From positions 1 through 30,965 of the IMG/VR virus record IMGVR_UViG_3300042546_000415: 30,965 bases of DNA. One strand, written 5' to 3'. This DNA comes from a virus. Shown in pieces: positions 1-30,965 of the stretch. The position numbers and the translations under genes were made by a program. The first letter of the stretch is position 1, and each line of letters starts with the position of its first letter. The notes under the pieces were generated by a model. It was not told the DNA's origin. It worked only from the letters and a program-made list of their open reading frames with translations, and did no database searches.

Positions 1-132
1 TTCCTTGCTTTCGTCGGTTGCAAAAATAAAGTGCGCTTCCTCATGGTGCGCTGCGGCGGCGGCGATGGCGCGAACGCATTGGGGCCATGCGTGAAGGTAG
101 GATTTTGTAGCGGCAACTGTTATAGCAATCAT
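1..132 (-). CDS. Partial CDS, possible glycosyltransferase-like protein
   Basis: The first 44 codons are visible before the gene runs off the left edge. The start codon overlaps the stop of the upstream tail gene as ATGA, which supports translational coupling and the start choice. The protein begins MIAITVAATKSYLHAWPQ and continues with an Ala-rich stretch and HFIFATDES. A short beta strand, a helix, and a second strand ending in ATD resembles the start of GT-A type glycosyltransferase-like proteins, but this is pattern recognition on a short fragment. Its place after the fibre genes would suit a protein acting late in the tail operon. Confidence 0.4.
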   Translation of the reverse strand, partial: MIAITVAATKSYLHAWPQCVRAIAAAAAHHEEAHFIFATDESKE

Positions 133-2216
133 GTTGTTATGAAGACATTGTTGTAAGCGTAATATGTCGGCGGGATTACGAGTATTCCAGAGGCCATAAC
201 CGACCCAGCACGCCGGTCGAGCCGCATCGGTTCGGTGATTTCATGGGTTCCGACGGCAAAAGATTTGGTTCCCCCTTTTATGGAAACAACTGCGGGACAA
301 TTTGCGACCAATGTGGCTTTGCGGCTGGAAAAGTATTCACCTCCTGCTTGTGAGGTTCGTTTTCCTCCAGTGTAGCTGCATTGACCCTCTACACCTATGC
401 TAAATGTCGTGCTACTGGTGCTTGTGCTGTCTACCGTCCATTGCACTTTTAGTTCGCCTTTTGACCCATCTGCGGTGAGCCAGTTGTAAGTGCGAGAATC
501 ATGTTCCCAAGGAATGTTGTGTGAGATGAGAGGAACGCCCCCCTCATAAAAAGATGAGGCAAATGCGGCGGCGTGAATAGGGTCATGCACCCCCTGCCAG
601 AGCAGCATTGCTGGAAATGTGTGCGAGCAGTTGTCCACCAGTTCCAGCTTATTCCCGCTGCGATGGACTCCTCCGATGCAGGGCGGGCCTACTGGCTCAA
701 GTAGGAAATTATCACTTGCCGCCCCAAAAATTAGTGCATAGTTGCCATAATTATTTTGACCCGATGAAGTGTAAAACGAGCGGACGAAATTGCCTTTGTA
801 ATTCCGGTCGGAAGCAATCACAATCTGATCTGGAATAGTAAACACTTCAACGGTAGCGGTAGAAAACGAAGCGCGTGGCATTGCGCCTGTTGCAGTAGTA
901 ACATAGTAATGGCCGACAATTGCTCCATCTTCTTTAGGTTTTGCCCAAACCATTCCGGTGGTTGAGTAGCCCCAATCTATATAGGTGTAAAGCGACGCAT
1001 TTCCTATTGTTTGCACAAATGATTCTGACGAGGTAGTGGTTTTGTATGTCGTAACAGTCTCACCATAAGATTCAATTTGAGGTTTGGTTCCGATTAAGGC
1101 TTGGTTTGCCGTTTTGGTAAATTGATACACTGTAACCTGCGAAGTCTCTGTAAATGTGTCATAAATCTCATATTCACCTATGCTTGTGGTGGAGGAGTAG
1201 TCCTCGTAGGTTTCGACATATGTTGTTTCAGTATCAACCGTGGTGTCTGTCTCCGTTCCAAATAGCTCGGTCGTCGTTGCAATCGTGGTGTCTGTCCACC
1301 CCTCGCGGGTTGTCTGAAATGTCTCCCAAACCTCTTCAGTCGATTCGTAGGTTGTTTCGTAGGTAACGAAATCAGTCCAAGATCGAGTGCCTTGAGAGGT
1401 AGGCGCAGTAGTTTCTACCGTGCCATTTACACTGCCGCTTCCATTGTATGTGCCAACCACAACCTGTCCGACTTCGACACTGTATCCAGCTTCACCAATA
1501 ACAGCCCCAGCCTGCAATTCTTCGTATGAAGGCAACCCTCCCTCTCCAGCCACAACACGGAACACCGAATTGTCGTTGGAGTTATCAAATACTTCCCAGC
1601 GGGAAGTGTTATAGACCCCGCCGTAGCGGGTGGTCACGGTTTCATAGACCCCGCTGCCGTCCGCAGTATATGTCCCTGTGGTCACATTGCGATAGTTTGC
1701 AATCGAGAAACGGTTCGTGGTGGTAGAGCCTGTGGTCTGGCTCAAAAATGTATAAGTCCCCACAGAGACGACTTTCGCCGAAGGGATCGTGGTAGTTAGC
1801 GTGCTGAAAGAAAGATCCGCCGCCCCTGCCTGCAAGGGGTATGTATTCACAGCATAGCTGATTAGTTTGTTAGCTGTTGGTGTATTGAAAGAGTTTTGAC
1901 CTCCTTGCGTTATAGTGGTCATCACTGTCCCACTGTTGTAGCTGTATGTCGCCGTGACATACAGCCCCCCATCGATATAGTAGCCCTCTACCGTCCCCGA
2001 TTCGACCAGTGATTGGGTATGAACCTTGTTGATGGTGCGTCGGTTCCATGTATACCCATTCTCATCCTTTTGTGTTGCGCCGTATGTCTCACCGCCATCA
2101 GAATGTGTTACAGAACTTGTCGAACCATCGTGCTTCGCTGTCCATCCTGAATAGCCACTTTGAAAGGTTTGTTGCGGTAGCGTGCCGCCCACTCCTGTAA
2201 CTAATCGTATAGTCAT
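129..2216 (-). CDS. Large Thr/Tyr/Ser-rich tail fibre-like protein
   Basis: The product is 695 residues from the preferred start, whose ATG overlaps the upstream stop (ATGA) and sits just behind GGAGGGG. An in-frame ATG 18 bases further upstream has no such site. The N-terminal half is repetitive and full of Thr, Ser, Tyr and Gly. Around residues 280-370 it becomes strongly Thr/Glu-rich (runs such as TTTELFGTETDTTVDTETT), like a fibrous stalk. The C-terminal third is more complex and contains several Cys residues and a compact-looking region near WEHDSRTYNWL. Size, composition and place at the end of the tail operon suggest a receptor-binding fibre or tip protein. No catalytic motif was recognised. 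Confidence 0.7.
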   Translation of the reverse strand: MTIRLVTGVGGTLPQQTFQSGYSGWTAKHDGSTSSVTHSDGGETYGATQKDENGYTWNRRTINKVHTQSLVESGTVEGYYIDGGLYVTATYSYNSGTVMTTITQGGQNSFNTPTANKLISYAVNTYPLQAGAADLSFSTLTTTIPSAKVVSVGTYTFLSQTTGSTTTNRFSIANYRNVTTGTYTADGSGVYETVTTRYGGVYNTSRWEVFDNSNDNSVFRVVAGEGGLPSYEELQAGAVIGEAGYSVEVGQVVVGTYNGSGSVNGTVETTAPTSQGTRSWTDFVTYETTYESTEEVWETFQTTREGWTDTTIATTTELFGTETDTTVDTETTYVETYEDYSSTTSIGEYEIYDTFTETSQVTVYQFTKTANQALIGTKPQIESYGETVTTYKTTTSSESFVQTIGNASLYTYIDWGYSTTGMVWAKPKEDGAIVGHYYVTTATGAMPRASFSTATVEVFTIPDQIVIASDRNYKGNFVRSFYTSSGQNNYGNYALIFGAASDNFLLEPVGPPCIGGVHRSGNKLELVDNCSHTFPAMLLWQGVHDPIHAAAFASSFYEGGVPLISHNIPWEHDSRTYNWLTADGSKGELKVQWTVDSTSTSSTTFSIGVEGQCSYTGGKRTSQAGGEYFSSRKATLVANCPAVVSIKGGTKSFAVGTHEITEPMRLDRRAGSVMASGILVIPPTYYAYNNVFITT

Positions 2217-2857
2217 TTCCCCTCCACTTTCCACATCCAGATTCTCGTAAATGGCTCATCATTTGGACTTGTGGGGGCTTTAGGCTTGCTGCCAGCAACG
2301 GCAGGCGACGCAGTTAATGCCGAGCTACGCAAAGCGATTGGCGAGTTGTTCTGAATGATGCCGAGTGGAATTACGATCTTGGCAGGGGCTATTCCATCGC
2401 CCACGGGAGGCGCATCGGTGGGCAAGGTGCTTTCGACTTTTAAGGTAGCCGTAGTGACCTTTGTTCCATCCGTAGCGACATCGAGGAAGAGATATTTCAT
2501 CCCGTTCGCGGAGATTGTGAATTTCACAAGCCCATCGCCATCAAATGTGTTTGCAGGAAGAATGTTATTGATCGTTCCGGGGTAAACTCGAAATGAATAG
2601 TTTGAGTATTTGCCTTGAGCGTCAGGTTCTCCTTCTCCCATAAGTTCTATGATCTGCCAAGGTTTCGGAGATGCAGAAAATTTAGGCGTCTTGATGGTTG
2701 TAGCCAGAATAGTTCCTTGAGATGTTACAAGTGGACGAACATGAATGTTTGGAACAACTCGCGTGCTTTTTAGATAGTCAATCAGTTGGTTCCAAGTTGC
2801 AGCGGTGATGCCAACCGTTCCTCCACCGCGAGTAGAAACTTTTGGGGGCAGTGTCAT
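2213..2857 (-). CDS. Hypothetical tail-tip or fibre-associated protein
   Basis: A 214-residue protein that overlaps its neighbours by 4 bases on both sides, so it is an integral member of the tail operon. It starts MTLPPKVSTRGGGTVGITAATWNQLIDYLK, then alternates hydrophobic and polar residues in a beta-rich manner. The C-terminal segment is Pro/Ala/Ser-rich before ending RIWMWKVEGK. No family was recognised. Its place between two large tail proteins suggests a structural linker or baseplate component. Confidence 0.6.
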   Translation of the reverse strand: MTLPPKVSTRGGGTVGITAATWNQLIDYLKSTRVVPNIHVRPLVTSQGTILATTIKTPKFSASPKPWQIIELMGEGEPDAQGKYSNYSFRVYPGTINNILPANTFDGDGLVKFTISANGMKYLFLDVATDGTKVTTATLKVESTLPTDAPPVGDGIAPAKIVIPLGIIQNNSPIALRSSALTASPAVAGSKPKAPTSPNDEPFTRIWMWKVEGK

Positions 2858-4221
2858 GTTTTTGTGTAGATAGTCGTGTTCCAGCCTCCATCAGAACTGG
2901 ATCGAAATGTTTTTGATACTCTCCAAGCACTTGTTGAGAGCTTTTCGGCGTCAATGGCGACCAGCAACCATGTCCTGCCGCCCTTCAATGTAATAGCCCT
3001 TGGAGAAGGCAAGGTTGCAATGCGTCCGCAAGCGTCGAAATCAGGCGTGGTTGAAACTATGTCGGTAACTTGAGCTTCAATCCCGTAGTCCAACCAACTC
3101 TCGATTCCCTTGGATTTTTTTGTCCAGAAATCTTTGAAGTTTGCGATTGCAGTATCGGGAGTCCAGACTGTTGAATTTGGATCGTCCTGCCATGCACGGT
3201 ATTTATCCCACTCGGTATCTGCAATCGGCTTATCTCCTCCAGTGCGGTAGCGAGGATGCGTTTCAAGAGGCTCCTGAGAAAGAGTCGTGTTGTATGTAAA
3301 CCCATCCAGAGCATCCGTATTCCCGACATAGTATGACTCTTGATACTTTGCTAACCCCTCTGAGTATTCTAAAATCCTGTCGAAAGCTCCAGTGGCAGCA
3401 GCTTTTGCAGTAGGATGAGATACGGATACGCCCTCATAATAATCAGTCACAAGGTCTTGTCCTTGTCTATCGTCATACCGCTTGTCCGTTCTGACCAACT
3501 GCCAAGTTACCGCACTTGCGTTTGGCGGATTTGGATTTTGACCTCCCGTGAGACTTAAACTGCCGGACTTGTATAAGTCTGCGTCCCAACCTCCAGCACC
3601 GCTTGCCTTAAAGACATAGGTGTTTTTCCACTTTCCCTTTGCCCCCTCTTTTTGTCCATTGACAGCAAACAAAATCCAATCCTTGCTATCGCTGAGAGTT
3701 GGAAGCAGTGAATGACTTACGACCTGTCCTACTTTGCTTGAATCGGCGGCACTATCTTGAAAAACTGTTACCTGCGCCTCAAGGCTGGATGACAAGTAAC
3801 CATTGATGCCCTTTTTTTTGAGGCTCCAGAAAAGTTGGAAGTTTGAACTCCCCGTTTCTGGTTTCCACCCCTCTTCTCCATCTTGATATTTGCGATACTT
3901 CAACCACTCATCGTCTTCGATTTTAGATTCACCATTTTTCCCAAACCGAGGATGTGTTTCTAATGGTTCTTCTGTAAGATTGGCACGAACAGACAGCGAT
4001 CCGTTGGTCGGGAAGTCCGTGTAGTAACTTTCCGTGTAGATAGCCTCACCGCGAGACTTCGACATACTGCGATCAAACGCAGCCTGCGTTGCGATGCCAG
4101 TTGGAAAATCAGGGAATTCAGTATCTCCGGTTTTTGTTGCGCGGTAGGTGTCTGTGACGACGGAATGCTTTTCCCTTTGGTCTAAAGCCTTCTTGTGAGA
4201 AATTTTGTGAAATGTCCACAT
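2854..4221 (-). CDS. Tail protein with two internal homologous repeats
   Basis: A 455-residue protein starting one base after the tape measure stop (TAATATG). It consists of two related halves, about residues 20-216 and 257-454. Matching landmarks are VVTDTYR and LVTDYYE, AAFDRS and GAFDRI, EEPLETHPRF and QEPLETHPRY, DDEWLKYRKYQD and DTEWDKYRAWQD, LEAQVT and IEAQVT, and GGWDADLYKSG and GGWNTTIYTKT. The first two genes after a siphophage tape measure usually encode distal tail or tip proteins, so a distal-tail role is inferred. No named family was recognised. Confidence 0.65.
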   Translation of the reverse strand: MWTFHKISHKKALDQREKHSVVTDTYRATKTGDTEFPDFPTGIATQAAFDRSMSKSRGEAIYTESYYTDFPTNGSLSVRANLTEEPLETHPRFGKNGESKIEDDEWLKYRKYQDGEEGWKPETGSSNFQLFWSLKKKGINGYLSSSLEAQVTVFQDSAADSSKVGQVVSHSLLPTLSDSKDWILFAVNGQKEGAKGKWKNTYVFKASGAGGWDADLYKSGSLSLTGGQNPNPPNASAVTWQLVRTDKRYDDRQGQDLVTDYYEGVSVSHPTAKAAATGAFDRILEYSEGLAKYQESYYVGNTDALDGFTYNTTLSQEPLETHPRYRTGGDKPIADTEWDKYRAWQDDPNSTVWTPDTAIANFKDFWTKKSKGIESWLDYGIEAQVTDIVSTTPDFDACGRIATLPSPRAITLKGGRTWLLVAIDAEKLSTSAWRVSKTFRSSSDGGWNTTIYTKT

Positions 4222-4222
4222 A

Positions 4223-6820
4223 TTACGCTGCGGAATCCCAAGGCGATACCTTGGCAGGCGTTCCGTTTCCTGTTGGCCCTCCCTTTAACGAATTGGCGAT
4301 CTGTTGAAGAAGATTTGTCTGTTTTCGGGTTTCATCCAAAAGCCCTGTTCCCATTCCAACGGAGACGCCGCCGCCACCAACCGCCATCGTGGAACTGGCG
4401 GCGAGTGGGCTACTATCTTTTTTCCCCGCGCCCTTCAATTCGGACTGCGCCTTGATCGCATCTTCGTATAACAACAGCTTGTCGGCATTGGCGTTTGCCT
4501 CCTTGTCTCCATAGCCCATCGCCTTCTGTTCCGCGACCAAGGATGCTTTTTTCTTTTCCTTCTCAAGACGATCCGCTTCCGCCGTATTGCCGGATGCTTG
4601 AGCCTCTTTGATTTTCATTTCGGACTCAAATGAGGAACGATCTTTTGCCTGCGAGTTCTGCTTGATCTTGTCTTGGAGTTTCAGAATGTTGTTGGCGTTC
4701 TTTTCGGCGTCTTGGTCATTGTAGCCCATCGCCTTCTGTTCCTTGAACAGATCGCCATATTTCTGATCCCTTTCCGCCTTTTCTTTGCCCTTTGTGTCTC
4801 CCTTTGCTTCGGCCTCTAAAGCTGCAAGTTCAATGGCAGCTTGCTTCTGAGCTTCAAGATTTTTCTGTTTCTCCTTTGCTGCCTTTTCATTTTCTGCCGC
4901 GATGTCTTTATCAACATTCAAAAGCTCTTTTTTGACTGAGATCAGATTTAACAACCGCTCGCTCTCTGCCGCAGTAGCCGTGTTGTTATCGAATTTCGAC
5001 TGCAAAGAACCTATTTGACTGTCCAGTTCTTCATTGGTGTGTTTTTCTGGAAAAGCACCGCCCATAACGCCTTTGAAAAGACTTGCGCGTTGTTCCTGTG
5101 GCGACATCGCATTGAAATCCGATTTTTTCTTGGACTCTGCTAAATCATCGCCTGCCTCTTTTACTTTTTCACGCATGGCTTCTCTGGCGGCAGCATCCTT
5201 TTCAGCTTGAGTAGCCGCCTCTTTTGCTAAGAGGTTTTGACGCATCCTCTCGGCGGTTACTTTGCCAAGGGATTTTTCAATCATATCAATCGCTTGGAGT
5301 TCGCGTTGATATTGCTCGATCAGGGTATTTTTGTTCGCATCACTAATGTCTCGTTGTGAAACCTCGTTGATTTTTTCACGGATGTCTTCGCGTTGTTTTT
5401 CGAGGTCTGTTCCAATTTCACCCCGTTCCTTTTCAGAGCTTACATTTTTAACGCGATCCACATTGGCTTTGAACTGCTTAGAACCATCCTTCATTATGGA
5501 GGCTTGCTCGTCGGTAGTCTGGTTCTTTTCGTTAGCCCAATTCATTGCCGCCGAGAATGCAAGAGTCACCAACGCCAACGCCCCTTGAATTGCCAAAGCC
5601 GCAGCCATACCGCTTGCTGCCATAGCTTTGAATCCGGCCATTGCAGACGCAGCCATTCCCTTCATTCCTGTGGAAATACTGGCAAACATCAGTCGGAATG
5701 ACTGTGTAACTTTCCCCGTAATAGTCGGGGTAAAGAGCAAATTGTATTGGAAGGTTTTCCACGCCATCGTTGCCGAGGCAATGCCAGTTTTGCCGAGTGT
5801 CATTAGGCTTGTGTTCAAAGCCTGAGTTTTTGCCGATGCCGATATTTTTGCGAATCCGACTGCTACTAAAGCCGGAACAAGAAGACTTGTTAAGGATGAA
5901 GCGATGTTGATTATGGTTGGCAATGCTTGAAGCAAACCTGCCGCCATCGACATAGCCGCAGCAGTCATTTTTCCGATTTCACTTGCCGCGCCTTTCAATC
6001 CTTCTTTGAACTCGTCTCCCTTGAACGCTGCGTTCACCTGTTGCAGTCCTGCCTTCAACGCCTCAAACATTGGTTCCGCGAGGTCTGTTTTCAAGGTGTC
6101 GAGCGTTTCCTGTAAAATGGTGACTTGGCTTTGGAAGGTTCCCATGCCCTGCTCCGCATCTGCTAAAATCGGACTCATTTTAGACATCACCATCTCAAAC
6201 AACTTGCCGTCAGCTTGAGCCTTGCGAAGCTGTTCGCCAGTCATTCCGATAGCTTTTGCAACGCGATGGAATCCATCGACATTCCCAGTTGTCAAAGCTC
6301 GCAACTCGGATGCAAGATTCTGTTGGTCGCCGCCAAGTGCCGCAAGTGCCTGCGACACGGCAACAATCATGTCCACCTGTTTTTGCCCGTCTCTTATCCC
6401 TGCGGTAAACATACCTCCTGCCGTCAGTTGCAAGGTGCTGGCAAGGTCTGCAAAAGTAGCCTCGGCATACATCCCTTTTTCTCGGAGGCTTTTCAGAATG
6501 TTATCCGCCTCCGTCATGCGAGCGTTGAAATCGGAGAAGCGTGATCCGTCGAACTGGTTCAACAAGGTGGCTACGGATTGTCTGGTTTGTTCCAGTTGGG
6601 CATTAAGTTGAACGCCGCTTGCCAGCGAGTTTCTAATTGTGTTAAACGCCGCTCCTACTCCGAGAACGCCTGCGGCAATCCCTCCAAGTTGACCAATGAG
6701 TTGACCAGAAAATGCCGATCCGATTTTCGTGGAAAATCCTTCAAGTGCCTGCTGCGCTTTCTGCAACGCCGCATCGAATTGGCTGGCGTTTAGGGATAGT
6801 GTGACTGTGGCTTGGCTCAT
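4223..6820 (-). CDS. Tape measure protein
   Basis: An 865-residue protein and, with the portal, one of the two longest genes of the window. It begins MSQATVTLSLNASQFDAALQKAQQAL, the usual opening of siphophage tape measure proteins. Two long hydrophobic segments (about residues 290-325 and 395-430, rich in Ala, Met and Leu) fit the membrane-active part thought to help DNA cross the host envelope. The second half is Lys/Glu/Ala-rich and strongly helical. Two tandem repeats of about 64 residues near the C terminus share EQKAMGY. It lies directly after the chaperone pair and one small tail gene. By the usual rule of about 1.5 angstrom per residue, the tail would be near 130 nm, which is an inference. 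Confidence 0.92.
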   Translation of the reverse strand: MSQATVTLSLNASQFDAALQKAQQALEGFSTKIGSAFSGQLIGQLGGIAAGVLGVGAAFNTIRNSLASGVQLNAQLEQTRQSVATLLNQFDGSRFSDFNARMTEADNILKSLREKGMYAEATFADLASTLQLTAGGMFTAGIRDGQKQVDMIVAVSQALAALGGDQQNLASELRALTTGNVDGFHRVAKAIGMTGEQLRKAQADGKLFEMVMSKMSPILADAEQGMGTFQSQVTILQETLDTLKTDLAEPMFEALKAGLQQVNAAFKGDEFKEGLKGAASEIGKMTAAAMSMAAGLLQALPTIINIASSLTSLLVPALVAVGFAKISASAKTQALNTSLMTLGKTGIASATMAWKTFQYNLLFTPTITGKVTQSFRLMFASISTGMKGMAASAMAGFKAMAASGMAAALAIQGALALVTLAFSAAMNWANEKNQTTDEQASIMKDGSKQFKANVDRVKNVSSEKERGEIGTDLEKQREDIREKINEVSQRDISDANKNTLIEQYQRELQAIDMIEKSLGKVTAERMRQNLLAKEAATQAEKDAAAREAMREKVKEAGDDLAESKKKSDFNAMSPQEQRASLFKGVMGGAFPEKHTNEELDSQIGSLQSKFDNNTATAAESERLLNLISVKKELLNVDKDIAAENEKAAKEKQKNLEAQKQAAIELAALEAEAKGDTKGKEKAERDQKYGDLFKEQKAMGYNDQDAEKNANNILKLQDKIKQNSQAKDRSSFESEMKIKEAQASGNTAEADRLEKEKKKASLVAEQKAMGYGDKEANANADKLLLYEDAIKAQSELKGAGKKDSSPLAASSTMAVGGGGVSVGMGTGLLDETRKQTNLLQQIANSLKGGPTGNGTPAKVSPWDSAA

Positions 6821-7389
6821 TTGTTCATTCTCGCTCTGGTTATTGCCTCTTCTTGCTTCCTCCGCACATAGACCAACAAATCTTTGGCTCGATTTTCCAC
6901 GGCTCTATCTACATACCCTGTTTTTTCAGCGTAGTTGCCAGCGTTGGGAGTTCTGTTGCGAAGAATGATGTAGGGGGATCGTCCCGTGAGATTTTCAATC
7001 ACAACGCCCCGTGGATTTTTTACCGATACGAGTTTTCGAGGTGCGCCAGCCTTGATGATGCGTCCGTATCGAACATTGAACCATCCGGTTGACTGCACCC
7101 ATCCCGCATACTGCAAGCGGCGGTTTATTTCTTTGATAGCAGAATACTTTCCACCGCCCTTGGGTCGCTTGATGCGCCACCCTTTGAGAAGGGCGCGAAT
7201 ATCATTGCGAACCTCAAAGGCGTGGCTTCTTGCTTCTTGAAACAACCCATTGACGCCTTTTGCTCCACTGATGAGCATTGCCGCCTGTTTTTGCAGGATT
7301 TCGGGCAGGCTGCGGCGGGTGTATCTCATGTATTCCCGCAAAGCATCGCGCATGGGTTTCATATCGGCTTTAATAGTCGCCTTCATCAT
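6817..7389 (-). CDS. Small tail morphogenesis protein before the tape measure
   Basis: A 190-residue basic protein. Its start overlaps the end of the chaperone extension by 20 bases and its stop overlaps the tape measure start by 4. A GAGG element lies 6 bases before the first of two tandem ATG codons, which favours the upstream one. The N-terminal half is helical. The C-terminal half contains SPYIILRNRTPNAG followed by a helical Arg/Lys-rich tail. The layout recalls minor tail proteins encoded near tape measures, but the family was not identified. Confidence 0.6.
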   Translation of the reverse strand: MMKATIKADMKPMRDALREYMRYTRRSLPEILQKQAAMLISGAKGVNGLFQEARSHAFEVRNDIRALLKGWRIKRPKGGGKYSAIKEINRRLQYAGWVQSTGWFNVRYGRIIKAGAPRKLVSVKNPRGVVIENLTGRSPYIILRNRTPNAGNYAEKTGYVDRAVENRAKDLLVYVRRKQEEAITRARMNK

Positions 7390-7624
7390 CCATAGCCTCG
7401 TTGTCAGCTTCGATTGTTGCCGCGATTGCCGCTAAGGTTGCTTCTGCCATACCTGTCGGTGCTGGCATCGGTATGACCGTCCAAGCATCTACAGCGCGAA
7501 GTGCTGCGTGATAGTATTGGTAAAGCCTGTGAAGAGGCAGTTCCCAAAGTATGAAGTTCTCGCTCCATCCGGTTTTTTCGGCCAACATGAAGACCGCCGC
7601 CGCGATCCATGTTGGCTCTACGAG
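7370..7624 (-). CDS. Minus-1 frame extension of the tail assembly chaperone (GT-like product)
   Basis: This reading frame adds 84 residues, beginning LVEPTWIAAAVFMLAEKTGW, when ribosomes slip back one base at the CCCAAAC heptamer near the end of the preceding gene. The fused product would be 228 residues, with 144 from the upstream frame. An internal ATG at 7588 exists but has no convincing ribosome site. Lambda G/GT and many siphophages make a minor frameshifted chaperone immediately upstream of the tape measure, exactly this layout. The extension would bind tail tube subunits, by analogy. Confidence 0.75.
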   Translation of the reverse strand, partial: LVEPTWIAAAVFMLAEKTGWSENFILWELPLHRLYQYYHAALRAVDAWTVIPMPAPTGMAEATLAAIAATIEADNEAMDDEGDY

Positions 7625-8055
7625 TTTGGGGGTGGCTCAGGGTCGTCGCTTTGGTGGCGTTTCGGTTTTTCCTCGACATCCACATTGGCAATTCTGGCAC
7701 GCGAAAGAATGTCCAGAACAGCAGCAACCTCATCGTTGAGTTGTGGTGTGCATTGGCAGGCGAACTCATAGACTGCCATCTCCCACTTTTCCCGATCTCC
7801 GTAAACCGCTTTCGCGGCAACATCCGGCGCGAGAGTGTGTAAATAAAGAAACTCCAGCGTGGCGAAGTCGGCGTTATCCATTTCCTCCAGACCTTTGCCC
7901 GTAAGAAGTTCGTTCTTCAACTTCTTGAGAAGCAACCTGCGCCCACCGGAAAACGGATGCAGCACTTTGCCGCCGATTGATGGCATAGGCTTCACAAACT
8001 CTTCCTCAAGAAGATTTGACCGATGCTCTTTTAGATTTTCGCGTTCGTCGTTCAT
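7618..8055 (-). CDS. Tail assembly chaperone, upstream frame (G-like)
   Basis: A 145-residue protein with an acidic, Pro-rich C terminus ending PEPPPNS. It overlaps the previous gene by 4 bases (ATGA). The last codons before its TAG read CCA AAC TCG, forming the slippery heptamer C CCA AAC in the correct phase. The helical body (MDNADFATLEFLYLHTLAPDVAAKAVYGDREKWEMAVYEF) fits a small helical chaperone. Function rests on position before the tape measure and on the frameshift signal, not on a recognised sequence family. Confidence 0.72.
   Translation of the reverse strand: MNDERENLKEHRSNLLEEEFVKPMPSIGGKVLHPFSGGRRLLLKKLKNELLTGKGLEEMDNADFATLEFLYLHTLAPDVAAKAVYGDREKWEMAVYEFACQCTPQLNDEVAAVLDILSRARIANVDVEEKPKRHQSDDPEPPPNS
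7624..7630 (-). other. Minus-1 programmed frameshift site CCCAAAC
   Basis: Read on the minus strand the heptamer is C CCA AAC in the zero frame, a perfect X XXY YYZ slippery site. It lies one sense codon before the zero-frame TAG. After a one-base backward slip the ribosome continues for 84 codons. Its position between the tail tube candidates and the tape measure is where tail chaperone frameshifts occur. Confidence 0.75.
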
Positions 8056-8504
8056 AGGAGTGATAAGAGTTTTTCGCGTTCGGCATCGCTGGCGTCAGCG
8101 GGGATAATTGCAAAGCGTTTCCCGCGACGAACAAGGGCAGATGGTTTGCGATCATGCAACCAAGCTCGGAATTGTTGGTATGCCTCCATGTAGAAGCGCA
8201 GATAGGCTATCGGATGATCTGCGTTTTGCTCGCACCACTCTTTCGAGTTGAATCGACGGGCAAACTCTTCTGCTCCGACTTCTTCTTTTTGTTGGATCGG
8301 CGCAAACTCCGCTTTCTTGTCAGAAAGCAACCAAGTGGTTGTTCGTTTGTTTGTCCCGTTTGGCAAGACTTCAACAGTGTCGTTGTAGCCGTGTTCGGTT
8401 AGTGGAATGCCGCTGCAAGCCATTGCAGCTATCATCCATGTGTTTTGCGATTTTAATGGCGATTTGTCTTCTTCTTTGAAGATGACATAGGTGTTTTGAT
8501 TCAT
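8052..8504 (-). CDS. Hypothetical protein in tail operon
   Basis: A 150-residue protein with no recognised family. It begins MNQNTYVIFKEEDKSPLKSQNTWMIAAMACSGIPL and ends in a helical segment followed by EREKLLSLL. It overlaps the next gene by 4 bases. It has no Shine-Dalgarno site and instead follows the A/C-rich leader at 8507-8527, which is nearly identical to the leader of the PP-loop gene at 20260. Between tail tube candidates and chaperone, a tail-assembly role is plausible. Confidence 0.6.
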   Translation of the reverse strand: MNQNTYVIFKEEDKSPLKSQNTWMIAAMACSGIPLTEHGYNDTVEVLPNGTNKRTTTWLLSDKKAEFAPIQQKEEVGAEEFARRFNSKEWCEQNADHPIAYLRFYMEAYQQFRAWLHDRKPSALVRRGKRFAIIPADASDAEREKLLSLL

Positions 8505-8506
8505 GT

Positions 8507-8527
8507 TTTTTGATTGGGTTGATTGAT
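8507..8527 (-). promoter_or_regulatory. SD-less leader motif, copy 1
   Basis: Read on the minus strand this is ATCAATCAACCCAATCAAAA plus one more A, ending 2 bases before the ATG of the 150-residue gene. The leader at 20263-20283 differs at a single base. No purine-rich ribosome site is present, so this leader probably carries the initiation signal. Confidence 0.55.
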
Positions 8528-8533
8528 TTTAAC

Positions 8534-8551
8534 TATTCCCAAGCGGGAATA
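8534..8551 (-). terminator. Short intergenic hairpin, possible weak terminator
   Basis: Seven-base arms TATTCCC and GGGAATA flank an AAGC tetraloop, in the gap after the second tail-tube candidate. On the minus strand it is followed by GTTAAAATC rather than a clean T run, so it may be a weak terminator or an mRNA-stabilising stem. Confidence 0.35.
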
Positions 8552-8553
8552 TG

Positions 8554-8895
8554 TTATTGTGCTTGGGTTGTCCCGCTTGCAAATCCTTGAGCAGTAATAT
8601 CGAAACTTGGGAAGTCGTCTGCCCGTTCACTTTTGCGAACGGATGTAACTATAACGAGAGAAATGCCGTAAGAGGTTACACTCAAACCTGAAATAGAATT
8701 TTCCGCTACTTCTATATCCGTGCTTCCTTTTGCTCGGATAGAAATATCAAAAACGGGATCAAATGCGTGCGCTTGAGCAAATGTTCCATCCTTGTCGATA
8801 ATCATTTTCTCCGTCATTTTTTTGGAGATTTCGATGGATTCAATAAATCCAGATGTAATCGCCGCTATACCAAAGGTAAGATTTGTTGCCGCCAT
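8554..8895 (-). CDS. Tail tube candidate 2
   Basis: A 113-residue protein, beta-rich, starting MAATNLTFGIAAITSGFIESIEI. Its C-terminal region contains ERADDFPSFDITAQGFASG, which matches ESNEDFPQFDITSKLYENI in the gene just before it. The two are similar in size and look like products of tandem duplication. Size, beta content and position between completion proteins and the chaperone fit the tail tube fold, but no family signature was recognised. Confidence 0.5.
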   Translation of the reverse strand: MAATNLTFGIAAITSGFIESIEISKKMTEKMIIDKDGTFAQAHAFDPVFDISIRAKGSTDIEVAENSISGLSVTSYGISLVIVTSVRKSERADDFPSFDITAQGFASGTTQAQ

Positions 8896-8897
8896 AA

Positions 8898-9215
8898 TTA
8901 TATGTTTTCGTAGAGCTTGGAAGTGATGTCGAATTGCGGAAAGTCCTCGTTGCTTTCCGTAATTTTTGCCTCAATAATTTTTGCGGTTGTGGTCAATGCG
9001 CCAACAGTTACGAGGCCAAGAATGGTTGCGGGCGGGCCATATCCACGGATGTTTGCCGTCTTGGTTTTATAGCCCATGAGGTCAACTACTTTGGTGACTC
9101 CCGTGTAATCACGAAGGGTTTTCAATTCCACGGTTTCTTCCGTGCTAACTTCTTGAACCGCACTTCCGGTTGGTGCGGAAATAGGAAGGGTTACAATCCC
9201 AATTTTTGCTGACAT
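8898..9215 (-). CDS. Tail tube candidate 1
   Basis: A 105-residue protein starting MSAKIGIVTLPISAPTGSAVQEV. It is beta-rich with KTANIRGYGPPATILG in the centre, and its C terminus shares the DFPxFDIT motif with the next gene. The 2-base gap between the genes means they are co-translated or nearly so. Either could be the major tube subunit and the other a minor or alternative subunit. The assignment rests on position, size and paralogy. Confidence 0.5.
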   Translation of the reverse strand: MSAKIGIVTLPISAPTGSAVQEVSTEETVELKTLRDYTGVTKVVDLMGYKTKTANIRGYGPPATILGLVTVGALTTTAKIIEAKITESNEDFPQFDITSKLYENI

Positions 9216-9219
9216 AGTT

Positions 9220-9480
9220 TTATTCGTTTTCTATTACTGGTTGAGGGAGTTTTAGAATTTCCGCTCTGAAAGCGTAGGCTCCGTGTCCTGCACGCGAACG
9301 CCTATATGAGAACTGCACGCATTCGTTGGAAAAACCTTGGATGGTTTCTGCGTCACAATCGCAATTTCCGCGTGCAATAGCTGTTCCGAAGTAGTCGGAT
9401 ATTCTCAGATTGGTTATCTTGCCAAGCGGAGCGAGAAGTTGTGCGATCAGTTCGTCCATCGTTAAAGTCGGCGTTGTCAA
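9220..9480 (-). CDS. Hypothetical head-tail or tail protein
   Basis: An 86-residue protein starting MTTPTLTMDELIAQLLAPLGKI. It overlaps the previous gene by 4 bases. It contains two closely spaced Cys residues (CDC) and a third further on, and a basic stretch SYRRSRAGHGAYAFR. No family was recognised. The neighbours suggest a connector or tail-completion role. Confidence 0.5.
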   Translation of the reverse strand: MTTPTLTMDELIAQLLAPLGKITNLRISDYFGTAIARGNCDCDAETIQGFSNECVQFSYRRSRAGHGAYAFRAEILKLPQPVIENE

Positions 9481-9878
9481 CTTTGAACAATGCCGAGCAG
9501 CATTGTCAGTGTGTGGGTGTAGTTGTTTTCCTCGATACCCAAGTCCACATCCAAGATTTTGCCGCCTGCCGCAGTATGCCCCGATGCAACTGCGTTGTAG
9601 TTCGTGTAGAGGTTCGGGCTATGAATTGCGTTGACCACGGAAGTCACCACATTCCCGTGCGAATCCAAGCTGACGCTTGGGGCAGGGGAGGTGACTATGG
9701 CCCGTATGGTTGCCTTCCAGAGTTTGCCGACGACATTTTCGCAACGCTCGCAGGAGACAATCGCAAATGTGGTGTCGTTTGGAGTCAAAGTTTCGTCGGC
9801 GAGTTTTGCGACATGAAGCGTTGGAACCGCAGTAGCAATCGCGTGTTCAAAGGCTTTTTCGATCAGTCCTGCGTTCAT
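9477..9878 (-). CDS. Tail completion/terminator-like protein
   Basis: A 133-residue product from the ATG that overlaps the upstream stop (ATGA). A second in-frame ATG lies 18 bases upstream without a ribosome site. The N-terminal helix (MNAGLIEKAFEHAIATAVPTL) followed by beta-rich sequence resembles tail terminator proteins such as lambda gpU in size and layout. In lambda-like order the tail terminator follows the head-tail joining protein, as here. The assignment is positional. Confidence 0.5.
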   Translation of the reverse strand: MNAGLIEKAFEHAIATAVPTLHVAKLADETLTPNDTTFAIVSCERCENVVGKLWKATIRAIVTSPAPSVSLDSHGNVVTSVVNAIHSPNLYTNYNAVASGHTAAGGKILDVDLGIEENNYTHTLTMLLGIVQS

Positions 9879-10201
9879 TTGCGGTGGCGCACGCATTCAA
9901 GCGTGACATAAGGCGTTGCAGTGTTTGAGCGAACCCCGTCGAGGAGGTAGCGAATGTTTCCGGCGTCGATGGTGACTTGCGATTTTGGCGCAGCCAGAAC
10001 AACGGTTTCGTAATCCTCGCGCAGAACAACAATCTCCGTGATTTGTTGCTGTTCCAGTCCTCCCCTTACGAGTTTTACATTCTCCCTGTTGTCGTCAATG
10101 GTCGCAGATACTTCGATGCCATTGATAACCACTGTTTGCCCAAAAAGACGCAACGATTCGTTGTATCCATCAAGCATCGTGTTTTGAAGGTCTGCGTCCA
10201 T
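9875..10201 (-). CDS. Head-tail joining protein (gpFII-like by position)
   Basis: A 108-residue beta-rich protein: MDADLQNTMLDGYNESLRLFGQTVVINGIEVSATID. The N-terminal helix followed by a beta barrel-like region, the small size, and placement directly after the major capsid fit the gpFII family of connector-completion proteins. The start lies 5 bases beyond the edge of a strong terminator hairpin, so its ribosome site overlaps or is close to the stem. Confidence 0.6.
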   Translation of the reverse strand: MDADLQNTMLDGYNESLRLFGQTVVINGIEVSATIDDNRENVKLVRGGLEQQQITEIVVLREDYETVVLAAPKSQVTIDAGNIRYLLDGVRSNTATPYVTLECVRHRK

Positions 10202-10206
10202 AAATC

Positions 10207-10236
10207 AAAAGCCCCGCCGTAATTGGCGGGGCTTTT
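10207..10236 (-). terminator. Strong bidirectional terminator after the major capsid gene
   Basis: Perfect 12-base arms, AAAAGCCCCGCC and GGCGGGGCTTTT, flank a 6-base loop. On the minus strand the GC stem is followed by TTTT. It lies 24 bases after the capsid stop and 5 bases before the next start. It would cut transcription of downstream tail genes relative to capsid genes, unless antitermination occurs. Confidence 0.85.
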
Positions 10237-10260
10237 ACCAAAAACCAAGTCCAGCCCCGA

Positions 10261-11226
10261 TTAGATTTGAGTTGCCAGAAGTTCTCCTGCTGTCTGGTCG
10301 ATCACCTTTTCGGTGGAGTGTTGGCGAACGCGAACCATGTCGCCGCGCCGTCCCTCGTTCCGATAGGTTTCAGTCACAAACAGATCGGGAGCATCCCCTG
10401 TCCAGATGATTTGGCGAACCGCACCGCCAGCGGCAAAGTCTCCGCTTCCGGTGGCTCCAATCCAGATGTAGTCATCGTTCCAGATGTGTTCCAGAGTCGG
10501 CCCCTTGTTCTTGCTGGCAATGTCGTGCTTGGCGGCAGCTACGATGACATTTGCGATTCCGAAAACGGAAGCGATGTCGCCGGGATTCACCAAGCGTTGT
10601 TGCCCCGAAGGAAGGTTGCCGAAGATGTAGGTCTGAAGTTTTGGAGAGCGGCGAAGGCGATTCCACAACGAGAGGTTAAGAACCATCGTGTTTGGAGCAA
10701 TGCCCTTACCAGTCAGACGGTCAAGTGCTTCGTTTACATCACGCGCCAAGTCGATGTTGGCAAGTTGAGCCTCACTATAAGCGACTGTGGTATTAGTCGA
10801 AGTGAAGTTGGCGGGGTTGTAGAGAACGCCAGCGCAACGAACTTCCATAGCGAGACGCATTTGGCGAAGAACCATTTGCGCGGTGATGACTTCTGCATCA
10901 AAGAAGCGGGAAAAATCACGGGCATAGGCATCGTCAATTCGCTCCTCAAGACCACGATCCACACAATCAAATGTGTCCTGTTCGTGAGCGCGAGTGGTTT
11001 CATTGTAGCTTCCGTCAGGGCCGCGAAGGGTGAAATCGGCCTCACCGTCCTTTGACTTGAGCAAGTTGCCCAAGGCTGTGCGGATGCGTGGGTAGATTCC
11101 CGTGCGAGTTGGCGAGGAGTAAACCCCGAAGATTCGTGGAGCGACCAGAAGAGATTCTATACCCGCCGCCTCAATGACGAAGGTATTGATGTCGCTGCGG
11201 ATGATTGCGTTAGTATTGGAATACAT
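10261..11226 (-). CDS. Major capsid protein
   Basis: A 321-residue protein in the capsid position of a lambda-like head operon, after the decoration-like gene. It starts MYSNTNAIIRSDINTFVIEAAG. Residues around 70-120 (ETTRAHEQDTFDCVDRGLEERID) and the helical segment that follows resemble the E-loop and spine region of gpE-type HK97-fold capsid proteins. The C terminus is beta-rich (VRQIIWTGDAPDLFVTETY). The length fits the family. A strong terminator follows, as expected for a highly expressed gene. Confidence 0.85.
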   Translation of the reverse strand: MYSNTNAIIRSDINTFVIEAAGIESLLVAPRIFGVYSSPTRTGIYPRIRTALGNLLKSKDGEADFTLRGPDGSYNETTRAHEQDTFDCVDRGLEERIDDAYARDFSRFFDAEVITAQMVLRQMRLAMEVRCAGVLYNPANFTSTNTTVAYSEAQLANIDLARDVNEALDRLTGKGIAPNTMVLNLSLWNRLRRSPKLQTYIFGNLPSGQQRLVNPGDIASVFGIANVIVAAAKHDIASKNKGPTLEHIWNDDYIWIGATGSGDFAAGGAVRQIIWTGDAPDLFVTETYRNEGRRGDMVRVRQHSTEKVIDQTAGELLATQI

Positions 11227-11234
11227 GGCTTAAA

Positions 11235-11603
11235 TTAGGCTTGAGTTTTACCGTTGATCGCCACCGCTTCCACAAAGTCTCCATTGGAGACGGCATGGAG
11301 CGCACGATAGAGCGGGTGCTTGTTTGCGCTTTGGGTTGATGAAACTAATCCACTTGCGGCGGGATAAAGAAGTGCGCCCACGGCAACACTGCCGCTTGCA
11401 ATAACCTCAAATGTTCCGCTGGCATTGTGGAGCTTCACAGCAACAGGTTCTCCGCTGTTGCAATCGCGTTCGACCACGCCGATGTGTTTCGATTCGTCGG
11501 CATCGGCGGCAATCGCCTTGCCATTTGCGTCAAGCATGACGCGGTTTCCTTTAACGAGTGCCGCTGCCGACACAAAGTTTCGATAGCCTGTGTTGTTTTG
11601 CAT
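11235..11603 (-). CDS. Capsid decoration/cement-like protein
   Basis: A 122-residue Ala/Gly/Val-rich protein: NFVSAAALVKGNRVMLDANGKAIAADADES, then GVVERDCNSGEPVAVKLHNASGTFEVIASGSVAVGALLYPAASG. This pattern of a small beta barrel with a conserved GExVAV segment is typical of DUF2190-type and related capsid decoration proteins. It sits between protease/scaffold and major capsid, the position of lambda gpD. Confidence 0.75.
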   Translation of the reverse strand: MQNNTGYRNFVSAAALVKGNRVMLDANGKAIAADADESKHIGVVERDCNSGEPVAVKLHNASGTFEVIASGSVAVGALLYPAASGLVSSTQSANKHPLYRALHAVSNGDFVEAVAINGKTQA

Positions 11604-11607
11604 AGAA

Positions 11608-12564
11608 TTAGATCAGTTGAAGTCCCTTGGATTGAAGATCAGCCTTACGCAGTTCGGGAAACTGTTTTTCGGCAATTTTGATAGCTTCAGTCGCTTTGAT
11701 TCCGGCATTCTGCTTGGTAATCATTTCAACCGCTTCGCTGAAATCTTTTGGCGCGTTTGAACCGGATGTTTCAGAGTTTGCCGCAGGATTAGCGGTGTTT
11801 GAAATGTTCTTGAGTGTCGCTGTGACAGCTTCAAGTTTCGTCTCAAGTTCGCTCATCTTGGAATCAAAGTCGGTTTTGGAAAGAGTATCGCCCATCTCCT
11901 CGTCCTCTTTTTCCTCGTCCTCTTTTTCCATTGCGCGTTTCAGTTCGCCAAGCAATGCCTCAAGACTGGAAAACCGCTTTTCAGAGTTTTCGCGGTATTT
12001 GTCTTGCGTGTCGCACCATTTTTTCATGTCGGTGGATTCGTCTTCGGTTTTTTTAGTATCGCCCATACAAACATTGTTTTCCGTGTCAACTTGAGGCTCA
12101 CTTAAAAGACCGTCTGGATTGGCCGCTGGATCGGTCACAATATCGCAACTGCGAATCCGGTTGCATCGCGCAAAAGTTTCGCCATCTTTTGTTTCATGCT
12201 GTCCGTGAATGCTTACTGACATACCAAATGTGTCTGGCAGTTCACGGGCGAGTTCCAGAATGTGCGCTGCCTTTTCAGCAGTCTTCAACAAGTGCAAGTC
12301 CGCCTTGAGTTTGTCGCCCTCGATACGAAAGTTTTTTACGCTTCCAACGATGCTGAACACCCCGCCGCCATGATCGACTTTAACCTTTACCCCGTTTTGG
12401 AACTCGCTGGCAGCGGACAACACCTGTTCAAGTGTGGTGTCGTCAATCGTAAGATCGTGTCCTCTCGCTGGCCCCTTCGTCATCACGCTAACATTGCGGA
12501 TGATGCCGGAATCGGCGTCGATTTCGCCGGAATCGGCAAGGCATAGAAAAGGCAAGTTCTTCAT
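11608..12564 (-). CDS. Prohead protease fused to scaffold-like region
   Basis: A 318-residue protein. The N-terminal half matches the phage prohead protease pattern: KVDHGGG with candidate catalytic His65, GMSVSIHG with Ser116 or Ser118, and DIVTDPAANPDGL around residue 141. The second half is Lys/Glu-rich and coiled-coil-like (about residues 185-260), with acidic repeats KEDEE, as in scaffolds. An internal ATG at residue 224 (position 11895) follows an AGAGGA element, so a separate 95-residue scaffold could be made as in lambda C/Nu3. It would cleave and be cleaved during procapsid maturation. Confidence 0.8.
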   Translation of the reverse strand: MKNLPFLCLADSGEIDADSGIIRNVSVMTKGPARGHDLTIDDTTLEQVLSAASEFQNGVKVKVDHGGGVFSIVGSVKNFRIEGDKLKADLHLLKTAEKAAHILELARELPDTFGMSVSIHGQHETKDGETFARCNRIRSCDIVTDPAANPDGLLSEPQVDTENNVCMGDTKKTEDESTDMKKWCDTQDKYRENSEKRFSSLEALLGELKRAMEKEDEEKEDEEMGDTLSKTDFDSKMSELETKLEAVTATLKNISNTANPAANSETSGSNAPKDFSEAVEMITKQNAGIKATEAIKIAEKQFPELRKADLQSKGLQLI

Positions 12565-12584
12565 GCCCTTTCCGTGATGTCAAT

Positions 12585-12962
12585 TCACACCATTTTTGAA
12601 ACCGCTTTTTTGCTCCAAAACTTGCAAGACCAATACCGTGCTTTCCACTTGGGGCCGGGGTTCGCGCAGTTGTGACGGGAACGGAAGTTCTTACGCGACT
12701 CAGGATCGTCCCGCTTAATGCTCATGTTTGGATCGCCAAAATTGACTTTCACAATGTTTCCATTGTCGTTCTTCACATAAACAGAAAACTTTTTGGGGCC
12801 GTTCGGAGTCCGAAAAGGCTTGTTGAGTTTCTTCTGTGCCTCTCCTAATTCGAGATCATCCAAAACCTCCTCGGAATATCCGTGTTCAGCATCACAAAAT
12901 TTCTCGATGTGATCGTTGTAAAGGTCGTTGACCTTTTTCATGCAACAGCATTGTTTTTTCAT
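12585..12962 (-). CDS. Conserved phage head-region protein, Cys-rich N terminus
   Basis: A 125-residue protein overlapping the preceding gene by 4 bases (ATGA). It begins MKKQCCCMKKVND. The C-terminal half has a conserved-looking core: KFSVYVKNDNGNIVKVNFGD, then IKRDDPESRKNFRSRHNC and NPGPKWKARYWSC. Proteins with this core are seen in tailed phages near prohead protease genes. Its biochemical role is not known to me. Confidence 0.65.
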   Translation of the reverse strand: MKKQCCCMKKVNDLYNDHIEKFCDAEHGYSEEVLDDLELGEAQKKLNKPFRTPNGPKKFSVYVKNDNGNIVKVNFGDPNMSIKRDDPESRKNFRSRHNCANPGPKWKARYWSCKFWSKKAVSKMV

Positions 12963-13180
12963 AGGATATTCCCGCTGTCATCTATCAATCCAGCGTCAAT
13001 GTAATCTCCTACGGTTTCTCCATTGCCAACCAAGTCTTCCCTGTGCTTCGATGCGCTCCACTCTTCGTCTTCGGCGCAGGATTTCTCATAGTCGCCCCAG
13101 TTTTTTTTATCCGTTGCGTTCATTTCTGGCGCAATCGGCGGAACATAGTTTTTATCGGGGTTTTTGCCTGTTGGTTTCAT
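12959..13180 (-). CDS. Small acidic hypothetical protein
   Basis: A 73-residue product from the ATG that overlaps the portal stop (ATGA). A further in-frame ATG 12 bases upstream is less likely. It is Asp/Glu-rich and contains KKNWGDYEKSCAEDEEWSASKHRE. No family was recognised. Its coupling to the portal gene suggests a head-related accessory role. Confidence 0.55.
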   Translation of the reverse strand: MKPTGKNPDKNYVPPIAPEMNATDKKNWGDYEKSCAEDEEWSASKHREDLVGNGETVGDYIDAGLIDDSGNIL

Positions 13181-15873
13181 TTGACTTTCCATCCAGAAAA
13201 TAAGTTAGGATCAATGTATTTGCCAAGTGCCATTTGAGGCGTATTTCCAATTTGATCTGATGCAAGTTTTGCAACTTCTAATTTCGCTCGTTTCATTTCC
13301 CTATCAGAGCTAAATGTTTTGCTCTTGCCAATTTTTTCGATTGCTTTTCCAGCTATGTTACAAGCTGTTGCCGTGCGAATGTTTTTAGCCTTTTTAACTC
13401 CGACTGATTTGAAATATAAATTGAGGCCAGACTCGGTTGTATTGAATAATCGTTCCGTTGGGCTTTCGCATTGCGATTTTCTTTGCAATAACGACTCCGC
13501 AACAAAGCCAGACACAGTATGAGATACTTGCTCACCGTGTTTTTTTCCCGGCACATAAGTAATTTTTGCTCTGCTTGGGCCAAGTCTTTCGATGTGGCGA
13601 GCTTCCCATGTAGTGACTCCGTATGTCGGGCCGTCATAATCTTTTGCCCCTCCTGTTTTACTTTCGCTCCTTTGTTTTTTTGATGTTGGGGATTCTTTTT
13701 TTCTGGATGCTCCTACTGACCCCGGCCTTGCTCCAGTTGCAATCATTGCAAGGGCGCACTCTGCCGCATCTGCACGGTCATAATCTCTGGTTTGCGTGGC
13801 GTCCTTGTTTAGCTGTTCTTGAATTTTTGGGATTCTGGCAACAAGTTTTTCCACTTCCTTAAAATTAGAACCTTGATTTGCGGAAACGGTTTGATCGGTT
13901 TGCCTGTCCATCGACACTCCGCGTTTATACACGGATTCACCAGTCATCTTCCACTTTGCTTTAGGGTTTTCTGGTTCCGTGCTAATTGTTACATTTGTAA
14001 TGCCCGGAGCGAGTTTTGCCCACGGTGGTAACGGTTTTCCGTCTGCTAAAGTTCGGTTTACTTCAAAAACTTCCCTTGGTTTCCCATCTTTTCCTTTTAC
14101 GGTTTTTGTTTTTCTTTGTTTCTCTACCACAACAAAATGCGGAATAGGGTCTTTTTCTAATTTTACTATTCCCCTTTTGCTATCTACAACCGTGTGCGGC
14201 AGTCCGCCTCGCACCTTGCTTCCATCTTGCCCAAGTGAACCAGATTTGCTTTTTGCTCCCTTTCCTTCGCCTCCTGCGGAACAAGTGTTACCCTGTTTGA
14301 ATCCCCCCGCGCCCGTGCCGCAGTTGAACTCGGTCACATGGCGATCCCAAAGCTCATTGAAGGCTTGCTTGGGTTCCTTTTTTTTAACCGCAACCTGTGG
14401 TGCGGCTGGCTTCTCGGTTTGATCTTCTTGAGTGGGGTTAGGGTTGCGTTGTGATAGACGGTCAACGGGGATTCCGTATTCTTTGGATAGCCTGTCGAGA
14501 GTTTGCTGTTCGCGTGCCAGTTGCTCAAACTCCTCCTCCCAATCCTTGCCCTGTTCAGCAAAAATATCGGATGCCGTTTTCAGTCCAAGTTTGTGTTCTT
14601 CGATGTTCGCCGTGCTTTCACGCCCGATGTCTGCTGTGGGCCAAGCCGAAAACTGCCAACGACCAATGCGCCAAGTTTTTACGGCTTTGATGATATTGTT
14701 GGAGATAGCCCATGCCATGAAATCATTTTTCAACGGCTCCAAAACGGCATCAGTAATGAGTTGCTGATAGCGAGCGCAAGCGCGGCGTGCCTTTTGACTG
14801 TCCAGCCTTCCAGTGACGCCTCCGCTATCTTTCGAGTTCACAAAAAACCCGTATGGGATTTGCAGTGCGAGGCAAACCTGACGCTCCAGTTGCTCGATGA
14901 ACATTTCAAATGTCGCATTCGGGCGTGCCGTCTGGAATGGCTTTATGCTTTCTCCGGCTTGCAGGTAATTGATTGTGCCGTAGTTGACCTCCTCCACATG
15001 GTTCCCCTTGGAATCAGTCGTAGTTGCCCACTCGTCCGGTTCGCCTCCTTGCTTTTCAATGATAGCCGTGTTGCTGCTGTTCCACTTCACAGCAAATTTT
15101 TCGTAGCGCAAAATGTCGTGAATGTCTCGGCAGGTAGGAATTGCTGTGTCGAGAACGGTAATGCCGCGATATTGGTCAATGCGGAGCGGATCGAAAATGT
15201 GACGGAATTGATTTGCCGGAACATCAATCGGATCGACATACAGACCCTCGCGGGTGCGTCGATATACTCTATACCCTTTGGGTTCTCCTGTTTTCGGATT
15301 TACAATTACGCCGGAAAAATAGCTGTCCAGTTCATCCGTGTTTGTAAGCCAGTTTTCGTGCGGTCTTCCGATGCGATCACCTTCAATCAGTTGAATACGA
15401 AATTCAGAACCGCTCATCCGTTTCACAAAGCCGCAATCTCCGTCACGCAACATGGCAATAAATGCCAATCGGACGAGGGAGGCGAAGTTGTGTCTGCCGG
15501 AAAGGTCGCATTGCCTGCACCAAAACTCCCACGCTTCTTCGTATTGGGCATCCCGCTTTGCATCGCCAGTGCGTGCTTGGTAGCGAATCGTTCCGAAAGT
15601 ATAGGTGGCGAGTTCCATTATCAGGCCACGCACCAACGGACTATTTTGCATCAGATCACGGGCTTCTGCCATCAGTTGAACCCTGTCTCGCGCCGAGGAG
15701 TGAGATTCGCTGGATAGCGTTTCGTGCATCCCGACAAGTTGCCTGTCCCGCGAACTCATGGCCCCCTCGTATCGGAACTCGGTAAGCATTTCCCTCGCTT
15801 TGAGGCGACGAACTGCTGTTGAAGGACTTACAAACTCTAAAAGCCTGTCGATAAAATTTGCCTTGGGTGTCAT
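13177..15873 (-). CDS. Portal protein with C-terminal topoisomerase IB domain
   Basis: A single 898-residue frame, much longer than lambda-type portals (about 530). Residues 1 to about 480 are a lambda-like portal: NSPLVRGLIMELATYTFG, DGDCGFVKRM, IEGDRIGRP and the helical LALQIPYGFFVNSKDSGGVTGRLDSQKARR. Residues 480-575 are a low-complexity linker with CGTGAGGFKQGNTC at 518-531. Residues about 580-898 match virus/bacterial topoisomerase IB: PWAKLAPGITNVTIS, YGVTTWEARHI, and catalytic positions Arg716 (TGARPGS), Lys777 (VPGKK), Arg833 (NIRTATA), Asn877 (IGNTP, as in bacterial enzymes) and Tyr886 (GKYIDP). The portal part forms the DNA-entry ring. The fused enzyme could relax DNA at the vertex, which is an inference. 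Confidence 0.9.
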   Translation of the reverse strand: MTPKANFIDRLLEFVSPSTAVRRLKAREMLTEFRYEGAMSSRDRQLVGMHETLSSESHSSARDRVQLMAEARDLMQNSPLVRGLIMELATYTFGTIRYQARTGDAKRDAQYEEAWEFWCRQCDLSGRHNFASLVRLAFIAMLRDGDCGFVKRMSGSEFRIQLIEGDRIGRPHENWLTNTDELDSYFSGVIVNPKTGEPKGYRVYRRTREGLYVDPIDVPANQFRHIFDPLRIDQYRGITVLDTAIPTCRDIHDILRYEKFAVKWNSSNTAIIEKQGGEPDEWATTTDSKGNHVEEVNYGTINYLQAGESIKPFQTARPNATFEMFIEQLERQVCLALQIPYGFFVNSKDSGGVTGRLDSQKARRACARYQQLITDAVLEPLKNDFMAWAISNNIIKAVKTWRIGRWQFSAWPTADIGRESTANIEEHKLGLKTASDIFAEQGKDWEEEFEQLAREQQTLDRLSKEYGIPVDRLSQRNPNPTQEDQTEKPAAPQVAVKKKEPKQAFNELWDRHVTEFNCGTGAGGFKQGNTCSAGGEGKGAKSKSGSLGQDGSKVRGGLPHTVVDSKRGIVKLEKDPIPHFVVVEKQRKTKTVKGKDGKPREVFEVNRTLADGKPLPPWAKLAPGITNVTISTEPENPKAKWKMTGESVYKRGVSMDRQTDQTVSANQGSNFKEVEKLVARIPKIQEQLNKDATQTRDYDRADAAECALAMIATGARPGSVGASRKKESPTSKKQRSESKTGGAKDYDGPTYGVTTWEARHIERLGPSRAKITYVPGKKHGEQVSHTVSGFVAESLLQRKSQCESPTERLFNTTESGLNLYFKSVGVKKAKNIRTATACNIAGKAIEKIGKSKTFSSDREMKRAKLEVAKLASDQIGNTPQMALGKYIDPNLFSGWKVK

Positions 15874-16109
15874 CGTGTTGATCCGAAAAATGCCAGTGTT
15901 TTACTTGCTCCCTTGCGCCGTTTTTCATTGAGTGCCTTGACAGCGGACTCCAGTTTTTCGGCAACAAATTGAATGTCGCGGCTTGCGCTGACACCTCCAC
16001 CGCTATTGCTGGTAAACTCCGAGCGGTATTTCTGTTTCAAGTTCTGAATTTCAATTTCCAACTCGTCGATTGAGAAGGAGCGGTAAATCAGCAAGTGGTC
16101 GGCAGCCAT
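15870..16109 (-). CDS. Head completion protein, gpW-like
   Basis: A 79-residue product from the ATG one base after the terminase stop, with AGGAAAG upstream. An earlier in-frame ATG inside the terminase gene is unlikely. The sequence is helical: SIDELEIEIQNLKQKYRSEF and then FVAEKLESAVKALNEKRRKG. Lambda gpW is 68 residues, basic and helical, and is encoded between the large terminase and the portal, exactly this position. The 4-base overlap with the portal start fits the operon. Confidence 0.72.
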   Translation of the reverse strand: MAADHLLIYRSFSIDELEIEIQNLKQKYRSEFTSNSGGGVSASRDIQFVAEKLESAVKALNEKRRKGASKTLAFFGSTR

Positions 16110-16110
16110 A

Positions 16111-17883
16111 CTAAGTGTCTTTCCTGTCAACCGCCGTTGGCTCACTAACGGCAATCTTCGTTATCATTGCCGCCACAAGATTCATGCACTCGCAGTCAAA
16201 AGCGTGGTTGTCTTTGCGGATTTGAAGCCATTCGTAGCTCACTCGTCCTTTGGCATCCACCCGTTCTTCTCGGATTTCGGCGGTAACTTCATCGAGATAT
16301 TGTTGCGATATGTCGGATGGAATTTCCCACGATGAAGCGAGTCCTCTCATGTGTTGCAACAGGATGTCTTTGGTCAAATGGTTAGCCCAAAGAAACAGCT
16401 TAACGGGCTTGAGTTTTCCTTGCAGAGAAGTTCCGATTGCGGGGTCTGCCCGTGAACTCGTCCAGCATCGGCGAACCCCATCGTGAGAATAAGCCTGCAC
16501 TCCGTCTCCCTTGAATGCCTTCCACTTGTGTTCGCTTTTGACGATTTCCTGATAAACAACCGTGGCGTTGTAGCCCGTATCAATCACAACATCGTCGTTG
16601 TCCACGCCAAGATCGACAATCAACTGCCGCAACTCGTCCCAATTCCACACGCGCCCGTAGTCAACAAGTCTGCTTGTCCCTCCGTTGCCCCAAGCCCGAC
16701 ACAGGTAAACCAAGTGGTCTTTCTGCACATCGACTGACAAGAACCTTCGTTTCTCATCTTTCCAAGTGCTACGGAGCGTGTAGTCGGTTTTGCGTTCCTC
16801 AAGCCACTTCCAATCTTTAATGTCCTTCATCGCATCCTCCCAAGGTTGACCAAGGGATTCGTTGATGAATGATTTCAGCTTCTCATGGTCGTGCCATGTT
16901 AGGCTTTTGTGCGCCTGCAAAAACTCCTCTACCAGATCGCGCCACCTAACCCACGGGGGAAGCATGGCATTCCAAGTGAAGCTAATTCGGTTGGCGGGAG
17001 CGTCAGGATTATGGGCAATCCACTCACCGCTTAGAGCGAGGGCGCGTCGATCCTGCGGCTTATCATGGATATGGTGATTGCACTTTGGGCATTCCAAGTG
17101 AATCGTCGGTGCAAGTTTGTCAAAATTCCAAACCCCGTTTGGTCTGGTTTGCTCGTTGTCGTCCCACTTCAACTGCTCCCATTGAATGTGGAAGCGTCCT
17201 TTGCACTTCGGGCATTGAACATAGAAGTGCCGTTGGTCGCCACTCAAGAACGCTTGGTGAACCTCGTCATGTTGCGAGTCCGGCGTTGAAATGATGACCC
17301 GTCTGGCGTTCCAGAATGCGCGTGTGCGCTTCAACACCATCTCCAAAGCTCCAGCGGGGTAGTTGCGAACCTCGTCCAGAAACAACCAACGGATCGGTTT
17401 GGATTGCAGTTTTGACGGACTATTTGCGCCGTTTACAATCAGCGGCATCGAGGCGAAGTCGATTTCTGTCCCTCGGATTCCTCCCCTTTCCTTCGGCATC
17501 AGATCGGCAACGGGCTTGCAGTCTTCCAGTGTTGGCAACAGTCGGGTTCTAAAAAATGTTCGCGCCTCATCTTGCGCTGCCATTACCCACATGGCGGGGC
17601 CAGCGTCTTCGGAGATTGCCCACGCCAGCAGAATCATAATCGTTTGGGTTTTCGATGACTGCGCCGAACACATCACAGAAATTTCCGAAACGGCATTATC
17701 CGAAAACACCTCCATCAAAGATTTTGTCCAAGGAGCGGTATCGGCTCGGAACTTGCCAGCAAACGGGGATGTTTTGTCGATTACAATGTTGTCCTCGGCC
17801 CATGCCCACGGAGGGCGGCGATCTATTGGACGCCACGCTTCCCGTGCCGTTTTCTCGATAAGGCTAATCCCACTTTTTTTCAT
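16111..17883 (-). CDS. Terminase large subunit, GpA family
   Basis: A 590-residue packaging motor. The ATPase half has a Walker A-like CSAQSSKT (72-79) and Walker B LFLDEV (167-172). The family zinc-binding pair is CPKC at 224-227 and CPKC at 265-268. The nuclease half carries acidic candidates in FLSVDVQKD (Asp385), DVVIDTGYNA (Asp435) and HAFDCE near residue 573. This order and length match lambda gpA-type terminases (Terminase_GpA). It overlaps the small terminase gene by 20 bases. GpA enzymes cut at specific cos-type sites, so this phage may have cohesive ends, which is an inference. Confidence 0.93.
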   Translation of the reverse strand: MKKSGISLIEKTAREAWRPIDRRPPWAWAEDNIVIDKTSPFAGKFRADTAPWTKSLMEVFSDNAVSEISVMCSAQSSKTQTIMILLAWAISEDAGPAMWVMAAQDEARTFFRTRLLPTLEDCKPVADLMPKERGGIRGTEIDFASMPLIVNGANSPSKLQSKPIRWLFLDEVRNYPAGALEMVLKRTRAFWNARRVIISTPDSQHDEVHQAFLSGDQRHFYVQCPKCKGRFHIQWEQLKWDDNEQTRPNGVWNFDKLAPTIHLECPKCNHHIHDKPQDRRALALSGEWIAHNPDAPANRISFTWNAMLPPWVRWRDLVEEFLQAHKSLTWHDHEKLKSFINESLGQPWEDAMKDIKDWKWLEERKTDYTLRSTWKDEKRRFLSVDVQKDHLVYLCRAWGNGGTSRLVDYGRVWNWDELRQLIVDLGVDNDDVVIDTGYNATVVYQEIVKSEHKWKAFKGDGVQAYSHDGVRRCWTSSRADPAIGTSLQGKLKPVKLFLWANHLTKDILLQHMRGLASSWEIPSDISQQYLDEVTAEIREERVDAKGRVSYEWLQIRKDNHAFDCECMNLVAAMITKIAVSEPTAVDRKDT

Positions 17884-18442
17884 GCAGTTTTCTTATGACC
17901 TCATCTACTTGGTCTTTGATTCGCTTTTCAGCCTCGGCCACTTTCATGCCAACAACTTGCGGGGCAAGCGTGCTTGGCATTTGCTCCAGAACCTTTTTAG
18001 CTGTCGCTACCATACGGAACACCTCTCGCGCCACTTCGTCGTTTGCCGTGTAGTTCCCGCGAGCAATTTCCAGTTCCAAGTCCAATCGTTCGCAAATGGT
18101 GCGGAGTCTCCTAACCTCCAGCTTGTTTCTTTCGTCGTCTGGATCGTCCTCCGCAATTTTGCGCCCCGTTTTAGACGCCCATTCTCTAAATTCCGGTATG
18201 CTATACCTCCCGTCTGATCGGGCTTGTGGACATCCTTTGATTTTTAACCACCGCTGGATCGTCTTGCGCTCGACGCCTAATATATCTGCGAGTTCAACTT
18301 GATTTTTAGCCCATCCTTGATCGCCTGTGTTTCCGTCTGCCAGACCTTGAATCTGCGACAACTCCATACTCGAAAGGGTTTTCCCTTCCGTTACTTTGCG
18401 GATAATGTTCAGCAGATTCTTTTTGAGAATCTTGCTTGCCAT
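17864..18442 (-). CDS. Terminase small subunit, Nu1-like
   Basis: A 192-residue product from the ATG preceded by AAAGG at 7 bases. An in-frame ATG 33 bases upstream at 18475 has no clear ribosome site but cannot be excluded. An N-terminal helix-turn-helix, NQVELADILGVERKTIQRWLKIKGCPQ, fits the winged-helix DNA-recognition domain of small terminases. The second half is a long charged helix (NKLEVRRLRTICERLDLELEIARG) likely to mediate oligomerisation. It would bind the packaging site and recruit the large subunit. Confidence 0.82.
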   Translation of the reverse strand: MASKILKKNLLNIIRKVTEGKTLSSMELSQIQGLADGNTGDQGWAKNQVELADILGVERKTIQRWLKIKGCPQARSDGRYSIPEFREWASKTGRKIAEDDPDDERNKLEVRRLRTICERLDLELEIARGNYTANDEVAREVFRMVATAKKVLEQMPSTLAPQVVGMKVAEAEKRIKDQVDEVIRKLHEKKWD

Positions 18443-18482
18443 CTCTGCGCCTTTACCTTCTATTTTTTCTTCCATTTTTTTC

Positions 18483-18511
18483 TGGACTTAGAATACGGCC
18501 CCGAATATAGT
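18483..18511 (+). promoter_or_regulatory. Candidate promoter for the DUF488 gene
   Basis: TGGACT and TATAGT are separated by exactly 17 bases, in the short divergent gap between the small terminase and the plus-strand gene. Transcription would begin within a few bases of the ATG at 18522, giving a nearly leaderless mRNA. The -35 match is only four of six. Confidence 0.35.
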
Positions 18512-18521
18512 CGTATGCTCC

Positions 18522-18944
18522 ATGAAAACAAGCTATTACACACACGCGGCATCCTTAAACAAAACCAAGTTTTTCCTCGTTCGCACCTCTATTGGTTCCC
18601 CACGATTTTTGAAATGTGATTGCAATGCGTCTTTTCTTGCGCCGGAACAAGACTGGCTTGACTTAACCGAGGCATCTTATCGGAGAAAATACATCGCAAA
18701 GCTCAATAAGTTTGGCGTTGCTCAATTCAAGTCGGAATTTGCCGAGATTCAAAAGTCCGCAGGGAAACGCGAGATCGTTCTCCTTTGCTATGAGTCTCTT
18801 TCGCCAGAAAAGGTTGAAGAGGGTCAGTTTTGCCATCGCAGGATTTTTGCCGATTGGTGGGAGCAACAAACTGGCGAGAAAGTAGAGGAAGTTACTCCGC
18901 ATCGCTCTCGACCTGCTCGACCTGTTCAGCCGACTCTTCTTTGA
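18522..18944 (+). CDS. DUF488 family protein
   Basis: A 140-residue protein with the DUF488 pattern: an N-terminal FFLVRTSIGSPRF strand, FLAPEQDWL, the YRRKYIAKLNKFG helix, REIVLLCYESL and the C-terminal CHRRIFADWWEQQTGEKVEE. The biochemical activity of the family is not established to my knowledge. It is the only convincing plus-strand gene inside the leftward operon. Its last 53 bases overlap the end of the ParB-like gene tail to tail. The reversed orientation and own promoter candidate suggest an independently acquired gene. Confidence 0.82.
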   Translation: MKTSYYTHAASLNKTKFFLVRTSIGSPRFLKCDCNASFLAPEQDWLDLTEASYRRKYIAKLNKFGVAQFKSEFAEIQKSAGKREIVLLCYESLSPEKVEEGQFCHRRIFADWWEQQTGEKVEEVTPHRSRPARPVQPTLL

Positions 18945-19602
18945 GGAGTCCTTGGAGTTTCCTGCCGTCGATGTATCGGTTGTCATCCAGACCGAGAGAG
19001 TCTGTGAAATCTTTCCTCGCGGCATAATTTTTGAAAACCACGACACAGTAAAAGTCGGGGTCGTTGTTGTCTTGCGCTCCTGCTACCAACTGTTCATTGG
19101 CTTCACGGGCTTTCCGTAGCTGTTCAGCCATAACTTCAATCGCGGAGTTTTCTGCTGCATCCGGCGACTCTCCGAAGAGTTGGTAAACATCACTGAGGTC
19201 AAAGCCCGTGTTTTCCAACTCGATTTCTGCGTCTTTCAAAAGGGAATTGAGTTTTTCCAAGTCCCAATCGCCTTGTGCATTGGCGTTGTTCAGAAAAACA
19301 TTCAGTTCCTTTTCTGTTTTCTCATCAACATCAACAACAGCGACAGACATCGTGTAGTCCATCGTGCGCTCCAAGTCATCCAGCGCAGAGACTCGCTGAT
19401 GTCCTCCGACTATGTGACCAGTGCGCTTGTTCCAGCAGATCGGCTGAACAAGACCAACCTTCCCCAAGCTGTCGCGGAGTTTTTTCCGTGAATAGTCGGA
19501 AATCTGACGGGGATTGTAGGGAGCGTTTTTAATTTCGCTCCGATGAATCTGCTCTACGACGAATTTCTGGAACGCTGTTTGTTTTTCATCCTTCTTAGCC
19601 AT
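18892..19602 (-). CDS. ParB/sulfiredoxin-fold protein
   Basis: A 236-residue protein. The N-terminal region has the ParB signature: NPRQISDYSRKKLRDSLGKVGLVQPICW, then GHIVGGHQRVSAL with GGHQR at residues 66-70, and ELNVFLNNANAQGDWD. No typical ParB helix-turn-helix follows. The C-terminal half contains DFYCVVVFKNYAARKDF and an acidic tail. It starts inside the PP-loop gene end (8-base overlap) with GAGG upstream, so the two proteins are coupled. The pairing recalls IbrB/IbrA-type couples found in phages and islands. A role in DNA binding or nucleotide chemistry is inferred. Confidence 0.82.
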   Translation of the reverse strand: MAKKDEKQTAFQKFVVEQIHRSEIKNAPYNPRQISDYSRKKLRDSLGKVGLVQPICWNKRTGHIVGGHQRVSALDDLERTMDYTMSVAVVDVDEKTEKELNVFLNNANAQGDWDLEKLNSLLKDAEIELENTGFDLSDVYQLFGESPDAAENSAIEVMAEQLRKAREANEQLVAGAQDNNDPDFYCVVVFKNYAARKDFTDSLGLDDNRYIDGRKLQGLLKEESAEQVEQVESDAE

Positions 19603-20260
19603 ACATTTCCTCTCGTTTGATTACTGCCTCTGCATACGGAAACCATTTGAGAATCCGCTGAAAATCGTCGGGGAAATTTTTGTGAACAAAGAGTAGCGAT
19701 GGCGTTGAAAGATCAACTCCGGTTGCCGATGCCGTGGTGGACATTTTCGGAATAGGGATTCCCCTTACTTTGCAATACGCAAGAACATCCAACTTGTTCC
19801 ATTTCCGCACTGGATAAACCATGTCTGTCCAACCCTTCGTTGTGTTGAAAAATCTTCTTCGCCAGAGCGAATCAGCATCCTTTGCGCCCGTGACTATGTA
19901 TTTTGTTCCTGCTTCCGTCCGAGCGAGATCGTAAACATCACGAAGCGTCCAATCCGGCAATGTTTCGGCATTCTTCCCCTCATCGCAGTAAATGCCTGCT
20001 TTCAATGCGCGGATCAGAACCCAATGCGGATATTGCACGATTTGAACATTCCATCTTGCCCTCGCGTAATCCAACGCATCCTCCGTGCATTTCAAATTTG
20101 GAACGAAGTGCATGAAGAAACAATGCACCTTCTTGAACACCCTCGAACACAAATCGAGACATACCAAGCTGTCCTTGCCACCGCTGAATGCTACGGTGAT
20201 CGAATCACTCTCCTTTTGCTTTTCCCTCAGAAGATCGAGGGTGTCTTGCCAGATTTGCAT
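19595..20260 (-). CDS. PP-loop PAPS reductase-like protein
   Basis: A 221-residue protein with the ATP-binding PP-loop SGGKDS at residues 26-31. It continues with HFVPNLKCTEDALDYAR, YIVTGAKDADSLWRRR and WTDMVYPVRKWNKLDVLAYC, the pattern of the PAPS reductase/ATP pyrophosphatase superfamily. Phage members often sit beside a ParB-like gene, as here. Members include sulfur-activating and DNA-modifying enzymes such as DndC, so nucleotide or sulfur chemistry is possible. The substrate is unknown. The start follows an SD-less leader at 20263-20283. Confidence 0.85.
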   Translation of the reverse strand: MQIWQDTLDLLREKQKESDSITVAFSGGKDSLVCLDLCSRVFKKVHCFFMHFVPNLKCTEDALDYARARWNVQIVQYPHWVLIRALKAGIYCDEGKNAETLPDWTLRDVYDLARTEAGTKYIVTGAKDADSLWRRRFFNTTKGWTDMVYPVRKWNKLDVLAYCKVRGIPIPKMSTTASATGVDLSTPSLLFVHKNFPDDFQRILKWFPYAEAVIKREEMYG

Positions 20261-20262
20261 AA

Positions 20263-20283
20263 TTTTTGATTAGGTTGATTGAT
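20263..20283 (-). promoter_or_regulatory. SD-less leader motif, copy 2
   Basis: On the minus strand this reads ATCAATCAACCTAATCAAAA plus one more A, two bases before the ATG of the PP-loop gene. It differs at one position from the leader at 8507-8527. Similar CAATCAATCAA text precedes the plus-strand regulator at 26996. Confidence 0.55.
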
Positions 20284-20323
20284 AAAATTTCCGCGTGCGG
20301 GATGCGCGGCCCCCTTCGACGGA

Positions 20324-20485
20324 CTAACCGCCGCCGCCGCCGCCGCCTGTGGGCCTACCTGCGGGCTTCTTTGGTTTAACCTTTGGCTTAACCTTTGGCG
20401 GCTTACCAGTTGGCTTAACCTTTGGTTTAACCTTTGCCGTAACTTTGCGTCCGCCGACCTTCGGTTTCAATTTTGCTTTTGCCAT
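20324..20485 (-). CDS. Lys/Pro-rich basic microprotein with poly-Gly tail
   Basis: A 53-residue gene with a near-perfect ribosome site, AAGGAGGTGA, 7 bases before its ATG. The protein starts MAKAKLKPKVGGRK and is built from repeats of KVKPKVKP, then ends with seven Gly residues. The composition (mainly Lys, Pro, Val and Gly) resembles histone H1-tail-like nucleic acid-binding proteins. It is the first gene of the leftward operon, just inside the control region. Function is inferred from charge only. Confidence 0.7.
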   Translation of the reverse strand: MAKAKLKPKVGGRKVTAKVKPKVKPTGKPPKVKPKVKPKKPAGRPTGGGGGGG

Positions 20486-20561
20486 GTCAATTCACCTCCT
20501 TTCATCTTCGCTCTTTGCGTGGTGTCAAATCCGGCAGTTCATCCGGGCCAATGGGTAAAAC

Positions 20562-20577
20562 GCAGGGAAAACCCTGC
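20562..20577 (-). other. Leader hairpin upstream of the Lys/Pro-rich gene
   Basis: Six-base arms GCAGGG and CCCTGC flank an AAAA loop, in the 5' region of the leftward transcript. The CCCTGC/GCAGGG motif recurs in several intergenic hairpins of the right block. Confidence 0.4.
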
Positions 20578-20657
20578 TTAAACACAGTATTTTCACAGAA
20601 GGACAGCACAAATTACTCAAAATCAACGGTTTACACAAGCAAAAAAGATGGAAAAAG

Positions 20658-20672
20658 AGGTGACAGACACCA
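20658..20672 (-). promoter_or_regulatory. Operator-like palindrome O1 with upstream -10 candidate
   Basis: On the minus strand the site reads TGGTGTCTGTCACCT, two mismatches from the perfect 15-base palindrome AGGTGTCTGACACCT found at 27274 and 27594. A minus-strand TATAAT lies at 20684-20689, just upstream, so a repressor here could block leftward transcription near its start. No convincing -35 was found. Confidence 0.5.
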
Positions 20673-20699
20673 GTATTTTTGAGATTATATGGACAGTTC

Positions 20700-21290
20700 T
20701 TTGACAGATAGATGAAGCGGAAAGGTGAGAGGCAAGTCCCTCTCCCGACAACGAGTGCCACAGCACCGGAGGATGATCCCGAAACGGAGCCACCGACCAG
20801 AATGCGACGAGCAGGACGGAAACGACAAGGCGAAGTGCGGAACTAAAAAATAGCCCTCCAAGAGTGGCAGTAGCGAAATGCGAATGTCGGGTAGGTCAGC
20901 ACAGACCAGATGGGCGGCGAGCGAAAGCGACAAAGTGTGACGAACGAACCGATCAAGTGGAGTCTCAAACGGAGCGGAAAGTCCGAGAAACAGAAGTTGT
21001 AGCAAACACGGAGCAAGAAAAACCCTGCACCGGAAACTTGCCACCCTGCGATAGCAGTAAGGGCAGGTGGTTCTGCGGACAGCAAGCCACTCGGTAAACC
21101 TTTCCCATCAGCAAGTGCCTTTGACTTGCCGACCGTCGCTTATTGCAAACCTCGCAAACCAAGCTGGCAAAAACACCATGCCGTTCATCGGCTCCCAAAG
21201 TTGCCACCCTGCGAGGGGTTAATGCCGCCAGACTTGCAAGCGCAAGTCTGCTCGTCCCAAGCCGAGAGAAAAGTGCAGAGGGGCCAACAG
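20700..21290 (+). ncRNA. Candidate structured noncoding RNA / divergent control region
   Basis: About 590 bases without a convincing gene on either strand. The plus strand is purine-rich with many short stems: GAGAGG/CCTCTC (20727-20744), GTGC/GCAC (20755-20766), GGTC/GACC (20894-20907), GCGAAAGC (20921-20928), CGGA/TCCG (20970-20985) and a 9-base perfect stem at 21229-21250. GAAA-type loops and GGAAAC text recur. This texture resembles a large structured RNA, but no known class was recognised. It might be only a leader or replication region. Strand is chosen from the GNRA-like loops. Confidence 0.4.
21229..21250 (+). repeat. Perfect 9-base hairpin
   Basis: CAGACTTGC and GCAAGTCTG flank the tetraloop AAGC. 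No T run follows, so it is not a typical terminator. It lies about 50 bases before the first rightward gene. Confidence 0.6.
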
Positions 21291-21299
21291 CAAACATCA

Positions 21300-21515
21300 A
21301 TGCAATCAATGAAACTGAAACCCAAAACAACAACCGCCGCTACTGCGGCATCCACCGCCGAAATCGACCTCTACAAAGGAAACCCAATGCTGGTTCTCAA
21401 ATCAGCACCGGATACCAAGTGGCCGTTCCAGTTCGGCATGAGTAAAGCCAAGCTCATCTTGGCTCACATCAAACAGATCGAATCCTTTGTCGCATCCAAC
21501 GGAGCGGCACTCTGA
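21300..21515 (+). CDS. Small conserved phage protein
   Basis: A 71-residue product (68 from a second ATG at 21309). After a Lys/Thr/Ala-rich start it has EIDLYKGNPMLVLKSAPDTKWPFQFGMSKAKLILAHIKQIESFV. Proteins with the YKGNP and FGxxKAKLI pattern are common in phages and are usually uncharacterised. It is the first gene of the rightward block and precedes the MoxR-like ATPase. The initiation region contains a 20-base stretch also found inside the gene at 24558. Confidence 0.7.
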   Translation: MQSMKLKPKTTTAATAASTAEIDLYKGNPMLVLKSAPDTKWPFQFGMSKAKLILAHIKQIESFVASNGAAL

Positions 21516-21531
21516 ACCAAACACAACCCAA

Positions 21532-21541
21532 ACACACACGA
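21532..21541 (+). promoter_or_regulatory. ACACACACGA leader, copy 1
   Basis: The element ends 2 bases before the ATG at 21544. No purine-rich ribosome site is present between the previous stop and this start, so the A/C-rich leader probably serves initiation. Confidence 0.5.
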
Positions 21542-21543
21542 CC

Positions 21544-22779
21544 ATGCCAAGAAAATCAACAACCCTCGACACTCCCGAACTTCGGGAGCTTGTTACAGAA
21601 ATTGTCGGCTCCTGCGAAGTCGATATTGATTACGACACAGTTTGCTCAACGCTGACCAGTGACGCCAAATCCTTCAACGCAATCGCTGGAGGCGTTGCCG
21701 GACACAGTTCGGTAGTCAATTCATGCCGAGGAATTGCCGAGGTCAAAGCCACGGAAACCGCTATTGCTGTTGCCACAGCGAGAGCAGACGCGATTGCCAC
21801 CCGTGCTGTTGACGCCATCAAGCAAGCTATCAACGCCGCTCTTGCCGAACCCGAAGCAACTCCTGCAAAAGTTCGCCGTAAGCTGGCTCCTGTTATACCG
21901 ACTGCAATCAGTCCGATTGCTAAAGAAGTTCAGACATACTGCTCTCCGAAACGGGCGGTTGTTCCGCTCCTTCTTCTTGGTGAGCAAGGTGCTGGCAAAA
22001 CCTACGGAGTGCGTAGCGAAGCTAAGAACTACGATCACTTCATTGAAGTTCCCTGTCATGCAGGGATGGAAGCGAAGGACTTCATCGGCGGCCCACTGCC
22101 AGACGGCAATATCTTTAGTTGGACTGACGGGGGAGTTGCCAGAGCGTTCCGCCTCGCGGCGGCTGGCAAGAGCGTTCTCCTTCTTGTCGATGAGATATTC
22201 CGTGTGCCACAAGCTCAACGATCTGTCTTCTTAACCTGCTTGTCTCCAGACGAGACGGGGGAAGAGCCAGTGTATAAGCTCAAGACCGAGCGAGTCATCG
22301 GAGTCAAAGGCGATGTGCGACACACAGAAGAACTCGTTGCTCCGGTTGCCAATCTGTCGATTGTCGGAACCACGAACATTGGAGGTCAGTTCAGCGTGAG
22401 TGAAGACGACCCTGCGATGGCGGAACGCTGGCAGTTCCATTATGTCTATTGCTCCGCCGCTGAAATCGGTCGCGTCATTCAGTCTGTCTTAGAATCTGGC
22501 GGCATGAGCAATGCAGATGCGGCAAGTCTCACTGCAATGTATGTCCAGTTTTGGACTAAGGCATCCGAACTCAAAAAACTCGGCACGATCAACCTTGCGC
22601 CGACTATTCGGACTCTAACCCGTGCGGCGAAAATTGCCACCGCCGATACTGCTAAAGCCCATTACGAAGCTGTAATGCGAGTCGCCCCAATGTGGGCCGG
22701 AACCGACCTCGATGGTCGTCTCAACACTGCACAAATCGAAAACATCAACATCGCCGCGAAAGGATCATTCAAATGCTAA
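21544..22779 (+). CDS. MoxR/CobS-like AAA+ ATPase
   Basis: A 411-residue product. The start is placed at the ATG after the ACACACACGACC leader, not at the upstream in-frame ATG at 21487. Walker A is GEQGAGKT (146-153), Walker B VLLLVDE (211-217), and sensor 1 lies at SIVGTTN around 273-279. DPAMAERW resembles the arginine-finger/sensor region of MoxR enzymes. The N-terminal 120 residues are Ala/Thr-rich and helical. MoxR ATPases work with VWA-domain partners to remodel target proteins. The next gene encodes such a partner and overlaps by 7 bases. Confidence 0.88.
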   Translation: MPRKSTTLDTPELRELVTEIVGSCEVDIDYDTVCSTLTSDAKSFNAIAGGVAGHSSVVNSCRGIAEVKATETAIAVATARADAIATRAVDAIKQAINAALAEPEATPAKVRRKLAPVIPTAISPIAKEVQTYCSPKRAVVPLLLLGEQGAGKTYGVRSEAKNYDHFIEVPCHAGMEAKDFIGGPLPDGNIFSWTDGGVARAFRLAAAGKSVLLLVDEIFRVPQAQRSVFLTCLSPDETGEEPVYKLKTERVIGVKGDVRHTEELVAPVANLSIVGTTNIGGQFSVSEDDPAMAERWQFHYVYCSAAEIGRVIQSVLESGGMSNADAASLTAMYVQFWTKASELKKLGTINLAPTIRTLTRAAKIATADTAKAHYEAVMRVAPMWAGTDLDGRLNTAQIENINIAAKGSFKC

Positions 22780-24437
22780 CAACAAATCAACGCCGCCGCT
22801 TCTCTGACAAGTTTGTAGAACTTGAAAAGGAAGCATCCCTCAAAGAGCCAGTTATCTTTAGCTGGCTTCAACCCTCCGAGCAACCACCTACGGGTTGCTG
22901 GTCGTTCGTGGATAACACCCACAGAATCCGTGTGAACATCGACTGTGCAAACAAGTCGAGTGTGAAAACTGCCCGTGGCGCATCGAGCTTTGCCGAGATG
23001 ATTGCACGGCATGAGTTCGGCCATGCTCTCTACACCGAACGCGACTTCAAGGCCGCGAACGAAATGTGCAAGCGGGTCAAATGTTCATTCCGACTCTTCA
23101 ACTTGTTTGAAGATGCTCGCATCGAACACACTCAACGCTTCAAGAGTGGCGTCCCGTTCCGTTGGTTGAAGTGGGAGCGTCCAGCAGAACCCAAGTGTCC
23201 TGTCGGAATCTTCTTCTGGTTAATTCAGAACGAGATCATGCCATACCATAGTGCGTATAGTTTAATCGCTCCGAACAAACTCTGTCTCAAAGCCCCATAC
23301 CCAATCGTTCTTGCTCGGCGCGGAAGATCAAAAATACGCCGCACAATGGACAAGATGATGCGAGATGCAGGAAGTCACGGCATCGACACAGATGTTGTGA
23401 TGCTTGTGTTCCGCATATTTGTCGAAGTAACTCGCACACCAAACACGATGAGTTTGGAAGCGTGGCTGAAACGCTGGATGGAGTTGTTTCCGCAAACCAA
23501 TGGCGAAGGCAACGGCATCGGCGAAGTTGTTGCTGGCAGTCACAACGGAGATCAGATTGCGCCAGAAGAAATCACCGCCGACAATGTTCCGGTTGCCACC
23601 GCAGATGGTGAGAAGGGCGCAAACGGCAAGGCTCCAAGCGAAGGCAGTGACTCCGAGGATGCAAAGCCAGAAGATCGTTCACGCGATGAAACGGTCTTGG
23701 CTGGCGAGCATTCCGACACCGGAGAGAAGATCAAGAAAGGTATGCACATCGTTAAGGGCTTGTATCCAGACGAACTGCAAGAAGGGGCGCAGATTGCAAA
23801 CCTAATGAGCCGTGGCTTTCGTTGCCGTGGCGAGGACAAGATCAAGACGCTGTCCAGTTCCAAGCGTCTCAATGTCCGCGACATTGCGGTTGGCAATATA
23901 GCCAAGCCATTCATCCGAACCGAAGTTCAATCCAAAGGCGTCCCAAAGGTTGCCGTGGTGATGGATTTTAGCGGTTCGATGATGGGTAATCCAAGCAAAC
24001 AAGCCCGTATCTTTCTGTTCGCCTTGAACAGATTGGTTAAGGCCGGACTCATCAAGTGCAAGGCATTCGCTACTCGTAGCGGAGATGGTTGCTACACAGA
24101 GCAAACCCTTCCATGCCGTGTCGAGAATATCAACTGGCAAGCGGTTGGAGGTTCGGAGGGAATGCGGTTGTTCTTCACTCAGAAGATGTCCGAGTTGCAG
24201 GAGTTCGACACCGTGATTGTCTTTACTGATGGCGACATCGGTGATGCCGGAACGGATTTCCGTTCCCTTCATTCTCGCGGCATATTCGTTGTCGGAGCTT
24301 ATGTAAGCAACATCTCGCCAGAGGGTTTGTTGGAACAGCAACGCCAGTTGTCACGCTACTTTGACAAAGGCATTGCGCGTCCCGACATGGCGAGTCTGGC
24401 GAGCGACATCACTCGCCTCATCACCAACTCGCGGTGA
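22773..24437 (+). CDS. Metalloprotease-VWA protein (CobT-like)
   Basis: A 554-residue product starting inside the end of the ATPase gene, with AAAGGA 9 bases upstream. The N-terminal region contains HEFGH (residues 80-84), a zinc-protease HExxH motif in MIARHEFGHALYTERDF, and NLFEDARIEH around 110-119 as the likely third-ligand helix. The middle is acidic and low complexity (about 255-330). The C-terminal VWA domain has the MIDAS motif DFSGS (398-402) and TDGD (485-488). CobT-like phage proteins combine these features and act with CobS/MoxR ATPases. The target is unknown. Confidence 0.85.
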   Translation: MLTTNQRRRFSDKFVELEKEASLKEPVIFSWLQPSEQPPTGCWSFVDNTHRIRVNIDCANKSSVKTARGASSFAEMIARHEFGHALYTERDFKAANEMCKRVKCSFRLFNLFEDARIEHTQRFKSGVPFRWLKWERPAEPKCPVGIFFWLIQNEIMPYHSAYSLIAPNKLCLKAPYPIVLARRGRSKIRRTMDKMMRDAGSHGIDTDVVMLVFRIFVEVTRTPNTMSLEAWLKRWMELFPQTNGEGNGIGEVVAGSHNGDQIAPEEITADNVPVATADGEKGANGKAPSEGSDSEDAKPEDRSRDETVLAGEHSDTGEKIKKGMHIVKGLYPDELQEGAQIANLMSRGFRCRGEDKIKTLSSSKRLNVRDIAVGNIAKPFIRTEVQSKGVPKVAVVMDFSGSMMGNPSKQARIFLFALNRLVKAGLIKCKAFATRSGDGCYTEQTLPCRVENINWQAVGGSEGMRLFFTQKMSELQEFDTVIVFTDGDIGDAGTDFRSLHSRGIFVVGAYVSNISPEGLLEQQRQLSRYFDKGIARPDMASLASDITRLITNSR

Positions 24438-24548
24438 TTGCTACACCGCTCCGTGCCACCATGCGCGGGGCGGAAAGCAGTCCCCAATCGGGGTTCCATG
24501 CAAACGCAGTAAACAAAAACCCTGCCGCCGACAGGTTAAACATTGGCA

Positions 24549-24558
24549 ACACACACGA
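24549..24558 (+). promoter_or_regulatory. ACACACACGA leader, copy 2
   Basis: The last base is the first base of the ATG at 24558. The 120-base gap upstream also holds a CCCC/GGGG hairpin (24482-24493) and a CCCTGC motif. Confidence 0.5.
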
Positions 24559-24764
24559 TGGCAAAGCCAAAAACAGCAAACATCAATGCAACCGCTTCCT
24601 TCACAGAAGCACAATTACAGGAAATCCGTGCAATCGTCGCGGACTTCCTGTTGAGTGACGAGTTCGATGTGCAACTCAACCACAAGGATGTAGTTGATGC
24701 TTGCAAGGTTGCATTGCAGGACAAGGAAGTTCAAACCTCGCTGTCCGAAGTCCTCAAGAAGTAA
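24558..24764 (+). CDS. Small hypothetical protein
   Basis: A 68-residue product, chosen to start directly after the ACACACACG leader rather than at the upstream in-frame ATG. After a short Lys/Ala/Thr start it is a regular helical protein: FTEAQLQEIRAIVADFLLSDEFDVQLNHKDVVDACKVALQDKEVQTSLSEVLKK. No family was recognised. A 20-base stretch in its 5' end (AACAGCAAACATCAATGCAA) also occurs before the gene at 21300. Confidence 0.6.
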   Translation: MAKPKTANINATASFTEAQLQEIRAIVADFLLSDEFDVQLNHKDVVDACKVALQDKEVQTSLSEVLKK

Positions 24765-24777
24765 ACCCGAAGTCAAA

Positions 24778-24803
24778 GCCCTGCCGTCAATCGGCGGCAG
24801 GGC
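24778..24803 (+). terminator. Intergenic hairpin GCCCTGCCG/CGGCAGGGC
   Basis: Nine-base perfect arms enclose an 8-base loop, 13 bases after the preceding stop. No T run follows. It ends 8 bases before the start of the membrane microprotein, so it may act on mRNA stability or initiation rather than termination. Confidence 0.45.
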
Positions 24804-24811
24804 AACGACCT

Positions 24812-24922
24812 ATGAAACGAAAACTCAATCTCCGTGTTGAGCAAGACAGATTCTACGGACTCTTGTTCGTATTCGTCCTGCTCATGTTCATCCTATCAAT
24901 CAGAATTATATCAATCCTATGA
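24812..24922 (+). CDS. 36-residue single-span membrane microprotein
   Basis: The gene encodes a basic N terminus (MKRKLNLRVEQDR) followed by one hydrophobic span (FYGLLFVFVLLMFILSIRIISIL) reaching the C terminus. Its stop overlaps the next start as ATGA, which argues that it is translated. The leader CAACGACCTATG resembles a short version of the ACACACACGACC leader. Likely an inner-membrane peptide with its N terminus in the cytoplasm. Function is unknown. Confidence 0.55.
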   Translation: MKRKLNLRVEQDRFYGLLFVFVLLMFILSIRIISIL

Positions 24923-25386
24923 ATCAAACTGTCCGCTCACTAATTAAATTCAATCATCCGATCTTTGATGAGATCGAGATTAACTGCCTCACCTTCAAAA
25001 AGCAGGAATATGACGACGAATATCTGCTCGTCACATTTGACCTGCAATTTGAAATCAACAACTCCGGTTATTCATTCCCTTGCGATTCCGCAGGAAATGT
25101 TTGCGTAGAAAACTTATCGGTGGAGGGAAGAAAGAACTACGACTTCGCCCTGCTTCATGCAGAGCGTGGACGCTGGCAAAACATCTGTGTTCGCCCATAC
25201 ATCAAACGCTATCGCACTTGCGATTGCGGTAGCGGCGAAATTCCCGAAGAGGAATACGATGCGCGGGGCATTTACTTGTGTCGCGCTTGTCCAAGCTGTC
25301 GTTCCCGCAAACTTCGCGGCTACCGACAGGATGTTCTGACCAACTCAAACTACGAGTGCGGCGAACTCATCGAAGCTGACTACTAA
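24919..25386 (+). CDS. Phage protein with C-terminal Cys cluster
   Basis: A 155-residue protein. The N-terminal half is beta-rich (DEYLLVTFDLQFEINNSGYSF). The C-terminal half contains CDCGSG, then EEYDARGIYLCRACPSCRSRKLRGYRQDV and NYECGE. Six Cys residues in this arrangement suggest a zinc ribbon. Phage proteins with YDARGIYL followed by CxxC and KLxxYR are widespread but uncharacterised. It is translationally coupled to the membrane microprotein. Confidence 0.65.
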   Translation: MNQTVRSLIKFNHPIFDEIEINCLTFKKQEYDDEYLLVTFDLQFEINNSGYSFPCDSAGNVCVENLSVEGRKNYDFALLHAERGRWQNICVRPYIKRYRTCDCGSGEIPEEEYDARGIYLCRACPSCRSRKLRGYRQDVLTNSNYECGELIEADY

Positions 25387-25396
25387 AATCCCGCGA

Positions 25397-25426
25397 GTGC
25401 AGGGTGTGCAAGTTGCCACCCTGCAC
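25397..25426 (+). terminator. Strong intergenic hairpin GTGCAGGGTG/CACCCTGCAC
   Basis: Ten-base perfect arms enclose a 10-base loop that is itself self-complementary. The stem follows the preceding stop by 11 bases. There is no T run, and the ACACACACGA leader and start codon follow within 30 bases. Confidence 0.5.
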
Positions 25427-25443
25427 CGCACAACCCAAACAAC

Positions 25444-25453
25444 ACACACACGA
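25444..25453 (+). promoter_or_regulatory. ACACACACGA leader, copy 3
   Basis: The element ends one base before the ATG at 25455 and lies directly after a strong hairpin. No purine-rich ribosome site is present. Confidence 0.5.
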
Positions 25454-25454
25454 C

Positions 25455-25670
25455 ATGAGAAATCTAAATCAGTATTCCGACACGGAAATCATTCAACGCC
25501 TCGCTAATGCGATGGTTACTGGCGCAAATTGCGGAGGTCACACAAAAGCGCATTACAACTATGTGGCGGTAGATGAATACCGAGCCGAACTTGAATCGCG
25601 TGGAGTTTCCATTCCAAGCAATAAGGAACTCTATGCACAGGGGGCATTTAACGGAGTTGGAAGTTGGTAA
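25455..25670 (+). CDS. Small hypothetical phage protein
   Basis: A 71-residue product whose start is fixed by the ACACACACGAC leader. Sequence: MRNLNQYSDTEIIQRLANAMVTGANCGGHTKAHYNYVAVDEYRAEL. The C terminus ends GAFNGVGSW. No family was recognised. Confidence 0.55.
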   Translation: MRNLNQYSDTEIIQRLANAMVTGANCGGHTKAHYNYVAVDEYRAELESRGVSIPSNKELYAQGAFNGVGSW

Positions 25671-25681
25671 TAACAAAAATT

Positions 25682-25721
25682 TCGGCGGCTTGAGCAACCG
25701 ACGATCAATAAACCCCGCCGA
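25682..25721 (+). other. Intergenic hairpin TCGGCGG/CCGCCGA
   Basis: Seven-base perfect arms enclose a loop of about 26 bases, just after the stop at 25670. It precedes another ACACACACGA leader. Confidence 0.4.
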
Positions 25722-25733
25722 TGCTCTCGGCAA

Positions 25734-25743
25734 ACACACACGA
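25734..25743 (+). promoter_or_regulatory. ACACACACGA leader, copy 4
   Basis: The element ends 4 bases before the ATG at 25748 and follows a hairpin, as in the other copies. Confidence 0.5.
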
Positions 25744-25747
25744 CAAA

Positions 25748-26149
25748 ATGATACAAACACACAAAAACATAATCGCAGTCCTCTCAGAAGTGAGAGTTAA
25801 ATTAGACACCAACACACCGAGCATTCCATTCCTCGGTGAACTGTCACATCAAGTCGCCAAAGCAATCGACATGATGAAAGAGCCAATCAACATGAATGAG
25901 TTCTTTCACGATCAAATCAAAATCTCTTGCGAAGAGTTATTGGATGATCGAGTCAATGAAAGAATTGATAGTTTAGAAGAAAGATTAAGTGACCACGAAG
26001 AGGATATTGAAGATTGCAAGTCGCGCCTTGATTCCTGTGAAGACGACATCAGCGGATTGCAGAACGAGGGCAAGGGGTTAGATGCAGACAGGGTGCGCGT
26101 TATGATAGCCAACGCCTTCGTCGATGCTTCCAAGGCAGTCACCGCATGA
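25748..26149 (+). CDS. Coiled-coil hypothetical protein
   Basis: A 133-residue product whose start is fixed by the leader. The N-terminal third is mixed. From about residue 70 it is a strongly charged helix (RVNERIDSLEERLSDHEEDIEDCKSRLDSCEDDISGL) with heptad-like Leu/Ile spacing, suggesting a coiled coil. Its stop overlaps the next start as ATGA. No function is recognised. Confidence 0.6.
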   Translation: MIQTHKNIIAVLSEVRVKLDTNTPSIPFLGELSHQVAKAIDMMKEPINMNEFFHDQIKISCEELLDDRVNERIDSLEERLSDHEEDIEDCKSRLDSCEDDISGLQNEGKGLDADRVRVMIANAFVDASKAVTA

Positions 26150-26385
26150 AGACAAAAATCAGAATGCGGGGACAATCAATAGCAGAGTTCGTTGATCGCT
26201 TAGAAAGCGGTCAATACGAACCTGACGATCAACAACTGCGCGAGTTTGAAGAAGCAATGCTTCAAGGCCCACCTGTTCAACCCGCAGGAGCAAGGTTGAA
26301 ACCGAAAAAGAAAATCCCGAACTATGCAGAAATAAATAGGTCGTTTAAGAAATTCTGTTTCGATTCCGGCTACATCGTTCAATAA
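26146..26385 (+). CDS. Small hypothetical protein
   Basis: A 79-residue protein coupled to the preceding gene by a 4-base overlap. It begins MKTKIRMRGQSIAEFVDRLESGQYEPDDQQLREFEEAM and has a basic Pro/Lys-rich centre. Two terminators follow, so it closes this transcription unit. Confidence 0.55.
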   Translation: MKTKIRMRGQSIAEFVDRLESGQYEPDDQQLREFEEAMLQGPPVQPAGARLKPKKKIPNYAEINRSFKKFCFDSGYIVQ

Positions 26386-26400
26386 GTAAATACTCAAAGT

Positions 26401-26435
26401 CCCGTCTCTGCTTCGGCAGGGGCGGGATTTTTTTT
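26401..26435 (+). terminator. Rho-independent terminator
   Basis: Eleven-base arms CCCGTCTCTGC and GCAGGGGCGGG (two G-T pairs) enclose a TTCG tetraloop, followed by A and eight Ts. It lies 15 bases after the preceding stop. Confidence 0.9.
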
Positions 26436-26500
26436 GCAACTTTCGATTGTCCGTGTTTTCTTCTGACCATTACGCCAAGCGTGGAAGCTGCGCGTTGCCA

Positions 26501-26549
26501 CCCACTCCTGTCATCGGCAAGTGTCCGGTCTGGCAGGGGTGGGTTTTTT
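26501..26549 (+). terminator. Second rho-independent terminator
   Basis: Ten-base arms CCCACTCCTG and CAGGGGTGGG (one G-T pair) enclose a 23-base loop and are followed by six Ts. Preceded by GTTGCCA as in other intergenic hairpins of this block. Confidence 0.65.
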
Positions 26550-26944
26550 ATTCCTCGCAAGACCAACTTTCGGTCTGCACCTTCAATCGCGCCATACAAT
26601 TTCGCACCTGTTGTCAGTTCTTGCGTAACTTTAGGGCCAAAAACTTACGAAAACCCTCGCATGAGACATTCAAAAAATGCTCATCCAAATTGAATCTTCG
26701 CGCCCTCGCCGGAACCTCCTTCTTCCTGTAAGCGAAAAAGATTCCTTACGGGGGGGTGGGGTGTCTGCGTAAGTCGTTGAGACACAATGGCTCAATCACT
26801 TACAGAGGGTGTTTCGCGTTGTGAGTGAGTGGATTAGCACTGGGAAGCATACTCAATAATCGACTCGCGGATGCCATGTCGCACGATAGATGCTGCTGAT
26901 ATAACAATCGCAGAACGCAGAAAAAACTTTTTTCAAAAAAAGAT
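26550..26944. other. Gene-free control region with GTAAG/CTTAC repeats
   Basis: About 395 bases with no convincing gene. GTAAG or its complement CTTAC occurs at 26644, 26728, 26745, 26769 and 26799, and GTAAC at 26625. An imperfect 13-base inverted repeat spans 26769-26803 (GTAAGTCGTTGAG and CTCAATCACTTAC). An A/T-rich tract (CTTTTTTCAAAAAAAG) abuts the promoter at its right end and may act as an UP element. Regulatory binding or a replication or attachment function are all possible. Confidence 0.45.
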
Positions 26945-26973
26945 TTGACAGGGTGTATGACACCTACAATACT
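26945..26973 (+). promoter_or_regulatory. Rightward promoter with embedded operator
   Basis: TTGACA (perfect -35) and AATACT (four of six for -10) are separated by exactly 17 bases, behind an A/T-rich tract. The expected start would be about 15 bases before the ATG at 26996. The 15-base operator-like palindrome at 26951-26965 lies between the two elements. Confidence 0.6.
26951..26965 (+). promoter_or_regulatory. Operator-like palindrome O2
   Basis: GGGTGTATGACACCT has arms GGTGT and ACACC around a 3-base spacer and sits between -35 and -10. It has two mismatches to the perfect copies at 27274 and 27594. A bound regulator would exclude RNA polymerase. Confidence 0.6.
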
Positions 26974-26995
26974 GCAAGCCCAATCAATCAAATCT

Positions 26996-27208
26996 ATGCC
27001 CAATCAACGCAGTCTAAATAAAGTTCGGGTCACAGTTCCAATGGAAAAGGAACTGGAACGCGAAATTCAAGAATGCTGCAAAAAGTCCGGCATGAATCGG
27101 GTCGATCTCATAAAGGCGGCTTGCGCTGCCTTTGTGGAACATCAAAAAGAAACATCAACTAATGAACATCGAGATTCCAGAGCAACTCGCGGCCAAACTA
27201 CAAAATGA
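26996..27208 (+). CDS. Ribbon-helix-helix-like regulator
   Basis: A 70-residue product from the ATG after the promoter. The core KVRVTVPMEKELEREIQECCKKSGMNRVDLIKAACAAFVEH has a short strand followed by two helices, the layout of MetJ/Arc/CopG-type DNA-binding proteins, though conserved positions are loose. The tail is low complexity. It overlaps the next gene by 47 bases in another frame. It is well placed to bind the nearby palindromes. Confidence 0.6.
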   Translation: MPNQRSLNKVRVTVPMEKELEREIQECCKKSGMNRVDLIKAACAAFVEHQKETSTNEHRDSRATRGQTTK

Positions 27209-27563
27209 CGCTACCTCCTGCGGAATGGAGCTTCCCCAATTCATCAACGCAGCCCTCTTCTTCTATTTCGATAAGGTGTCTGACACCTCGATAGATCGAG
27301 TCGCATACAGCACTCAGGAGACAGCGGAGATGTTGGGTCTATCGACAAAAACAATTCTTCGCCTTGTGGCGAAAGGCTTGTTGACGCCACTACCGGACAG
27401 CACACGGAGATATGTTTTTGGGAAACATGAAATCGACAGGTATGTGGCAGACGCCACGGGTCGATCTCCCCAAAAAAAGCATTCCCCCACTTCCCGAAGG
27501 AAGCAGGGGAACACACACGACGGCACAAGTGCCATCAGCAGAAAACACAAAGTAAAAAAATGA
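27162..27563 (+). CDS. Excisionase/MerR-type helix-turn-helix protein with RHH-like N terminus
   Basis: A 133-residue product. Residues 1-40 (MNIEIPEQLAAKLQNDATSC, then PQFINAALFFYF) resemble a ribbon-helix-helix domain. A MerR/excisionase-type helix-turn-helix follows: YSTQETAEMLGLSTKTILRLVAKGLL, then RRYVFGKHEIDRYV. The C-terminal Lys/Arg-rich tail is encoded by a hairpin-plus-leader element. An operator-like palindrome lies inside the gene. It may act as an early regulator or directionality factor. Confidence 0.7.
   Translation: MNIEIPEQLAAKLQNDATSCGMELPQFINAALFFYFDKVSDTSIDRVAYSTQETAEMLGLSTKTILRLVAKGLLTPLPDSTRRYVFGKHEIDRYVADATGRSPQKKHSPTSRRKQGNTHDGTSAISRKHKVKK
27274..27288 (+). promoter_or_regulatory. 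Operator-like palindrome O3
   Basis: AGGTGTCTGACACCT is a perfect palindrome with 6-base arms around CTG, inside the regulator gene (codons KVSDTS). Confidence 0.55.
27486..27510 (+). other. Hairpin preceding leader copy 5
   Basis: CTTCC and GGAAG enclose a CGAA tetraloop, with outer CCCC/GGGG pairs. It sits within the 3' end of the regulator gene, directly before the leader element. Confidence 0.45.
27512..27521 (+). promoter_or_regulatory. ACACACACGA leader, copy 5
   Basis: The element lies 38 bases before the ATG at 27560, inside the end of the preceding frame. Unlike other copies it is not directly at a start codon. Confidence 0.4.
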
Positions 27564-28438
27564 AGCAACAACTATTCACACCTAACGCGCCACAGGTGTC
27601 TGACACCTTGGCGATGACGGAGCAACCAATGGAGATTCTTCCTCCAAATGCGGTGGAAGCGATGGCGAGAGCGGAAATCGACATTCAAATCAGCACGGCA
27701 CACCGATTCCCGCGATCACTGGCTGGATTCAAAAAACGCGCCGTAGACATGGTGACGATTGATGAGGAAACCGCCCTTTCCTGTATCTACTCTCGTCCAG
27801 TCGGCATGAAGAACGGCAAGCAGACCTATGCCGAAGGTTTGTCGGTTCGCATGGCTGAAATTGTCGGAGCGGCATACGGCAATCTCCGTGTCGGCGCGAC
27901 ACTCATCGAGCAAACCGAGAGGTTCGTTCGTGCGAGGGGATACGCTCACGATCTGGAGGCGAATTTCGCCGCAACGAGTGAGGTTATCGAGTCAACCGTC
28001 AAGCGAGACGGAACACCATACGACGAGAGGATGCGTATTGTGATTGCGAAGGCGTGTCTCGCCAAGGCTCTGCGTGACGCGACATTCAAGGTCGTGCCTC
28101 GCGCTTTGTGCAAGCCCGTCGAGAACGAGGCGAAGCGCATTGCGATTGGTGACGCGAAGACTCTCGAAACGCGCCGGAAGGCGATGTTTGAATGGGTGTC
28201 TAAACTCAATGTCGCGGCAGAGCGAGTATTCGCCGCTCTTGGCGTCGAAGGAGAAGAGGACATCGGCGTTGACGAACTCAAGATTCTCTTGGGACTTCAC
28301 ACCGCCATCAAAGACGGAGAGGTGAGTGTCGATGAGGCATTCCCTCGCATTGTCGCAAAAGCTGCAACACCTAAACGGATCAAGAAGGAGGAACCAAGCG
28401 ATGACGGAGCAACTGTCATTGTTCCTGACCAGCAGTAA
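27560..28438 (+). CDS. Conserved phage protein, recombination-associated candidate
   Basis: A 292-residue protein overlapping the regulator by 4 bases (ATGA). Core: RFPRSLAGFKKRAVDMVTIDEETALSC, GLSVRMAEIVGAAYGNLRVG, IVIAKACLAKALRDATFKVVPRAL and a C-terminal helical segment. This core recurs in phages, typically beside nuclease genes. A PD-(D/E)XK nuclease lies two genes downstream, so a role in recombination or DNA annealing is plausible but unproven. An operator-like palindrome lies near its 5' end. Confidence 0.7.
   Translation: MKQQLFTPNAPQVSDTLAMTEQPMEILPPNAVEAMARAEIDIQISTAHRFPRSLAGFKKRAVDMVTIDEETALSCIYSRPVGMKNGKQTYAEGLSVRMAEIVGAAYGNLRVGATLIEQTERFVRARGYAHDLEANFAATSEVIESTVKRDGTPYDERMRIVIAKACLAKALRDATFKVVPRALCKPVENEAKRIAIGDAKTLETRRKAMFEWVSKLNVAAERVFAALGVEGEEDIGVDELKILLGLHTAIKDGEVSVDEAFPRIVAKAATPKRIKKEEPSDDGATVIVPDQQ
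27594..27608 (+). promoter_or_regulatory. Operator-like palindrome O4
   Basis: AGGTGTCTGACACCT is identical to the copy at 27274 and lies 34 bases after the ATG at 27560 (codons QVSDTL). Confidence 0.55.
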
Positions 28439-28715
28439 TGCCGCCGACAACCCCCTTGTCTCCGCATTGCGGGGGCAAGGGTGGAGGACGGCACGGCATT
28501 TGTCCTTTCACTTGGGAACGAGTGACAGGGAACTCCGCGCAATGGCTGAAGCCAGCGAGGGGGAAATTATCTCCGGTCAGAAAGGCTACAAACTCTCTGC
28601 CGAGGCAACAATCGAAGAGATCGACCACGCGGCGAATTGGTTGATTTCACAAGGAAAAAAGATGCTTGAGCGCGGCATCGAAATTCGCCGCAGAGCGCAT
28701 CAAAAAATCAGATGA
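28401..28715 (+). CDS. Winged-helix-like phage protein
   Basis: A 104-residue product starting behind AAGGAGG, within the end of the preceding gene. GWRTARHLSFHLGTSDRELRAMAEASEGEIISGQKGYKL resembles a winged helix. The C-terminal helix is charged. Proteins of this type are common near phage replication genes. It overlaps the next gene by 4 bases. Confidence 0.65.
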   Translation: MTEQLSLFLTSSNAADNPLVSALRGQGWRTARHLSFHLGTSDRELRAMAEASEGEIISGQKGYKLSAEATIEEIDHAANWLISQGKKMLERGIEIRRRAHQKIR

Positions 28716-29791
28716 ACACACACGACACAAATGACGAGCGGAACGGATTGCCTTCCGCTTCTAACACCGAAGCCCTTCTTCTCTGTCCGGCGCGTTGGCG
28801 CATGGAAAAGATGGTTGGGATCGCGGAAGAACGCAGTGAAATCGCGGATCGCGGAACACGCATCCATTTGGCGATTGAGACTGGCAACGGAGACGGTCTA
28901 AGCGAGGAGGATTTCGCAGAGGCAAGACTGATCGTAAGCCACGAACAGGATGCGATTGCCGAATGGCTCTTGAAGATCGGCGCAGACGATGTTCAACGAA
29001 CAGTCCGCGAACAAAGAATCTGGATGCAAGTGGATGGCAAGCCAGCATTCAGCGGCAAGCCAGACGCCATTCATATCGTCGGCAAGCATGGATTGGTTGT
29101 TGATTACAAAACAGGATTCAAGCGAGTCACAGACGCAAGTGCGAACCCGCAGATTGCGGCTTTGGCGGTTCTCGCCGCGCAGGAATTTCAGTTGGAGTCC
29201 GTGCGAGGCATGGTCATTCATTCCAAGCATGGAGTCACAGCGGCAGATTTTGAGATCGCTGACTTGAACTACTGGACAAGCACGCTCCGAATGATGCTAC
29301 GCAACGCGCAGGACGAAACGATTCCTCCGTCTGCTGGCGACAAGCAGTGCGCTTATTGCCGCGCCTATGCAATGTGTCCAGCCGCTCGCAAGAGCGTTTT
29401 GGATGTATTCAGTGGCTCCGTTTCTCCGGTGATTTCGTCACGGGAACTTGAGATTTTTCCGATGGTCGAAAAATACATTTCAGAGCGCAGACGCCTCGCA
29501 AAACTCGCCCTCAAAAGCGGTGTCGAGATCGAGGGATGGACGCTCGGAACGCCAAAGCGTCTGTGCAAGGTCACAGACATCAACAAGGCGTGGGAGATCG
29601 TGGACGGAAAAATCCCCGTCGAGGCATTCGTCGGATGTTGCGATGTGTCGGTTCCAAAGGCGGCGGATGCGCTGGCGAAGGGCTTGAACATCGGGAAAAA
29701 GGCCGCTCGCGTCCAGTTGGAGGAGTTGTGGCAGGAGTGCATGACGACCACTGAAAGCGAAGCACCTTTGGTCAGGAAGGAGGCTAAGTGA
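28712..29791 (+). CDS. PD-(D/E)XK exonuclease-like protein with Fe-S Cys pattern
   Basis: A 359-residue protein with RecB/Cas4-type nuclease motifs: RGTRIHLAIE (His52), GKPDAI (Asp118), VVDYKTG (Asp131 and Lys133), and a downstream Gln147 in NPQ. Four Cys residues (25, 213, 216 and 222) give the C-Xn-C-X2-C-X5-C pattern of Fe-S cluster nucleases. The C-terminal third is an uncharacterised helical region. The N terminus MNTHDTND is encoded by a leader element. It probably resects DNA ends for recombination. Confidence 0.85.
   Translation: MNTHDTNDERNGLPSASNTEALLLCPARWRMEKMVGIAEERSEIADRGTRIHLAIETGNGDGLSEEDFAEARLIVSHEQDAIAEWLLKIGADDVQRTVREQRIWMQVDGKPAFSGKPDAIHIVGKHGLVVDYKTGFKRVTDASANPQIAALAVLAAQEFQLESVRGMVIHSKHGVTAADFEIADLNYWTSTLRMMLRNAQDETIPPSAGDKQCAYCRAYAMCPAARKSVLDVFSGSVSPVISSRELEIFPMVEKYISERRRLAKLALKSGVEIEGWTLGTPKRLCKVTDINKAWEIVDGKIPVEAFVGCCDVSVPKAADALAKGLNIGKKAARVQLEELWQECMTTTESEAPLVRKEAK
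28716..28725 (+). promoter_or_regulatory. ACACACACGA element, copy 6
   Basis: This copy lies just inside the coding region at 28712, where it encodes NTHD, instead of just before the start codon. Confidence 0.4.
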
Positions 29792-30033
29792 AGAAGAAAA
29801 AGGTCAAAGCCCGTGTGCAGGTTTCGCCCATCAAACGGAACATCCCAATTCCGGCGCATCGTGCAGGTAAGAACATCGAACTCATCATGCGGATGCAGGT
29901 TGGGGATTGCATTGTCGTTCCATCACGCGCCGTTGCGAACGGGTTGTTCGTCGCGGCTCGGCGGCACGGAAAAATCAAGTTGCTCTCACGGGAAAACGAG
30001 AACGGCTACATCAATGTCTGGAGGGTCAAATGA
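29788..30033 (+). CDS. Small basic hypothetical protein
   Basis: An 81-residue protein starting at GTG, behind AAGGAGG, overlapping the nuclease stop by 4 bases. MKKKKVKARVQVSPIKRNIPIPAHR is strongly basic. MQVGDCIVVPSRAVANGLFVAARRHGKIKLLSREN follows. No family was recognised. Confidence 0.6.
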   Translation: MKKKKVKARVQVSPIKRNIPIPAHRAGKNIELIMRMQVGDCIVVPSRAVANGLFVAARRHGKIKLLSRENENGYINVWRVK

Positions 30034-30359
30034 TAGCACGGCTCTCTCTTCGCACTGGCGAAATGAACAAGACTGAGGCTCGGTTCGCGCAATGGCTGGA
30101 CATCGGCATTCGTGAGGGTCGTTTTGTTGCCAAATTTTTCGAGGATTTGACCTTGAGAATTGGCGACAACTGCCGTTACACGCCCGATTTCGCGGTGCTG
30201 TGCGCCGACATGAGCTTTCGGTTCTACGAGGTCAAAGGCTTCTGGCGCGACGATGCGCGAGTCAAAATCAAAGTCGCGGCAAGCAAGTTCCCGATGTTCG
30301 CCTTCTTTGGCGTTCAATGGAAAAGCGGCGGTTGGGAAGTGGAGGAGTTCAAGCCATGA
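30030..30359 (+). CDS. DUF1064-type PD-(D/E)XK nuclease-like protein
   Basis: A 109-residue product starting behind GGAGG with a 4-base overlap to the previous gene. Core: MNKTEARFAQWLDIGIREG, YTPDFAVLCADMSFRFYEVKGFWRDDARVKIKVAA, then GGWEVEEF. YTPDF and YEVKG supply the acidic and Lys residues of a restriction-endonuclease fold. DUF1064 proteins with this core are common in phages. Holliday-junction or flap cleavage is inferred. Confidence 0.85.
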   Translation: MIARLSLRTGEMNKTEARFAQWLDIGIREGRFVAKFFEDLTLRIGDNCRYTPDFAVLCADMSFRFYEVKGFWRDDARVKIKVAASKFPMFAFFGVQWKSGGWEVEEFKP

Positions 30360-30577
30360 CGCCCTTCGACATCCGAGTGTATGTGCAAGGCAAGCCCGTC
30401 GAGGTCAGCAGTGTGTCTATCACCTGTTCCGGCTTGCAAGTGCTGTCATCGCCTTCGTCTGAGTTGGACATCAAGGTAGTTGTCCCGTGGGCATTGGGTG
30501 GTGAACCTCCCAAGACCTACAAGGGGCCAAAAATCAAAATCCGTAGCAGGAAAGGAGGCAACACCAGTGCCGAATAG
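30356..30577 (+). CDS. Small hypothetical protein
   Basis: A 73-residue product overlapping the preceding gene as ATGA. MTPFDIRVYVQGKPVEVSSVSITCSGLQVLSS is beta-rich, followed by a Lys/Arg-rich C terminus. No family was recognised. Confidence 0.5.
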   Translation: MTPFDIRVYVQGKPVEVSSVSITCSGLQVLSSPSSELDIKVVVPWALGGEPPKTYKGPKIKIRSRKGGNTSAE

Positions 30578-30965
30578 AATGCTGAGAGATTGGACTGACT
30601 CATTGCGGTTTGACGCCATCGAATCGGCGTCCGAGCAACTGTTCGTGCGGTTGCTGATGAAGGCGGATGATTACGGACGCTTCCACGCAGAACCCCGTCT
30701 GGTGCGTTCGATGTGCTTCCCCTTTGGTGGGCCAAGCGAAAGCGCAGTGGCAAAATCCATCTGTGATCTTTCAGAGCGCGGCCTGATAGCAACCTATGTG
30801 GCTGGAGAGCGTCAGTTCCTTGCAGTTGTGAATTGGGGGCAGCGGTTCCGTGGATCAAAGCCAAAATTCCCACAACCAGAGGGAGAGGACGCGAAGTGGT
30901 TGCCCTTACCGACTACGACTACGACTCCGTCTTCGACTTCGACTACGACTACGACTACGACTACG
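30567..30965 (+). CDS. Partial replication protein, phage replisome organizer-like
   Basis: A GTG start behind AAAGGAGG, overlapping the previous gene by 11 bases. 133 codons are visible. MPNRMLRDWTDSLRFDAI, FVRLLMKADDYGRFHAEPRLVRSMCFPF, VAKSICDLSERGLIATYVAGERQFLAVVNWG has the winged-helix N-terminal pattern of phage replication initiators such as DnaD-like proteins. The last visible residues are a Thr/Ser-rich linker encoded by tandem hexamers. The gene continues past the right edge. Confidence 0.75.
   Translation, partial: MPNRMLRDWTDSLRFDAIESASEQLFVRLLMKADDYGRFHAEPRLVRSMCFPFGGPSESAVAKSICDLSERGLIATYVAGERQFLAVVNWGQRFRGSKPKFPQPEGEDAKWLPLPTTTTTPSSTSTTTTTTTT
30911..30965 (+). repeat. Imperfect tandem GACTAC hexamer repeat
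   Basis: Nine units of 6 bases are visible, six of them exact GACTAC, then the array runs off the edge. The units encode Thr/Ser in the gene frame and are inside a replication gene, as are the lambda O iterons. Confidence 0.7.

Follow-up and report, generated by a model that had tools for sequence, protein, structure and literature searches.

A topoisomerase IB domain in the exchangeable C-terminal tail of a lambda-type phage portal protein

Results

A portal gene with a long C-terminal extension

The sequence studied (hereafter, the window) was an entire virus record from IMG/VR, 30,965 bases long. A single open frame on its minus strand, 13177-15873, encodes an 898-aa protein with three parts: a portal core of the lambda type, ending near residue 480; a Cys/Gly linker; and a topoisomerase IB of two domains (TopoIB; about residues 575-898). 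The gene sits between those for a GpA-type terminase and a major head protein. The features are as follows:

16111..17883, minus strand: terminase large subunit (GpA), upstream of the portal gene (Pfam GpA_ATPase, E 3e-44; GpA_nuclease, E 1.6e-33)
14434..15873, minus strand: gpB-type (lambda) portal core with C-terminal crown, residues 1-480 (Pfam, phrog_21, gpB profile and model match)
14191..14433, minus strand: low-complexity linker region, residues 481-561, containing the Cys/Gly motif; low pLDDT at residues 476-529
14281..14325, minus strand: recurrent Cys/Gly linker motif NCGTGAGGFKQGNTC, residues 517-531 (DNA pattern match)
13900..14139, minus strand: N-terminal beta (clamp) domain of TopoIB, residues ~579-658 (strands at 18-97 of the model; aligns with the N-terminal regions of human and variola TopoIB)
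13180..13896, minus strand: TopoIB catalytic domain, residues 660-898 (Pfam PF01028, PDB and fold matches)
13726..13728, minus strand: catalytic Arg716 (GARPGS), invariant in 74 homologues
13543..13545, minus strand: catalytic Lys777 (PGKKHG), invariant in the same 74
13375..13377, minus strand: catalytic Arg833 (KNIRT), invariant in the same 74
13243..13245, minus strand: catalytic Asn877 (GNTP), invariant in the same 74
13216..13218, minus strand: nucleophile Tyr886 (KYI), invariant in the same 74
11608..12564, minus strand: downstream head gene, putative maturation protease or scaffold, assigned by gene order
10261..11226, minus strand: major capsid protein (phrog_1005, major head protein, E 1.5e-26)

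The head gene at 11608..12564 matched no Pfam or PHROG family, and profile search identified no protease in the window. Between it and the portal gene lies a small gene (12585-12962; weak DUF5754 match; phrog_7595, E 6e-12). Elsewhere in the window, a ParB-like gene stands beside one for a PAPS-reductase-like protein (judged by eye) at 18892-20260, upstream of a small-terminase-like gene. A plus-strand pair at 21487-24437 encodes an ATPase (phrog_16448/phrog_249) and a peptidase-like protein (weak phrog_459); this is possibly a MoxR/CobS-type pair.

The portal part matched Pfam Phage_portal_2 (residues 43-342, E 2.4e-51) and phrog_21 (portal), and a profile of its family matched the lambda portal protein B, 8k38 (E 6e-18). 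In the predicted model, residues 50-479 aligned to gpB 38-512 with a Z score of ~27; the model as a whole was of moderate quality (mean pLDDT 66.9). Judged by sequence and predicted fold, the ORF carries a complete portal, of the lambda type that the preliminary description had proposed, and shares with gpB (8k38, 8xow) the full portal fold including the crown. The lambda crown comprises gpB residues 453-511, with the final 20 residues of the C-terminus unseen (PMC10721106); by this measure, all that follows residue ~480 here is extra. Whereas gpB stops about 20 residues past its crown, the window portal continues for about 420 more. The frame had been described as about 370 residues too long; with a core that aligns to gpB up to residue 479, we measured the extension at about 370-420 residues. 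No MuF family match was found in the window protein with Pfam or PHROGs.

The extension contains a complete topoisomerase IB

The C-terminal 319 aa matched Topoisom_I above the Pfam gathering score (E 6.6e-8), and a sequence search of the PDB returned Deinococcus TopoIB (2f4q/3m4a, E 6e-6). An AlphaFold model of residues 562-898 had a mean pLDDT of 86.5 and a pTM of 0.79; its best Foldseek matches were variola, Deinococcus and human TopoIB, with E values as low as 1e-10. VIA-align gave a Z score of 20.2 with human Top1 over 260 residues spanning both domains (model 14-336), and 19.5 with variola TopoIB. The best recombinase, XerH, scored 14.7 over 170 residues of the catalytic domain only, which places TopoIB above the tyrosine recombinases. 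The catalytic residues named earlier (R716, K777, R833, N877 and Y886) proved exact; all five fell in invariant columns when 74 viral TopoIB domains were aligned (first alignment column, residue 562). Sequence and model thus agree that the C-terminal part is a complete TopoIB, with clamp domain, catalytic domain and the full catalytic set, as had been claimed. From these residues, the enzyme is probably active.

Deinococcus radiodurans TopoIB (2f4q, 3m4a) and poxvirus TopoIB (2h7f) share the two-domain fold and the R-K-R-N/H-Y set with the window domain at about 20% identity. Unlike them, the window TopoIB is fused to a portal, and its first Arg is separated from the YG(V/L)(T/S)T motif by an insertion. 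Purifying selection was detected in testable TopoIB pairs (dN/dS ~0.13-0.19). The window domain forms a long branch (1.54) on a quick TopoIB tree, so its function could have drifted despite the intact catalytic residues.

A tyrosine recombinase identity was rejected on structure and on motif, there being no HxxR. In KNIR (830-833), Lys830 occupies the first position of the recombinase HxxR, and this Lys is nearly invariant among the 74 homologues. The same evidence bears on the idea that the domain nicks or rejoins a specific site, as at cos-like ends or in circularisation, in the manner of its tyrosine-family relatives. The catalytic fold is indeed common to tyrosine recombinases and telomere resolvases; however, the nearest fold and sequence are those of relaxing TopoIBs with a clamp domain, Lys830 replaces the first residue of the recombinase motif, and relatives with the same terminase lack TopoIB. 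We regard such end or junction processing as very improbable.

The portal tail is a swappable cargo slot

The nearest relative, locus L002, has the same portal and linker, with 83% DNA identity over window positions 14286-23248 (9 kb); similarity resumes at 77% from 9471 to 12950. Between 12950 and 14286, which is exactly the cargo, the two show no similarity, and homology ends at base 14286, inside the linker motif NCGTGAGGFKQGNTC. Past its linker, L002 carries a DRAT-type ADP-ribosyltransferase-like domain (Pfam E 8.8e-8). The L002 homologue of the small gene at 12585-12962 also follows the cargo, so the exchange ends just before this gene. The ART domain of L002 is followed by a second copy of the linker and then by a module that is the only cargo of another locus, L003 (E 1e-21). 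In this two-cargo portal (L002 8001-11087), the second module has NPSD..H and EVK motifs and looks PD-(D/E)xK-like by eye.

Of the 19 clusters that make up the portal family of the window, 16, including one fragment, bear extensions of 167-972 aa at the C-terminus, several with ART signatures, and the portal of L005 has no extension. The C-terminal domain thus differs between close relatives, both for the window and L002 and across the family. GC3 is 0.33 in the TopoIB cargo versus 0.53 in the portal part, which fits an acquired cassette. The same portal and linker with another cargo, and a homology break inside the linker, show from sequence that the portal C-terminal tail is a swappable cargo slot bounded by the Cys/Gly linker.

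Linker motifs are portable

The Cys/Gly linker that the preliminary description had placed between portal and TopoIB was located at residues 517-531. An exact DNA pattern for its NCGTGAGGF core matched 84 IMG/VR stretches encoding 52 distinct proteins. Their Pfam families, from a scan that also took in three related portals, were ART-PolyVal, ADPrib_exo_Tox, three portal families, MuF, prohead protease, Zeta toxin, 2H, GNAT and ATLF; within this set, TopoIB was found in the window only. In loci L007-L090 of IMG/VR, NCGTGAGGF..GN.C often recurs several times within one protein and also in neighbouring genes, ahead of ART or other effector domains. We did not find the NCGTGAGGF motif printed in the openly licensed literature.

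A second linker, HPR..G.F..G, precedes TopoIB in 56 of 118 listed cases (0.8 in shuffles), at a median of 14 aa before the domain, and is present in 29 of 515 other ORFs of TopoIB loci. Standalone TopoIB copies bear similar linkers. By these sequence patterns, the Cys/Gly linker is portable.

TopoIB occurs on several carriers in uncultivated phages

With the window TopoIB domain as a single query, no relatives were found among viral contigs, the domain being too divergent, and a mixed TopoIB alignment gave no conserved stretch usable for patterns. A portal-independent DNA pattern of the TopoIB active site matched at least 120 viral stretches, and a custom profile indicated that nearly all were true TopoIBs. 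A second, stricter pattern matched 54 viral stretches versus only 3 in 84,980 genomes. At least 122 distinct TopoIB ORFs were obtained, nearly all from uncultivated viral contigs and a few from annotated phage and plasmid records.

Fusion partners were assigned by custom profiles with PHROG confirmation. Among the listed 122 ORFs, 30 (the window included) had a portal as fusion partner, from at least three families: 25 of the phrog_146 type, 3 of phrog_2662/12 and 2 of phrog_21 (the window and L099). The search for other portals with the same extension was therefore positive, and uniqueness of the window fusion was rejected. Eight of the listed ORFs were fused to MuF-type head proteins. Among 61 listed short TopoIB ORFs, 27 shared their locus with a portal or MuF gene, always on the same strand; since contigs enter IMG/VR by virtue of their viral genes, this count is biased towards TopoIB beside portals. 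At L208 (2935-7110), a head maturation protease (phrog_530, phrog_12864) is fused to TopoIB, a third kind of head carrier. TopoIB occurs together with an ART toxin family at L166. A portal-TopoIB fusion at L295 (3976-6579) lies on a 100-kb contig of an Elusimicrobia MAG; it is possibly a prophage and a hint to the host group.

On a quick TopoIB tree, partner labels required 50 changes versus 55 in shuffles, which is close to random and argues that the module changes carrier freely. A single clade of portal-fused TopoIBs was rejected, since the window and L099, which share a portal family, were not sisters and partners switched often. By sequence, the TopoIB module has moved repeatedly between portals of several families, MuF-type proteins, a maturation protease and standalone genes, and it is common in uncultivated phages.

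We considered whether the window ORF is an artefact of assembly or annotation, with two genes joined in frame. The difference in GC3 between cargo and portal would fit such a join. However, one portal-TopoIB ORF (the L109 type) was identical, or differed by one synonymous change, across five IMG/VR contigs, there are many divergent fusions, and the same junction type occurs in L002. An artefact is hardly credible.

The fusion is absent from isolate phages and resembles known effector fusions

No portal-TopoIB fusion was found in 50,697 isolate-phage records, in which the viral TopoIB domain had one distant match. A related portal fusion was matched by 1,894 of the records, and none of these matches covered the TopoIB part. 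None of the isolate-phage TopoIBs found was portal-fused. The portal-TopoIB class thus seems invisible in isolate collections. The protein of Rhizobium phage RHEph12 at L095 (14071-15888; 605 aa) has a C-terminal TopoIB, with terminase, PAAR and tail-fibre genes in the same stretch, and is perhaps another virion-linked TopoIB.

The earlier statement that no portal with this enzyme had been described agreed with our search, which found no portal-topoisomerase fusion in the openly licensed literature. In the accessible text of two studies of polyvalent, virion-injected effectors (Iyer et al., 2017, PMC5512222; 2022, PMC9503650), enzymatic domains on portal and MuF proteins are interpreted as injected effectors; the C-terminal enzyme on a portal, the late-gene context and the modular exchange are as in the window, where an enzymatic domain likewise stands on a virion protein encoded between terminase and capsid genes. 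The portal cargos given there are PBECR RNase, 2H, InPase, Nudix and ART, not topoisomerase, a word that the accessible text of PMC5512222 has only in its reference list. The MuF polymorphic toxins of temperate phages (Jamet et al., 2017, PMC5576092) are portal-adjacent head proteins with swappable C-terminal domains, like the window tail; in the window, however, the carrier is the portal itself, without a MuF domain. The TopoIBs of the jumbo phages Motura, phiRSL1, Lu11 and PaBG are set apart by their description, which in the text available treats them under DNA topology and repair and leaves portal fusion unmentioned (PMC7824862). The portal-TopoIB fusion is best read as a variant within the known theme of portal/MuF (polyvalent) effectors.

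Discussion

Inside the capsid, the portal crown lies exposed and in contact with the packaged DNA (PMC10721106, PMC10359639). By homology, the window TopoIB, which follows the crown, would lie inside the capsid, and up to 12 copies on flexible linkers would sit beyond the crown against the packaged DNA. Type IB topoisomerases need neither ATP nor metal; such an enzyme could therefore work inside the head or at once after entry. Our reading is that the portal tail is a swappable slot that here holds an intact TopoIB, and that this is a virion-internal module beyond the crown which acts on the phage's own DNA; we give this reading as a whole a probability of roughly 0.62. TopoIB would then be a virion-loaded DNA-conditioning enzyme, which is the less sure step, and would nick and relax the phage's DNA once the DNA meets the portal. 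Alternatively, the linker might be cut and TopoIB leave with the genome, acting on the DNA that enters the cell. We prefer action on the entering genome, at or after entry, over relief of packaging torsion, since enzymes regarded by others as injected effectors occupy this slot and these carriers; we rate it at slightly less than an even chance. Portals outnumber MuF proteins as carriers (30 versus 8 among the ORFs listed), which counts against the reading as a whole and would also fit a portal-specific role.

In that portal-specific role, TopoIB would stay above the crown as part of the packaging machine, not a delivered effector, and relax twist during packaging or DNA exit. The crown position, by homology to lambda gpB and HK97, and carriage by portals of at least three families are consistent with this, as are the lower number of filled heads in T4 topoisomerase II deficiency and the torsional compression model of packaging (review PMC10893049). 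Against it, near-identical portals lack TopoIB and carry other enzymes, the module is also found on MuF proteins and a protease and as standalone proteins, and DNA packaging proceeds without it in isolate phages that have related portals. Tethered torsion relief is thus unlikely, although less so than the remaining alternative, in which delivered TopoIB nicks, relaxes or covalently binds host DNA and shuts down or reprograms the host, like the ART and toxin domains of the slot. ART domains do occupy the same slot, the linker family goes with ART-PolyVal, Zeta toxin, ATLF and 2H domains, and injected portal/MuF effectors are reported in the accessible text of PMC5512222 and PMC9503650; but DNA relaxation is not obviously toxic, and at most 12 copies would face a whole chromosome. 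A host-directed effector is improbable.

The preliminary description had placed a DNA relaxase at the packaging vertex, where it would serve packaging torsion or cos nicking. The position beyond the crown is supported by homology, and the enzyme may act at the vertex. A special property of the portal serving those ends is not supported, since the nearest relatives have other enzymes there and TopoIB rides on other carriers; both facts argue for a mobile, virion-internal cargo module.

The need to manage DNA torsion in phage packaging and ejection is debated. Natural portals with a head-internal topoisomerase, together with near-identical portals without one, make this question directly testable. 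That the portals of many uncultivated phages bear, on the side facing the capsid interior, a DNA relaxase that manages genome torsion during packaging or ejection is doubtful; if true, phages of several portal types would have solved a topological step of genome packaging repeatedly with the same enzyme. The portable motifs NCGTGAGGF..GN.C and HPR..G.F..GG flag cargo modules and could help to find more virion-carried enzymes, and the repertoire of portal/MuF cargo is extended to an enzyme of DNA topology.
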